NCBI RefSeq assembly: GCF_000372745.1
Contig: NZ_KB889694.1
Span: 8,256 to 66,071 of the forward strand
Direction: 5' to 3'
Length of the DNA stretch: 57,816 nt
DNA from: Embleya scabrispora DSM 41855
Lineage (GTDB): Bacteria > Actinomycetota > Actinomycetes > Streptomycetales > Streptomycetaceae
Shown here: one piece after another, positions 1 to 57,816 of the stretch
How the letters are laid out: each line of letters begins with the position of its first letter
Position numbering within the stretch: the stretch's first letter is position 1
Made by a program: the position numbers and the translations under genes
Notes under the pieces: generated by a model
The model's input: the letters and a program-made list of their open reading frames with translations, nothing else
What the model was told of the DNA's origin: nothing
The model's database searches: none

Positions 1-237
1 CCGGTCGATCAGGGTGAGCAGGACCGCCTCCTTGGAGGCGAAGTAGAAGTAGAACGTGGGCCGGGAGATGCCCGCCCCGCGTGCCAGGTCGTCGACGGAG
101 ATCTCGCTCAGGTCCCGCTCGCCGAGCAACCGCTCGGCGGTGGCCAGGATCGCCTGCTCCCGATCGTCGCCCGAGGGGCGCGACTCGCGCCGACCCCGAC
201 GCGGGCGGGTGGTCTCCTCGGCGGGGGTGTCGGTCAC
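1..237 (-). CDS. TetR/AcrR-family transcriptional regulator (N-terminal part, cut by window edge)
   Basis: The first 79 codons are present and read off the left edge of the window. The GTG start (237-235) opens VTDTPAEETTRPRRGRR, a basic tail. A classic TetR helix-turn-helix follows, with LARGAGISRPTFYFYFASKE as the recognition segment at about residues 50-70. The ligand-binding C-terminal domain lies outside the window. The gene is divergent from the Baeyer-Villiger monooxygenase at 425, the same layout as the EthR/EthA pair of mycobacteria. By inference it represses that monooxygenase and itself; the effector is unknown. Confidence 0.85.
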   Translation of the reverse strand, partial: MTDTPAEETTRPRRGRRESRPSGDDREQAILATAERLLGERDLSEISVDDLARGAGISRPTFYFYFASKEAVLLTLIDR

Positions 238-265
238 CCCCGAACACTACCGCCCATCGACGGAA

Positions 266-280
266 TCGACACTGTGTTGA
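266..280. promoter_or_regulatory. Candidate TetR operator (7-bp arms, one mismatch)
   Basis: TCGACAC-T-GTGTTGA is a near-perfect inverted repeat 28 bases upstream of the tetR GTG and inside the divergent promoter region. Its position and symmetry suit an operator for the TetR protein encoded just to the left. No experimental or conservation evidence is available here. Confidence 0.35.
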
Positions 281-424
281 CTGTTTCGACTACACGTCGA
301 TACGGTGGCCCGGCCACCACCACCCGGTAGGCCCGTATCGAACGCGCCGTCCGATCCGGGGTGTCGTACACATCGCCCGGTCTCGGACGATCTTCACGCG
401 TGCGATCGCGAAATGGGGACTGGT

Positions 425-1987
425 ATGGCTGCGGAACACGTCGACGTCCTGATCGTCGGTGCCGGTCTCGCCGGCATCGGCGCCGCCTGCCACCTGCGGC
501 AGCGCTCTCCGGGCAAGTCGGTGCTGATCCTGGAGGGCCGCGATGCGATCGGCGGGACCTGGGACCTGTTCCGCTATCCCGGCATCCGCTCGGACTCCGA
601 CATGCACACCCTGGGCTACGCCTTCCGACCGTGGACCGCCGCCGAGTCGATCGCCGAGGGCGCGGCGATCCGGGACTACATCCGAGACACCGCGCGCGAG
701 CACGGCGTGGACCAGATGGTGCGCTTCGGCCATCGGGTCGTCGAGGCCGAGTGGTCCGGCGAGACGGCCCGCTGGACCGTCCGGGTGGTTCGTACGACCG
801 GTGGCGCGGCCACGGCCCCGGGCGCCGAGCCCGGTGGCGGCGAGAGCGACGGCGACGCCGCGAGCGCGACCGAAAGCGCGGAACTGACCTGCTCGTTCCT
901 GTTCGGGTGCACCGGCTACTTCCGCTACGACCAGGGCTATACACCCGAGTTCCCCGGCATCGAGAACTTCGCCGGCCCGGTGGTGCATCCGCAGGCGTGG
1001 CCCGAGGACCTGGACCACGCCGACCGTCGGGTGGTGGTGATCGGGAGCGGTGCGACCGCCGTCACCCTGGTCCCCGCGCTGGCCCGCACGGCCGCACACG
1101 TGACCATGCTCCAGCGCTCGCCCGGCTACGTGATGGCGTTGCCCGCGCGCGACGCGGTGGGCGCGCGGTTGCGCCGGGTGTTGCCGGACCGGGCCGCGTA
1201 TTCGCTGATCCGGGCCAAGAACATCGGCATGGCCATGCTCGCCTTCCACGTCTCGCGCCGCGCGCCCACGCTGATGAAGTCGCTGCTGCGCAGGGGGGCG
1301 ATCCGCCGACTGCCCGAAGGCTACGACGTGGACACCCACTTCGCGCCCCGCTACGACCCGTGGGACCAGCGCATGTGCTTCGTCCCCGACGGCGACCTGT
1401 TCGCCGCCCTGCACGGCGAGCGTGCCTCGGTCGTCACCGACACGATCGCCGGATTCACCGAGACCGGTGTGCGCCTGGAGTCCGGTGCCGAACTGCCCGC
1501 CGACATCGTGGTGTCCGCGACCGGACTGAACCTGCTCCTCCTCGGCGGCATGACGCTGCGCGTGGACGGGACCCCGATCGAAACCTCCGAGAGGGTGGCC
1601 TACAAGGGCATGATGCTCTCCGGCGTGCCCAACTTCGCGCTCGCCATCGGCTACACCAACGCCTCCTGGACGCTCAAGTGCGACCTGGTCGCCGAGTACG
1701 TATGCCGACTGCTGAACCACATGGACGCACACGACTACCAGGTCTGCATGCCGCAGGCGCCCTCGGCCGACGCGCCGCTGGAGCCGCTGATCGACCTCCG
1801 GTCCGGCTACGTGCGGCGCGGTGCCGCGTTGTTGCCCAAACAGGGGTCGACCACCCCCTGGCGGCTGCACCAGAACTATCCGCGCGACGTGCTGATGCTC
1901 CGACACGGATCCCTCCGGGATCGGGGGATGCGCTTCGGGCGCGGGTCGGGCCGGCGGCCCGCTCGGGTGCCGAGCGAAACTCACTGA
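425..1987 (+). CDS. Flavin-containing (Baeyer-Villiger type) monooxygenase, EthA-like
   Basis: A 520-residue NADPH/FAD-dependent monooxygenase. The FAD-binding Rossmann motif GAGLAG is at residues 12-17, followed by the FRYPGIRSDSDMHTLGY segment typical of EthA-like BVMOs. The fingerprint FAGPVVHPQAWPEDL (FxGxxxHxxxW) and a second nucleotide-binding motif GSGATA come next. The family inserts oxygen next to ketone carbonyls or oxidises thioamides; the substrate cannot be read from sequence. I chose the ATG at 425 because it begins MAAEHVDVLIVGAG; an in-frame ATG lies at 413. It is probably controlled by the divergent TetR gene. Its stop overlaps the stop of the convergent MMPL gene by 7 bases. 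Confidence 0.9.
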   Translation: MAAEHVDVLIVGAGLAGIGAACHLRQRSPGKSVLILEGRDAIGGTWDLFRYPGIRSDSDMHTLGYAFRPWTAAESIAEGAAIRDYIRDTAREHGVDQMVRFGHRVVEAEWSGETARWTVRVVRTTGGAATAPGAEPGGGESDGDAASATESAELTCSFLFGCTGYFRYDQGYTPEFPGIENFAGPVVHPQAWPEDLDHADRRVVVIGSGATAVTLVPALARTAAHVTMLQRSPGYVMALPARDAVGARLRRVLPDRAAYSLIRAKNIGMAMLAFHVSRRAPTLMKSLLRRGAIRRLPEGYDVDTHFAPRYDPWDQRMCFVPDGDLFAALHGERASVVTDTIAGFTETGVRLESGAELPADIVVSATGLNLLLLGGMTLRVDGTPIETSERVAYKGMMLSGVPNFALAIGYTNASWTLKCDLVAEYVCRLLNHMDAHDYQVCMPQAPSADAPLEPLIDLRSGYVRRGAALLPKQGSTTPWRLHQNYPRDVLMLRHGSLRDRGMRFGRGSGRRPARVPSETH

Positions 1988-4161
1988 TCGCGGGATCGGT
2001 TCCTCTCCAGTTCCAGCCGGGGCAGCACCTTCGCCAGCGGTGCCGGCAGCCACCACGCGCGCGGGCCGAGCAGTTGCATGATCGCGGGCACGATCAGGCA
2101 GCGGATGATCACCGCGTCCACGAAGATGGCCACCGCCATACCCAACCCCAGTTGCTGAAGCGCGCGTTGCGGGCTGAGCAGGAAGGCGCTGAAGACCACG
2201 ATCATGATCGCGCCCGCCGCGGTGATCACCGAGCCGGTGTGCGCGAGACCCTCGCGAACGGCCAGGGCGTGGTCGCGGGTGCGCCGCCACTCCTCGTGGA
2301 TCCGGGAGACCAGGAAGATCTCGTAGTCCATGGAGAGCCCGAAGATCACCGCGAACACCACGACCGGCACCCACGGTTCGATCGGTCCGGCCTCGGCGCC
2401 GAGCATCCCGTGCTGAAAGACCAGTGACATCGCGCCGAGTGCGGCGCCGATGCTGAGCAGGTTCAACACCGCGGCCTTGAGCGGGATCAGCACCGAGCGG
2501 AAGACCATCATCAACAACACGATGGCCACCCCGACCACGATCACGATGAACAACGGCATGCGGTCGGCGACCTTGGCGGAGTAGTCCTCGGCCGCGGCGG
2601 TGGCACCGCCGACCAGATACCGGGCGTCGGTGGTCGCGGCCACCGACGGCAGCACGTGCTCGCGCAGTTCGGTGACCAGTTCGGAGGTGTCCCGGTCCTG
2701 CGGCGAGGAGGTCGGGAACACGATCACGGTGGCGATCGCCGCATCGCCCGTGGCCGTCGGTCCGACGACCGCGCTCACCCCCGGCGTCTCGCGCAAGGCG
2801 GCGGTGACCGCGGCGCCGGCCTCGCGGGCACCGCCCTTGCCGCCATCCACCACCACGATCAGCGGCCCGTTGAAGCCCGCGCCGAATCCGCCGGCCAACA
2901 GGTCGTACGCCTTGCGACTGGTGGTGTCGGCGGGCTCGTTGCCCGCGTCCGAGAAGCCGAGCCGCAGGCTGAGTGTGGGTACCGACAGGGCGCCCAGCGC
3001 GAGCACCGCGATCAACAGCGCGACCAGCGGACGGCGCTGCGCCGCGGTGCCGACCTTGCGCCACACGGTGCCCTCGGGGGCCTTGCCCCGCTCGGCGCGC
3101 TTGACCGCCCGGGCCACGAACTGGCGGGCGAAGCGCTTGCCGAACACGGCCAGCAGCGCGGGCAGCAGGGTGAGCGAGGCGACCATGGTGCCCAGCACGG
3201 TCAACGCCACCGCCAGCGCCATGCCCTGCAGTGACCCCAGACCGAGGGCGACCAGCCCGAGCAGCGCCGCGATCACCGTACAGCCGGCAAAGAACACCGA
3301 ACGGCCGGCCGCGTCCAATGCGATGGTGCCGGCCCGCTCCGGCTCGGTGCCACGCACGAGTTCGCTGCGGAACCGGGCGAAGATCAGCAGCGCGTAGTCG
3401 ATACCCACGCCCAGACCGACCAGGATCATCACGAACGGCACCCAGCTCGCGATGGTGAACACCTGGGAGGCGGCCACCACGACGGCCATCGAGGAGCCGA
3501 CCGCGAACAGCGCGGTGATGATCGGCAGTCCGGCCGCGATCAGGGTGCCGAACAGGAAGACCAGGATGACCAGCGCGGCCACGATGCCCACGCCCTCGGC
3601 GCCACCGCCCTCGCCCTGGGTCATCGTCCGGGCCGCCTCGCCACCCAACTCGACGTGGAGGCCAGCGTGTTGCGCCCGGCGCGCGGTGTCGTAGATGTGC
3701 CGGGTCTGCGCGGTGGTCATCTCCTCCGAGGTGCCGGACAACACCACCGTGGCGTAGCCGATGCGTCCGTTCGGTGCGATCGCGGACGGGTCCTCGTACA
3801 GGCTTCGTACCTGGGCGACTCCGGGCAGGCCGGACACCTGGGCGAGCATCGCCTCCACCCGCTGTCGGGTCGGCTCGCCGCGCAGCCCGCCGTCGTCGCG
3901 CAGCACGATCTGCAACGTGTCGCCGGCCTCGGCCGACGCGTGCTTCGCCAACAGGTCCGTGGCTCGTTGCGACTCGGCACCCGGGATGGAGTAGTCCTCG
4001 TGGTAGTCGTCGCCGACCGCCGAGGCCACCCCCCAGGTGCTGATCAGTACGGCCAGCCACAGGCCCAGCACGAGCCATTTGCGCCGATGCGCGAAGCCGG
4101 CCAGTCGGGCGAACGCGCCCACCCGGTCGGCGCTGCGCGGAACTTCCTCGATGAACGTCAT
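1981..4161 (-). CDS. MMPL-family transporter (RND superfamily exporter)
   Basis: A 726-residue integral membrane protein with the duplicated RND architecture. An N-terminal helix (KWLVLGLWLAVLISTWGVAS) is followed by a large extracytoplasmic loop, then a five-helix block around GVGIDYALLIFARFRSELVRG. A second loop and a second helix block follow, with GLSMDYEIFLVSRIHEEW. The paired GxxxDY motifs are the proton-relay signatures of actinobacterial MMPL proteins. The ATG at 4161 follows a GGAAG ribosome site; codons further upstream lack family character. MMPL proteins export lipids or hydrophobic small molecules; the cargo is unknown. Its stop overlaps that of the monooxygenase, so the two genes are convergent with no room for a terminator. 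Confidence 0.92.
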   Translation of the reverse strand: MTFIEEVPRSADRVGAFARLAGFAHRRKWLVLGLWLAVLISTWGVASAVGDDYHEDYSIPGAESQRATDLLAKHASAEAGDTLQIVLRDDGGLRGEPTRQRVEAMLAQVSGLPGVAQVRSLYEDPSAIAPNGRIGYATVVLSGTSEEMTTAQTRHIYDTARRAQHAGLHVELGGEAARTMTQGEGGGAEGVGIVAALVILVFLFGTLIAAGLPIITALFAVGSSMAVVVAASQVFTIASWVPFVMILVGLGVGIDYALLIFARFRSELVRGTEPERAGTIALDAAGRSVFFAGCTVIAALLGLVALGLGSLQGMALAVALTVLGTMVASLTLLPALLAVFGKRFARQFVARAVKRAERGKAPEGTVWRKVGTAAQRRPLVALLIAVLALGALSVPTLSLRLGFSDAGNEPADTTSRKAYDLLAGGFGAGFNGPLIVVVDGGKGGAREAGAAVTAALRETPGVSAVVGPTATGDAAIATVIVFPTSSPQDRDTSELVTELREHVLPSVAATTDARYLVGGATAAAEDYSAKVADRMPLFIVIVVGVAIVLLMMVFRSVLIPLKAAVLNLLSIGAALGAMSLVFQHGMLGAEAGPIEPWVPVVVFAVIFGLSMDYEIFLVSRIHEEWRRTRDHALAVREGLAHTGSVITAAGAIMIVVFSAFLLSPQRALQQLGLGMAVAIFVDAVIIRCLIVPAIMQLLGPRAWWLPAPLAKVLPRLELERNRSRDQ

Positions 4162-4319
4162 GGATCTTCTTCCGGCTCGCGGACGTTGCCGAAGGGCACG
4201 GGCATCGTGGATATGACGCATCCCGACGCTCCGATGTGACCGATCGACGAACGAGCCCCGTGCCGAGGCCACCGATCCGACGCCGACGGCCGCCGCCGGC
4301 CGCGCTCTCCCGCGCCGGG

Positions 4320-5552
4320 TCAGGCCCGCGCGGCGACCTCACGCAGGTAGGCGTCCGTCCGGTCCGGTTCGTACAGGAAGTTCTCGAAGTCGGCCGGAGT
4401 GTCGATGGCTCGGGCCATCCGGTCGGCGACCTCCCGGTACTCGTTGCCCGCCGCGAGCAACCGCACCACGTGCTCGGGCGGCGGCGCGAGCAGCGCGGTG
4501 GTGAACTTCACCGAATGCCGGGCGTACGCCCAGAACCGCTCGAAGGTGTCCCGCATCCAGTCCCCATCGAACGGCTTGTCACCGTGCTCGACGATCGCGG
4601 CCAGATACACCGCCGCCGCGCGGGCCGCGCTGTTCGCGCCCTGGCCGGTGATCGGGTCGTTCGCCACCACTACGTCCGCGATGCCCAACGCGAGCCCACC
4701 CGAGGGCAGTTCCGCCACCGGTCGACGCACCACGGGGGTGAACGCGCCGCTGAGCACGCCCAGCGCGTCGGTCAACTCGGCCGCCCGGGTGCGCTCGTAG
4801 TCCCAGGGCGCGTGGGTGCGGACCAACTCCAGTGTCGACGCCCAGTGTTCCTGCGGATCCCGAATGCCGGTGAAGCGGTCGAACGGCCCACCCGGGATCG
4901 CCTCGACCAGGATGATCTCGCACGGCCCGGACAGGGTGAGGCCGGGCAGGTAGTACAGCTCGCCCAGGCCGGGAATCACGTTCAAGTGGACCGCCTGCCG
5001 GCCGACTTCCGGGCGGGGCGTGACGCCGTGCACGTAGGACACGGCCAGGTGCCGCTGCGGCACGGTGTGCACCGAGCGCTCGTGGTCGCGGTCGAACATG
5101 GCGACCAGTTCGCCCTTGCCGGCCGCGACGACGACCAGGTCGTAGTGCCGGCTGTACCAGTCGATGTCGCCGACCGAGACCGGATGCAGCACCAGGTGTC
5201 CGCCGCGACGCGCGAACAGCTCCAGCCACGTGGACATCTTCACCCGCTGGTCGACCGACTCGGATCCGCCCATGTCGCCGAGCCAGTCGACGAACGGCAC
5301 ACCGTCCGGCCCGGGAATGGTGAACCCGGTGTAGGCGAGCTTGGGCACCTGGTCGTCCCACAGGTCCAAGCCCTGGGCGGCCTCCAGGGCCAGTTGCGAG
5401 GGGAACATCATCTGCGTCGAGCTGACCCGGCCGGCTCGGATCTCCTCCGGGGTGCGCTCGGTCATCACGGTGACGTCGTAGCCGCGGTCCTGAAGCCCCA
5501 ACGCGAGCTGAAGCCCGGAGTGGCCGGCACCGACGATGAGGATCCTGCGCAC
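4320..5552 (-). CDS. StyA-like FAD-dependent monooxygenase
   Basis: A 410-residue single-component oxygenase subunit of the styrene/indole monooxygenase (StyA) type. The GTG start follows a strong GGAAGGAG site and opens MRRILIVGAGHSGLQLALGL, the FAD dinucleotide-binding fold. The segment RVSSTQMMFPSQLALE and the later NDPITGQGANSAARAA are typical of this class, which epoxidises styrene-like or indole substrates with reduced FAD from a StyB reductase. No StyB-type reductase gene is seen in the window, so reduced flavin must come from elsewhere. The gene is isolated, with about 590 bases of apparently non-coding DNA upstream. Confidence 0.85.
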   Translation of the reverse strand: MRRILIVGAGHSGLQLALGLQDRGYDVTVMTERTPEEIRAGRVSSTQMMFPSQLALEAAQGLDLWDDQVPKLAYTGFTIPGPDGVPFVDWLGDMGGSESVDQRVKMSTWLELFARRGGHLVLHPVSVGDIDWYSRHYDLVVVAAGKGELVAMFDRDHERSVHTVPQRHLAVSYVHGVTPRPEVGRQAVHLNVIPGLGELYYLPGLTLSGPCEIILVEAIPGGPFDRFTGIRDPQEHWASTLELVRTHAPWDYERTRAAELTDALGVLSGAFTPVVRRPVAELPSGGLALGIADVVVANDPITGQGANSAARAAAVYLAAIVEHGDKPFDGDWMRDTFERFWAYARHSVKFTTALLAPPPEHVVRLLAAGNEYREVADRMARAIDTPADFENFLYEPDRTDAYLREVAARA

Positions 5553-6146
5553 GGATGACGCTCCTTCCGGTTCACGGTCGAATGCATGCTATGACCACGC
5601 ATCCTGCCGATCGCCGGGCACCCTCGATATCTGCGCGGCCGGTGGGGCGCGATCGACCTTTCGGGGTTCGACGTTGGGCCCGATTTCGCCGTGCCGGAGC
5701 GGGTACGGGCACTCGGTTCTCGCGACACGGGCTCCGGCTCGGCCACGGGCACGGGCACGGCGATAACACGCGCATTCTTCCTCGAAGACCGCGTCGTGGT
5801 GGGGAAGTCGACCGCGCGTACACCGGATCCCGCCACCCGAAGAGCCATACGGGATCAGGCCCGGTCGGTGGTGCCGGTGCGCTTTCTGCGGCCCGGCCGG
5901 CCGATCGTCGCCCGGTGGGGCAGGCCGGGCCTGCTCGTTGTGGACCACGCCGGCCGTCCGGATCGGGTCGCACGGCCGAACGGAGTACCGATCCTGCGAC
6001 TGCGGCCGACTTGACGCTCCCCGCCGGCACCCATCTGGCCGGCCCGGTACTCGCCCGCGTGCGACATCGTCCTCACCGACCGCGGCGGGCGCCTGCGTCT
6101 CGCCGCGCTGCCCAGCGCCCCAGTCGTGGCGCTGCATCCCGAGTCG
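5553..6146. other. Intergenic stretch with possible decayed coding sequence
   Basis: I see no complete gene. On the + strand a frame ending at 6014 (reading ...GLLVVDHAGRPDRVARP...) and another frame near 6060-6180 (DIVLTDRGGRLRLAALPS) look protein-like over short stretches, but neither has a credible start or codon use as biased as the neighbours. They could be the two halves of one frameshifted gene. The stretch also holds the upstream region of the StyA-like gene. Confidence 0.3.
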
Positions 6147-6572
6147 TTACGAGCCGGCACACGCCGTGAACGCGAGGGCATAGCACAGGACATCCTCACC
6201 GATCGCCGCCGAGACTGCGGGAATTCCGGTATTCGCGGCGGCTTGGCGCCACGCCGCACCCATGATGGCACCGCCCACCGAGGCACCGGCTCCCACGAGG
6301 GCCGCCACCGTTACCGCGCCGCGCGTACGGCGTGCCAACACCGCGGCGGCCGTCGCTCCCAGAAGGACACGCGGAGCCAGGCCCGGCAGGCTCAGCCGCG
6401 ACGGGACGTCGGAGTGCTTGTCCGCGACAAGCTCGCCGATCGCGGCCGAGCCGACCGCGAGCCGCGACAGCGCGCCCGCGTCGCGCGCGGTCAAGCGAAC
6501 GGCCGTGATTCCCGCCTGACTTCGGCCGCCGCTTGCCGCGCCCACCAGGAAGGCCCGTACCAGGGCGGTCAC
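6147..6572 (-). CDS. DUF4126-like small membrane protein
   Basis: 141 residues, rich in Ala and Gly, with several weakly hydrophobic segments. The text GGRSQAGITAVRL, ELVADKHSDVPSRL and PGLAPRVLLGATAAAVLA fits actinobacterial DUF4126-type membrane proteins; function unknown. The GTG start at 6572 overlaps the stop of the upstream gene as GTGA (6569-6572), so the two are translationally coupled. The longer upstream reading frame is only a shadow of that neighbour. Confidence 0.7.
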   Translation of the reverse strand: MTALVRAFLVGAASGGRSQAGITAVRLTARDAGALSRLAVGSAAIGELVADKHSDVPSRLSLPGLAPRVLLGATAAAVLARRTRGAVTVAALVGAGASVGGAIMGAAWRQAAANTGIPAVSAAIGEDVLCYALAFTACAGS

Positions 6573-7033
6573 TTGGGGTCCATCGTCGCGAGTGCCGTGT
6601 ACGTCGTGAAGCCGTACGCGATGTGTGGCACGATGTCGGCGACCCAGTCGGTCGTCGACCACGTACGCGGGTCCGACACCCGCAGCCCGGCCATCGGGCC
6701 GTTGGCGGCGATCATCGCGGTGGCGCCCACGAGCAGCGAACCCGCCCAGATCGGCGGTCGCAGGCCGATGCCGCGCAGCAGGCCGAAGGCGGCTCCGACG
6801 CCTACGCCGGTCACGATGCCCGAAAGCGCGCCGAGCCCGGTCAGCCGGTTCGCGCGTGTGTCGCAGTCGCCCTCGATGGGGTGTCCGACTCGGCGCGCGA
6901 TGGTGGCGACCGTGCGTTGGGGCGTCTGACTGGCCGGGCGCGCCCGACCGGCCATGTCGGCGTAGGTGACCGCATCGAGGGCGGTGGTGCCGGCCGCACC
7001 CGCGGCGGCACCCCGCAGGATCCCTGAAAACAT
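6569..7033 (-). CDS. Conserved hypothetical membrane protein, partner of the DUF4126-like gene
   Basis: 154 residues from an ATG at 7033 preceded by a GGGGGG ribosome site. It opens MFSGILRGAAAGAAGTTALD and has alternating hydrophobic stretches (GLGALSGIVTGVGVGAAFGL, SLLVGATAMIAANG) and a C-terminal SDPRTWSTTDWVADIVPHIA segment. I recognise the pattern as a conserved actinobacterial membrane protein found next to DUF4126-like genes, but no function is known. It overlaps the downstream gene by four bases (GTGA), which suggests a complex or fixed stoichiometry. Confidence 0.72.
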   Translation of the reverse strand: MFSGILRGAAAGAAGTTALDAVTYADMAGRARPASQTPQRTVATIARRVGHPIEGDCDTRANRLTGLGALSGIVTGVGVGAAFGLLRGIGLRPPIWAGSLLVGATAMIAANGPMAGLRVSDPRTWSTTDWVADIVPHIAYGFTTYTALATMDPK

Positions 7034-7142
7034 GTCCCCCCAGTTGCCCGTGCGGCGCGATCGCAAACCGTCCTCGGGGACCGTCGGTACGAAACGAAGC
7101 CTCGGCGCCGGGCCGGGCCGACCGGCGGCGGCGCCGAGTCCG

Positions 7143-7481
7143 TCAATCCCGCGGCACCGCTCCGGGAGGGATGTCCCCTGGCAGCAACGGCCGCATGAAC
7201 GTGCGCTCATAACGCACGACACAACCGCTCTCGTCACGGATACGGTCCGCTGCCACGAAGTCCGGATCCACGCCGAACAGGTCGCGGTACTGCTCGTAGG
7301 CGGCCAGGCTTGGGAAGCTGAACAGGGCCAGGGCCCGGTCGCTCGCTCCCTCGGCAGGCAGGAAGTAGCCATGGTGGATCCCACCGTGGCGACCGACCAG
7401 TTCCATCCAACAACGCCCGAACCGTTCGAACGCCTCGATCTCGGCGGGATCGATCGTGTAGTCGACGACGCAAGTGATCAC
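7143..7481 (-). CDS. NIPSNAP-family protein
   Basis: 112 residues. The GTG start at 7481 follows GGGGAGAG and gives MITCVVDYTIDPAEIEAFERF, the first strand and helix of the dimeric alpha/beta-barrel fold. HHGYFLPAEGASDRALALFSFPSLAAYEQYR follows in two pieces, typical of bacterial NIPSNAP proteins, small ferredoxin-like-fold proteins of unclear role. It lies upstream of the two membrane-protein genes on the same strand with a gap of about 110 bases. Co-transcription is possible but not shown. Confidence 0.85.
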   Translation of the reverse strand: MITCVVDYTIDPAEIEAFERFGRCWMELVGRHGGIHHGYFLPAEGASDRALALFSFPSLAAYEQYRDLFGVDPDFVAADRIRDESGCVVRYERTFMRPLLPGDIPPGAVPRD

Positions 7482-7844
7482 CGAACATCTCTCCCCCAGA
7501 GGCGTTTCCGGCACGGATCGTCAGCGACACGGTGTGGCGACGACGCGGACGGTTCCGACGCCGTCTCGGTGCGGCCGGCGAGGGAGCGGCCAAGCCGATG
7601 CGCGGCGGTGGGCGCGGGCGAGCAGCCGGGGTGGGCAGTTCGAACGTGTAGTCGGCACCCGCGACGGCAGGCAGGCCCGACGGTACTTCGACGCATCGTG
7701 CGCGTGCGGCGGTCACCGGCGGCCTCCCTTCGATGACGATCGGCCGGGGGCGATCCCACCCGGGCCGTGCGCTGCCGATTCCACCGCCGGACCCCTCGCG
7801 TCGCCGGGCGGGGCGGGGTGCGGCAGGCGGAGGCGGCCGGCCGG
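7482..7844. other. Intergenic stretch, possible frameshifted short ORF on the minus strand
   Basis: A GTG at 7716 on the minus strand has a good ribosome site (GAAGGGAGG) and starts VTAARARCVEVPSGLPAV. The frame then runs on as an Arg/Pro-rich sequence and overlaps the whole NIPSNAP gene, so it cannot be a normal gene to its end. It may be a small gene broken by a frameshift near 7640. Nothing else is recognisable. Confidence 0.3.
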
Positions 7845-10361
7845 TCAATGCGATGTGGCCGGCAGCCGGTAGGAGCGACTGGCCCGGCGGTCGGCGACCC
7901 GGACCAGGGCCTCCAGGAAGGCGAGCCGGAAGGGCCCCATGCCCGGAGCGTCGCGCAGCCGCAACACCCGCTCGGTCCAGGCCGCCGACCGGCCTGCGGC
8001 CCCGGCCGACGGACCGCTCGCGGCACCCGGTCGGGCACCGTCACCGGCCCGTGGACCGGACTCGGCCCGGAAGCCGTCCCCGGCGTCGGCGAAGAGCACC
8101 GTCGGATCCAGCACGATCGCGGGCACCCACCGGTCACCGGGCAACTCGACGGGGCCGAACCGGTCACCGGCCTCGACGCCGAGCACGCGCGGCACGGTGC
8201 GCTCGACCTCGTCCGGCATCGGCCGCACCGACACCCGGACCTTCCCGTGGTGGGCGGCGACCAGGTAGGTGATCAGTTCGGCATCGGCCGCGTCGTTCAG
8301 CAGATGCACGTCCGGGTGCAGAAGGGCGAGTGCGGAGACCAGTTCGTGGCGGAAATGTGCTCGCGAGTGGCGCCCCCCGTCGTGGCCCGACTTCGCCCAT
8401 GGGCCCGGGCCCGGTGGTTCGGCGCCGGGTGGGCAGTCGTCGCACAACATCGCCTGGAACGCGTCGTGCGCCTTGCCCAGGTCGTGGTACCGACCGGCGA
8501 CGGCCGCCGATTCGACCAGGTGCCCGGGGATCACGAAGCCGGTCTCGACCAACTCCTGTGCCACCACCCGCACATCACGCTCGACGTCGGCCAGGTGCCG
8601 GGGCAGGTCGATCCAGCGCTGCGCGCACGGCATCGCCGGTTCCTCGGCCGCGCTCGGCGCGTCGTCGAGCGGCACGACCGGCACCGGACCGGGATGGCGC
8701 AGTCCCCAGCCCGAAGCCACGTCGTAGCAACCGGCCGTGGCGTCGGCCAGTACCACCGCGCCCGGCCGCAGGTCGTCCGCGGTCAGCGGCCGCCATCCGC
8801 CGGCCCGATCGAAGGTCCACCACCGGTCCGGCTGCCGGGCCGCCGCGACGGCCACCTCGATCGCCGGCGCCGGGCACATCTCCACCCGGCAAGGGTACGG
8901 TTCGCGTTCCCCGGGACGGCCGTTCGGCCAGTGCCGCCAGGTCACCGCGACGTGCGGATCGCCGTCGTCGCGGACCCATCGGGCCACCTCGTCGGCGCCC
9001 TCGACCGGGTCGGACTCGGCGCCCGGCAGCGTGTCGAACAGCCGCAGCAGGTCCGCGCGGCGCAGTACGTGCCGCACCGGGGTGTCCGCGCCCATCGGCG
9101 TCCGCGCCAACCGGGTGCCGGTCACCGCGCACCCCTCCAGGCCGATCAAGGCCCGTGCCGTGCGGCGCAGTTCCGGCTCCGAGTAGGGCGCGTGGTGCGT
9201 CCCGGTGGACCCGTCCGTCGGTGGCCACATCCACAGCAGGCGCGCGTCCGGCTCCCGGCCGTCCCGGTTGCATCGCCCGGCCCGCTGCACCAGGGCGGGC
9301 CACGAGGCCAGCTCGGTGAGCAGCACCCGCGCGCTGATGTCGACGCCGGCCTCCACGACCTGGGTGGCCACCACGATCTGTCCGGCCGCGGCCGGCTCCC
9401 GGGTCGATCGCTCGACCAATGCGGCGCGTTCGGCCGGGCGAAGCAGCGCGTGCAGGCCGAGCAGTTCCGGTGCGGCCGCCCGTCCGACCACGATCCGTTC
9501 GAGCGATGCCCGCACGGCACAGGCCCGTTCGTCCGTGTTCACGATCGCGAGAGTGCGCGTCCCGGGACGGTGTCGGCGGAGCAATTCGGCCGCCACCGCC
9601 GCCGGGTAGGACTCGGCGTCGGTGGGCATGGCGGCGAACTCGACGGTTCGCGCCGCGTCCAGGTGTCGGGCCAACTCGGCGCCGATCGGCAGGTCGAGCG
9701 CGTTCACCACGCGAGCGACCGTCGGATGGTCCGGGGTGCCCAGTCGGGTGGGATCGGCGAGCGCCGACATCCACATTGTCGCCGAGCCGCCGACTGTCCC
9801 CAACTCGTCGCGCAGACCCTGTAGTTGCGCTGAGGTCTCCAGCCCCGGGCCCATCAGGTGCGGCTCGTCGAAGACGAACTGGGATCCGGCGTGCAGCAGT
9901 CCGAAGGAAAGCGGCCAGGACGCCCGCCCCTCACCGTAGCCGCGCATCAGCAACCGGGACAACACCACGTCCTGCGTGCCGACGAAGACGGCCGGGCGGG
10001 CGGGCCGCACCTGCCAGTCGTCGGCCTCGCGTTCGGCTCCGGCGGACAACACGTGCACGTCGACGTCGGCGCCGTGACCGAGTCGCTCGATCCACTCGAC
10101 GACGAGGCGATGGGTGTGCTCGGTCGACGAACGCAGCGGCAGCGCGTAGACCAGCCGGCCGGGGGTGGCCCGGCGCACCGCGCGTTTGGGATGCGCCAAC
10201 CGCCGCCACAACCAGGGCAGTACGGCCGCGACCGTCTTCCCGCAACCGGTCGGCGCGCACAACACCTGCGGCAACTCGTCCCGGGCCAGCGTCTCCTGGT
10301 ACGCGTACGGCGGCGATCCCGTCGCCGTACGCACGAACTCGACGAAAGAACGCTCGGCCAT
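7845..10361 (-). CDS. cas3: Stand-alone CRISPR-associated helicase/nuclease Cas3 (HD domain at C-terminus)
   Basis: 838 residues. Superfamily 2 helicase motifs: Walker A CAPTGCGKT (35-43), DEPH box (165-168), MSALAD (199-203), VVATQVVEAGVDIS (330-343) and QRAGRCNRDG (359-368). The HD nuclease domain is C-terminal: H589 in PRHLADVERD, H626-D627 in YHDLGK, H672 in RHELVSAL, and H704-H705 in AAHHGK. The end (GPFRLAFLEALVRVADRRAS) is intact. Helicase first and HD last is the arrangement of type I-G (formerly I-U) Cas3; other type I Cas3 proteins usually have HD first. Cas3 unwinds and shreds DNA marked by Cascade. No cas5, cas7, cas8, cas1, cas2 or repeat array is present here, so it is an orphan locally. 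The start ATG is at 10361; GTG alternatives lie upstream. Confidence 0.88.
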   Translation of the reverse strand: MAERSFVEFVRTATGSPPYAYQETLARDELPQVLCAPTGCGKTVAAVLPWLWRRLAHPKRAVRRATPGRLVYALPLRSSTEHTHRLVVEWIERLGHGADVDVHVLSAGAEREADDWQVRPARPAVFVGTQDVVLSRLLMRGYGEGRASWPLSFGLLHAGSQFVFDEPHLMGPGLETSAQLQGLRDELGTVGGSATMWMSALADPTRLGTPDHPTVARVVNALDLPIGAELARHLDAARTVEFAAMPTDAESYPAAVAAELLRRHRPGTRTLAIVNTDERACAVRASLERIVVGRAAAPELLGLHALLRPAERAALVERSTREPAAAGQIVVATQVVEAGVDISARVLLTELASWPALVQRAGRCNRDGREPDARLLWMWPPTDGSTGTHHAPYSEPELRRTARALIGLEGCAVTGTRLARTPMGADTPVRHVLRRADLLRLFDTLPGAESDPVEGADEVARWVRDDGDPHVAVTWRHWPNGRPGEREPYPCRVEMCPAPAIEVAVAAARQPDRWWTFDRAGGWRPLTADDLRPGAVVLADATAGCYDVASGWGLRHPGPVPVVPLDDAPSAAEEPAMPCAQRWIDLPRHLADVERDVRVVAQELVETGFVIPGHLVESAAVAGRYHDLGKAHDAFQAMLCDDCPPGAEPPGPGPWAKSGHDGGRHSRAHFRHELVSALALLHPDVHLLNDAADAELITYLVAAHHGKVRVSVRPMPDEVERTVPRVLGVEAGDRFGPVELPGDRWVPAIVLDPTVLFADAGDGFRAESGPRAGDGARPGAASGPSAGAAGRSAAWTERVLRLRDAPGMGPFRLAFLEALVRVADRRASRSYRLPATSH

Positions 10362-10656
10362 CCGGTACCCCCGCACCCCGACGCCCGGCACGCAGCCGGA
10401 CACCGAGCATCCTGCCGGCCCGTGCCGACATCGGTGGGCACATCCCCTGATCCGACCGCCGGGGATGCGGTCCGTGCCTCCTGTCGGCCGGTGGCCGTCG
10501 CCGGCCGGCGACACCCGGTGATCGGGGCGGTTCCGGTCGGCGCGCTCGCGGGCGCTCGGCGGTGCTCACGCGGCCCTCGGCGCGCTCCCCGGGCCGCTCG
10601 GCGCGCGCTCGTGCGGCCCGACGCGGCGTCCGCCGGCCTCGTCGGGAGCGTCGCCT

Positions 10657-11841
10657 ATGGTGGGACGCATGGAGAGTCCGCCGGAGCACATATCCGAGAA
10701 CGTCAACCCGTTGCGCGTGCTTTCGCTCGACGTGCTGCGGCAACGCACCAGCGAGAAGTGGCGGGCCTACCCGGAGGACGTGCTCCCGGTGTGGGTCGCC
10801 GAGATGGACGTCCCGTTGGCCGAGCCGGTCGCCCGGGCGATCATCGACGCGGTCCGCCTGGGCGACACCGGCTACGCGTCGGGCACCGGCTACGCCCGGG
10901 CCCTGTCCGACTTCGCGGCCAAGCGCTGGGACTGGCGCACCCTCGCTGTGGAGCGCACCGCGATCGTGCCGGACGTGATGCTCGGCGTGGTCGAGATGCT
11001 CAAGCTGGTCACCGACCCCGGCGGTCGGGTGATCGTGAACTCGCCGGTCTATCCGCCGTTCTTCATGTTCGTCACGCACATGGACCGGCAGGTCGTCGAG
11101 GCCCCGCTCGGCACGGATCACCGGATCGATTTCGAGGTCCTGGAGGCGGCGTTCCGTGCCGCGACCGCGACCGGCGAACGGGTCGCCTACCTGCTCTGCA
11201 ACCCGCACAACCCGACCGGCACGGTGCACACCGAGGCCGAGCTGACCACCGTGGCCGCGCTGGCCACCGAATACGGGGTGCGCGTGGTGGTGGACGAGAT
11301 CCACGCGCCGCTCGCCCCACCGGACGTGTTCGTTCCCTACCTGCGCGTGCCCGGCGCCGAGAGCGGCCTGTCGCTGATGTCCGCGTCCAAGGGCTGGAAC
11401 CTTGCCGGCCTCAAGGCCGCGCTCGCCGTGGCCGGCCCGGCCGCCGCCGACGACCTGGCCCGGCTGCCCGTGGAGGTGGCCGACGGTCCCAGCCACGTCG
11501 GGGTGATCGCGCACACCGCCGCCCTGCGCGACGGCGTGGCCTGGCTCGACGCGCTCCTGGCCGGGCTCGCCGACAACCGGCTGCTGCTGGCCCGACTGCT
11601 CGCCGAGCAGTTGCCCGGGGTGCGTTACACCCCGGCCGAGAGCACCTATCTGGCCTGGCTGGACTGCCGCGAGCTGGGCCTGGGCGACAGCCCGGCGACA
11701 CACTTCCTGGAGCGGGGTCGGGTCGCGCTCACCTGCGGTACCGGCTTCGGCACCGGCGGTGCGGGACACGCCCGGTTCAATCTGGCCACGCATCCCGACA
11801 TCGTCACCGAAGCGGTCCGCCGGATGGCCGCCTCGATCTGA
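10657..11841 (+). CDS. MalY/PatB-type PLP aminotransferase (probable cystathionine beta-lyase)
   Basis: 394 residues, fold-type I PLP enzyme. NPHNPTG at 182-188, DEIHAPL at 213-219 and [12 protein letters not shown] with the PLP lysine at K245 identify the MalY/PatB branch, whose members are mostly C-S beta-lyases (cystathionine to homocysteine, pyruvate and ammonia). [14 protein letters not shown] near residue 45 is also typical. The ATG at 10657 has a GGGAG site eight bases upstream; an ATG four codons later is an alternative. It is divergent from cas3 with about 295 bases between them and has no obvious partner. Confidence 0.9.
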
Positions 11842-11932
11842 TCCGCGCTCGATCGTCGCGCGAGCGGCCGACCGACCGACGGCTCGACCGCCGCTGCCGA
11901 GGCGGCGCGCCGTCGGTGCGCGGGCCGCGCCG

Positions 11933-12469
11933 TCACTGCGGTGGGTGCCGCCGGGCCGCGTACTCCAGGGCGTGCAGGAGGTGGACGGCGGACGCATCGG
12001 TGTGGTCGTGGCGCAGCGCCCACAGCGCGACCTCGGTGGGGAACTGCACGTCGGCGAAGGCGATCACGACCACGCTGCCATCCAGGAACAGTCGGCTGCG
12101 TGCGCTGCCAAGGTCGATCCAGGTCTCGGCGACCGCGAGTGCGGCGGCCTCGTCCGCGCACGGCAGACACGCGAAGCGGCCGTCGAGCAGGCCGGCGGGC
12201 AGGATCGACGCGGCGCGGCGGACCTGGGCGAGGTGCATGTCGAAGGCGCGCCGGTGCTCGTGCGCGGGCCACGGCAGGCGGGAGCGCCACAGCAGGCACG
12301 TACACCACGCGAGCACCGGGGCGGTGTCCGGTTCGGCATCGGGGTCGGGCTCGGCGTCGGGGTGCCCGGCCCGGTCGGGGTGCGGCTCGGTGCGCAGCTC
12401 GTGTCCGGCCCGGATCCGCGCCTCCACCGCGTCGGAGTCCGCCGGCCGATTGGGTTCTTCCTCGCTCAA
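11933..12469 (-). CDS. Hypothetical protein with paired cysteines
   Basis: 178 residues, not recognised. A TTG start at 12469 follows GGAAG at six bases; a GTG at 12529 would add 20 residues but has no ribosome site. The N-terminal third is a charged, Asp/Pro-rich linker with a short near-repeat (DAEPD, DPDAEPD). The rest is more ordered, with WCTCLLWRS, FACLPCADEAA and LFLDGSVVVIAFADVQF. It is convergent with the aminotransferase gene. Confidence 0.6.
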   Translation of the reverse strand: MSEEEPNRPADSDAVEARIRAGHELRTEPHPDRAGHPDAEPDPDAEPDTAPVLAWCTCLLWRSRLPWPAHEHRRAFDMHLAQVRRAASILPAGLLDGRFACLPCADEAAALAVAETWIDLGSARSRLFLDGSVVVIAFADVQFPTEVALWALRHDHTDASAVHLLHALEYAARRHPPQ

Positions 12470-12529
12470 CGTCCGCTTCCGTTCTCGATGATCCGCCCAC
12501 CCCGCCGGACAGCACGGTAGTCCAACCAC

Positions 12530-13053
12530 GCGGCTCGCGGGCGGCGCCCCCGAAGGCGCGGCCCGGTTCGGTGAGAGCCGGTTCCTGCCCGGGGAAGGCG
12601 AGCGTCATCGCGGTGCGCACCCGTTCGAGAAATAGGACGGGACCTGGGCCACCTCGGCGCCGGCCGCGCAGTGGCCGAAGCCCCGCAGCGCGGCGGGCGC
12701 GGGTTGCCGCGCGGTAGGCGTCGGTGACCAGGGTCGCCCACACCGTCCGCACCCACCTGCTCCGCATCCTGAGTCTCCGCACCGAGCCGCAACCGACGCG
12801 ATCTCCCGAACCGCACGCCCGCCTCGAATTCGCGCCGAACTCCCCCGCCATCGTGCGCCGTTGCCGGTTATGAATTGATCATGATTTTGCGTTGGATATC
12901 TTTTGGAATTAATTCGAATCTGATATGATGACACACAAGAATTCTATTTCTCGCTAATATCGTCGATGCCGAGCGCTTTCGATCGCGGACCGTTGCGACC
13001 GCACGCGAACCGCCGGCATTCACCTCCCGACGAGATCTGCGAGGAATTTCTTC
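12530..13053. other. Gene-poor stretch with gene relics and an AT-rich island
   Basis: On the minus strand between about 12500 and 12780 three frames in turn carry actinomycete-like codon use (SRWVRTVWATLVTDAYRA, then AEVAQVPSYFSNG, then MTLAFPGQEPALTEPGRAF). This is the look of a small gene broken by frameshifts. From about 12868 to 12965 the DNA turns strongly AT-rich (17 G or C among 60 bases at 12901-12960). It contains the perfect palindrome GAATTAATTC (12906-12915) and a TATGAT hexamer (12924-12929) that could be a -10 element for the dienelactone hydrolase gene. Confidence 0.4.
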
Positions 13054-13845
13054 GTGTGCCATGAATTCGACGCCGTCCCACCCGCCCACGGGCCTGCGGG
13101 GGCCGCGCCGGCCGTAGCCGGTCCACTGACGCTGACCTCGGCCGACGGCTCCGACTTCGGTGCCTTCCTGGCCGTCCCGGAACACCCGTCGGGGGTCGGG
13201 GTCGTGGTGCTTCCCGACAACCGGGGCCTGTCCGGCTTCTATGCGACATTGTGCGGACGACTCGCCGAACAGGGCCATACCGCACTCGCCCCGGACTATT
13301 TCGGCCGTACCGCAGGCGCCGAATATCGCGACCGCGCCGAGGCTTTCTCAGCGCCCGAGCAGCTCATGCCGCATCTGACCCGGCTGACCCCGGCCGGACT
13401 CGACGCGGACATCACCGCGGCGGCGGATCGACTTCGCACCGAGGGCGCGCGGGCGATCGTCACGCTCGGGTTCTGCTTCGGCGGACGCCAGGCGTTCCGG
13501 ACCGCCGCGCCGCGATTCGGCACCGCCGGGGCAATCGGCTTCTACGGTTTTCCCGGCACCCTCGAAGGCGCCCCCGGACCGACCCGGCTCGCCCCCGAAC
13601 TCACCGCTCCGGTGCTCGCGTTGTGGGGCGGCGCGGACCCGTACATTCCGGCCGAGGCGGTCGCCGAGTTCGACGCGGCGCTGACCGAAGCCGGCTGCCC
13701 GCACGAGTTCGTCACCTACCCGGACGCGACGCACGGCTTCTTCGAACTCGGCGCCGGCGAGTCGCGGTTCGCGGCGACCTGCGCCGACGCCTGGCATCGG
13801 GTGCTGAACTTCCTGGCGGCACACGCGAAGCGGCCCGCCGACTGA
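13054..13845 (+). CDS. Dienelactone hydrolase family protein
   Basis: 263 residues, alpha/beta hydrolase. The nucleophile elbow is GFCFGG with Cys141, with Asp195 in GGADPYIP and His227 in DATHGFF: the Cys-Asp-His triad that distinguishes dienelactone hydrolases from serine esterases. The GTG start at 13054 follows GAGGAA and gives MCHEFDAVPP, a usual opening for this family. The classical reaction opens dienelactones to maleylacetate in chloroaromatic degradation, but many actinobacterial homologues have unknown substrates. It stands alone, just upstream of the chitinase promoter. Confidence 0.88.
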   Translation: MCHEFDAVPPAHGPAGAAPAVAGPLTLTSADGSDFGAFLAVPEHPSGVGVVVLPDNRGLSGFYATLCGRLAEQGHTALAPDYFGRTAGAEYRDRAEAFSAPEQLMPHLTRLTPAGLDADITAAADRLRTEGARAIVTLGFCFGGRQAFRTAAPRFGTAGAIGFYGFPGTLEGAPGPTRLAPELTAPVLALWGGADPYIPAEAVAEFDAALTEAGCPHEFVTYPDATHGFFELGAGESRFAATCADAWHRVLNFLAAHAKRPAD

Positions 13846-13894
13846 GTCCACGGCACGTCCCGGGCGCGTTCGGCGATTCGGCAAACATCAACTG

Positions 13895-13923
13895 TTGACG
13901 TTTTGGTCCAGACCAATTATCTT
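13895..13923 (+). promoter_or_regulatory. Chitinase promoter (-35 TTGACG, 17-base spacer, -10 TATCTT)
   Basis: TTGACG (13895-13900) and TATCTT (13918-13923) are separated by exactly 17 bases and match five and four of six consensus positions. The whole spacer is filled by the first DasR-like site, so a bound repressor would block RNA polymerase. The predicted transcript has a leader of roughly 140 bases before the chitinase ATG. Confidence 0.65.
13903..13916. promoter_or_regulatory. DasR-responsive-element-like site 1 (chitinase)
   Basis: TTGGTCCAGACCAA, an inverted repeat with 6-base arms. It resembles the dre consensus ACTGGTCTAGACCAGT bound by DasR, the N-acetylglucosamine regulator, and the direct repeats known at Streptomyces chitinase promoters. 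It sits between the -35 and -10 hexamers. Confidence 0.7.
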
Positions 13924-13935
13924 CCAATAGGCATT

Positions 13936-13949
13936 TTGGTCCAGACCAA
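13936..13949. promoter_or_regulatory. DasR-responsive-element-like site 2 (chitinase)
   Basis: A second identical TTGGTCCAGACCAA begins 33 bases after the first, about three helical turns, so proteins bound at both would face the same side of the DNA. It lies just downstream of the predicted transcription start. Confidence 0.68.
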
Positions 13950-14072
13950 TCTGCCCGGCGACTGCTTCCTGGTCGCGGTCGATGTCCCCATTCGCCGACC
14001 GCGATCACCCCGGTGAGGCGCGCGCGTGCACGGTTCCGTACCGCCCTGTTCCACGTACACAGGGAGAGAGCC

Positions 14073-16379
14073 ATGTCCCCTCACAAGCGCATATTCCGCA
14101 ACAGATTTCGGAGCCGGGCGCTCGCCCTGCTCGCCGTCCTCGTCCTGCCCCTGGCCGTGCTCACCGGCCTGAACGCCGGTGTCGCACAGGCCGCCGGAAA
14201 GCTCACCGCGACGTTCTCCATCCAGGACAACGGCTCGTGGTGGAAGGGCACCTACGTCGTCCACAACGGCGGCACCGCCGCCGTGACCGGCTGGCAACTG
14301 GAGTTCGACCTGCCGCCCGGCGTCACCGTGACCGGCAACTACTACGGCGACGCCACGGTGACCGGCAGCCACGTCTCGGTCAAGAACGCCTACTACAACG
14401 GGACCGTCGCGGCGGGCGGCAGCACCGACCCGTTCAGCTACTGGTTCGTCGGCAACGGCCCGGCCGGTCCGCCCACGCACTGCACCGTCAACGGCGACAA
14501 GTGCGACGGCTCGCCCGACATCCCACCCTCCGCGCCCGGCGCACCGCACGCCACCACCGTCACCGCGCACTCGATCGCGATCGGCTGGACCGCCGCGACC
14601 GGCGGCGACTACCCGGTGGCGGGCTACGAGGTGCTCTCCGGCGGCGCCACGGTCGCGACCGTGCCGACCGCCTCGGCCACCCTCACCGGCCTCACCCCGG
14701 CCACCGCGTACACCTACGCGGTCCGGGCCAAGGACACCCGAGGCAATCTCGGCCCGCTCGGCCCGCCCGCCACGGTGACCACCGTGGACCCGGCGAGCGA
14801 TCCGACCCCGCCGACCGCGCCCGGCAACCTGCGGTCCACCGGCAAGACTTCCTCCACCGTCGCGCTGGCGTGGAACGCGTCGACCGACAACGTCGGCGTG
14901 GCCGCGTACGACGTCTATCGCGACGGCACCCTGGCCAAGACCGTTCCCGCGGGCACCACCACGGCAACGATCGAGGCCCTGTCCCCCGTCACCAAGTACA
15001 CGTTCACCGTCAAGGCCCGGGACGCGGCGGACAACTCCTCCCCCGCCTCCAACGCGCTCGACGTCACCACCGACGACATCGCGGGCACCGGCAAGAACCT
15101 GCGGGTCGGCTACTTCGTGCAGTGGGGCATCTACGGCCGGCAGTACTTCGTCAAGAACCTGGACACCTCCGGGTCGGCGGCCAAGCTCGACGTGATCAAC
15201 TACGCGTTCGAGAACATCGATCCGGTCAACCTGACCTGCATGGCCGGCGTCACCAAGGGCACCACCGCCAACCCGCAGGACCCCGACCAGGGTACCGGCG
15301 CGGGCGACGCGGACGCCGACTACGCCCGCCCGATGTCGGCCGCGCAGTCGGTGAACGGGGTGGCCGACGACGGCTGGGCCAAGCTGCGCGGCAACTTCAA
15401 TCAGCTCAAGCAACTCAAGGCGAAATACCCGCACTTGAAGGTGGTGGTCTCGCTCGGCGGCTGGACCTACTCCAAGTTCTTCTCGGACGCGGCGGCCACC
15501 GAGGCATCGCGGCAGAAGCTGGTCAAGTCCTGCATCGACATCTGGATCAAGGGCGACCTGCCGGCCTACAACGGCGCGGGCGGCCCGGGCACCGGCGCCG
15601 GCATCTTCGACGGCATCGACGTGGACTGGGAGTGGCCCGGTTCGCCCGACGGCCACGCCGGCAACCACCACAACGTCAACGACAAGCAGAACCTGACCCT
15701 GCTGCTCGCCGAGTTCCGCAAGCAGCTCGACGCGACTCCCGGGCCGCGCAAGCTGCTCACCGCGTTCACCCCGGCCGACCCGGTCAAGGTGAACCAGGGC
15801 TGGGACACCTCGAAGATCTTCGACTACCTGGACGTGGCCAACATCCAGGGCTACGACTTCCACGGCGCGGGCAGCGACAACTCGTGGGAGCCCAACCGCA
15901 CCGGTGATCAGGCCAACCTGTACACCGACGCCCAGGACCCGTATCCGACCCACTTCAGCATCGACGACGCGGTGAAGATCTACACCGATGCCGGCGTCAA
16001 TCCGCGCAAGCTCACCATCGGATTCCCGTTCTACGGCCGAGGCTGGCAGGCGGTCGCCGACGGCGGCGCACACGGCGAATGGCAGGCGGCGGGCGGGGCC
16101 GCACCCGGTCAGTTCGCCGAGGAGGCGGGCACCAGGGGATATTCGAACCTGCTGGCCGGTGTGCCCAATCTGACCGTCCACCACGACGAACAATCCGTCT
16201 CGACCTACGGCTACACCGGAGCCGGCGGCCAGTGGTGGACGTTCGACGACGCCTGGTCGATCGCCCGGAAGACGGCCTACCTCAAGTCCAAGAACCTACT
16301 CGGCGCGATGATCTGGGAGATGTCCGGCGACACCTCGAACGGGACCCTGATCACCGCACTCGACAACGGGCTCAAATAG
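14073..16379 (+). CDS. Secreted modular chitinase (CBM2-FN3-FN3-GH18)
   Basis: 768 residues. The Sec signal peptide is basic at the start (MSPHKRIFRNRFRSR), with a hydrophobic core and a likely cut after AQA near residue 41. The mature order is an N-terminal CBM2-like carbohydrate-binding module (NGSWWKGTYVVHNGGTAA...), two fibronectin III domains (about 155-240 and 250-335), then a GH18 catalytic domain from about 345. The active-site motif DGIDVDWEW spans 513-521 with the acid/base Glu520, preceded by the conserved VVVSLGGWTYS strand. It hydrolyses beta-1,4-GlcNAc links in chitin outside the cell. GGGAGAG precedes the ATG. Two DasR-like sites in the promoter indicate induction by GlcNAc metabolites. 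Confidence 0.96.
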   Translation: MSPHKRIFRNRFRSRALALLAVLVLPLAVLTGLNAGVAQAAGKLTATFSIQDNGSWWKGTYVVHNGGTAAVTGWQLEFDLPPGVTVTGNYYGDATVTGSHVSVKNAYYNGTVAAGGSTDPFSYWFVGNGPAGPPTHCTVNGDKCDGSPDIPPSAPGAPHATTVTAHSIAIGWTAATGGDYPVAGYEVLSGGATVATVPTASATLTGLTPATAYTYAVRAKDTRGNLGPLGPPATVTTVDPASDPTPPTAPGNLRSTGKTSSTVALAWNASTDNVGVAAYDVYRDGTLAKTVPAGTTTATIEALSPVTKYTFTVKARDAADNSSPASNALDVTTDDIAGTGKNLRVGYFVQWGIYGRQYFVKNLDTSGSAAKLDVINYAFENIDPVNLTCMAGVTKGTTANPQDPDQGTGAGDADADYARPMSAAQSVNGVADDGWAKLRGNFNQLKQLKAKYPHLKVVVSLGGWTYSKFFSDAAATEASRQKLVKSCIDIWIKGDLPAYNGAGGPGTGAGIFDGIDVDWEWPGSPDGHAGNHHNVNDKQNLTLLLAEFRKQLDATPGPRKLLTAFTPADPVKVNQGWDTSKIFDYLDVANIQGYDFHGAGSDNSWEPNRTGDQANLYTDAQDPYPTHFSIDDAVKIYTDAGVNPRKLTIGFPFYGRGWQAVADGGAHGEWQAAGGAAPGQFAEEAGTRGYSNLLAGVPNLTVHHDEQSVSTYGYTGAGGQWWTFDDAWSIARKTAYLKSKNLLGAMIWEMSGDTSNGTLITALDNGLK

Positions 16380-16450
16380 CCCGGCGGTCTCCACGCCCCG
16401 CACCGGGAGGCCACCCGGCCGCACATCGCACACCTCACATCGCACGCCCC

Positions 16451-16484
16451 GTACCGCCTCCCGGTCGACACCGGGCGGCGGTAC
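16451..16484. terminator. Bidirectional hairpin between convergent genes
   Basis: GTACCGCC-T-CCCGGT pairs with ACCGGG-C-GGCGGTAC around a CGAC loop: 14 base pairs with one mismatch. It lies between the chitinase stop and the convergent methyltransferase stop. There is no U-tract, as is common in actinomycetes. Confidence 0.6.
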
Positions 16485-16593
16485 GGCCGTCTTCGGCGGA
16501 CGCGGTCCCCGGCCCCCACCGGGTCGGGCTCCGGCGTTCATCGCCAGCCGCGGCCGGCACCGACCTCGACCGCGGCGCGTGCGACCCGCCCCC

Positions 16594-17433
16594 TCACGCG
16601 TCCGGCACGCGGCCCAGGCCACCGATCATGGTCAGGCCCGCGTACGCCGAGTCGTCCGTCACCGGCGCGTCCGGGCGCCAGCGCGGCAGGAAGACCACGC
16701 CCGGGTCGACGAGTTCGGTGCCCTCGAAGAAGCTCTCGACGGTCTCCCGGCTGCGGAACCGGCCGCTGCCCAGAGTGGACAGGAACAGCCGCTCCAACTC
16801 GCGTCCCTCGGGCGTGGCATCGCTGAAGTGCGTGATGAACACGAAGCTCCCGGGAGCCAACGCCGTGCGGTAGGCCCGGACCAGTCCCGCCGGGTCGTCC
16901 TCGTCCGCGAGATGGTGCAGCACCGCGACCAGGAGCAGGCCCACCGGCCGCTTCAAGTCCAGGAGTTCGACGACCTCCGGTCGGGAGAGCACGCCGCGGG
17001 CGTCGCGCACGTCGGCGGTCACCACGCGGGTACGGTCGTTCTCGGCCAACAGCGCGCGCCCGTGCGCGAGCACGATCGGATCGTTGTCGACGTAGACGAC
17101 CCGCGCTTCGGGGTTGTGTTCCTGGGCCACCTCGTGGGTGTTGCGCACGGTCGGCAGCCCCGAACCCAGGTCGAGGAACTGGTCGATGCCGCACTCGGCC
17201 ATGTACCGCACGCCGCGCTCCAGGATCGCCCGGTTCAGCCCCGCGCCGACCCGGGCGTTGGGCATCGCGGCCATCGCCTTGTCGGCGATCGCCCGATCCA
17301 CCGCGAAGTGGTCCTTGCCGCCCAGGACCGCGTCGTAGACCCGCGCGACACTGGGCACACCCACATCGACGCCGGGGGTCTCCGGCCAGTCGTCGGCCTC
17401 GTCGTTCGACGGCACCCGCCACTCGTCCGACAC
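16594..17433 (-). CDS. SAM-dependent methyltransferase, Methyltransf_19 (DUF574) family
   Basis: 279 residues. The GTG start at 17433 follows a GGGGGGAAA ribosome site. The N-terminal text PSVARVYDAVLGGKDHFAVD is the family hallmark. The SAM pocket follows in FLDLGSGLPTVRNTHEVAQ, VVYVDNDPIVLAHGRALL and VGLLLVAVLHHLADEDDP. The family is very abundant in Streptomyces and its substrates are mostly unknown. The gene is convergent with the chitinase. No operon partner is visible, and about 370 bases of non-coding DNA precede it. Confidence 0.9.
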   Translation of the reverse strand: MSDEWRVPSNDEADDWPETPGVDVGVPSVARVYDAVLGGKDHFAVDRAIADKAMAAMPNARVGAGLNRAILERGVRYMAECGIDQFLDLGSGLPTVRNTHEVAQEHNPEARVVYVDNDPIVLAHGRALLAENDRTRVVTADVRDARGVLSRPEVVELLDLKRPVGLLLVAVLHHLADEDDPAGLVRAYRTALAPGSFVFITHFSDATPEGRELERLFLSTLGSGRFRSRETVESFFEGTELVDPGVVFLPRWRPDAPVTDDSAYAGLTMIGGLGRVPDA

Positions 17434-17805
17434 GTTTCCCCCCGACCGGATCCGACGCAACGTCACCCCCACGGGACGGCCCGCGCAGAGGAGATTATCC
17501 GCCGCACACGCAGCCGGCCACGCCCCGCCGACTCCGTACCGCGACTGTTACAACACGAGCTGCGCTCCGAACCCCACCCGCGTCCTTGGTGTCGGGCGGG
17601 CGCTGCCTTGATGGTCGCCGCCGAACGTTCTTCGGGGACGTGGCGGTTGGCCATGTGGTACGGGGTGCTCGGGCGTGCTCGGGCACGCAGACTGCCGAAG
17701 GGCCCGCGATCACCCTCGTTTCAGTGGGACAGCCCCAACTCACCTGCACGCAGCCCCGCCTGGAAGCGGGAGTCGGCCTCGAGGTCGGCCATCAGCTGCG
17801 AGTCG

Positions 17806-18210
17806 ATTGCCGAACGGTTCGCGGTCCTGGCCGAGCTCCGCTCGGAGGGACTGATCCGGAACCTGGGTGTCAGCAACGTCGACGCCGCCCAACTGGCTGA
17901 GGCCCGGGGGATCGCGCCCGTCACGGCGGTGCAGAACCGGCACACCGGCGACACGGGGTTGCTGCCCGAGTGCGAGGAGGCGGGCATCGCGTATGTGCCG
18001 TACTTTCCGCTCGGCGGCGGCGTCGGCAGCGGCCCGTTCGACGCCGAACGGCTCGGCAGGGTCGCGGCACGCCTGGGCGCGACCACCGCGCAGGTCGCGA
18101 TCGCCTCGCTGTTGGCGAAGTCGCCGTCGGCGCTGGCCATTCCGGGCACCGGCTCGCTGGATCATCTGGAGGAGAACCTCGCGGCGAGCGATCTCCGCCT
18201 CCGGGAGTCG
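17806..18210 (+). pseudogene. C-terminal remnant of an aldo/keto reductase
   Basis: A frame with strong homology-like text but no N-terminal half. AVLAELRSEGLIRNLGVSN, VTAVQNRHTGDT, GIAYVPYFPLGGG and SALAIPGTGSLDHLEENLAA match the second half of the aldo/keto reductase barrel, including the NADPH-contacting GTGSLDHLEEN region. The catalytic Asp-Tyr-Lys-His set of the first half is missing. The reading frame upstream (17434-17805) carries nothing recognisable. The end also drifts into Pro-rich nonsense after about 18210, so the gene is truncated at both ends. Confidence 0.75.
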
Positions 18211-18401
18211 GCCTGGCTGCCCTGCCCATTGCCGCCGCCCGCCCGATCCACGACCCCCGCTTCCGCACCAAGGCCGCGGGCCTCCACCGTGCGCTGCCGG
18301 CTCGCGCGGGACGCGGGCGCGGCGACCGCCCCCGTGAGCGGTCGCCGCGCACCCGCGCACCCGCGCCTCCCGCGCAAGGCCACCCGGGTGCGCCCCGAGC
18401 C

Positions 18402-19364
18402 TCAGCCGGGCAGGCCGTCGCGGCGGTTGCGGGCGAGCACGGACAGCAGTTCGTATCCGACGTGCGCGGCGGCGATGCCGGTCAGCTCCGCGTGGTCGTA
18501 GGCGGGCGCGACCTCGACGATGTCCGCGCCGACGACGTCCAGGCCGACCAAACCGCGCAGCGTGTTGAGCAGTTCCCGGCTGGTCAGACCGCCCGCTTCC
18601 GGCGTGCCGGTGCCGGGCGCGTGCGCCGGGTCGAGCACATCGATGTCCACCGAGACGTACACCGGCCCCGTGCCGAGCCGGCGGCGCATGCGCTCCACCA
18701 CCGAGGCGACCGTGGCGTCCTGGTAGTCGTCGCTGTGCACGACCTGGAAGCCCAGCACGCCGTCCTCGCGCAGGTCGTCGGGGCCGTACAGCGGCCCCCG
18801 GATGCCCACGTGCAGACAGCGGGTCGGGTCCAGCAGGCCCTCCTCCGACGCCCGGCGGAAGGGCGTGCCGTGGGTGTACGGCTCGCCGAAGTAGGTGTCC
18901 CACGTGTCCAGATGCGCGTCGAAGTGCACCACCGCGACCGGACCGTGCTCGGCGGCCACCGCGCGCAGCAGCGGCAGCGCGATGGTGTGGTCGCCGCCGA
19001 TGGTCAGCAACCGGGTGCCGCGCGCCGAGAACGCGCGGGCCGCCTGCTCCAGATCGGCGATCGCGGCACCGATGTCGAACGGGTTGACCGCGATGTCGCC
19101 CGCATCGGCGACCTGCTGCTCGGCGAACGGCGACACGTCCAGGGCCGGGTTGTAGGGCCGCAGCAGCTTCGAGGAGGCACGCACGTGCGCGGGGCCGAAC
19201 CGGGCGCCGGGTCGGTAGCTCACGCCGCTGTCGAACGGAACACCGACCACCGCGACGTCCACGTGCTCGACCTCGTCGGCACGCGGCAGGCGCGCGAAGG
19301 TGGTGGGTCCCGCGAAGCGCGGTACACGTGTGGCGTCGATGGGGCCCTGGGGAGCGCCGGTCAT
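18402..19364 (-). CDS. speB: Agmatinase/ureohydrolase family protein
   Basis: 320 residues. The binuclear manganese ligands are visible in [23 protein letters not shown] and [19 protein letters not shown]. The family hydrolyses guanidino groups to urea: agmatine to putrescine, or guanidinobutyrate or related compounds. The exact substrate is not readable. The ATG at 19364 overlaps the stop of the nitrilase-family gene by four bases (ATGA). Together with the broken permease it forms a three-gene catabolic operon facing the divergent PucR regulator, which supports a role in nitrogen scavenging. Confidence 0.85.
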
Positions 19365-20251
19365 CGCTCGGTCCTTTCGGTGGTGGGGCGATCATTGGCA
19401 ACGGTCGGGTCGGTAAGGGAAGCGGCCAGGATCGACCCGTACAACTCCGGTCTGCGGTCGGCGAACACGTCGTTGTGTGCGCCGATTCGCTTGTCTCGGG
19501 CCTCGGCGAGCCGGCAGCGGGCCGGCAGCAGGTGTTCGGCGTCCTCGGCGGGTGGTCCGGCGAGCGGGAAGCCGTCCGGGTCGACGATGATCGAGCCGCC
19601 GACCCATGTGGTGCCGCGTTCGGGTCCGGCGCGGTCGCACGCGGCGATGAACACCCGGTTCACCGCGGCGTTCGCCTGCACCCGGATGTCCTCCGCGGGC
19701 CGCTCGCCGGCGGGCCTGGGCGCGAACGGCCGGTTCACCGGCGCGCACAGCAGCTCCGCGTCGCGCAGCGTCGCGGAGCGCACCCACTCGGGGAACTCCA
19801 CGTCGTAGCAGACCAACACCGCGATTCGACCCGCGGTAGTGTCCACCACGGGCGGCAACTCCCGTCCGGGGACGAACAATTCCGCCTCGCGACCCCACAG
19901 GTGCGCCTTGCGGTAGCAGACCCGCACCCCGCTCGGGTCGACCAGCACCGCCGAGTTGCGAATCGCCCCGTCGGCATCGCGCTCGGCGAAGCCGCCGACC
20001 ACGATCAGGTCGTATCGACGGGCCGCCTCGACCCAGCCCGTCACGGTCGGCCCGTCCACCGGCTCGGCGAGCGCCGCCGCCTCGGCCGCGTCGCGCATCA
20101 CGTAGCCGCTGTTGACCAGTTCGGGCAGCACCAGCACGTCGGCACCGGCCTCGGCGGCGCGTTCGATCGCGGCCAGCGCGGCCCGGCGATTGCCCGCCAC
20201 GTCGCCGACGGACAGCGCGAGCTGCGCGCAGGCCACCACGGTCTCGGTCAT
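19361..20251 (-). CDS. Carbon-nitrogen hydrolase (nitrilase superfamily)
   Basis: 296 residues. The catalytic triad is clear: Glu44 in LPELVNSGY, Lys115 in YRKAHLWG and Cys148 in [11 protein letters not shown]. Members hydrolyse non-peptide C-N bonds (amides, N-carbamoyl compounds). Given the neighbouring ureohydrolase, an N-carbamoyl or amide intermediate of guanidino-compound breakdown is a reasonable guess. The start ATG at 20251 gives [20 protein letters not shown]. It begins one base after the stop of the permease remnant and overlaps the agmatinase start, so all three were coupled. Confidence 0.88.
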
Positions 20252-20252
20252 G

Positions 20253-20988
20253 TCACATCCCCAACGGCGCGTCCGCGCCTTCGAGTTCGGCCGCACTCGC
20301 GCGTTCCGCCGCCCGCTCGGCGGTCAGGTCCAGGTCGCGGCACAACCACGCGTACAGCGCCCCGCCGACCAGCAGGCCGACCACGAAGGACAGGTCCGCG
20401 CCGTCGAGCGCGTCGGCCACCGGGCCGGTGAAGAAGCTGGTCTTGAAGAACGGAATCATCGCCGCGAAGCCGACCACATACGCGGTCAGGCCGCGCCAGG
20501 ACCAGCGGCCGTAGATACCGCGCGGGTCGAAGATCGCGGTCACCGCGTAGTGGCCCCGGCGAACCAGGTAGAAGTCCACCAGGTTGACCGCGGTCCACGG
20601 AATCAGGAAGGACAGCATCATGAGCACGAAGTCGTTGAAGCTGCCCAGGTAGTCGTCCGGGAGCACGATCGCGACCACGAAGCACCACGGCGAGCGCGGA
20701 CCAGCCCAGGCCCAGGCCCAGGGCGGGGCCGATGAAGCCGGTGACCATCGTGGTGAGCACGAAGTTGCCGGTGAACCGGAAGGGGCCCTGGTGCCACACC
20801 TTGCCGTGCCGCTCCCGGGCCGGTACGTAGTCGATCGAGCGGGTCTCGATGGCCACGCCGCCAGCGCGCCCGGCGGCGTCGGGGCGGAGGCCGGCGGTGA
20901 CCGGACCGGTCGCCGAAGGCGCGACGGCGGAGCGGGCGGCGAGGCCGCCGGTGGCGGGGGCCGCGCGCGGTGGCCTGGTGGCGTCCAT
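20253..20988 (-). pseudogene. NCS1-family nucleobase/cation symporter with internal deletion and frameshift
   Basis: The ATG at 20988 (GGAGGG upstream) opens an NCS1-type start with TRSIDYVPARERHGKVWHQG and RFTGNFVLTTMVTGFIGP, then GLGLGWSALAVV. Near 20684 the reading frame slips. The other frame carries a typical NCS1 C-terminal part: VLPDDYLGSFNDFVLMMLSF, NLVDFYLVRRGHYAVTAIFD, RGIYGRWSWRGLTAYVVGFA, ending at 20253. The middle helices are missing: an intact member is close to 480-500 residues, while this would be about 245. So the transporter is inactive, although its downstream enzymes remain intact. Confidence 0.82.
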
Positions 20989-21138
20989 GGGCCCTCCTGC
21001 GGTCCTGCGCGGTCGACGCGTCGGGGACGACGGTCGGTGGACGACGCGTGGTCGGTGGGATGACGCTTGAAGGTACGCCCGGTTAACCACCGTAAACGAT
21101 CGATATCGTGTCGAATCTGATCCGGATGGGTGGACACT

Positions 21139-22806
21139 ATGTCCATGCCCTCGTCGTCCGTGCCCTCGTCGACCACTCCACCCACCGTGCCCACCGTGCC
21201 CACCGGTCGATCCACGATGCCCGATTTCTCCGGAGTGTTGCGGATCTCCGATCTGGTCGCCCTGCCCGACCTGCACCTGGCGGTCGCCTCCGGGGCCGAG
21301 CACCTGGATCGGCGGGTCGAGGCCGCGCACGTGTCCGAGTTGCTCACCCCGGGCCACTGGCTCCAGGGCGGCGAGCTGCTCATGACGATCGGCCTGCTCC
21401 TGCCGATGACCGATGCGGACTGCACCGCGTACGTGCGCGACGTCGCGGGCGCGGGCGCCTGTGCCCTCGCGCTGGGCCTGGGCCGGGACCTGCCGCACCA
21501 GCGGGCGCCGCGACCGCTGGTGCGGGCCGCCCGGGCGGCCGGTCTGCCGCTGCTCACCGTTCCCGACGAGGTGCCCTTCATCGCGGTCACCAAGGCCGTG
21601 TTCGAGGCCCTGGCCGCCCGGCAGCGGTTGGCCCTGGAGCACGCGTTCGAGGCGCAGCGCCGATTGACCAGCGCCGCCGCCTCCGGCAACGGTGTGCTGG
21701 CCACGCTGCGCGCGTGGCGGGCGGCGACCGGGGTGGACGCGATCGTCGCCGACCCGGTGGGCCGATTGGTCGCGGACAGTCTGGCCAGGCCGCCCGACGC
21801 ACCGGGGGCGGACGGCTCGGCGGACGCGGTGGCGCTGCTGGCGGCGAGTACCGACCTGATCCACCGGGTGGCCGCGCGGGGCCTGCACGGCAGCGGGAGC
21901 AGCAGCGGCGCCAAGGGAGTGCGGGTGGAGGTGCAGCCGCTGGGTGCCCGGCGGCTGCGTGGGTTGCTGGTGCTGGCCGGTCCGGTCGAGTCGGCGGCCC
22001 GGCTGCTGGTGTCCGGCCTGGTGTCGCTGTTGTCCCTGGAGCTGGAGCGTCGGCACCTGGCCGACGAGCCGGTTCGGCGCCGGCGAGCCGCGCTGTTGGG
22101 CCGGCTGCTCGCCTCGGGCACCACCGCCGAGCAGGCGCGGGACGTGCTGGCCGCCGCGGGGCTGGCGGCCGAGGAGGTGCGCGGCGTGGTGGTGGGCCCG
22201 GACGCCGATCCGGCGCGGGCGGACCCGACGGCCGCGGACACCGCGCGGGCCGACGCCGCCGAGCTCGCCGCCGACCTGGCACTCGCCCTGCCCGGTGGTC
22301 TGGTCCGGGTGGTCGGCGGTGCGGTGGAGGCGGTGTTGGGCGCGGAGCTGGACGTACGGGCCGTGCTGGGCCGGTTCGCGCCCGGTCGGCCCGCGGGCAT
22401 CGGCCCGGCCGGTGTGCCCGAGGCGGCCGGGTCCTCGATCCGCCAGGCGCGCGGCCTGCTCGCGGTGAGCCGGGCCGCCGGACAACCGGTGGAGGCCCGG
22501 CACGGCACCGCGAGCCGACTCTTGCTCGGTCTGGCCGACGCCCGCACGCTGGCCGGCTACGCGGACGCGGTGCTGGGGCCGATCGACGCGGCCGACCCGA
22601 GCGGCGAATTGGTCGCGACGCTGGCCACGTGGTTGGAGACCGGCGGGTCCTGGGACGAGACGAGTCGCCGCCTGGACGTGCATCGGCACACCGTGCGCAA
22701 TCGGGTGGACAAGGCGATGCGATTGGCGGGCCGGCGCCCCGAGGACGGCGACGATCGCTTCGACCTGTGGCTGGCGGCCCGCATCCGCCGCGACAGTCCC
22801 GGTTGA
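21139..22806 (+). CDS. PucR-family transcriptional regulator
   Basis: 555 residues. An N-terminal PucR domain (ISDLVALPDLHLAVASGAEH ... GGELLMTIGLLL) is followed by a variable middle part and a C-terminal HTH_30 domain with ETSRRLDVHRHTVRNRVDKA. PucR-type proteins activate purine, allantoin and related nitrogen-catabolic genes in response to a metabolite. I chose the ATG at 21139; a GTG at 21130 and an ATG at 21145 are also possible. It is divergent from the permease remnant-nitrilase-agmatinase operon with a short promoter region between, so it most likely controls that operon. Confidence 0.9.
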   Translation: MSMPSSSVPSSTTPPTVPTVPTGRSTMPDFSGVLRISDLVALPDLHLAVASGAEHLDRRVEAAHVSELLTPGHWLQGGELLMTIGLLLPMTDADCTAYVRDVAGAGACALALGLGRDLPHQRAPRPLVRAARAAGLPLLTVPDEVPFIAVTKAVFEALAARQRLALEHAFEAQRRLTSAAASGNGVLATLRAWRAATGVDAIVADPVGRLVADSLARPPDAPGADGSADAVALLAASTDLIHRVAARGLHGSGSSSGAKGVRVEVQPLGARRLRGLLVLAGPVESAARLLVSGLVSLLSLELERRHLADEPVRRRRAALLGRLLASGTTAEQARDVLAAAGLAAEEVRGVVVGPDADPARADPTAADTARADAAELAADLALALPGGLVRVVGGAVEAVLGAELDVRAVLGRFAPGRPAGIGPAGVPEAAGSSIRQARGLLAVSRAAGQPVEARHGTASRLLLGLADARTLAGYADAVLGPIDAADPSGELVATLATWLETGGSWDETSRRLDVHRHTVRNRVDKAMRLAGRRPEDGDDRFDLWLAARIRRDSPG

Positions 22807-22845
22807 TCGTGCGCCGTCCCCCGGCGCCGGCCCACCGCTATTCGA

Positions 22846-23346
22846 CTACTGTCCGACGACCTTTCGCACCCGGGGCGCAGCCGACGGCGCGGTCGGCGCG
22901 GACTCGGCGGACGACGTGGATGCGGTCGAGGCGTCGGCGCCGCCACGCGCCAGGAGTCGTTCCAGCGCGAAGCTGCCCGATCCGAACACCACGATCAGCA
23001 GCAACGACCAGCAGAACATTGCGGATGCCTCACCACCGTTTCGGAGCGGCCACAGATCCAGTTTCTGGTGTTCGGTGAAGTAGGCGTAGGCCATCGATCC
23101 GGACGAGACGAACGCGGCGAACCGAGTGCCCAGGCCGAGCAACACCAGCCCCCCGCCCACGAGTTGAATGACGGCCGCGTACCAGCCGGGCCAGGTGCCG
23201 GCGGACAGGGTGCCCCGCCCGCCGTCCGGGAAGCCGAACAACGAGGCGGTGCCGTGGCAGGTGAAGAGCAGCCCGACGACGATACGGAACAGGCCCAGTA
23301 CATGGGGCTTGGCAGATTCGATGACGGCGTGCGGAACGGGTGACAT
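22846..23346 (-). CDS. DoxX-family membrane protein
   Basis: 166 residues with four predicted transmembrane helices (LFRIVVGLLFTCHGTASLFG, YAAVIQLVGGGLVLLGLG, AAFVSSGSMAYAYF, FCWSLLLIVVFGSGSFALE) and a polar Ser/Ala-rich tail. Actinobacterial DoxX-like proteins are linked to thiosulfate/quinone or redox-stress functions, but this branch is not assigned. AGGAG precedes the ATG at 23346. A DasR-like operator lies 32 bases upstream of the start, which suggests co-regulation with the chitinase. It is convergent with the PucR gene. Confidence 0.85.
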   Translation of the reverse strand: MSPVPHAVIESAKPHVLGLFRIVVGLLFTCHGTASLFGFPDGGRGTLSAGTWPGWYAAVIQLVGGGLVLLGLGTRFAAFVSSGSMAYAYFTEHQKLDLWPLRNGGEASAMFCWSLLLIVVFGSGSFALERLLARGGADASTASTSSAESAPTAPSAAPRVRKVVGQ

Positions 23347-23377
23347 CGGACGGCTCCTGGGGGACGGAGTGCGGGAG

Positions 23378-23393
23378 ATTGGTCCAGACCAGT
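23378..23393. promoter_or_regulatory. DasR-responsive-element-like site upstream of the DoxX gene
   Basis: ATTGGTCCAGACCAGT matches 14 of 16 positions of the published dre consensus ACTGGTCTAGACCAGT, closer than the two chitinase sites. It is the only other copy of the TGGTCCAGACCA core I found in the window. It is placed to control the DoxX gene on the minus strand, and possibly transcription to the right. Confidence 0.65.
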
Positions 23394-24345
23394 TTCGGTA
23401 GGCCGTCCGTGTGCGGACAATGCCGCGCTCGGCAACCGGCACAAAGTGGCAAGGAGTGCGAGTGGACACCATCGGGCGAACCGAGCACCCTTCACCGATC
23501 GCGGTGCCGGCCAACAAAGTGAGAGTTGCAACAGGGGCGCAACGACACCCAAGTTTCGTTTGACGTCCGGTGGATTCGCGGGGACAGTGTGTGTGCGCAC
23601 CGATGCGAACAGTTGCCCTACCCGCGATCGGGCGTTTCCTGGTCGACCCCGCACCCCCTTGCGAGGAGTGATCCGCTCATGGGCGTTTTTGCGTCGAAGG
23701 CTCGCGGCCGAACGATCCCGACAGGGTCGGCGCGCTGTCCGAGGACGCCGTTGCGGGGCGCGAACACCGGTGCTTCGGCCGGGAGTTCACCTCGGATGAG
23801 CCGACTCCCGCACCCGAGCTAGCCGATGCGCTCCGCTGCCGATCACTCATGACGCGCGTGCGGACGCCCGCCGATCGAGGCTCCGGGCCGGTTCGTATCG
23901 GCCGCCGGCGCAGGGCGATCGGGCCGTTTCCGAAACGGAAGCGGAAGTGCCGCTACCGGCCGCTCCGGTCGCCTGCGGAGCACCCGACCCGGGCGCTGCC
24001 GGCGCCGACCCCGGGTGCGACCGGCGCGGGAGGCCGCCGGCCACCGGTCCCGCGCCCACCCCGCGCCCGGTCGACCGCGTCCGCCCCCGGCAGGCCGCCC
24101 CTCGGGCCCACCGCCGTCGCATGTCCCCTCCCATCGACCATCGTTCAGGGATCCCAGCCCGTGTTGCGATTACTCCGCCGTCCTCCTCACGTCGCCGACG
24201 CGGCCCGATCCGGTCACCGCGATCTGCACATCCCCGCTCGCGCCGCCCGGCCCGCGAGTACCGCTGCGCGCAGGCAACCCCCGGCGGGACCACGCCAGTT
24301 CGCGTCCGCCCGGCTCCGCCGACCCGGTCCCGGGAGCGAACGCGG
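23394..24345. other. Roughly 1 kb without a confident gene
   Basis: This stretch holds a possible 33-codon ORF (23462-23563, listed separately). An ATG at 23679 has a GAGGAG site, but its frame (MGVFASKARGRTIPTG...) soon loses coding character while a neighbouring frame (DAVAGREHRCFGREFTSDEP) looks better, again suggesting a frameshifted small gene. From 23850 to 24345 all frames are Pro/Arg-rich; the in-frame upstream extension of the kinase gene is not believable. Confidence 0.4.
23462..23563 (+). CDS. Possible small protein (33 aa)
   Basis: A GTG at 23462 follows AAGGAG at a good distance. The short frame reads VDTIGRTEHPSPIAVPANK... and stops at 23563. I do not recognise it. It is divergent from the DoxX gene and shares the region holding the DasR-like site. 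Spacing and ribosome site are the only support. Confidence 0.25.
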   Translation: MDTIGRTEHPSPIAVPANKVRVATGAQRHPSFV

Positions 24346-26862
24346 ATGAAGATACGTCCGTCCCGCTCCCGAGGCGCAGACGCCACCGACACCGACCCCG
24401 CGGGCGCAGGCCCTGCGGACACAGGCACAGGCCCTGCGGGCACAGGCCCCACGAGTACAGGACCGACGAGTGCGGGACCCGCGGGTGCGGGCCCGCCGAA
24501 CACAGGCCCCGCCGGCGCGGGCTCCGCCGGCGTACCCTCCGCGCCGCGTCCCCCGTTGCGGGCCCGGCTCGCCGCCCGGATCCGCCCGCGAGTGCGCGGC
24601 CTGATCACCCTCATGGTCGTCGTGCCCTCCGCGGGCATGGTCTTCTTCGCCGGATCCGCGATCCTGACGATGGTCGAACAGGCCCAGGCCGCCGACCACG
24701 CGCACGATCTGGTCGGCGTCTCGGCCGACGCCGGCGAGGTGGGGCGCCGGCTCCAGGCGGAGAGCGCCGCCGCGGTGACCCTGCTCTCCCGTGGCCCCGG
24801 CCCGATCACCAGCGCCGACTACCGCACCGCCATCGACGCGAGCGAGGCCGCGGTACGCCGCTACCAGGACCGCCGCCGCGACCTGGAGCCCGTCTCCACC
24901 GCCGAACGCGACGCGCTGGCCGCCGTGGACACCGCGCTGCGCGGCCTGCCGGGCCTGCGCACCCAGGTCGACCAGCGGGGTGTGGCCACCTCGGCGGCGG
25001 CCGTGCGCTACTGGGCCTGGATCGGCACCACCGTCGACCTGCGCGCCCGGGTCGCGCTTGATCCGGGAGTGTCCACCGGCACCGCCGGCCGCCTGCGCGC
25101 GATCACCGCGCTGGCCCAGGCGCGCGCCGCGCTGGGCCAGCAACAGGTCACCGTGCTGCGCTCGTTGGGCGCCGGTCCGCTGGGCGGCCCGGTGCTCAAG
25201 GCGGCCTCCACCGCCCGCGCCGCGCACGATCAGGCCCTGGAAGCCTTCGCGGTGACCGCGCCCGGTACCTGGCGGGACCGGCTCGCCCGGGCACTGGCCG
25301 GCCCCGAGATGATCCGGGTCGCCCAGACCGAGGACGCGCTCGGCCGCGACACGCTCGAAGCCGACGTCTGGCGCGCCGCCTTGGCCGAGCGCGCCGACCG
25401 GCTGTGGTCGGTGGAGCAACGGGCCGACGCCGACGTCGCCCGCGAGGTGGCCGACGTGACCGGCGACCGGTGGTGGCTGGCCGGCGTCCAGGGCGCGGTG
25501 CTCATCGGTGCGGTGCTGGCCGCCGCCGCGGCCGCGGCCTGGCTCGGTCGACTGCTGCACCGCCGCCTGCAGACCCTGGCCGAGCGGGTCACCGTGATGA
25601 CCCAGAAGACGCTGCCCGCCGTGGAGGCCGACCTGCGCCGCCGCGACGCGTTGGCCCCGCACGAGAGCGGCCGGGCGTACGCGGTCAAGATGCTCGGCCC
25701 GCAGGCGGACCGTGAGCGTGGTGCCGACGAGATCGCCGATTTGGCCCGCGCGCTGACCCAACTCGCCTACAGCACCGTCGAACACAGCGCGTCGCTGGTG
25801 CTGGCCCAGCGCGAGTACAACGACGCGCTCGGCGACGTCGCCCGGCGGATCCGGGTGCAGACCAGCCGGGTCAGCAGCGCCCTGGACCGACTCCAGGCCT
25901 CCAACCTGACGGTGGATCAATTGGGCACCGTCTTCGAGGTGGACCACGGAAACGAGGGCACCAAGCGACTCGCCGACTCGATCGCGGTGCTCAGCGGGCA
26001 GCCGCCGACCCGGTTGTGGCCCGACACCCCGCTGTACGAGGTGGTCCGCGCCGGCGCTCAGCGGGTGACCAACTACGAGCGACTGCCCGACATCGCGTTC
26101 AAGGGCATTCCCACCTCGGTCACGCTCGCCGGCGACACGGTCGGCGCGGTGACCCAGATCCTCGGCGAGATCGTCGACAACGCGGCCCGCTTCTCCGGCC
26201 GGCACGAGGTGGAGATCACCGCCGAACGCACCGAGGCGGGCGTCCTGGTGCGGGTGCGGGACCAGGGTGTGGGCCATCGCGACCCGGAACTGCTCAACCG
26301 CCGGCTGCGCGCCGACGTGGACGCGCTGCCCTCGCTGCGCCAGACCGGCCTGACCGTGGTCGCGCTCCAGGCCCGTCCGCTGGCCATCGAGGTGGAGCTG
26401 CAACCGGGCACGGACGGCGGGACGGTCGCCGAGATCGTACTGCCGCACACGATCATCGCCTCCGTGGGCCGGCACCGGCGCCGGGTGGAGCACGTCGCCC
26501 GCCCGCTCGCCGCACCGTCCGGCCCCGCACGGCCGATCGCCCTCGGGTCCGGCCTCAACGGCGCCGCCGCGAACGGCGTCACCCCCAACGGCGTCGGCGT
26601 CAACGGCAACGGCTCGTACGCCGCCGACGGGGATCCGAGCGCCACCGGCCCGATCATCGGCGGGCCGCTGCCCGCCGACTATGCCCCCGAGTTGACCGCG
26701 CAGGGCCTTCCGCGCCGCGAACGCCGGACGGCGCAGGCGACCCCCTTCCGTCGTACCGCCCCACCCACCCGTGACATCGCGCAGGCCAGCGCCGCCGCCG
26801 CCTCGTTCGGGCGCGGCGCCCGCGACCTGCCCTTCACCCGGACCCCCAAGGAATCCCCATGA
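24346..26862 (+). CDS. Conservon-type sensor histidine kinase (CvnA-like)
   Basis: 838 residues. The ATG at 24346 follows GGGAGCG. A repetitive Gly/Pro/Thr/Ala N-terminal tail (about 17-62) leads to a transmembrane helix (LITLMVVVPSAGMVFFAGSA). A helical extracytoplasmic nitrate-sensor-like domain follows, then a second transmembrane helix near 385-405. The cytoplasmic ATPase has the N box EIVDNAARFS and a DQGVGH G1 box. The usual MGLFVVGRLA-like G2 segment is replaced by TGLTVVALQAR, so the ATPase is atypical. No clear phospho-accepting His motif is seen, as in other conservon kinases. The tail is a long disordered Asn/Gly-rich region. It overlaps the next gene by ATGA. Confidence 0.85.
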   Translation: MKIRPSRSRGADATDTDPAGAGPADTGTGPAGTGPTSTGPTSAGPAGAGPPNTGPAGAGSAGVPSAPRPPLRARLAARIRPRVRGLITLMVVVPSAGMVFFAGSAILTMVEQAQAADHAHDLVGVSADAGEVGRRLQAESAAAVTLLSRGPGPITSADYRTAIDASEAAVRRYQDRRRDLEPVSTAERDALAAVDTALRGLPGLRTQVDQRGVATSAAAVRYWAWIGTTVDLRARVALDPGVSTGTAGRLRAITALAQARAALGQQQVTVLRSLGAGPLGGPVLKAASTARAAHDQALEAFAVTAPGTWRDRLARALAGPEMIRVAQTEDALGRDTLEADVWRAALAERADRLWSVEQRADADVAREVADVTGDRWWLAGVQGAVLIGAVLAAAAAAAWLGRLLHRRLQTLAERVTVMTQKTLPAVEADLRRRDALAPHESGRAYAVKMLGPQADRERGADEIADLARALTQLAYSTVEHSASLVLAQREYNDALGDVARRIRVQTSRVSSALDRLQASNLTVDQLGTVFEVDHGNEGTKRLADSIAVLSGQPPTRLWPDTPLYEVVRAGAQRVTNYERLPDIAFKGIPTSVTLAGDTVGAVTQILGEIVDNAARFSGRHEVEITAERTEAGVLVRVRDQGVGHRDPELLNRRLRADVDALPSLRQTGLTVVALQARPLAIEVELQPGTDGGTVAEIVLPHTIIASVGRHRRRVEHVARPLAAPSGPARPIALGSGLNGAAANGVTPNGVGVNGNGSYAADGDPSATGPIIGGPLPADYAPELTAQGLPRRERRTAQATPFRRTAPPTRDIAQASAAAASFGRGARDLPFTRTPKESP
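24394..24531 (+). repeat. Degenerate 15-base tandem repeat inside the kinase gene
   Basis: About seven to nine units of a 15-base period encode GPAGT, GPTST, GPTSA, GPAGA, GPPNT and GPAGA pentapeptides in the cytoplasmic N-terminal tail of the kinase. Copy number is likely to vary between strains by slippage. Confidence 0.7.
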
Positions 26863-27371
26863 CCGAGCCCGCCGTCGACCAGAGCGTGCTCGACGACTTC
26901 ATGCGCCAGTTCGTGCACGACCACGCCCCCGACGTCCTGCACGCGGTCGCCGCCAGCGGCGACTCGCTGCTGGTCGCCCAGGCCGCGCTGCCCGGTCGCA
27001 TCCGCGCCGACGAGGCCGGGCAGGCGGCGTGGGTCGCGAACGCCGAGAAGATCGCGTCGAGCGCGCCCGGGGCCCTGCTGATGCAGGACTACAGCGCCGA
27101 CCTGATGGGCCTGGGGCCGGTCAGCGTGCTGATGTCGCAGGCCGAGCACGGTCTGCTGCTCACCATGGGCAACACCAGCCCGGGCCCGGACGGGCAGGTG
27201 CACCCCTCGGCGCTGATCGTGGCGACCACCTGGAACGCCGACGTCGGCAACCTGATCCGGGCGATGCACGCGCTGATGGAACGCGTCGGCCCGTCCCTGA
27301 CGCCGCTCGCGCGTGGTCGTGGTCTTCAGCCGCAGCCCGCCCGCATGCCGGCCCCCAGCCGGGTCTTCTGA
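26859..27371 (+). CDS. Roadblock/LC7-domain protein (CvnB-like)
   Basis: 170 residues with a roadblock/LC7 core: ASGDSLLVAQAALP, SSAPGALLMQDYSADLMGLG, VLMSQAEHGLLLTMG and HPSALIVATTWNADVGNLIR. In conservons this protein acts with the kinase, a DUF742 protein and a small Ras-like GTPase at the membrane. Here the start overlaps the kinase stop (ATGA, 26859-26862), but no DUF742 or GTPase gene follows. The C-terminal Arg/Pro tail is longer than usual and may be remnant read-through. Confidence 0.82.
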   Translation: MTEPAVDQSVLDDFMRQFVHDHAPDVLHAVAASGDSLLVAQAALPGRIRADEAGQAAWVANAEKIASSAPGALLMQDYSADLMGLGPVSVLMSQAEHGLLLTMGNTSPGPDGQVHPSALIVATTWNADVGNLIRAMHALMERVGPSLTPLARGRGLQPQPARMPAPSRVF

Positions 27372-27586
27372 CCCCACACACCCGGCTGTCCGGTCCCGGA
27401 CGACCCGGCCATCCGCCCCGGTCGTCCGGAGTATCCGCGCGCCCGGCCCACCGGCCGTCCCGGCGCATCCGCCACGCCCGGCTCCCGCGCGCCCGAGACC
27501 GCGTTCCGCGTCCTCGGGCGACCCAGCCGGCAGTCCCATCCGGAGTCGTACCCCGTATCGCCGAACCTGCCGAGAGAGAGACGGAC

Positions 27587-28819
27587 ATGCGCAGCAGCAC
27601 ACGTAGACGGATCCGAAGCACCCGCACCCCCCTGGCCCTCGCCACCGGTTTACTCCTGGTGTTGTCGGCGTGCTCGGGCAGTGCGGCCGGCAACGACAAG
27701 GGCAAGGGATCCGACGCCGTCGCCAAAATCGGCCTGCTCACCCCCGCTTCCGGCCCGTACGCCGCGGTGGGCGAGGACACCCGTGCGGGCCTGGAGCTGT
27801 ACCGCGACACACACGGCGGCAAGCTCGGCGGGCTCAAGGCGGACATCGTGGCGCGCGACGAGGGCGCGGGGCCGCCGACCGCCGTCCCGGCCGCGACCGA
27901 ACTGGTCAAGCAGCAGAACGTGTTGGCCATCACCGGCATCGTCAGCGGCGGCAGCGTTGCCGGGGTGCTGCCGATCGCGGCCGCCAACAACACGGCGCTG
28001 ATGGGCGTGGCCGGCCGCCCCGAGTTCCCCGATCCCAAACTCACCGCGCACGTCTGGTCGTTCAACACCCAGTCCTACGAAGCCGGCGCCGCGGCCGGCC
28101 CCTGGGTCAAGGAACACGTCAACGGCCCGGTCTATGCGATCGGCCCGGACTACCAGGGCGGTTGGGACCAACTCAAGGGCTTCACCGAGTCGTTCACCAA
28201 GGCCGGCGGCACCCTGGCCAACCCGGATGGGAAGACCACCTTCACCCCGTTCCCGGGCACCCAGAACTTCCTGCCCTTCCTGAACAAGATCGCACAGAGC
28301 GGCGCCAAGGCCGTCTACGCGTTCTACGCGGGTACCGCTGCGGTCGACTTCGTCAAGCAGTACAAGACCTCCGAGGCCGCCAAGCTCCCGCTGTACGGCA
28401 GCGGGCCGCTGACCGAGGGGCGTCAACTCGACGCACAGGCCGACGCGGCGGCGGGCATCACCACGTTCGCCACCTACGGCGCGGATCTGGACAACCCGGC
28501 GAACCGGGCCTTCGTGGCCGCCTGGCAACAGCGCCACCCGGACCGCAGCCCGACCATCTACGCGGTCGCCGCGTGGGACATCGCCCGCTCGCTGGACACC
28601 GCCATCGCCGCGGTCCGCGCCGAGAAGAAGACGCTCACGCCCGAGGCGGTGAACGCCGCGTTGGGCAACGTCGGGCAAATCGACAGTCCGCGCGGGGTCA
28701 TGCAGCTGAACCCGGCCACCCACTCACCGGTGCAGCAGTGGTACCGCTTCGAAGTGCGCAACGACGGGCCCAAGCGGGCCAATGTGGCGGTCGAGCAACT
28801 CGCCGTCCTCGGCGGCTGA
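27587..28819 (+). CDS. Branched-chain-amino-acid-type ABC substrate-binding lipoprotein
   Basis: 410 residues. A lipoprotein signal peptide ends in LLLVLSAC with the lipidated Cys at residue 29. The mature part is a type I periplasmic-binding fold: IGLLTPASGPYAAVGEDTRA, AITGIVSGGSVAGVLPIAAA, YAIGPDYQGGWDQLKGF and AVYAFYAGTAAVDFVKQY. Such proteins bind leucine-type amino acids, amides or small aromatics. No permease or ATPase genes are near, so it is an orphan receptor here. It follows the conservon pair by about 215 bases and is followed 46 bases later by a methyltransferase gene. Confidence 0.9.
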   Translation: MRSSTRRRIRSTRTPLALATGLLLVLSACSGSAAGNDKGKGSDAVAKIGLLTPASGPYAAVGEDTRAGLELYRDTHGGKLGGLKADIVARDEGAGPPTAVPAATELVKQQNVLAITGIVSGGSVAGVLPIAAANNTALMGVAGRPEFPDPKLTAHVWSFNTQSYEAGAAAGPWVKEHVNGPVYAIGPDYQGGWDQLKGFTESFTKAGGTLANPDGKTTFTPFPGTQNFLPFLNKIAQSGAKAVYAFYAGTAAVDFVKQYKTSEAAKLPLYGSGPLTEGRQLDAQADAAAGITTFATYGADLDNPANRAFVAAWQQRHPDRSPTIYAVAAWDIARSLDTAIAAVRAEKKTLTPEAVNAALGNVGQIDSPRGVMQLNPATHSPVQQWYRFEVRNDGPKRANVAVEQLAVLGG

Positions 28820-28865
28820 TCCGTCCGTCCCCGAACGTATCGTCCATCCACGCGAGGAGTCGCTC

Positions 28866-29657
28866 TTGTACGCGTTCGCCGAAGCCGACGACATCACCTT
28901 CCAGTTGGAAACCCTGCAGGACCTGCTCGATCCCAGTACCCGCATGGTGCTGGACTCGCTCGACGACCCGACCGGCCAGGAGTGGCTGGAGATCGGTCAC
29001 GGCCTGGGCAGCATCGCCCGCGAGTTGTCCCGCCGGATCGGCCCGACCGGCGTCGTGCACGCCACCGACCTCGACGCGCGTCCGGTCACCGCGCCCACCG
29101 ACGGCGCGCCGATCCGCACCTTCCCGCTGGACCTGCGCACCGACGAACTGCCGCGCCGGCCCTATCGGGGCATCCACGGGCGCCTGGTCCTGCTGCACAT
29201 ACCCGAGCGGCGGGCCATCCTGCCACGCCTGGTCGACGTGCTGGAGCCCGGCGGCGTGCTGGTGATCGAGGACTGGTACTGCCCCGAGCCGCCGCGCGTG
29301 CTGGCCTGCGCCGACCCCGCCGACGAGAAGGTCTTCACCGAGGTCGTGGCGGGCATCCTCGCCGTCCTGCGCAGCCGGGGCGCAGACCTGGAATGGGCGG
29401 CGGAGACGAAGGATGCGTTCGTCGAGGCGGGCCTGATCGACGTGCGGGTGACCCGCACCGACGCGGACTGCGCCGGCCCCGGCCTCGCCCACCGCCTGTA
29501 CGCGTGCAACGCCCGCCAGCTCCGGGCGCAACTGCTCGCGCTGGGCGTGGACCAGGACCTGTTGGACCGCTTCCAAAAGGTCGCCGCCCAACCGGGTCTG
29601 GTCACCACCGGCTGGCGACTGATCTCCACGATCGGCACCAAGCCCGACCCGCGCTGA
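28866..29657 (+). CDS. Class I SAM-dependent methyltransferase
   Basis: 263 residues from a TTG start at 28866, chosen because GAGGAG sits six bases upstream; the in-frame ATG at 28782 lies inside the previous gene. Motif I is WLEIGHGLGSIARELSRRIG with the acidic residue in VVHATDLDARP, and a later strand reads VLEPGGVLVIEDWY. The C-terminal half (YACNARQLRAQLLALGVDQD) resembles small-molecule methyltransferases acting on secondary metabolites. The substrate is unknown. It may be co-transcribed with the binding lipoprotein. Confidence 0.82.
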   Translation: MYAFAEADDITFQLETLQDLLDPSTRMVLDSLDDPTGQEWLEIGHGLGSIARELSRRIGPTGVVHATDLDARPVTAPTDGAPIRTFPLDLRTDELPRRPYRGIHGRLVLLHIPERRAILPRLVDVLEPGGVLVIEDWYCPEPPRVLACADPADEKVFTEVVAGILAVLRSRGADLEWAAETKDAFVEAGLIDVRVTRTDADCAGPGLAHRLYACNARQLRAQLLALGVDQDLLDRFQKVAAQPGLVTTGWRLISTIGTKPDPR

Positions 29658-29834
29658 CACCACACCCGCCCCCGGCCACCTCGAACCCGGGGCGGCCGGG
29701 GACCTCGCCCGTCGGCGACGGCGGCAAACCCCGCGGGCGCGGCGGCGGTGTGCCACCCCGGATCCGTGGCCGTCGCTCGCAGCGGTGTCGCCGCCCGTGC
29801 ATGACGGCTCCCGGGCGGCCGCCGCACGCGCTGC

Positions 29835-30782
29835 CTACAGCTCGCGGACCGGCTCGCCGGCCAGGAACGCGTTGATGTCCTCGACCGCGTCGGTGTAGGC
29901 GAGGGTGTAGTTGCCCTGGGTCGCGTAGCCGATGTGCGGGGTGAGAATGGTGTTCGGAGCGGTCAGGATCGGGTCGTCGGCGGGGATCGGCTCCACCGGG
30001 TACACGTCGAGCGCGGCGCCGGCGATGCGACTCTCGCGCAGTGCGGCGAGCAGTGCGTCCCGATCCACGATCGCCGCCCGCGAGGTGTTGACCAGGTAAG
30101 CGCCGGGGCGCATCAGGGCCAGTTCGGGCGCGCCGACCAGGGACTTGGTCCGCTCGCTGTAGCGCACGTGCACGGAGACGAAGTCGGCCTGGCGAAACAG
30201 CTCTTCCTTGTCGACCGCCGTCACGCCGACCGCCGCGGCCCGCTCGGTGCTGAGGTTTTGGCTCCAGGCCAGCACGCGCATCCCGAACGCGGCGCCGATC
30301 GTGGCCACCCGGGCACCCAGCTTGCCGAGACCGATCAGGCCCAGGGTGGACCCGGCGAGGTCCAGGCCGACGCCGCGCTGCCAGCCGCCGGCGCGCAGGC
30401 TCGCCTCCTCCGCGCCGGTACGCCGGGCCAGTGCGAGGATCAGCGCCCAGGTCAACTCGGCCGCCGGATGCGGCAGCAGGCGGGTGCCGCACACGGTGAC
30501 ACCGCGGGCTCGGGCCGCCTCGATGTCGATCGCGGCGTTGTTCATGCCGGTGGTGATCAGCAGCCGCAGCCCGGGCAGTCGGGCGAGCAGGTCGGCGGGG
30601 AAGGGGGTGCGTTCGCGCATCGCGATCACCGCGTCGAACGGCGCCAGTCGCTCGACCAGTGCCTCGGTGTCACTCACGTGGTCGGGGAAGAACGCGACCT
30701 CGCTGTCCTGCGGCAGCTTCCGCCAGCAGTCGAGCGCGGCGCCCGGCCCCTGGTAGTCGTCGATGACCGCGACCCGAAACAC
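29835..30782 (-). CDS. D-2-hydroxyacid dehydrogenase family protein
   Basis: 315 residues. The NAD-binding motif is TLGLIGLGKLGARVATIG; the catalytic Arg is in LVNTSRAAIVD, the Glu in ALDVYPVEPIPADDPI and the His in LTPHIGYATQGN. The family reduces 2-keto acids to D-2-hydroxy acids or does the reverse. The GTG start at 30782 follows GGGGGAT and gives MFRVAVIDDYQG. No pathway neighbours are visible. Confidence 0.9.
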   Translation of the reverse strand: MFRVAVIDDYQGPGAALDCWRKLPQDSEVAFFPDHVSDTEALVERLAPFDAVIAMRERTPFPADLLARLPGLRLLITTGMNNAAIDIEAARARGVTVCGTRLLPHPAAELTWALILALARRTGAEEASLRAGGWQRGVGLDLAGSTLGLIGLGKLGARVATIGAAFGMRVLAWSQNLSTERAAAVGVTAVDKEELFRQADFVSVHVRYSERTKSLVGAPELALMRPGAYLVNTSRAAIVDRDALLAALRESRIAGAALDVYPVEPIPADDPILTAPNTILTPHIGYATQGNYTLAYTDAVEDINAFLAGEPVREL

Positions 30783-30837
30783 GTGTGATCCCCCGCATCC
30801 GGCGATCGCCGGAGTGCGGATCACCCGGTCCAACCGT

Positions 30838-30860
30838 CCCGCCCGACCCTATCGGGCGGG
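30838..30860. terminator. Perfect 9-bp hairpin
   Basis: CCCGCCCGA and TCGGGCGGG pair fully around a CCCTA loop. The hairpin lies just after the stop of the gene remnant at 30861 on the minus strand and upstream of the dehydrogenase gene, so it probably ends the transcript of that former gene. Confidence 0.6.
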
Positions 30861-31010
30861 TCAGCCGAGCGCGGTCAGACCCTTTTGCAGGTCGTCGAGG
30901 TTCATCACCGGTTCGACGGTGACCTTGGCGCCCAGTTGGAAGAACGGCTCCGCGATGCTCGGCAACTCGGGATCCGCGTACCGGTCGCGCGGTCGGGTAT
31001 GCCAGAGGTA
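30861..31010 (-). pseudogene. C-terminal fragment of an unrecognised gene
   Basis: A minus-strand frame reads LWHTRPRDRYADPELP, then AEPFFQLGAKVTVEPVMN, then DDLQKGLTALG and a TGA at 30863-30861, followed at once by a strong hairpin. The text and codon use look like the last ~50 residues of a real protein, but upstream of about 31010 the frame becomes incoherent and is overlapped by a + strand gene. I take it as a truncated remnant. The family is not identified. Confidence 0.55.
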
Positions 31011-31303
31011 TGAGTGCGCGACATCGCGCTCCGGCCGAGCGCCCTCCCGGCAGCGAGGCGGCCCATCCGCGTAGCGACCTCCCCGCGCGTCGGGCCATGT
31101 CCAGGATCGCGCTGCCGTTCTTCGTGGTGGGCTGCGCGCTGTGCGCGCTGGCGGCCACCGCGGATGTCACGCACGAGGTGCGCGTCCTGTGGATCGTCGC
31201 CGCGATCGCGTGTGCTGTGACGGCCGTGGTCGCCTGGATCGACCTCGTGGTCATCGCCCGCCGGATGCGCGCCGAGCGCACCGGGCCCTCACGGACCCGG
31301 TGA
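31010..31303 (+). CDS. Small two-helix membrane protein
   Basis: 97 residues (or 68 if translation starts at the ATG at 31097). Two transmembrane helices, ALPFFVVGCALCALAATADV and LWIVAAIACAVTAVVAWIDL, are followed by a positive RRMRAER stop-transfer tail. The N-terminal ~30 residues are polar and Arg/Pro-rich. No family is recognised and neither start has a strong ribosome site. It is convergent with the siderophore-interacting protein gene. Confidence 0.6.
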   Translation: MSARHRAPAERPPGSEAAHPRSDLPARRAMSRIALPFFVVGCALCALAATADVTHEVRVLWIVAAIACAVTAVVAWIDLVVIARRMRAERTGPSRTR

Positions 31304-31334
31304 GCGGCGGCGCGATCCCGGTGAACGGCTGCGG

Positions 31335-32153
31335 TCAACGGGCCAGTCGCACCGGCTGCGCGGATTCCGCGGGGCGGGTGGGCTCGGTGTGCGCGGTCTC
31401 CTCGGTGTGGCCGACCCGCCAGTAGCCCATGAAGGCGATCGAGCGGTGGTCCATGCCGCGCTCGTCCTTGAGGTGCCGGCGCAGCGCACGCACCCGACCG
31501 GCCTCGCCGGCCAGCCAGGCGTAGCCGTGGTCGACCGGCAGGTGGGCTGCCCGGATCGCGTCCAGCAGCCGATTCTCCGCGACCGGCGCGCCGTCGCGAT
31601 GCACCCAGTCGACCCGCACGCCGGGCGGCGCCGCCAGGTGCTGGCGGTCCGCCGCGGAGCCAACCTCGACGAAGACGTGCCCGCGTGCGTCACCGGGCAG
31701 CGACTCGACGATGGACCCGATCGCGGGCAGCGCCGCGTGATCGCCGGCGAGCAGCAGCCGGCGGCCGGCGGGCGGCTCGAAGCTGTAGCCGCCGTTGCGC
31801 TCGGCGGTCGGCCCGAGCAGTTCGATCGCGTCGCCGGTGCGGGCCGAGCGGGCCCAGCGACAGGCGGGTCCGCCCGGCGCGTGCAGCGCGAAGTCGATGT
31901 CGATCTCGACCGGATCCGACCGGTGCGCGCGCACGGTGTAGGTGCGCTGGTACGGCCGGTCGGCCTCGGGGATCCGGGTCCATGCCTCGCGCCAGGTCAG
32001 GTCGTCCCGGGTGATCCGGGACGCGGGTCGGCCCTCGCGCGGGACGAAGAGCTTGACCCGTTGATCGGGGCCACCCGGGACGAAGTCCACCAGCCGCGGG
32101 CCGGTCAGGGTGATCCGTGTGGCGTTGCGGGTGATCGGCGTGTTGCGGACCAC
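31335..32153 (-). CDS. Siderophore-interacting protein (FAD/NADPH ferric-siderophore reductase)
   Basis: 272 residues as called from the GTG at 32153. The FAD-binding RPYQRTYTVRAH, the GGPACRWARSARTGDAIELLGP turn (in parts), the NADPH-side LLLAGDHAALPAIGSIVESL and the C-terminal HLKDERGMDHRSIAFMGYWR define the SIP family. It reduces Fe(III)-siderophore in the cytoplasm to release iron. The family N-terminus continues in frame upstream (ERRAQLYRPFQLT) with no ATG, GTG, TTG or CTG; an ATC at 32207 with GAGAGGG before it would complete it. The true start is therefore uncertain. It is divergent from the NIS operon across iron boxes. Confidence 0.88.
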   Translation of the reverse strand: MVRNTPITRNATRITLTGPRLVDFVPGGPDQRVKLFVPREGRPASRITRDDLTWREAWTRIPEADRPYQRTYTVRAHRSDPVEIDIDFALHAPGGPACRWARSARTGDAIELLGPTAERNGGYSFEPPAGRRLLLAGDHAALPAIGSIVESLPGDARGHVFVEVGSAADRQHLAAPPGVRVDWVHRDGAPVAENRLLDAIRAAHLPVDHGYAWLAGEAGRVRALRRHLKDERGMDHRSIAFMGYWRVGHTEETAHTEPTRPAESAQPVRLAR

Positions 32154-32263
32154 GGTGAGCTGGAAGGGCCGGTAGAGCTGCGCCCGGCGTTCACGTTCGG
32201 TGGAGATTGGAACTCGCCCTCTCGGACACGGTCGACCACGGACGACCCGAGACGATGTCGGGG

Positions 32264-32282
32264 TTGGGTTGGCCCAACCTCG
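32264..32282. promoter_or_regulatory. Iron box 1 (DmdR/IdeR-type)
   Basis: TTGGGTTGGCCCAACCTCG matches 13 of 19 positions of the actinomycete iron-box consensus TTAGGTTAGGCTAACCTAA. It is nearest the siderophore-interacting protein gene. Confidence 0.55.
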
Positions 32283-32301
32283 GGTTAGGTTAACCTAACC
32301 C
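32282..32301. promoter_or_regulatory. Iron box 2: 20-bp perfect palindrome
   Basis: GGGTTAGGTTAACCTAACCC is fully self-complementary. Aligned from 32285 it matches 15 of 19 positions of the iron-box consensus. A DmdR1/IdeR-type Fe(II)-dependent repressor would bind here and shut off both the reductase gene and the NIS operon when iron is plentiful. Confidence 0.8.
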
Positions 32302-32381
32302 CACGCCCGCGGTGCGCGGCGGCGCCACGCCGAGACCGACCCCTGGTCCCCAACGGCCCTGGGGCCGGCCGGATTTGGCCG

Positions 32382-32400
32382 GCAACTATGCCTACCCTAA
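32382..32400. promoter_or_regulatory. Iron box 3, nearest the NIS operon
   Basis: GCAACTATGCCTACCCTAA (reverse complement TTAGGGTAGGCATAGTTGC) matches 12 of 19 consensus positions. It lies in the spacer of a weak candidate promoter (TTGGCC at 32375, TAAGTT at 32398, 17 bases apart), 100 bases before the first biosynthetic gene. Confidence 0.5.
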
Positions 32401-32499
32401 GTTGTTCCGAGTCCGGGCCGAGGATCCGGATCGACGCTCCGGGTCGATGGTCCGGTTCGCCGTGCCCGGGTCGACGTGTCCGAGAGGGACCGATCACGC

Positions 32500-33708
32500 A
32501 TGCGGCTGTACCTGCTCGCGCTCAACCCCACCGACTCGGTGACCGAGGGATTCCTCCCCGCCGCCGGTCGCCTCGGACTCGAGGTCACCCTGCTCGCCGA
32601 CCCGGCCCACGCGGGTGCCCACCGCGAACTGTGCGCCGCGCTCCCCCGGGTCGAGGTGCTGGAGTGCGACGTACGCGACTTCCGCGCGGTGCTCGATCGC
32701 ATCCTTACCGCACACCGACCGGACGCGGTGTTCACCAACAGCGACCACCTCCAGGTCCAGGCCGCCCTCGCGGCCCACTACTTCGGCCTGCCCGCCAAGG
32801 ACTGGACGGCCGCGCTTCGGGCCAAGAACAAGGCACAGACGCGCCGCCGGCTCGCCGACACCGGCGCGGACACCGTGTGGGCCGCCGAACTGGCGCCCGA
32901 GCGGCAGGCGACGGACCTGATCGCTCTCGCGCCGCCGTATCCGTGCGTGCTCAAACCGCGCGAGGGCGTCGCGGGCGAGGACGTGGTGCTGGTCGCGAAC
33001 GACGCGGAACTCCTCACGCGCTGCGCCGAGATACGCTCTCGCCGGCCGGCGGCGGCGCTGCTGGTCGAGGAATTCCTGTCCGGCGAGTTGTACACCCTGG
33101 AGACCCTCGGCGACCGAAACGGCGTCCGGGTCCTGGGCGGATTCCACACCCGGTTGTCGCCGCCGCCGTACTTCATCGAGACGCGGCTGGACCTGGTGAC
33201 CGACCCGCCGCCCGCGATCACCGCCGGGGTGCTCGCCCAACTCGACGCGCTGGGTGTCGGATTCGGGGCGTGCCACACGGAGTTCGTGGTCCAGGACGGG
33301 CGGCCCCGGATCATCGAGGTCAACTACCGCGCGATCGGCGACCAGTGCGATCTGCTGCTGGAGGACGTACTCGGCCTCCCGCTGTTCGAGTACATCCTGC
33401 GCGTGCATCTCGGCATCGACCTGCCCGCCGACCTGGGCACCCGCCCGGGGCGACACGCCCGGGTCGACTACCCGTGCGCCGACCGCGCCGGCGTGCTCGG
33501 CACAGCCCCCGGCCGCGAGGACAGGCTCCTCGACGGCGGCGTGCGGATCGACTACCGGCCGCTGCGCACGGTCGGCGAACGGCACGAACTGCACCACTCC
33601 AACCGGGACTACCTCGGGGTGCTGCGCACCTTCGGGGGCGATCGAGCCGCCGTGCACCGTGCGGCCGAGGAATTCCTGACCGACCGGCAGTGGAGCATCA
33701 CGCCGTGA
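32500..33708 (+). CDS. ATP-grasp ligase of NIS siderophore biosynthesis (PvsA-like)
   Basis: 402 residues. ATP-grasp features: PYPCVLKPREGVAGEDVVLV (nucleotide-binding lysine and loop), LLVEEFLSGELYTLETLG and the metal-binding end RIIEVNYRAIGDQCDLLLED. Such enzymes join a carboxylate to an amine via an acylphosphate. In the vibrioferrin set (pvsABCDE) the first gene, pvsA, encodes this type. The ATG at 32500 begins MRLYLLALNPTDSV; a GTG at 32476 is in frame with a weaker ribosome site. The stop overlaps the next start as GTGA (33705-33708). It is first in a four-gene operon behind iron boxes. Confidence 0.87.
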   Translation: MRLYLLALNPTDSVTEGFLPAAGRLGLEVTLLADPAHAGAHRELCAALPRVEVLECDVRDFRAVLDRILTAHRPDAVFTNSDHLQVQAALAAHYFGLPAKDWTAALRAKNKAQTRRRLADTGADTVWAAELAPERQATDLIALAPPYPCVLKPREGVAGEDVVLVANDAELLTRCAEIRSRRPAAALLVEEFLSGELYTLETLGDRNGVRVLGGFHTRLSPPPYFIETRLDLVTDPPPAITAGVLAQLDALGVGFGACHTEFVVQDGRPRIIEVNYRAIGDQCDLLLEDVLGLPLFEYILRVHLGIDLPADLGTRPGRHARVDYPCADRAGVLGTAPGREDRLLDGGVRIDYRPLRTVGERHELHHSNRDYLGVLRTFGGDRAAVHRAAEEFLTDRQWSITP

Positions 33709-35417
33709 CCCCGCGCGCCGGTGACCCGCCCATATCCCGGGCCCGCAGCATCCCGACGCCCACGGCGGCGCACCGCTTCGAGGGCGAACTGCTGTGCCGA
33801 GTCCTGGACACCGTGCTGCGCGAGGACGTGCTGGGCCTGCGGAACACGGCCGTGCCGCTGTCCCGACCGGACGGCACGTGGCTGCGGCTGACCGTGCGAG
33901 GCGGCACCGACACGTGGCTGCTGCCGGTCCGGGCCGACGGGTTCCAATGCGAATACGCGGCCCGGGCGCCGCTCCTGGTGGGCGAGCACGACGGCGCCCG
34001 GGTCACCGACACCGACCACCTGCTCGCGATACTGCGCGATGCGGCCGACGCACAGGACCGGTCCGGCTTCGACGACTTCGCCGAGGAATGCCGGCAGGCG
34101 GCCCGGGCCGGCAGGCTGCTCGCGCGCACCGGCTCGGCCGTGCACGCCCGACTCGCGGAGCGACACGGCCCGGACCCGAGCACGTGGACCGGCCCGGGTG
34201 CGGGGCCGGCCCTGGACACCTTGGCCGCGCACGTCGACCATCCGCTCTACCCGACCGCACGCGCCCGCTCCGGTCTGGCCGCGGCGGCGCTGCGCCGATA
34301 CGCGCCCGAGCACCATCCGAGCTTCCGGCTGCGCTGGGCGCTGCTGCCGCACGACGCGACGACGCGCACCGGGACGCTGCCCGAGTGGTGGCCGACCGCG
34401 GCGGAACTCGGCCGACCGGACCTGACCTCCGACCATCTGGCCCTGCCCGTGCACCCGTTGACGATCGACCGGCTCCCGGCCCCGGCGGTGCGGACCGATC
34501 GGGAGTACCTGAACGTGCGCCCGACGTTGTCGATGCGTACCGTCGCGGTGGCGCACGATCCCGCCGTACATCTCAAGCTCCCGCTGCCCATCGCCACCCT
34601 CGGCCTGCGCAACCGGCGCACCATCAAGCCCGGCACCCTCGTCGACGGCGCCGCCGGGCAGCGCCTCCTGGCCGAGGTGTTGCACCGCGAACCACGTTTT
34701 CGGGACCGGGTGCTGCTTGCCGACGAGCAGAGCCACCTGCACGCGGGGCACGAGCTGCTGGCCGCCCTGGTGCGCCGCCACCCGCCCGGTCTGGAGGATG
34801 TCCTGGTGCTGCCGCTCGCCGCGCTGCTCGCGAAGGGGCCGGACGCGGTCCTGGTGCTGGACCGGGTCGCGGGCCGCTTCTACGGCGGCGACCGCTTCGC
34901 GCTGCTGGACGCCTATCTCACGCTGCTGCTGGACTGGCAGACCACCCTGTACCGGTATGGCATCGCGCTCGAATCACACCCGCAGAACGTCTCCCTGGTA
35001 CTGGCCGAGGGCCGCCCGGCCGGCCTGTTGTTCAAGGACAACGACGGCCCTCGGGTGTATCCGGCCCGCTGTCCGCTGCCGCACGACGGGTTCGACGACC
35101 CGCGCACGTACACCACGCACGAGGGCCCGCTCGCCGACGTGTTCGTCACGATCACCGTGCATCTGTGCGCCGGCGCCATCGCCTTCGCACTGCCGGCGCC
35201 GGAACGCGACCGGCTGCTCCGGCTGGTGTACCAGCGGCTCGACGAGCTCGCGGAGCCGGAGCTGCGCCGCCGAGTACTGATCGAGGACCGATTGCCGGTC
35301 AAGGCGATGATCACCGCCGGCACCCTGCTCAGCAAGCAGCGCTCGGGCGCGGCCGACATCAACAAGCACTACACGACCGGGCCGAACTACCTGCGATGGG
35401 CGGCGAGTCGGAAATAG
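33705..35417 (+). CDS. IucA/IucC-family NIS siderophore synthetase (PvsB-like)
   Basis: 570 residues from a GTG overlapping the previous stop. NIS synthetase signatures: DHPLYPTARARSGL, LALPVHPLTIDRLP, LNVRPTLSMRTVAV, KLPLPIATLGLRNRRTIKPG, ALESHPQNVSLVL and LLFKDNDGPRV. The C-terminal IucA/IucC thumb (RLPVKAMITAGTLLSKQRSG) is complete. It adenylates a carboxylic acid such as citrate or 2-oxoglutarate and condenses it with an amine or alcohol. Gene order suggests the PvsB equivalent. Confidence 0.88.
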   Translation: MTPRAGDPPISRARSIPTPTAAHRFEGELLCRVLDTVLREDVLGLRNTAVPLSRPDGTWLRLTVRGGTDTWLLPVRADGFQCEYAARAPLLVGEHDGARVTDTDHLLAILRDAADAQDRSGFDDFAEECRQAARAGRLLARTGSAVHARLAERHGPDPSTWTGPGAGPALDTLAAHVDHPLYPTARARSGLAAAALRRYAPEHHPSFRLRWALLPHDATTRTGTLPEWWPTAAELGRPDLTSDHLALPVHPLTIDRLPAPAVRTDREYLNVRPTLSMRTVAVAHDPAVHLKLPLPIATLGLRNRRTIKPGTLVDGAAGQRLLAEVLHREPRFRDRVLLADEQSHLHAGHELLAALVRRHPPGLEDVLVLPLAALLAKGPDAVLVLDRVAGRFYGGDRFALLDAYLTLLLDWQTTLYRYGIALESHPQNVSLVLAEGRPAGLLFKDNDGPRVYPARCPLPHDGFDDPRTYTTHEGPLADVFVTITVHLCAGAIAFALPAPERDRLLRLVYQRLDELAEPELRRRVLIEDRLPVKAMITAGTLLSKQRSGAADINKHYTTGPNYLRWAASRK

Positions 35418-35494
35418 CGTGCCGTCTCGCCCGCCTGGACCCCACCGCATCTCCCGCACGCCCCGACACCGCCTTCGAACCGCTGGAGTCGCCC

Positions 35495-37222
35495 ATGCCG
35501 CTCTCGTCGGCCCACCCCCGAACCGCCTCCGCCGACCCGCCCACGCTGCCCTCGGCCGACGACGCCGTCGCGCACACCCTGCTCAACTGTCTGCACCGGG
35601 AGGTGTGCGGCCCGGAAGGACGCAGCTTCGTGGAGTCCGGCGACGCCGGCCATCTCCGGCTGCACCTGGCCTGTTCGGATACGTGGTTGCGCGTTCGGCT
35701 GCGGCGCACCTCGCTGCTGGGCGACCACCGGTTCACCGGTCCGGCGGCCGAACTGCGCGGGGCCGCGTGGCGCGTGCTGACCTGGTCGGAGCTGGCCGAG
35801 CGGATCCACACCGAACTGGATCTGCGGACCGGCGTCGGCAACGACGAGTTCCTGGGCCAACTGGCCTCCAGCCATGCCGGCGTGGCGGCGGGGCTGGCCC
35901 GGCGCGGCGCCGCCCGACCCACCTCGCGCTACCTGGAATCGGAGCAGGCCCTGCTGTTCGGGCACCGATTCCATCCCACGCCCAAGGCTCGCGGCACCGA
36001 CCCGGCCACATGGGCGGCCTACGCGCCCGAGGCCCGGGCCGCGTTTCGCCTGCGACATCTGGCGGTCCGGACCGAACTGATCGCGCAGGAGCGGATTTCC
36101 GCCTCGGACACCGCGGTCCTGGACCGACTCGGCCCGGTCCCGGCCGGATACACGCTGCTGCCCGCGCACCCGTGGCAATACGAACTCCTCGCCGAACACC
36201 CGCGCCTGCGCGCCGCGTTGGCCGGCGGCGATGTGCTCGATCTGGGCCCGGGCGGCGACCCGTTCACTCCCACCGCGTCGGTGCGCACGCTGGCGGGCGC
36301 GGGGGTGTTCCTCAAGTTCGGTCTGAACGTGCGGATCACCAACTGCGTGCGCAGGAACGCCGCCTACGAGTTGTCCGGGGCGGTCGCGCTGACCCGCGTG
36401 TTGGCCCCGATCCTGGAGCGATCGGCGGCCCGATACCCGGACTTCGCGATGCTCGGCGAGCCCGCGTACCGCAGTGTGTCGGCGGCGGTGGCGCCCGACC
36501 TGCTCGAAGGGTTCGGGGTGATCGTCCGGGACGGCCTGGACGCGCGGTTGCGGCCGGGCACCACGGCGCTGTTGGCCGGCGCCGTGGCCGCCGAATATCC
36601 CACCGGCTCCGCGCACGTGTCCCGCCTGCCCCCTGCCACCGGCCCACAGGCGGCGCTGCGCTGGTGGGACGACTACCTGCGCCTGCTCGTCCCGCCGGTG
36701 CTGGCCGCCTACTTCACGCACGGCGTGGTGCTGGAGCCGCACCTGCAGAACGTGTTGCTCGCGGTCGACGACGACGGTCGACCCCGGCAGGTGCTGATCC
36801 GCGACATGGAGGGCACCAAGCTGCTGCCCGGACCACACGCCGCCACCCTGGCCGCACTGCCCGCCTCGGTCGCCGAACCCATGACCTACACCGCCCGGCG
36901 CGGCTGGGACCGGGTGGCCTACTGCCTGCTGGTCAACAACATCGCCGAGATGCTCGCCGCGCTGACCGATCTGCATCCGCGGTTGGAGGCGAGACTGTGG
37001 GCACGGGTGCGCACGGTCCTGGCGAACTGCTCGGCCGAGCACGGCGAACCGCCGCCGCTGCGGGCGCTGCTCGCGGGCGGACCGCTGCCCGCCAAGGGCA
37101 ACCTGCTCGCCCGCTGGGAGCGGCGCGCCGACCGCGAGGCGCGGTACCTGCGCATCCCCTCGCCCCTGGCCGCGTCGATACCCGACGGGGTCCGCCGCAC
37201 ACCCGTCCGGAGCGCGCGATGA
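35495..37222 (+). CDS. IucA/IucC-family NIS siderophore synthetase (PvsD-like)
   Basis: 575 residues. The ATG at 35495 follows GGAG; 77 bases separate it from the previous stop, the largest gap in the operon. Motifs: GHRFHPTPK (156-164), LLPAHPWQYELL, PTASVRTLAGAG, KFGLNVRITNCVRRNAAYEL, LEPHLQNVLLAV and IRDMEGTKLL. These are better conserved than in the preceding gene and are typical of citrate-activating NIS enzymes. By order it corresponds to PvsD, which in vibrioferrin synthesis couples citrate to serine. The next gene begins inside its stop codon (ATGA). Confidence 0.9.
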   Translation: MPLSSAHPRTASADPPTLPSADDAVAHTLLNCLHREVCGPEGRSFVESGDAGHLRLHLACSDTWLRVRLRRTSLLGDHRFTGPAAELRGAAWRVLTWSELAERIHTELDLRTGVGNDEFLGQLASSHAGVAAGLARRGAARPTSRYLESEQALLFGHRFHPTPKARGTDPATWAAYAPEARAAFRLRHLAVRTELIAQERISASDTAVLDRLGPVPAGYTLLPAHPWQYELLAEHPRLRAALAGGDVLDLGPGGDPFTPTASVRTLAGAGVFLKFGLNVRITNCVRRNAAYELSGAVALTRVLAPILERSAARYPDFAMLGEPAYRSVSAAVAPDLLEGFGVIVRDGLDARLRPGTTALLAGAVAAEYPTGSAHVSRLPPATGPQAALRWWDDYLRLLVPPVLAAYFTHGVVLEPHLQNVLLAVDDDGRPRQVLIRDMEGTKLLPGPHAATLAALPASVAEPMTYTARRGWDRVAYCLLVNNIAEMLAALTDLHPRLEARLWARVRTVLANCSAEHGEPPPLRALLAGGPLPAKGNLLARWERRADREARYLRIPSPLAASIPDGVRRTPVRSAR

Positions 37223-38415
37223 TCACACCCGCCGTGCGGACCCGGGTGGCGAACCTGGACGCCGCCGAACTTCCCGCCTACATCCACGACCTCGACGGGC
37301 TGCGGGCGCACGTGGCGACGGTGCGCGCCGCGCTGCCGGCCCGGGTCGAGCTGTACTACGCGGCCAAGGCCAACCCGGCGCCGAAGATCCTGGCCGCGCT
37401 CGCCGCCGACGTGAGCGGCTACGAGGTCTCCTCCGGCGGTGAACTCGCCCACGTGCTGGCCCATCTGCCCACCGTGCCGATCGCCTTCGGCGGCCCCGGC
37501 AAGACGGTGGACGAACTGATCGCCGCGCTGCGCGCGGGTGTCGGGCGCTTCCATGTGGAAAGCCGCCACGAGTTGCACCAGCTGATCGCGCTGGCCGCCC
37601 GGTTCCGGCCCGAGCGCGACGTCGAGGTGCTGCTGCGGGTCAATCTGCCGCTGGGGCCGGACGTACTGCACGGCGCGGCGCTGACGATGGGCGGCGACTC
37701 CGGCCCGTTCGGGATGGATCCGTTCGAGGTCGAGTCCTGTCTGCGCTTGCTCACCGGGCCGGACGCGGGTCGAGCGCGCCTTCGCGGCATCCACGCGCAC
37801 CTGGCCAGCGGCCTGGACGCGGACACGCAGCTCGCGGTCGCCGAACGCGTCATCGGGTGGACGCGGGACGTTGCGGTGCGACATCGGGTCGCGTTGCCCG
37901 AAGTGAACATCGGCGGCGGGATGGCGGTCGACTACGCGGATCCGGCCGCCCGCTTCGACTGGACCCGCTTCGGCGCCGGCCTGGGCCGCCTGCTGGCCGA
38001 CCGACCGGACCTCACCGTGCGAATCGAGCCGGGCCGGGCGCTGACCGCCTACTGCGGCTGGTACGCCACCGAAGTCCTGGATCTGAAGCACAGTCACGGC
38101 AGCACCTTCGCCGTGCTGCGCGGCGGAACCCACCACCTGCGCACCCCGGCGGCCAAGGGTCACGACCAGCCGTGCGCGATCGTGCCCACCACGAACCCAT
38201 GGCCCTACCCGTGGCCGCGACCGCAGATCCACGACACCGAGGTCACCCTGACCGGTCAACTGTGCACCCCCAAGGACGTGTTCGCCCGCCGGCGACCGGT
38301 CTCCCGGCTCCGCGTCGGCGACCGCGTCGTCTTCGCGATGGCCGGCGCCTACGCGTGGAACATCTCCCATCACGACTTCCTGATGCACCCGCACCCGAGC
38401 TTCCACTACCTGTGA
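37219..38415 (+). CDS. Type III PLP-dependent decarboxylase (PvsE/LysA-like)
   Basis: 398 residues, fold-type III alanine-racemase-like barrel. The PLP lysine is K50 in YYAAKANPAPK. Phosphate and ring contacts lie in HAHLASGLD, VNIGGGMAVDY and RIEPGRALTAYCGWY, and the catalytic Cys in QLCTPKDVF. It resembles diaminopimelate and ornithine decarboxylases and PvsE, which decarboxylates the seryl intermediate of vibrioferrin to the ethanolamine form. The ATG overlaps the NIS synthetase stop by four bases, so it is a true member of the operon rather than a separate lysA. Confidence 0.9.
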   Translation: MITPAVRTRVANLDAAELPAYIHDLDGLRAHVATVRAALPARVELYYAAKANPAPKILAALAADVSGYEVSSGGELAHVLAHLPTVPIAFGGPGKTVDELIAALRAGVGRFHVESRHELHQLIALAARFRPERDVEVLLRVNLPLGPDVLHGAALTMGGDSGPFGMDPFEVESCLRLLTGPDAGRARLRGIHAHLASGLDADTQLAVAERVIGWTRDVAVRHRVALPEVNIGGGMAVDYADPAARFDWTRFGAGLGRLLADRPDLTVRIEPGRALTAYCGWYATEVLDLKHSHGSTFAVLRGGTHHLRTPAAKGHDQPCAIVPTTNPWPYPWPRPQIHDTEVTLTGQLCTPKDVFARRRPVSRLRVGDRVVFAMAGAYAWNISHHDFLMHPHPSFHYL

Positions 38416-38497
38416 TCGCGCCGACCGGACCGACGCCGCCCACCGAGGTGGTCGCGCCTCGACCCGGGAACGGGTGTCGAACTCGTAGGGTCGACGC

Positions 38498-39130
38498 ATG
38501 CTTTTGTGGATCAACGGCCCGTTCGGGGTCGGCAAGACGCAGACCGCGCACGAGTTGTCCCGGCGGTTGCCGGGCAGCGTGATCTGCGATCCGGAACACG
38601 TCGGTTTCGGCCTGCACCGGATGTTGCCGCCGGCGCTGCGTGGCGACTTCCAGGATCTGCCGGCGTGGCGACAGGGCGTGTTCGAGGTGTTGGACCTGGT
38701 GCTGACCGGGCACGACGGCCCGGTGATCGCGCCGATGACGGTGATCGAGTCGGACAATTTCCGGGAGACAGTCGAACGATTGCGCGAACGCGGCCACGGG
38801 GTGAGGCACTTCACGCTGCTCGCCGAGCGGGAGACGGTCCTGCGGCGGCTGCGCGAGCGCGGCCTCGGGCACGCGGTCCGGGTGGCGGCCGGCAGGGCTG
38901 CTCCGCTGCGTCGGGAAAGCTTCGCGGTGTCCCGGCTCGACCTGTGCCTGGAGCGACTGGCCGCCCCGGAGTTCGCCGAGCACGTGCACACCGATCGCCT
39001 CGACGTGGCCCGGGTCGCCGATCGCATCGCGGACTCGGCCGGGCTGACCCTGGCCCCGAACACCGACGGCCCGCTGCGCGGCCGGGTGCGCCGGGCCTGG
39101 GTCGGCGTCCGGCACATCCGATTCTTCTGA
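38498..39130 (+). CDS. TmrB-like ATP-binding protein
   Basis: 210 residues. LLWINGPFGVGKTQTAHEL is a Walker A P-loop in the context seen in the tunicamycin-resistance protein TmrB and its relatives. PVIAPMTVIESDNF and HFTLLAERETVLRRLRER continue the nucleoside-kinase-like fold. TmrB binds tunicamycin; most homologues are uncharacterised ATPases. It follows the decarboxylase by 82 bases on the same strand, so co-expression with the siderophore genes is possible but not required. Confidence 0.82.
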   Translation: MLLWINGPFGVGKTQTAHELSRRLPGSVICDPEHVGFGLHRMLPPALRGDFQDLPAWRQGVFEVLDLVLTGHDGPVIAPMTVIESDNFRETVERLRERGHGVRHFTLLAERETVLRRLRERGLGHAVRVAAGRAAPLRRESFAVSRLDLCLERLAAPEFAEHVHTDRLDVARVADRIADSAGLTLAPNTDGPLRGRVRRAWVGVRHIRFF

Positions 39131-39176
39131 ACCGGGCGGGAGATCGGCAGCGGGGACGAAGGCCGCCGGGCCGGGG

Positions 39177-40070
39177 TCAGTCCTGCGCCGACAGGAGGCC
39201 GGTGAGCGGGAACGCCGCGGCGTCCCGCGGCGGGCGGGACAGGTGCAGCGCGGTGTGGAAGTAGCCGGCGCTCTCCTTGCCCCGGGGATCCTCGGCCGCG
39301 GCGGTCACCGCCTCGACGGCGTAACGCTGCTCCCGCTCGCTGGTGAACCGGCGCTGCGGGAAGGTCTGCGGGGCGGCCTTCTCGGTGACCAGGCCGTGTG
39401 CGCTCAGCCCGTCGGCGATGGCCTGGTAGGACCCCGTGCGCAGGACGAACGCGGCCACCCACGCAGGCTCCCGGGCCTCGGCCAGGAACGGCCGGAAGCT
39501 TCGCGGGGACAAGAAGCTGGCACCGCCGGTGACGGTGATCAGCCGGGTCGGCCGCGCGGCCTCCAGCAGCGCCGACGAGGGCGGCGCCGACTCCAGGTTC
39601 TCGGCGAACCCCTCGTCGAGGAGGCCGACCGCTCGGGCGTAGGACACCGCGTTCGCGGCCACGTCCAGACCGACCACGCGCACCGCGTCCGGGCGTCGGC
39701 GGGCCGCGTAGTAGGCCCGGTCGGCCTCGATCAGCTCGGCGGTGTCCAGCGCGGCGATGTGCGCCGAGCCGTACCGGTCGTACAGGTCGGCCAGCGTCAC
39801 GTCGTGGTTGAGCAGCGCCGCGTTGATCCCGTACGAGCAGCAGATGTCGAGCACGGTGACCGGTTCCCGGGTGCCGTCACCGTTGCCGTTGCCGGTCCGG
39901 GTGGCGAGCATGCGGCGGAAGATCCGCTGGGCGTGATGTGGCGTCTGGTACTCGAAGGAGCCGAGCGCCCGAAAGAAGGCACGTGGGTCCGGCCGGTCGT
40001 AGATGTCGTCGAACCGGGTCATCGCCTGGTCGCCGGCCTCCGCCGACTCCGAATTCTCGGTCTCGGACAC
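39177..40070 (-). CDS. SAM-dependent methyltransferase-like protein
   Basis: 297 residues from a GTG at 40070 (GGAGG seven bases upstream, VSETENSESAEAG); an ATG 16 codons later begins MTRFDDIYDRPDP. The text VTVLDICCSYGINAALLNHD holds motif I of a class I methyltransferase fold and VVGLDVAANAVSYARAVGLL the following region. Later, ARPTRLITVTGGASFLSPRS and FPQRRFTSEREQRYAVEAV are conserved in actinobacterial homologues. The substrate is unknown. It is convergent with the TmrB-like gene and divergent from the PP2C-like gene. Confidence 0.78.
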   Translation of the reverse strand: MSETENSESAEAGDQAMTRFDDIYDRPDPRAFFRALGSFEYQTPHHAQRIFRRMLATRTGNGNGDGTREPVTVLDICCSYGINAALLNHDVTLADLYDRYGSAHIAALDTAELIEADRAYYAARRRPDAVRVVGLDVAANAVSYARAVGLLDEGFAENLESAPPSSALLEAARPTRLITVTGGASFLSPRSFRPFLAEAREPAWVAAFVLRTGSYQAIADGLSAHGLVTEKAAPQTFPQRRFTSEREQRYAVEAVTAAAEDPRGKESAGYFHTALHLSRPPRDAAAFPLTGLLSAQD

Positions 40071-40247
40071 CGCGGCCTCCTGTCTGTTCTCCTCCCGAAA
40101 CGCTGCCCACCGACCACCCGAGCCAACCCCTCGTACGGCCGCCGAGGCACGGTGCCGGCGAGCGCGAGACTGCGCCGGGAGGGCGTCCGGTCCGCCCGGA
40201 GAGATCCGGCGCTCGAACATCGGCCTCGTTTCAGGACGGGCGTCGGG

Positions 40248-41108
40248 GTGAACCTGCTCGGCATGACCACCCGCCGAGGAGTTCCGGTGAATGCCGGCAC
40301 CGGATCGACCGACCCCTCCGCCGCCTCGCCGGCCCTCGACATCGAACCGGAGCCGCAGGTGACCACCCTCGCCGAGGCTCCCGGCCTGCGCGTCGCCACC
40401 CGCCGGATCTTCGGCCCGCCGGCCGCGAGCCCCCGCGCCTGGTTCGGCCAGATCCGGGACACCCCGCTCGGCGCCCGGGCGATCTTCGGCGACGTGGCCG
40501 GCGATCCGCGGTGCGCGCCCGATCGGGTGACGGACGTGCTCACCGCGTTCGCCGCGGCGGCGCCGAGCGCGCCGACCCTGTCCGAGATCGCGCTCCAGGT
40601 CGCGTTGTCGCTGCGCGAGGACCATCGTCGCGGGCATCGTGCCCTGGTCCGACTGCTCCTGGTCGCACACGTCGGCGATCCCACCGGCATCGGCTCGCTC
40701 ACCCTGATCAATCGCGGCTACCCGACCCCGCTCCTGGTGGTGGGTCGCCGCGTGCTCGGCCTCGAACCGGCGTTCACCACCCCGCCGATCGGTGCGTTGG
40801 CCCCCGGCAGCCTGCGCCCGTCGGAGCTCGCGGTCACCATCGGCCTCGGCGAGCGTGTCCTGCTGTACACCGACGACCCGGCCGAGGCGTCCGACACCGG
40901 CGGCGACCGCTACCCGCTGGTCGAGCGCGCGCCCGACCGCCTGCACGGCGACTTCGCCGACGCGCTGGACCGCCTCGCGGTGGACATCGAGGCACACTCC
41001 GACGCGTCCTTCACCGGCGACGCGGCGCTGTTCCTGCTCGAATCCGAGCAGCCGCCGCAGCCCGATCAGCCACGGCAACCCGAGCCGCCCGGGCGACCCG
41101 AAGCCTGA
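40248..41108 (+). CDS. PP2C/SpoIIE-like phosphatase domain protein, probably inactive
   Basis: 286 residues from a GTG at 40248 (AGGACGGG upstream). The fold of a SpoIIE-type phosphatase is readable: RAIFGDVAGDP, LTLINRGYPTPLLVVGRRV, FTTPPIGALAPGS and GERVLLYTDDPAEASD. The first metal-ligand motif, normally GGDWYD-like, is replaced by ASPRAWFGQI, and GDVxGHG by GDVAGDP. Manganese binding and catalysis are therefore doubtful, and there is no sensor domain. It could be a regulatory pseudophosphatase in an anti-sigma circuit. The Pro/Gln-rich tail looks disordered. Confidence 0.75.
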   Translation: MNLLGMTTRRGVPVNAGTGSTDPSAASPALDIEPEPQVTTLAEAPGLRVATRRIFGPPAASPRAWFGQIRDTPLGARAIFGDVAGDPRCAPDRVTDVLTAFAAAAPSAPTLSEIALQVALSLREDHRRGHRALVRLLLVAHVGDPTGIGSLTLINRGYPTPLLVVGRRVLGLEPAFTTPPIGALAPGSLRPSELAVTIGLGERVLLYTDDPAEASDTGGDRYPLVERAPDRLHGDFADALDRLAVDIEAHSDASFTGDAALFLLESEQPPQPDQPRQPEPPGRPEA

Positions 41109-41182
41109 CCGCACCGCGTCCGCGCCCACCCGTTCGGCTCGCCCGCAGCGCGCCCGTACCCACCCGGTCCTACCGTTCGAAC

Positions 41183-41422
41183 ATGGCGAAGACCTCACCC
41201 AAGGGCGGCGCGGCGGAGCACGGCTCGCGGATCACCCTGCGGCGGATCACAATCCTCGTCGTGATCGTGCTGAGCGTCTGGTTCGTCCTGGCCAACACCG
41301 GGACCACCGCGATCCGCTTCTGGATCCCCGAGGTGCAGGCGCCGCTGTGGTTCGTACTGGCCGGCACGTTTGTGGTCGGGTCGCTCATCGGGTGGCTGAT
41401 CGGGCGCAACCGACCCCGGTGA
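41183..41422 (+). CDS. LapA-family (DUF1049) small membrane protein
   Basis: 79 residues: a charged N-terminus, then two transmembrane helices, ITILVVIVLSVWFVLANTGT and LWFVLAGTFVVGSLIGWLIG, joined by AIRFWIPEVQAP, the standard LapA/LapB-associated layout. The ATG at 41183 has no clear ribosome site. In enterobacteria LapA partners LapB in LPS assembly; the role in actinomycetes is unknown. Confidence 0.85.
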   Translation: MAKTSPKGGAAEHGSRITLRRITILVVIVLSVWFVLANTGTTAIRFWIPEVQAPLWFVLAGTFVVGSLIGWLIGRNRPR

Positions 41423-41449
41423 GCGCGGCCGGCGGCCGGTGACCGCGCC

Positions 41450-41467
41450 CACCGTCGCAAGACGGTG
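41450..41467. terminator. Hairpin with GCAA tetraloop between convergent genes
   Basis: CACCGTC-GCAA-GACGGTG gives a 7-bp stem capped by a stable GNRA loop. A second small stem (GGACCG/CGGTCC) lies nearby. It is between the LapA-like stop and the convergent regulator stop. Confidence 0.45.
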
Positions 41468-41562
41468 CGCCCGGACCGGACCGAGGCCCGGTCCTGCGGA
41501 GCTCGGCCGGTCCGCGCCGCCCGGCCCCGCGGCCCGATCCACCCGAGGTCCGCCGGAGCGGC

Positions 41563-43227
41563 CTAGACGCCCGGCCCGCGCAGCGTCGTCGACGCGGGGA
41601 GGCGGGCGGCGGCCACGTTGGATCGTGGCGCGCGGCCGGGCTGCACCCCGTGCAGTCGGAGTTGGAACATCGCGTCGAAGCGGGCGTCCCCGTCGGCGAG
41701 GTCGATCGCGCCCACCTCGGACAACCGGCGCAGCCGATAGCGGAACGTGTTCGGGTGCACGTGCACGGCCGCCGCGGCCGCGGTGACGTCGCCGAAGGTG
41801 TCCAGCCACGCGGCGAGGGTCTCGGTGAGATGCGTGTCGTGCTCGGCGTCGTAGGCGCGCAGCCGGGTGACCGGGCCCGCCGGGGCGTCGTCGGTGGCGG
41901 CGACCCGGTCGGCGACGTCGACCAGCAGCGAGGACACGTACACGTCGCACAGTCGGGCCACTCGCGCCGACGAGCGGCCCGAGCGCAGCACCCGCAACGC
42001 GCGGTCGGCGTCCGCACGGGAGGTGGGCAGGTCCACCTCGCGCGCGACCACCCGGCCCACGCCCACGACCGCGTCGATCCGACCGCCGATCCGGGCCAGG
42101 AACTCCTCGGCGAGCCGGACCGCCCTGGCGTCCGACTCGGTGGGCAGGATCGCGTAGGTGAAGCCGCCCAGTCGTGCGGTGGCGGTGCGCGGGTGGACCG
42201 CGGCCAGATGCAGGGCCAGCGCGTCGACGATCCGGTGTTCCTCCGCGCTGCGCTCCGCCGGTGCCGAGTCGCCGACCACCGCGAGTGCGAGCACGCACGC
42301 GGGTTGGTGGGCCAGGCCCAGTCGGCCGGCCGCGTCCACCGCCGCCGGGCCGCCTTCGAGCACGGTGGCGAGCAGGTCGGTGCGCAGTCTGCGCTCCACG
42401 TCCGCGCCGGCTCGGCGGCGCAGCAGGTGCAGCGCGACGACCTTGGCCGCCTCGGTCAGCGAGCGGGACAACTCGTCGGACAGCGGCTCGCGCACCACGA
42501 CCCAGATCGAGCCGAGGATCTCGTCCCCGGCCCGGACCGCGATGGCGACCCGGGGCATGTCGGAGACGCCGGCCAGATAGAGCGGTCCCTCGCTGCGGTA
42601 GAGGGCGTGGAAGGCGCCGCGCTCCTCCAGAATGCGCAACATCCTCGCGGGCACCTGACGGTCCAGGATGGTGGCGATCCGGGGTTCGTCCGCCTCGTCC
42701 TGACGACTGGAGAAGGCCAGCACGCGCCCGCTGCGGTCCTCCACCGTGACCGGTCCGTCCAACAGCGCGGCGATCGCGTTGACCAGCGCGAACAGATCGC
42801 CGGCGGGAGCGCCGTCGAGGGTTTCGCCGCTCTGCACGGTGCCCACCTCGTCCACCGCGAGCAGGGACCGCAGCAGGGTGGTGACCTGCGACCAGGACGC
42901 GCCCGGGGTGAGTGCCAGGATCACCACGCCGGTGCTCGCGACGGCCGCCTCGATCTCGGCGTCCACCACGATCGGGCCGCGGACCACGACGGCCGGTGCG
43001 CCCAGTCCGGCCGCGCGGTGCACCAGGGTGGCGATTGCGGGGGATCCGTAGACGGCGACGCCCAGGATCACCGCGCCCGGCGGGTGCGAGGGTTCGTCGT
43101 GTGGGTCGTGGATGAGCACGCCGGTGATCTCGTGGTCGGGATCCGGCCTGCCGGCCGCCACCGCGAACAGGGTCGAGCCGAGGTCGTCGATGATGCGCCC
43201 GAGGACGGCGCGCGGACGGGCGGTCAT
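41563..43227 (-). CDS. CdaR/PucR-type transcriptional regulator
   Basis: 554 residues. The N-terminal part reads as a PucR-like sensor (GVLIHDPHDEPSHPPGAVIL), a GAF-like middle segment (VTVEDRSGRVLAFSSRQDE) follows, and a C-terminal HTH_30 domain contains AAAAVHVHPNTFRYRLRRLS. It lies on the same strand just downstream of the dipeptide-transporter operon, separated from its last gene by 243 bases that probably hold its own promoter. By position it is the natural regulator of that operon and of the divergent aminopeptidase genes; this is inference. Confidence 0.88.
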   Translation of the reverse strand: MTARPRAVLGRIIDDLGSTLFAVAAGRPDPDHEITGVLIHDPHDEPSHPPGAVILGVAVYGSPAIATLVHRAAGLGAPAVVVRGPIVVDAEIEAAVASTGVVILALTPGASWSQVTTLLRSLLAVDEVGTVQSGETLDGAPAGDLFALVNAIAALLDGPVTVEDRSGRVLAFSSRQDEADEPRIATILDRQVPARMLRILEERGAFHALYRSEGPLYLAGVSDMPRVAIAVRAGDEILGSIWVVVREPLSDELSRSLTEAAKVVALHLLRRRAGADVERRLRTDLLATVLEGGPAAVDAAGRLGLAHQPACVLALAVVGDSAPAERSAEEHRIVDALALHLAAVHPRTATARLGGFTYAILPTESDARAVRLAEEFLARIGGRIDAVVGVGRVVAREVDLPTSRADADRALRVLRSGRSSARVARLCDVYVSSLLVDVADRVAATDDAPAGPVTRLRAYDAEHDTHLTETLAAWLDTFGDVTAAAAAVHVHPNTFRYRLRRLSEVGAIDLADGDARFDAMFQLRLHGVQPGRAPRSNVAAARLPASTTLRGPGV

Positions 43228-43470
43228 GGGCTGCCCACCGGGGCGTGGGCGGGGGTGCCGCGACGGGATATTCGCCGGCTGCTCGGCACGTTAATGCTGC
43301 TCGGTAGGTTCATGTCAGGGGAATCCAATCCGTCGACACAGGTCCCCCGTCGAGCCGGTCGAGCCCGGGGCCGGCCGTGTCGCCGTTGGCCGGCCCGTGG
43401 GCTGGAGTCTAAACGATCTTGGGGTGGATGTGGGTAGGTGAAATCGGCACGCTTCGCGCGATGTCGTTCC

Positions 43471-44400
43471 TCACGGTCGGTGCCCCTGCGGTCCGATGTC
43501 GAGCACGTACCGCCCGTCCCGGCCGAAGCCGCGCACGCGCCGGCCCTGGGCCATCAGGCCGCCCAGCACCTCGCGCACCGCCAGCCGCCACCCTCGCGCC
43601 GCCGACGGGTCGGCCCGGCGCAGTGCCTCGATGTCCCGCGGCACCGCCACCAGCACCACGTCCCCGTCGATACGGCCCGAAATCGGCCGGCCGTCGGGGC
43701 CCGCGTCCAAGCCGATGACGACCTCTCCCGCCAGGTCGTCGGTGTCGACGGGTTGCGGCACCCCGGAGCAGGCGAGCGCCACCCGGTCGGCGGTCAGATC
43801 CCACCGGGCCAGCAGCCGATCGGAGAAGTCGTCGCCGTTGATGGCGTCGGACATCGGCCCGTAGAAGTCGGCCAGATACTCGGCGGGCACCGCGCCGAGC
43901 TTGGCCAGGTTGAAGTAGGCGTTGCGGCCGACCAGGGGGTCGAACGTCCAGGTGACCCGGGTGATCCCGCGATCCAGGCACCACGCGCGCTGGTGCACCT
44001 TGAGCGCGTAGCCCACTTCGCGCCCGCGTGAGCGTTCGTCGACGCCGGCGATGTGCGAGTGCAGGCCCTCGGTGGAGAGCAGCCCCACACCCGCGCCGAT
44101 CAGCCGGTCGCCCTCGTAGGTGCCCACGACATAGCCGCCCGCGTGGGCCACCACGGTCATCAACTCGGGGCTGATCATCGGGTTGGTCGGGGCGGGCTGC
44201 CAGACGCGTTGGAACAGGTCGCACGCGTCGGCCAGCTCGCCCAGGGTGTGCAGTTCGCGAATCTCGATGTGGGCCACGCGAGCCGCGCGGTCGGCCGCCT
44301 CGGCCGCGCGGTCGCGAAGTGCACCGGGATCGGGCTCGGATTCGCGGTCGGCGCGGTACAGGTCGCCGCCGGTACGCGCTCCCGCCGGTGTCGGTGTCAT
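43471..44400 (-). CDS. GNAT-family acetyltransferase
   Basis: 309 residues. The acetyl-CoA-binding region is GGYVVGTYEGDRLIGAGVGL ... GVDERSRGREVGYALKVHQR, followed by RGITRVTWTFDPLVGRNAYF typical of a large two-part GNAT branch. The ATG overlaps the stop of the DppF-like gene (ATGA, 44397-44400), making it the last gene of the transporter operon. It may N-acetylate an imported amino acid or dipeptide; the substrate is not known. Confidence 0.87.
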   Translation of the reverse strand: MTPTPAGARTGGDLYRADRESEPDPGALRDRAAEAADRAARVAHIEIRELHTLGELADACDLFQRVWQPAPTNPMISPELMTVVAHAGGYVVGTYEGDRLIGAGVGLLSTEGLHSHIAGVDERSRGREVGYALKVHQRAWCLDRGITRVTWTFDPLVGRNAYFNLAKLGAVPAEYLADFYGPMSDAINGDDFSDRLLARWDLTADRVALACSGVPQPVDTDDLAGEVVIGLDAGPDGRPISGRIDGDVVLVAVPRDIEALRRADPSAARGWRLAVREVLGGLMAQGRRVRGFGRDGRYVLDIGPQGHRP

Positions 44401-45269
44401 CGAGTCGTTGCCTCCGTCTCCGCGTCGGTCGCGGCCGCGCCCGCGGCCCGCTCGGGCAGCGGCTCGCCGATGGTGGGTACGCCGGACAACAGGGCCCGGG
44501 TGTACTCGTGTTCCGGGTTCTCCAGGACCTGTGCGGCCGGGCCGCACTCGACCAGGACGCCTCGGTCCATCACCGCGATCCGGTCCGCCAGGTAGCGCAC
44601 GACGGCCAGGTTGTGCGTGATGAACAACATCGCGAAGCCGAGTTCGCGTTGCAGGTCGCGGATCAGATTGAGCACCGCGCCCTGGACCGAGACGTCCAGT
44701 GCGGAGGTGACCTCGTCGGCGACCAGCACGGCCGGCCGGGCGGCGAGCGCGCGGGCCAGCGCGACGCGTTGGCGCTGGCCGCCGGAGAGCGCGTGCGGCA
44801 GGCGTGTGCTGACGCCGGGGTCGATGCCGACCAGGTCGAGGTAGCGGGCCACCTCGCTCGCCCGCGTCGCACGGTCGCTGCGCGGCAGCGCCTCGGCGAC
44901 CGAGCCGCCGATGGTCAGGCGCGGGTTGAGCGACGCGAACGGGTCCTGGAAGACCAACTGGATCGGCCTGCGCCCGGGTTTGCGGCCCTGGTCGACGCCG
45001 TCCACCAGGACCTGTCCCGCGTAGACGGGCACCAGTCCGACGGCGGCCCGGCCCAGGGTGGACTTACCCGATCCGGAGCCGCCGACCAGGCCGACCACGC
45101 TTCCCGCGGGCACCTCCAGGGACACGTCGTCGACAGCGGTCGACGCGGTGCGGCCGCGGCCGTAGCGCACGGTGATGTTGCGCAGTTCGAGCGAACCGGA
45201 CGTGGCGCTCGCGGCGGGGCCCGAGGCGGCTTCGGCGGCGGAGGAATCCACCGTGCTCACGGCTTTCAT
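44397..45269 (-). CDS. Dipeptide/oligopeptide ABC transporter ATPase (DppF/OppF-like)
   Basis: 290 residues. Walker A GGSGSGKST, Q-loop QLVFQDPFASLNPR, ABC signature LSGGQRQRVALARALA, Walker B VLVADEVTSALD and H-loop LFITHNLAVVRYLAD. The C-terminal peptide-transporter tail is short. It pairs with the ATPase half of the DppC-DppD fusion. Both ends overlap neighbours by ATGA (45266-45269 and 44397-44400). Confidence 0.93.
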   Translation of the reverse strand: MKAVSTVDSSAAEAASGPAASATSGSLELRNITVRYGRGRTASTAVDDVSLEVPAGSVVGLVGGSGSGKSTLGRAAVGLVPVYAGQVLVDGVDQGRKPGRRPIQLVFQDPFASLNPRLTIGGSVAEALPRSDRATRASEVARYLDLVGIDPGVSTRLPHALSGGQRQRVALARALAARPAVLVADEVTSALDVSVQGAVLNLIRDLQRELGFAMLFITHNLAVVRYLADRIAVMDRGVLVECGPAAQVLENPEHEYTRALLSGVPTIGEPLPERAAGAAATDAETEATTR

Positions 45270-47119
45270 CGTGCCTCCTCCAGTTCGTGGGTGGCGGTGG
45301 TGATCGGATCCCAGCACGCGACGCGACGTCCGGGGCGGATCTGCTCCAGCACCGGCTCCTCGGTGCGGCAGCGGTCGGTGGCCCTGGCGCAGCGCGGCGC
45401 GAACGGGCAGCCGACGATCTCCTCGCCGGGCTGGGGCGGGCGGCCGGGGATGGTCGCCAGCGGGGTGTCCCGGTCGGTGGTCATGCTGGGCACCGCGCCG
45501 ATCAGCGCGGCCGAGTACGGGTGGGCCACGCCGTCGGCGAGGTCCCCGACCGGGAGTTCCTCCACGATCCGGCCCGCGTACATCACCACGACGCGGTCGC
45601 ACACCTGGGAGACGACGGCGATGTCGTGCGAGATGAGCAACAACGCGGCGCCCGATTCGGTGCGCACGTCCCGGAGCAGGGCCAGCACCTGGGCCTGCAC
45701 GGTCACGTCCAGGGCCGTGGTGGGTTCGTCGGCGATGATCAGGCGGGGCTCGCCCATCAGGCCCATCGCGATCATCACGCGTTGGCGCATACCGCCGGAG
45801 AACTCGTGCGGGCGCTTGCGGACCCGCAGTTCGGGGTTGATGATGCCCACCGCGCCCAGTCGGGAGACGGCCCGGGTGAGGGCCGCCGCGCGCCCGGCGT
45901 TGTGGTGCACCTCGGCCACCTCGGCGAGTTGCCGGCCGACCGTGAGCGCGGGGTTGAGCGAGGCCATCGGGTCCTGGAACACCATGGCCATCGAAGTGCC
46001 CTTGGGGGCTTGCTTGTTCAGGTCCCGGTCGCCGAAGCGCAGGCTCCGGGCGCTGACCCGGCCGGGGTGCGGGACCAGTCCGGCAGCGGCGAGCGCGGTC
46101 AGGCTCTTGCCCGAGCCGGACTCGCCGACGATGCCTACCGCTTCGCCCTCGTCGACGGTGAGGCAGACGTCGTGCACCGCGGTGTGTCCGGCGAAGCGGA
46201 CCTGCAGGTGGTCGATGTTCAGCAGGCCGGACGCGGTCTTCTCGGCGGGCGCCGCGGAGGTCGCCTCGGGCGTGACCTCGGCCTGCGGCGCGGTACGGCC
46301 GGCGTTCGCCTTGGCGACCACCTCGCCGATCAGGCCGAAGGTGATGCCGGTGAGCACGATCGCGGAGCCCGGACCGACCGCCGACATCGGGTCCACCATG
46401 ACCCGGTCGAGTTGCTCGTTGAGCAGGCGTCCCCAGTCGTAGTCGGGCGGTTGCACACCCAGGCCGAGGAAGGACAGGCCGGAGAAGGCGACCAGGATGC
46501 CGGCGGCGGTCGTCGAGACGAACAGCGCGACGGGTTCGGCGATGTTGGGCAGGATGTGCCGGACGATGATCCGGAAGCGGCCGACGCCGAGGATCCGCGC
46601 CGCGGCCACGTAGTCGGTGCCGGCGATCGAGGCGGTCAGGTTCTGCACGAGTCGGGCGGTGCTGGGCGCCGCGCCCAGGCCGATGGCGAAGGCCGCGGAA
46701 AAGGTGCCCACACCGAAGATGACCGCGAGGAAGAGCACGAACAGCAGGCCCGGGAAGGCGACGAGCAGGTTGACCGTCGCGGTGATCAGGCGACCCGCGC
46801 GGCGACCGAGAACAGCCGGCAGGACACCCAGGACCAGGCCGCCGACGACCGCGATGAGCGTGGCGAACAGGGTGAGTTCCAGGGTGAGCCGGGTCGCCAC
46901 CACCACGCGGGCGGCGATGTCGCGACCCAGCGCGTCGGTACCGAACAGGTGCTCGGTGCCGCTGTGTTGGCCGATCGCGTCGGTGTCGATCCGGTCGGCC
47001 GTGTCGCCGAGCAGCATGGGCCCGAAGATTGCCGTCAGGAAGATGATCGTGCTCGCGACGGCGGCGGTGATCCCCAACGGGGTGCGCAGGGCGAGGCGCA
47101 GTCTTGGTGCGTTTGACAT
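45266..47119 (-). CDS. Fused dipeptide ABC permease-ATPase (DppC-DppD)
   Basis: 617 residues. Residues 1 to about 285 form a DppC-type permease: a first helix (GITAAVASTIIFLTAIFGPM), FGTDALGRDIAARVVVATRL and the EAA loop ADYVAAARILGVGRF-like text (GTDYVAAARILGVGRFRIIV). A short Ala/Glu linker follows. Residues 310-617 form a DppD ATPase: GESGSGKS, MVFQDPMASLNPAL, FSGGMRQRVMIAMGLM, LIIADEPTTALD and the oligopeptide C-terminal CPFAPRCARATDRC. The two proteins are normally separate; here one chain spans both, with no stop or frameshift. Two bases separate it from dppB. Confidence 0.92.
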   Translation of the reverse strand: MSNAPRLRLALRTPLGITAAVASTIIFLTAIFGPMLLGDTADRIDTDAIGQHSGTEHLFGTDALGRDIAARVVVATRLTLELTLFATLIAVVGGLVLGVLPAVLGRRAGRLITATVNLLVAFPGLLFVLFLAVIFGVGTFSAAFAIGLGAAPSTARLVQNLTASIAGTDYVAAARILGVGRFRIIVRHILPNIAEPVALFVSTTAAGILVAFSGLSFLGLGVQPPDYDWGRLLNEQLDRVMVDPMSAVGPGSAIVLTGITFGLIGEVVAKANAGRTAPQAEVTPEATSAAPAEKTASGLLNIDHLQVRFAGHTAVHDVCLTVDEGEAVGIVGESGSGKSLTALAAAGLVPHPGRVSARSLRFGDRDLNKQAPKGTSMAMVFQDPMASLNPALTVGRQLAEVAEVHHNAGRAAALTRAVSRLGAVGIINPELRVRKRPHEFSGGMRQRVMIAMGLMGEPRLIIADEPTTALDVTVQAQVLALLRDVRTESGAALLLISHDIAVVSQVCDRVVVMYAGRIVEELPVGDLADGVAHPYSAALIGAVPSMTTDRDTPLATIPGRPPQPGEEIVGCPFAPRCARATDRCRTEEPVLEQIRPGRRVACWDPITTATHELEEAR

Positions 47120-47121
47120 CG

Positions 47122-48111
47122 TCAGCTCCCGCGAATCGTGGACTGGGGATCGGCGGCGGCGACGGCGAGGTCGACCACGAAGTTGATCGTGAGGGCGGCG
47201 GCTCCGTAGACGAGCACGATGCCCTGGACGAGCGGGTAGTCCTTCTGCAGGATCGCCTGGACGATGGTCATGCCCAGGCCGGGCCAGGCGAAGACGTTCT
47301 CGATCAGGACCGTGCCTGCCAGCAGGCCACTGAGCAGCAGGCCACCGAGGGTGAGCGAGGAGGTCAGCAGGTTGGGCAACGCGTGCCGCAGGTAGACCAG
47401 TCGGCCCGGCAGTCGCTTGGCCCGGGCGGTGCGCATGTAGTCCGTCTCGAACACGCGCAGCGCCTCGACCCGAACGATCCGCGACAGCGCGGCGATCGGA
47501 GTGATGGCCAGCGCGAGCACCGGCAGGACGTAGGAGTCCGGCCCCTCGCGCAGCGCCACCGGGAACCAGCCGAGCGAGACCCCGAACACCGAGGCGAGGC
47601 CGACGGCGAGGAGGAACTCCGGGATGGCCACGATCGCCCCGGTCGAGGAGGCGAAGGCCAGCTCGCCGCGCCGGCGCCGGCCGTTGCGGGTCCACACGGC
47701 CATGGCCATGCCCAGCGGAATGGCCACCAGCATCACCAGGAGGAACGCGTAGATCGCGATCTCCAAGGTCGCCGGCAGTCGGTCGCCGATCATCCGGGAC
47801 ACCGGGACCCGGGCGGTGATCGATTCACCCAGATCGCCGTGGAAGAGACCGCTCACGAAGTGCTTGTACTGGGAGATCAGCGAGTCGTCCAGGCCCAGTT
47901 GTTCCTTGCGGGCGGCGACCGCCTCGGGCGTGGCGTTGAGTCCCAGAGCGCCGCGGACCGGGTCGCCGGGGACGAAGTGGATCATCGCGAAGGCGGCGGT
48001 GACCAGTGCGGCGAGCGAAACCAATAGGCGCCCGGTACGGCGTACGAAGAAGGAGGTCCAGGGGCCGAGCCGGAAGTCGAGCACCCGACCGGCCGGAGTT
48101 GCGGTGCTCAT
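47122..48111 (-). CDS. Dipeptide ABC transporter permease (DppB-like)
   Basis: 329 residues, six transmembrane helices. Typical DppB text: GRLLVSLAALVTAAFAMIHF, VPGDPVRGALG, SITARVPVSRMIGDRLPATL, the EAA loop DYMRTARAKRLPGRLVYLRH and the terminal VLIENVFAWPGLGMTIVQAI. Its ATG overlaps the stop of the binding-protein gene (48108-48111). It forms the channel with the permease half of the fusion protein. Confidence 0.94.
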   Translation of the reverse strand: MSTATPAGRVLDFRLGPWTSFFVRRTGRLLVSLAALVTAAFAMIHFVPGDPVRGALGLNATPEAVAARKEQLGLDDSLISQYKHFVSGLFHGDLGESITARVPVSRMIGDRLPATLEIAIYAFLLVMLVAIPLGMAMAVWTRNGRRRRGELAFASSTGAIVAIPEFLLAVGLASVFGVSLGWFPVALREGPDSYVLPVLALAITPIAALSRIVRVEALRVFETDYMRTARAKRLPGRLVYLRHALPNLLTSSLTLGGLLLSGLLAGTVLIENVFAWPGLGMTIVQAILQKDYPLVQGIVLVYGAAALTINFVVDLAVAAADPQSTIRGS

Positions 48112-49679
48112 CGGCCACCGACCTTGCGAAGGGTGGACGGAATGGGTCCGCCACCGTCGAGCTCGAAGCTGTAGCCCCGAGCGAAATAGGGGGTCATCGA
48201 GTCCATGAAAGTCACCACATCGAGACGTTTGATCAACTCGGATTCGGCCGCGGTCCACTCGGGGCAACCGGAGGTGTCCGGCTTGGCCATTGCGAGAGCC
48301 ACGAGACGTTTGTATTCGGGGTTGTCCAGCGAACCGAAGTTGAGCCCCTCCGGCGGGGTGGGTCCCATGAAGAACGGCAGGGTCTGGTCGGGTGTGGTCA
48401 CCGAGAGCGGCGCCCACGCGATTTCCCACTGCCCGCCCATCAGGATCGTGCCATTCGTCGCGGCGGTGGTCGGCTGAGTGCTGACCTTGACGCCGAACGA
48501 GTTCCATTGCTTCACCGCCAGCTCGACGGCGGCGATGAGTTGGTTGCCGAAGACGCCGGGATAGGGCATGGAGATCGACAATTGCTTGCCGTCCTTGGTC
48601 CAACGCCCGCCGGACTTCTTCCACCCCGCCGTCCGCAGCGCCTCCGCGGCCTGAGCCACGTCGTGCCGCGGGAGGTGGTCGGTGACCGCGTCTTCGGTGC
48701 AGGGCGGCGCCATCGTGACGCCGACGCGGGTCGAGGGTTGGCCCTTGCCGCCGGTGGCCACCGCACCGATCTGCTTGAGGTCGAGCGCCTCCATCAGCGC
48801 CCGGCGCACCAGGGGATCGGCGGTGACCCGATTGGCGGCCTCGTTGAAGACCAGCATCGCCATGGGATCACGCTGGATGCTGGACTTGATGCCGGCCGCG
48901 GTCAGTCGGGTGCGGTCGGCGCCCATCACGGCCGCGATGTCGAGTTGCCCGCCGAGCAACAGGTTCGCCCTGGTGGACTCGTTGGTGATGACCTTGAAGA
49001 CCACCCGGTCGGGCAGGTCGGCGCCGCCGATGCCGTCCGGCCCCCACGCGTAGCCGGCGCGCTTGGTGAAGGTGAGGTGGTCGCCCGGGACCACCTGGCT
49101 CAGCCGGTAGGGACCGGTGCCGTCGGACGCGTGGTTCAGGCTTTCGGGCGACCGGAGGCCGGAGGGGCACACCACTCGCAACATCGAGGTGCCGCGGACC
49201 AGGAACGGGGCCGGGTCCGGCGTCTTGAGCGTCAGGGTGCCGGCCGTGTCGTCGGCGGTGGCAACGGTCCCGGGAGGCACCAGCAGGCCGTACAGCGGCG
49301 ACTTGTTGGCCGGGTCGGCGATGAAGGCGTACTCGGCCGCGATGTCGGAGGCGGTCAGTGCTCGGCCGCTGTCGCACATCACATCGCGTCGGATCGTGAA
49401 GGTCGCCGAGGTCGCGTCGGAGGTCCACTTCTCGGCGACGCCCGAGACGATCCGCCCGTCCTGGGCGATGTTGATCAGCGAGTCGTAGGAGTAGCGGTTC
49501 ATCGTGACCGCGGACGAGGTCAGTGCGGTCAGCGGATTCATGTTGCCGGGGTCGCCTTCGATGGCGATCGTGACGGTGTCGCCGTCGCCGGCGCCACCAT
49601 CGGCCGCGGTGCCCCCACAACCGGCGGCGAACAGGCCCAACGCGACGACCGCTGCGGCCCCGCGCGGGGCGCGTTTCAT
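48108..49679 (-). CDS. Family 5 dipeptide/oligopeptide-binding lipoprotein
   Basis: 523 residues. The lipoprotein signal ends in LGLFAAGC (Cys21). SBP_bac_5 features follow: NPLTALTSSAVTMNRYSYDS, SGVAEKWTSDATSATFTIRR, GTGPYRLSQVVPGDHLTFTK and the later PLVRRALMEALDLKQIG. It captures peptides outside the membrane for the Dpp channel. It is the second gene of the operon, starting inside the stop of the serine hydrolase gene (49676-49679, ATGA). Confidence 0.93.
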   Translation of the reverse strand: MKRAPRGAAAVVALGLFAAGCGGTAADGGAGDGDTVTIAIEGDPGNMNPLTALTSSAVTMNRYSYDSLINIAQDGRIVSGVAEKWTSDATSATFTIRRDVMCDSGRALTASDIAAEYAFIADPANKSPLYGLLVPPGTVATADDTAGTLTLKTPDPAPFLVRGTSMLRVVCPSGLRSPESLNHASDGTGPYRLSQVVPGDHLTFTKRAGYAWGPDGIGGADLPDRVVFKVITNESTRANLLLGGQLDIAAVMGADRTRLTAAGIKSSIQRDPMAMLVFNEAANRVTADPLVRRALMEALDLKQIGAVATGGKGQPSTRVGVTMAPPCTEDAVTDHLPRHDVAQAAEALRTAGWKKSGGRWTKDGKQLSISMPYPGVFGNQLIAAVELAVKQWNSFGVKVSTQPTTAATNGTILMGGQWEIAWAPLSVTTPDQTLPFFMGPTPPEGLNFGSLDNPEYKRLVALAMAKPDTSGCPEWTAAESELIKRLDVVTFMDSMTPYFARGYSFELDGGGPIPSTLRKVGGR

Positions 49680-51148
49680 CGCGCGCCGCCGGCGGAACAG
49701 TCGACGCCGCCCTGATCGCCGCCGTGCGCGCCGGCCGTCTCACCGGCCGCCACACGCGGAATCGCGCGGGTCATGTGCAGGAAACGGGCCCGGTCGCCGT
49801 CGCCGAGAAAGGCGTACTGCGTGTGCTGTCCGCCCTGCGCCTCGACCTCGATCAGCGTGCGGGCGTCGCGGACCACCAGCTTGCTGGTCTTGACCTGTTC
49901 GCCGAGCATCTCGGCGGCGGCGCCGAGCGTGCGCATGGTGAGTTCCAGTCCGTCCTCGGACTCGACCACGTCGAACGCCATCGCCTGCGAGGCGTAGCGG
50001 CCGACGAAGAAGCGCGGGTCCACCACCGGGGACTCGGCGGGCGGTACGACGGGCTCCGGCACACGTACGTCCGCGGCGCTCGCGAACACGTCGCGGACCA
50101 GGTCGTACATCACGGCCAGGTCGCCGCCATTGGTGAGGATCGCGATCGAGACGTCGCTCTCCGGGGCCACCCGCAGGATCGCGGCCTGGCCCATGGTGCC
50201 GCCGTCGTGACCGATGATCGGGCCGCCGGTCCAGTCGAACAGATTCCAGCCCAGCCCCCACGCGCCACCGACGGCCTCGATGTCGGGCACCTGGACCTGC
50301 GGCTCACGCATCGCGAGCGCGGATGCCTCCGACAACAAGCGCGTACCGTCCGGAAGCAGTCCGCGGGCGATGTGCGCGGCGGCGAACACGAGCAGGTCGG
50401 TCGCCGTGGTGGTCAGCGTCGAGCCGGCCGGCGCGTTGGAGCGCGGCATCTCCCACCCCGGTACCCGCACCGCGGTCCCGTCCGGCCCGGACGCATGCCC
50501 GATCGCCACCCGGTGCAGGATCGCCTCGTTCGCGCTGGTGGCCAACCGGCCCAGGCCCAGAGGCACCGCTATCCGCTCGCGCAGCGTCGCCTCCCAGGTC
50601 TGCCCGGTGAGCACCTCGATGATCCGGCCGAGCGTGACGAAGCCGCTGTTGCAGTACGAGAACATCTCGCCGGGTGCGAACAGTTGGCCGGCCTTCTCCG
50701 CCAGGTCCGCGACCAGGTTGGCCACCGCGTCGTCCCCGGGACCGTGGTCGTCGAACAGGTCTCCCTCGAAACCCGCGGTGTGGCACAGCAGCTGACGGGG
50801 CGTCACCGCCTGGGCGGCGGCCTCGTCGACGAGCCCGAATTCCGGCAGGTAGGTTCGCACGGGGGCGTCGAGGTCGAGCACACCCTCGTCGACGAGCTGC
50901 ATGATCAGCGTCGCCGTCCAGACCTTGGTGATCGACCCGATCTGGAAGATCGAGTCCGGGGTCACCGGGTATCCGATCTCCACGTCGAGCACGCCGGTGG
51001 CGGCCACGACCGTCTCGTCGCCCATCCGTACCGCGACGCTCGCGCCGGGAATGTTGCCACGTTTGGCCAGCTCGCCGAGTCGGGTCGCTAGATATTCGGG
51101 CGTCGGCAGTGTCCGGGCCACAGACCCGGCCACATCGGATCGTCCCAT
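49676..51148 (-). CDS. Serine hydrolase, class C beta-lactamase/D-aminopeptidase fold
   Basis: 490 residues from an ATG with a perfect AGGAGGT site. Ser72-I-T-Lys75 is the catalytic tetrad, Tyr165-C-Asn167 the second motif and GHDGGTMG the third. No signal peptide is visible, so it is probably cytoplasmic. The extra C-terminal domain (PRFFVGRYASQAMAFDVVES...) resembles the lipocalin-like domains of D-aminopeptidases and esterases of this fold. As the first gene of the transporter operon it probably hydrolyses imported peptides, perhaps with D-residues; esterase activity is an alternative. Confidence 0.88.
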   Translation of the reverse strand: MGRSDVAGSVARTLPTPEYLATRLGELAKRGNIPGASVAVRMGDETVVAATGVLDVEIGYPVTPDSIFQIGSITKVWTATLIMQLVDEGVLDLDAPVRTYLPEFGLVDEAAAQAVTPRQLLCHTAGFEGDLFDDHGPGDDAVANLVADLAEKAGQLFAPGEMFSYCNSGFVTLGRIIEVLTGQTWEATLRERIAVPLGLGRLATSANEAILHRVAIGHASGPDGTAVRVPGWEMPRSNAPAGSTLTTTATDLLVFAAAHIARGLLPDGTRLLSEASALAMREPQVQVPDIEAVGGAWGLGWNLFDWTGGPIIGHDGGTMGQAAILRVAPESDVSIAILTNGGDLAVMYDLVRDVFASAADVRVPEPVVPPAESPVVDPRFFVGRYASQAMAFDVVESEDGLELTMRTLGAAAEMLGEQVKTSKLVVRDARTLIEVEAQGGQHTQYAFLGDGDRARFLHMTRAIPRVAAGETAGAHGGDQGGVDCSAGGAR

Positions 51149-51403
51149 CGTGGGATACCTCCTGGGAAGGCGGCGGCGAGTGCCGCAGAGGACGATCACG
51201 GTAGGCAGCCCCCGAAAGCCATGAATCGTCGTCGTGAACGAAGAACCGTCGCCGAACCTGTCCGAATCACCGACGCCGAGCGGTACCGCTTCCCGCAATC
51301 CTCGGCAGAGGCCGCCGACGGTCCGCGCACCGACGCCCCGGTTCCTTCAGGACTCGCGCGATTCGGGCCGACCACCGGCAACGCGAGGAAGCGGGAGTAA
51401 CCG

Positions 51404-52249
51404 ATGGACGTGTACATCTCGATCGACATGGAAGGTGTGGCGGGCATCGCCACGCTGGACCAGATCTGGCGCGGCGGCACCGGCTACCCGCGGGCCCAGC
51501 ACCTGATGACCGGTGAGGCGAACGCCGCGATCGAGGGCGCCTTCGCGGCGGGCGCGGAGCGCGTACTGATCAACGACAGCCACGGCACGATGGACAACCT
51601 GATCGCCGAGGACCTCGATCCCCGGGCCCGGATGATCCTCGGTTCGCCCAAGGCCCAGTGCATGGCCCATGGCCTGGGCCCACAGCACGCGGTGGCCCTG
51701 TTCGTCGGCTACCACGCGGCGGCCGGCAAGCCTGGCGTGCTCTCGCACACCTTCTCCGGCAACTTCACCTCGGTCAAACTGGGCGGCCGGCACGTCACCG
51801 AGGCCGAGGTCATCGCGCTGCTCGCGGCCCAGCACGGGGTGCCCATCGGGCTGGTCACCGGCGACAACCACGTGTGCTCGGTGGCCGAGGAGGCGTTCCC
51901 CGGTGTGGTCACCGCGCAGGTCAAGTCCGCCGAGGGGTGGGCCGCGGCCGACACCATGCACCCGTCCCTGGCCCGGGACCTGATCCGGGAGAAGGCCGCG
52001 CTGGCGGTCGCGAACGCGACCTCGCTGCGCGCGTTGCCGATGCCCGAGGAACTGGTCCTGGAGGTGGGTTTCCAACTCCCCCTGGCCGCCGAGTTCGCCA
52101 CCTCGGTGCCCGGTGCCGAACGCCTGGACCTGTTGACGGTGCGGTGCACGGCGGCGGATCCCGACACGCTGATGGACCTGATCAACCTCTGGTACTCGGT
52201 GGCCGCCCACGCCGCCGCCAACCACCTGCCGAACACCGGCAAGCGCTGA
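51404..52249 (+). CDS. dppA: M55-family zinc D-aminopeptidase (DppA-like)
   Basis: 281 residues. The five zinc ligands known from Bacillus subtilis DppA occur at the same residue numbers: Asp8 and Glu10 in SIDMEGVAG, His60 in NDSHG, His104 in GYHAAAG and Glu133 in HVTEAEV. His115 in VLSHTF matches the catalytic histidine. The family forms a large self-compartmentalised ring that removes N-terminal D-amino acids such as D-Ala. GGGAG precedes the ATG. It is divergent from the dipeptide-transporter operon across 255 bases, which fits breakdown of imported D-peptides. Confidence 0.94.
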   Translation: MDVYISIDMEGVAGIATLDQIWRGGTGYPRAQHLMTGEANAAIEGAFAAGAERVLINDSHGTMDNLIAEDLDPRARMILGSPKAQCMAHGLGPQHAVALFVGYHAAAGKPGVLSHTFSGNFTSVKLGGRHVTEAEVIALLAAQHGVPIGLVTGDNHVCSVAEEAFPGVVTAQVKSAEGWAAADTMHPSLARDLIREKAALAVANATSLRALPMPEELVLEVGFQLPLAAEFATSVPGAERLDLLTVRCTAADPDTLMDLINLWYSVAAHAAANHLPNTGKR

Positions 52250-52298
52250 GCATCCCCACCGGGCCCCACGGGCCCACCCGACCATTCACGGAGCGCAC

Positions 52299-53201
52299 AT
52301 GAGCACCGACCAAGAGCCGATCGAGCCGGCCAAGACCATCCGGGACATCTTCGACGCGGCCGAGGTCGACGGCTACCTGCACGTACGCGACCTCGACGGC
52401 GACGACGAGGTCGACTACCGCGCCGACGCCCCGGTCGTACTGGCCTCGGTCTTCAAGATTCCGATCGCCCTGGAGTACGCCCGCCAGGCCGCCGCGGGCC
52501 GGCTGGACCGGGCCGGGCGGCACGTGGTCACCGACGCCGACAAGGAAGGCGACGGCATCGGCACCGACGGCTGCATGCACGACGTCGAGATGAGCGCGCG
52601 CGACCTCGCCTACATGATGATGACGATGAGTGACAACGCGGCCACCGACATGGTGCTCGGTCTGGTCGGTCGCGAGAACGTGCGGGCGACGCTGGACGAG
52701 CTGGGCTGCCACGACACCTCGGTCACCGGGTGCAAGGAACTGTTCGCGAGCGTGATGTCCGATCTGGGCATCGACCGCGACGCCGCCGACGCCGCCGCGC
52801 AGCTCGCACAGATCACCCCCGACCGGCTTCGCGCGCTGGCGGTCCGCGACCCCGAGCACACCGCCTCGACCACCCCGCGCGAGATCACCAAGCTGCTCGC
52901 CGCCATCTGGCGCGACGAGGCCGGTCCGGCCGAGGCGTGCGCCGAGGTGCGCGAGATCATGGGCCGGCAGATCTGGCCGCACCGGCTCTCCTCCACGTTC
53001 GGGGACGAGATCCGGGTCTCCGGCAAGACCGGCACCCTGTGGGGCGTGCGCAACGAGGCCGGCGTCGTGGAATACCCGGACGGAAAGCGCTACGCCGTCG
53101 GGGTGTTCCTGCGCTCGGAGTCGATGGGCTTCCGCCTCCCGCGCGCCGACGCCGCGATCGGCCTGGCCGCGCGCGCCGCGATCGACCACCTGCGCGCCTG
53201 A
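52299..53201 (+). CDS. Cytoplasmic class A beta-lactamase-fold serine hydrolase
   Basis: 300 residues. Ser50-V-F-Lys53, Ser111-D-N113 and the KTG triad in VSGKTGTLWG are all present. There is no signal peptide, and an obvious omega-loop Glu166 equivalent is not seen, so a penicillinase role is unlikely. It lies 49 bases after the M55 aminopeptidase on the same strand and just before a strong terminator, so the two form a transcription unit. It may act on D-Ala-containing peptides or esters; the substrate is unknown. Confidence 0.88.
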   Translation: MSTDQEPIEPAKTIRDIFDAAEVDGYLHVRDLDGDDEVDYRADAPVVLASVFKIPIALEYARQAAAGRLDRAGRHVVTDADKEGDGIGTDGCMHDVEMSARDLAYMMMTMSDNAATDMVLGLVGRENVRATLDELGCHDTSVTGCKELFASVMSDLGIDRDAADAAAQLAQITPDRLRALAVRDPEHTASTTPREITKLLAAIWRDEAGPAEACAEVREIMGRQIWPHRLSSTFGDEIRVSGKTGTLWGVRNEAGVVEYPDGKRYAVGVFLRSESMGFRLPRADAAIGLAARAAIDHLRA

Positions 53202-53206
53202 CCCGG

Positions 53207-53247
53207 TGCCGTACCCGGCGACCCGTGCCCTGTCGCCGGGTACGGCA
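53207..53247. terminator. Perfect 16-bp hairpin terminator
   Basis: TGCCGTACCCGGCGAC pairs completely with GTCGCCGGGTACGGCA around a 9-base loop, starting six bases after the stop of the class A-fold gene. No U-tract follows. It also lies downstream of the convergent spermidine-synthase-like gene. Confidence 0.8.
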
Positions 53248-53323
53248 TCAGCGCGTGTTCCGGAGGGGGTTCGGGAACACGCCCGGGCCCCCGCGTCCCG
53301 ACCCGGCCTGCCGTCCCGCCGGG

Positions 53324-54055
53324 TCAGGACGCGGGGTCTCCCGGCTTGCGGGCCACGTAGACGGTGTTGGTCGCCGTACCGCCCTGCAACGGGTTGTCGA
53401 AGTCGACCACGTGCGCGGCGGAGTCCGCGAACACCTCGGCGAGTACCGCGCCGAACTCCGCGTCCGGCGGGTCGTTCGACCACAGTGCGAAGACGCCGTC
53501 CGGGTGCAGCCGATCGGCCAGCGCGCGCAGTCCGGCGGGCTGGTAGAGCGCCGCGTGGGTGGGGTGCAACACGTGCCGCGGCGAGTGGTCGACGTCCAGC
53601 AGGACGGCGTGGAATCGCCGACCCGGCGCCTGCGGATCCCAGCCCTGTGGATCGGCCGCCAGTGCGAAGAAGTCGCCGTGGACCAGCCGACAGCGAGGAT
53701 CGCCCGCCAGCGCGGCGCCCAGCGGCACCAGGCCGCGCCGATGCCAGTCGATCACCTCGCCGAGCGCGTCGACCACGATCAGGCTGCGTACCCGCGGATC
53801 GTCCAACGCCGCCCCGGCCGTGTATCCGAGCCCGAGCCCGCCCACCACGACATCGAGTTCGGCGCCGGGCAGCGCGGCCAGGCCGAGCCGGGTGAGCGCG
53901 ATCTCGCCGGCGGTGAACAGGCTGGACATCAGGAACTCGTCGCCGAGCTTGACCTCGTACACGTCCTCGCCGGTGACCGGGTCCCGCCTGCGGCGCAGAC
54001 TGATCTCCCCCATCGGCGTGGGCCGCCAGTCGAGTTCCTCGAAACGCGCGCTCAT
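53324..54055 (-). CDS. Spermidine synthase-like protein
   Basis: 243 residues, aminopropyltransferase/methyltransferase fold. The nucleoside pocket is in VVVGGLGLGYTAGAALDDPR and SLIVVDALGEVIDWHRRGLV, the active-site aspartate region in HAVLLDVDHSPRHVLHPTHA, and the end is FDNPLQGGTATNTVYVARK. It lacks the polyamine-binding YQ-rich text of true SpeE. Many actinobacterial homologues are uncharacterised, so polyamine synthesis is not certain. GAGGGTG precedes the ATG. Confidence 0.82.
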   Translation of the reverse strand: MSARFEELDWRPTPMGEISLRRRRDPVTGEDVYEVKLGDEFLMSSLFTAGEIALTRLGLAALPGAELDVVVGGLGLGYTAGAALDDPRVRSLIVVDALGEVIDWHRRGLVPLGAALAGDPRCRLVHGDFFALAADPQGWDPQAPGRRFHAVLLDVDHSPRHVLHPTHAALYQPAGLRALADRLHPDGVFALWSNDPPDAEFGAVLAEVFADSAAHVVDFDNPLQGGTATNTVYVARKPGDPAS

Positions 54056-54277
54056 CCGTGCACCCTCAACCGTGTCGGTGCCGCTCTCCGGCGCCAGTGG
54101 GTGGTCAGCCTATAGAGCGCGCGGACCTCGGAGCGCCACGCACGGGGCGGCCGAGCTTGGCGGCGGCCACGGAGCCGGGACCGATCTTTCGTCGGCGGCG
54201 ACGGTGCGACCCGGTGCGAGCGCGGCGGAGAGTGACGCCAGGCGAATGCCGGCGGAACCGACACCTGGAGCCCGACC

Positions 54278-55324
54278 ATGACCGCACTCGCAACGGACCC
54301 ACCGAGGCCGCGCCCGCGGATCCGCGACTTCGGCCACGCACTGGGCCGATTGAATCCCGGGGTGTGGAACGCGATCACCGACGTACCGAACGTACGCGTG
54401 GGCCACACCACGCTGTGCGACCCCGAAGCGGGGCTGTACTCGGGGGTGACCGCGATCGTGCCCGACGCGCTGCACACGCACGGCCCGCTGCGCGCGGGGC
54501 TGTTCGTCGGCAACGGCCCCGGGAAGCTCGTCGGAGCCACCCGACTGGTCGAACTCGGCGAACTGGAGACCCCGTTGTTGCTGACCTCCACCCTGTCCGC
54601 CTTCCGCGCCGCGGACGCCCTGCGGACCTGGCTGCCGGCGCCCGTCGATCCGTCACCGACCTCGGTCGATCCGGTGGTCGGCGAGATCGACGACACATGG
54701 TTGTCCCGGGCGCGCCCACGACCGCTGACCGCGGCGCACGTGCACACCGCGCTCGACACCGCCTCGACCGGGCCGGTGCCGCAGGGCAACGTGGGTGGGG
54801 GCACCGGTGCCTGCGCTCTGGGCTACAAGGCGGGCATCGGCACCGCGTCGCGCCGGGTGCCGACGGACACCGGCGAGGCGACCGTGGGCGTCCTGGTCCA
54901 GGCCAACATGTCCGGCGACCTGCGCCTGGGCGGCCAGGTGGTGCGGCCCACCTCGCTGGGCCTGCCGACCGCCGGACCGGTGCGCGAGCAGGGCTCGTGC
55001 GTGGTCGTGGTCGCCACCGACCTGCCCTGCTCCACGCGCGAGTTGACCCGGATCGCCGGCCGCGGCGTATTCGCCCTGGCCCGGGTCGGAGCGGCGTTCG
55101 CACACGGCAGCGGCGACTACGGGGTGGCCTTTTCCACCGCACCGCCGGGCGCGGCGGAGCCGCTGCCCTCGGCGCTGCTCGACACGGTGTTCGCGGCGGC
55201 CATGGACGCCGTCGAGGAGGCAGTCCTGGACGCGCTGTTGGCCGCCGAGACGGTGCACGCCCCGGCCGGACACCGGGCGGCGTACGCGCTGCCGCACGCG
55301 GCCGTCCGCCGCGCCCTCGGATGA
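54278..55324 (+). CDS. P1-family aminopeptidase (DmpA/BapA type)
   Basis: 348 residues. Self-processing N-terminal-nucleophile peptidase. The Gly239-Ser240 bond in REQGSCVVVVATD aligns with the autocleavage site Gly249-Ser250 of DmpA, and Asn210 in VGVLVQAN with the oxyanion asparagine. QGNVGGGTGACALGYKAG and ITDVPNVRVGHTTL are family hallmarks. DmpA-type enzymes release N-terminal L- or D-residues from amides and short peptides; BapA relatives cleave beta-peptides. It fits with the neighbouring D-aminopeptidase and peptide-uptake genes. Confidence 0.92.
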   Translation: MTALATDPPRPRPRIRDFGHALGRLNPGVWNAITDVPNVRVGHTTLCDPEAGLYSGVTAIVPDALHTHGPLRAGLFVGNGPGKLVGATRLVELGELETPLLLTSTLSAFRAADALRTWLPAPVDPSPTSVDPVVGEIDDTWLSRARPRPLTAAHVHTALDTASTGPVPQGNVGGGTGACALGYKAGIGTASRRVPTDTGEATVGVLVQANMSGDLRLGGQVVRPTSLGLPTAGPVREQGSCVVVVATDLPCSTRELTRIAGRGVFALARVGAAFAHGSGDYGVAFSTAPPGAAEPLPSALLDTVFAAAMDAVEEAVLDALLAAETVHAPAGHRAAYALPHAAVRRALG

Positions 55325-55604
55325 GCGACGCGGCGCCGCGCGCCCGCGCGCGGCGACCGGAGGAACCCTCCCGGTGGATGTCCGGGCCGACCCCGCCGAG
55401 TCCGGCCGCACCCGGCCCTACTCGGCCAGGCCCGGAATAGGGGGCGGCGCACCGGAACGGCTGTTTCCCACTTCGCGTTTTCCTCCCATTTTCCCCACAC
55501 GACGAATCGCATGATGACACTGTGTTCACGGGTCGACACCTACCGCAATCACCGGGTGGGGTCGGCATCGTTCGCGCGATCCGACGAAGTGGGAAGGGAC
55601 CGAC

Positions 55605-57242
55605 GTGAGTTCACAGGAACCGCAGCCGACCAGCCTCTACCCCGAACTGGACGAGGCGACCTTGACGCAGGTCGTCGAAGCACTGGAGACCGGGAGCACC
55701 GGGCAACTGGCCCCGGCCCGGGTGACCGAGGTCCGGGAGGCCCGGGCCCGGGCCGACTTCGCCAAGGTCACCGTGCCCGGCGCCGGGGGTGTGGGGCTGG
55801 ACGGCGGGCTCTGGCTGCACCGGGACGACCGACCCCGGCCGTTGATCGTGATGCCGTCGCCGTGGGTGAACCTGGGCTGGGTCGTCTACGCGGTGCAGGC
55901 GACCCTGTTCGCGCTCAAGGGCTACCACGTACTGGCTTACACCGCACGGGGGTTCGGCGCGTCCGAGGGCGAGGTCGAGGTGGCCGGCCCCGAGGATGTC
56001 GAGGACGGCACCGCGGCGATCGACTTCGCGGAGGGCCGGGCTCGGGGGGCGATCAGCGGCGTCGGCTTCCTCGGCGATTCCTACGGCTCCGGCATCAGTC
56101 AATTGGTCGCCGCCGAGGACACTCGGGTGGACGCGGTGGTGGCGCTGAGCACGTGGGGCGACCTGGGCGAGGCGTTCTACGAGAACGGCACCCGGCATCT
56201 CGCCGCGGTGTCCACACTGTTGGGCGCCGCCGCCGAGGCCCGGCTCAGCGAACGGACCCGGCAGGCGTTCGAGGACGTCCTGACCAACCCGGACGTGCAA
56301 CCTTCGCTGGACTGGGCGCTGCCGCGCTCGCCGCATCACCACGTCGGAAAAATCAACGGTCGCGGCGTGCCGATCCTGTACGCGAACGCCTGGCACGAGA
56401 CACTGTTCCCCGGCAACCAGACGCTGAAGATGTTCAACGCGCTGACCGGTCCCAAGCGCCTCCTGCTGTCCATCGGCGACCACTCGGGGCCGGAGTCGCC
56501 GGGCATCATCGGGCTGCCGAACCGGATCTGGGCGGACGCGCACCGGTGGTTCGACCATCATCTCAAGGACGTCGCCAACGGCATCGACACCGAGGGGCAG
56601 GTGGTCTCGCAGATCATGTGGAACGGCCCGGTCGAGGAGCAGCCCACGTGGGGTGCGGTCACCGGACACACCGAACGGCTGTACCTGTCCGGCCCCTCGA
56701 ACGGCGGCGACGGCACGCTCGCCGACAAGCCCGGGCTCGACACGGACGTCGTCTTCCGGTCCGGCGCCGACACTCCGGCCACCGTCGCGAACAAAATCAT
56801 CTTCTCCGGCTACGCGGAGATGGCCGGTCTGCCCAAGGACTACCCGACCGAGGAGATCGACCGCGCGCACGCGGGCGTCTGGAGCACCGTACCGTTGCCC
56901 GTCGCGATGAAGCTGCGCGGCGTCCCCCGACTGCGGCTGACCTACACGGCGGACGGGCCGCCGCCCACGCTGATCGCCCACCTCTTCGACGTGGATGCCG
57001 ACGGCGGGGCCCACATCATCACGCACGCGCCGTTCACCGACGTCGAGGGCACGACCGGGCAGCCGGTCACCCTGGACATCGCACTTCAGGCCACCGGCTA
57101 CAACGTCGCGGCCGGCCACCGGGTGATGCTGGTGCTGGACACGTTCGACCCCTTCTACGGGTCTGCGCCCGTCGTGGGAACCACGATCACGGTCTCCCCC
57201 TCCGAGGAGGATCCGTCCTACCTGGAACTCCCGGTGAGTTGA
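55605..57242 (+). CDS. CocE/NonD-type hydrolase (X-Pro dipeptidyl-peptidase-like)
   Basis: 545 residues. The alpha/beta hydrolase core has the nucleophile elbow GDSYG with Ser159 and an oxyanion region near MPSPWVNLGW. The C-terminal jelly-roll domain (RLRLTYTADGPPPTLIAHLF, AAGHRVMLVLDTFDPFYGSA) is that of the PepX_C family. Related enzymes are cocaine esterase, cephalosporin acylases and X-prolyl dipeptidyl peptidases. There is no signal peptide. The GTG start at 55605 follows GAAGGGA. About 280 bases without a gene precede it; these turn AT-richer near 55460-55530 and probably hold the promoter. Confidence 0.88.
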   Translation: MSSQEPQPTSLYPELDEATLTQVVEALETGSTGQLAPARVTEVREARARADFAKVTVPGAGGVGLDGGLWLHRDDRPRPLIVMPSPWVNLGWVVYAVQATLFALKGYHVLAYTARGFGASEGEVEVAGPEDVEDGTAAIDFAEGRARGAISGVGFLGDSYGSGISQLVAAEDTRVDAVVALSTWGDLGEAFYENGTRHLAAVSTLLGAAAEARLSERTRQAFEDVLTNPDVQPSLDWALPRSPHHHVGKINGRGVPILYANAWHETLFPGNQTLKMFNALTGPKRLLLSIGDHSGPESPGIIGLPNRIWADAHRWFDHHLKDVANGIDTEGQVVSQIMWNGPVEEQPTWGAVTGHTERLYLSGPSNGGDGTLADKPGLDTDVVFRSGADTPATVANKIIFSGYAEMAGLPKDYPTEEIDRAHAGVWSTVPLPVAMKLRGVPRLRLTYTADGPPPTLIAHLFDVDADGGAHIITHAPFTDVEGTTGQPVTLDIALQATGYNVAAGHRVMLVLDTFDPFYGSAPVVGTTITVSPSEEDPSYLELPVS

Positions 57243-57558
57243 CGATGCGATAGCCGATCACGCCTGCCGCCCGGCGCGCGGTGCGACCCTCCGATGGTCG
57301 CGCCGGCGCCGGGCAGCCCGTCGCCCGTTCCCTGTCCGGATATTCTCTGTTGTAGGCAACTTCCATGCACAGTACGGAGTTTGACAGATTTTGCCGACCG
57401 CTCGAACGCGCATTGAACGGGACCCGCCAACCGTGTGAGCGTTTGCCGATCGGGCACGAACCCGGCGGCCACGCTCGTCGGCGGTTCGCTCTCCTTGCGG
57501 ACACGCATGGCGAAGCCGGATTCGTGGTCGAGGTCTGCCTTCCACTCGAGGAGCCTCG
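57243..57558. other. Upstream region of the metallopeptidase gene
   Basis: No gene is seen. From about 57335 the sequence becomes less G+C-rich, with TATTCT (57341), a GTTG/CAAC inverted pair and a consensus TTGACA (57381-57386) that lacks a good -10 at the proper distance. It probably holds the promoter of the secreted peptidase gene. A short + strand frame at 57365-57562 is not supported by a ribosome site. Confidence 0.4.
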
Positions 57559-57816
57559 ATGAATCGCAAAACGGTGACGGCCGGGACTGTCCTGGCCGTG
57601 CTCGCCGGGTTGGCGGTCTCCACGACCGCGCAGTCGGCTTCCGCCGATCCGTCTCCCCCGCCCGGCTCGCAGTCGCTGGCGGTCTCCGCCGCCGACCGGG
57701 CCGCGGCCAGCGGTCTGGACTCCCTCGCCAAGGGTCCCGACGAGCAGTACCAACGGCAGTCGGTGACCCCCTGGGTCAACGGCCTCTACTCGGTCGCCTA
57801 CGAGCGCACCTACCGG
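57559..57816 (+). CDS. Secreted M4-type (thermolysin-like) metallopeptidase, N-terminal part only
   Basis: 86 codons run off the right edge. GAGGAG precedes the ATG. A Sec signal peptide (MNRKTVTAGTVLAVLAGLAV, cut near SASA) is followed by AADRAAASGLDSLAKGPDEQ and GLYSVAYERTYR, which look like the FTP propeptide of Streptomyces thermolysin-like neutral proteases. The catalytic HExxH lies beyond the window, so the family call rests on the propeptide alone. A secreted protease would supply peptides for the uptake genes upstream. Confidence 0.65.
   Translation, partial: MNRKTVTAGTVLAVLAGLAVSTTAQSASADPSPPPGSQSLAVSAADRAAASGLDSLAKGPDEQYQRQSVTPWVNGLYSVAYERTYR

Follow-up and report, generated by a model that had tools for sequence, protein, structure and literature searches.

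A pvs-type siderophore operon lacking pvsC in Embleya scabrispora DSM 41855, with vibrioferrin or a close relative as its probable product

The stretch of DNA analyzed here (the window; 57,816 nucleotides of Embleya scabrispora DSM 41855) carries, at 32500-38415 of its forward strand, four genes arranged head to tail in the order pvsA-pvsB-pvsD-pvsE, encoding an ATP-grasp ligase, two NIS synthetases (NIS1 and NIS2) and a PLP decarboxylase. A gene for a siderophore-interacting protein (SIP) is divergently oriented upstream, with a palindrome in the promoter region between them. The features are as follows.

31335..32153, minus strand: siderophore-interacting protein (SIP), FAD-binding ferric-siderophore reductase (Pfam SIP 2e-40, FAD_binding_9 5e-31)
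32282..32301, no strand: perfect 20-bp palindrome GGGTTAGGTTAACCTAACCC, taken as an iron box, in the divergent promoter region between SIP and pvsA
32500..33708, plus strand: pvsA-like ATP-grasp ligase (Pfam ATP-grasp_4 5e-9)
33705..35417, plus strand: pvsB-like NIS synthetase NIS1, type B-like (Pfam IucA_IucC 1e-25, FhuF 2e-11)
35495..37222, plus strand: pvsD-like NIS synthetase NIS2, type A, AcsD-like (Pfam IucA_IucC 4e-48, FhuF 3e-37)
37219..38415, plus strand: pvsE-like PLP decarboxylase (Pfam Orn_Arg_deC_N 1e-25, Orn_DAP_Arg_deC 3e-16)

All four operon ORFs are intact. The pvsA-like and NIS1 genes share a 4-bp GTGA overlap, NIS1 and NIS2 are separated by a 77-nt gap, and NIS2 and the pvsE-like gene share a 4-bp ATGA overlap. 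Possible alternative starts are an in-frame GTG at 32476 for the ATP-grasp gene and an in-frame ATG at 35396 for NIS2. For the former, ATG 32500 is the likelier start; it is preceded by the GAGAGGGA stretch, and the N-terminus of its product begins as in two aligned actinobacterial homologues. The original prediction had described closely packed genes in A-B-D-E order, without pvsC and ending at 38415; the order, the packing, the missing exporter gene and the end, which is that of pvsE, were all borne out, with matching Pfam families. The start it gave, 32382, is no gene start: it falls upstream of the ATP-grasp gene and in a different reading frame.

The A, B, D and E proteins were 39, 32, 33 and 41% identical to those encoded by the Vibrio sp. 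THAF190c pvs operon, 48, 37, 37 and 48% to those of Cupriavidus necator H16, and 47, 45, 47 and 57% to those of Rhodococcus sp. WAY2. In all three operons alike, the best match of each protein was its own counterpart, which upholds their identification as PvsA, PvsB, PvsD and PvsE; the relatives of the ATP-grasp enzyme and the decarboxylase are likewise these pvs operons and no unrelated pathway. Within a plasmid collection, Embleya sp. NBC_00888 gave the best match (NIS2 84%, ATP-grasp 81%), and Embleya sp. NBC_00896 matched at 75% and 78%, respectively. In a quick tree with support by SH-aLRT only, NIS1 fell inside the PvsB clade (17 rows, SH-aLRT 99) and NIS2 inside the PvsD/AcsD clade (19 rows, SH-aLRT 98), while DesD and the rhb-type NIS enzymes of the genome were placed outside both. 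A grouping of the two synthetases with other siderophore enzymes had been set in advance as the refuting test, and the tree returned the PvsB and PvsD placements. A desferrioxamine assignment was rejected, since neither NIS enzyme groups with DesD; the absence of its partner genes was also correctly foreseen, with no lysine decarboxylase, monooxygenase or acyltransferase among the 36 window proteins scanned.

Structural comparisons gave L-amino-acid ligases as the PDB entries nearest to the ATP-grasp profile, AcsD as the best PDB match of NIS2 (4e-72) and 6knh as that of the pvsE-like decarboxylase (3e-85). The decarboxylase keeps the AAKAN and GQLCTPKD motifs, and NIS2 keeps all the AcsD active-site residues checked. 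By fold, NIS1 is nearest to SbnC, and loop 178-191 of its model, with the conserved H179, falls below pLDDT 50, so that the modelled pocket is uninformative on substrate. The kinship of NIS2 with AcsD, of the decarboxylase with 6knh and of the NIS1 fold with SbnC would also suit a staphyloferrin B- or achromobactin-type pathway. The Sodalis plasmid pSG1 cluster, of achromobactin type, resembles the window in having an AcsD-type synthetase and a PLP decarboxylase, but its NIS enzymes number three, it includes a diaminobutyrate aminotransferase and no ATP-grasp enzyme is annotated in it, against two NIS enzymes and an ATP-grasp ligase here. The sbn pathway also has three NIS enzymes, and the SbnC and SbnF scores, 49.8 bits (NCBIfam cut-off 700) and 52.4 (900), lie far below threshold. 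Staphyloferrin B was rejected on these scores and on the count of synthetases, achromobactin and aerobactin-like assignments were considered and rejected, and we regard a pathway of either the staphyloferrin B or the achromobactin type as very improbable.

The pvs assignment extends to gene arrangement. Vibrio pvsABCDE comprises the same four biosynthetic families in the same order, each best matched by its own counterpart; it differs in having pvsC between the NIS genes, which the window lacks, as it does a TonB receptor and a linked SBP. The window further differs by its 32-41% identity, its actinobacterial type of iron box, and fixed substitutions in PvsB and PvsE. A PvsD-alignment scan of named genomes yielded 565 confirmed places, and the best 80 were retained, ranked by likeness to the Vibrio protein (the lack of actinobacteria among them therefore carries no information). 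The arrangement pvsA-NIS1-MFS-NIS2-pvsE was present in 79 of these best 80, one gene appearing as two matches in two of the 79 loci; the exception is a 4.4-kb contig. The pvs operon on Rhodococcus sp. WAY2 plasmid pRWAY01, with 44-57% identity to the window in all four proteins, differs from it in carrying an MFS exporter, an SbnG-like aldolase/citrate lyase, an SBP and permeases.

The MFS exporter gene pvsC is absent between the NIS genes, where there is only the 77-nt gap. A Pfam scan of 36 window proteins revealed neither an MFS protein nor a pvsC, FecB-type or FecCD gene product, tblastn found neither pvsC nor uptake genes beside the operon, and no PvsC orthologue turned up in the genome, where a Rhodococcus PvsC query gave eight weak matches, at best 30% identical over 186 residues. 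The transport-type proteins that the Pfam scan did show are MMPL at 1981-4272, a binding protein of amino-acid type at 26771-28819 and an ABC set of oligopeptide type at 45266-49679; the closest to the operon lies ~4 kb away. Genome-wide, uptake candidates comprise 12 FecCD matches (11 over the cut-off) and four SBP matches; the best SBP, on contig C180, is 40% identical to the Rhodococcus pvs-linked SBP, and that contig has no iron box at ≤3 mismatches. The missing linked genes and the missing PvsC orthologue could mark a decayed or silent operon that has lost pvsC and its uptake genes and makes or uses little or no siderophore. We consider such decay highly unlikely: the four ORFs are intact with their motifs kept, the operon is kept in four same-genus loci, the iron box is retained, and pvsC is likewise not detected in 13 other complete actinobacterial loci. 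An MFS gene is present in 7 of the 21 complete actinobacterial loci, and none was detected by tblastn in the other 14, window included; on a tree of 23 loci, pvsC presence or absence changes at least five times. We treat pvsC as accessory and the window operon as a pvsC-less variant of the pvs type. One locus (L032; G023:C273) has a rearranged operon, with NIS2 upstream of pvsA-NIS1-MFS and no pvsE found by tblastn on its 17.7-kb contig.

The divergent SIP gene occupies an identical position in three other same-genus loci, with 77-83% identity, and its product is a likely partner for iron release. Upstream of the operon, 12 of 24 actinobacterial loci carry a FhuF-like gene (beyond ABC genes in two of these), a name given from one Pfam FhuF_C match among five neighbours scanned and from the mutual homology of seven neighbours; SIP occupies the place of this gene in the four same-genus Embleya-group loci and in none of the 20 others. 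The palindrome at 32282-32301 is equated with an iron box by the IdeR/DmdR1 consensus. No iron-box pattern match arose in any of 100 dinucleotide shuffles of the window, and of 23 actinobacterial loci, 16 had a best match in the 430 nt preceding pvsA that beat all 100 mononucleotide shuffles. The remaining seven did not rise above all of their shuffles; five of them (L031, L037, L039, L040 and L044) have an SBP gene directly upstream of pvsA, and L040 and L044 show a candidate box-like match farther upstream. Searched on both strands of the whole genome at ≤3 mismatches, the consensus gave 22 matches at 16 sites and a control pattern gave none; one match precedes the rhb-type siderophore cluster of contig C129 at a short distance, and further ones are close to FecCD genes of contigs C110 and C103. 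On this sequence evidence, the operon is predicted to be iron-repressed through an IdeR/DmdR1-type box.

Vibrioferrin is a carboxylate siderophore of marine and plant bacteria, named xanthoferrin in Xanthomonas in the original prediction. It is composed of ethanolamine, alanine, 2-oxoglutarate and citrate, one each, as described in PMC5577590. Taking gene content, gene order, orthology, and the sequence and conservation of the iron box as the observed basis, we infer catalytic steps, product, export, uptake and regulation, the order of steps being derived from the type A, type B and L-amino-acid-ligase assignments together with the composition given in PMC5577590. NIS2, of the PvsD/AcsD type, would activate citrate and esterify it with L-serine, and the PvsE-like decarboxylase would convert O-citryl-serine into O-citryl-ethanolamine. 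The PvsA-like ATP-grasp enzyme would then join L-alanine to the ethanolamine amine, and NIS1 (PvsB, type B) would attach 2-oxoglutarate, with closure to a hydroxy-pyrrolidone. The 2017 review, which presents its scheme as a proposal ahead of experiments on the enzymes, divides the labour otherwise: PvsE acts on free serine and PvsA is responsible for the ester (PMC5577590). Because pvsC is missing, export is proposed to proceed via a transporter encoded elsewhere in the genome; uptake would be mediated by an unlinked FecB/CD-type ABC system, and the divergent SIP reductase would free the iron. Overall, the four genes quite probably constitute an operon under iron repression that serves to make vibrioferrin or a carboxylate siderophore very close to it, the most likely product being vibrioferrin itself or a close citrate/2-oxoglutarate carboxylate.

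Comparison of 21-24 actinobacterial with 80-81 proteobacterial rows per protein identified 10-14 columns per protein fixed differently in the two groups, representing 11/86, 13/93, 14/109 and 10/119 of the columns conserved in both. Within catalytic motifs, these differences fall at NIS1 H425 and in the PvsE HAHLAS-G (HxH) loop. NIS1 H425, at the position equivalent to AcsD His444, is H in 23/23 actinobacterial versus N in 80/80 proteobacterial rows, while PvsE A193 and G198 occur in 21/21 actinobacterial rows, with F and Q in 80/80 proteobacterial rows. Six listed actinobacterial rows have a PvsE loop shorter by one residue; the listed proteobacterial PvsE rows, like Sodalis AcsE and the 6knh chain, keep the longer loop and a histidine at the Q317 position. 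The substitutions, which all the sampled actinobacterial PvsB and PvsE sequences share, leave room for a modified product. Together with the loop and histidine that the reference decarboxylases share with proteobacteria, unlike actinobacteria, they could point to a vibrioferrin analogue made by the same assembly logic, in which the actinobacterial decarboxylase and PvsB-type synthetase take another amino acid or acid. However, fixed differences make up a similar share of the conserved columns in each of the four proteins and may simply mirror distance, as plain divergence would yield; all other NIS enzymes aligned have the histidine seen in NIS1, which makes the proteobacterial PvsB asparagine the odd one; and at position 193 the reference decarboxylases disagree among themselves (V in AcsE). 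An analogue appears rather unlikely. Similarly unlikely is the broader proposal of a separate actinobacterial branch of pvs operons with altered PvsE- and PvsB-type pockets, a vibrioferrin analogue as product and PvsC-free export, with SIP recruited in Embleya to replace a FhuF-type enzyme.

The pvs operon is widespread in the family. A strong pvsA match was present in 20 of 60 other genomes among relatives (E 2e-214 to 2e-95), a count that leaves out weaker matches in many other genomes (<75 bits among the matches listed), and the complete set of four genes was found in 17 of 20 relatives inspected in full. At E≤1e-80, a PvsA orthologue occurs in 117 of 297 genomes of the Streptomycetaceae, a count that includes the present one and spans 10 of 17 genera; these matches include three with an internal stop and a few partial ones. 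A phylum-wide PvsA-alignment sample gave at least 3 of 396 genomes at E≤1e-60, own included and all of the same family, which may be an undercount, as at most four candidates per genome were scored among the matches listed. As tabulated in PMC9394381, S. avermitilis avsA-D (SAV7320-7323) is a four-gene cluster named for a vibrioferrin-like polyhydroxycarboxylate siderophore, comprising three siderophore synthetase components and one diaminopimelate decarboxylase with no exporter among the four; its likeness and presumed orthology to the window operon are drawn from that table. A siderophore region of S. tunisialbus is given 18% similarity to the vibrioferrin cluster in PMC7385001. With both reports in print, neither the operon type nor its occurrence in actinomycetes is new, and the rarity implied by the original prediction was mistaken, given the family-wide count and the published Streptomyces cluster. 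The PMC literature searched, in which subscription papers are mostly absent, yielded no report of vibrioferrin isolated from an actinomycete, nor of a product of such an operon in one. The operon is an ordinary example of a known siderophore type, in a pvsC-less actinobacterial form. That more than one third of the sampled Streptomycetaceae carry the marker pvsA bears on iron competition in soil, and this spread matters for the naming of 'NI-siderophore' regions in actinomycetes.

Desferrioxamine is usual in Streptomycetaceae. A NIS family search of the own genome (11.4 Mb, 98% complete assembly) recovered five NIS genes, none of which falls with DesD in the tree; without a DesD-type synthetase, siderophore supply would come from the pvs-type operon, an rhb-type cluster and a probable catechol-type cluster. 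The second of these, on C129 (L130:4588-13573), encodes a class-III aminotransferase, a PLP decarboxylase, a NIS enzyme, an acetyltransferase, a Lys/Orn monooxygenase and another NIS enzyme, with an iron box just upstream, a gene order that is rhizobactin/schizokinen-like (rhb-type). Contig C110 (L197:3975-15670) carries an iron-boxed Peripla_BP_2 protein, an enterochelin-esterase-type protein, an MFS transporter and a 2481-residue ORF that is probably an NRPS. An orphan IucA-like NIS enzyme is encoded on C124 (L003:850-2763, minus strand); in the aligned motifs of this enzyme and of its counterpart in one same-genus genome (L168), A stands for K and G for D at two positions that are usually catalytic, and similar-scoring family matches occur in the two other same-genus genomes. 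Within the window, 7845-10514 on the minus strand encodes a Cas3-like helicase with the HD domain at its C-terminal side, and the Pfam scan of 36 window proteins showed no other Cas gene product. Two named Embleya strains have pvsA and pvsD on records of 5.7 and 3.1 Mb that are filed as plasmids (NZ_CP108785.1 and NZ_CP108777.1); a conserved secondary chromosome is proposed for Embleya in PMC13152386.
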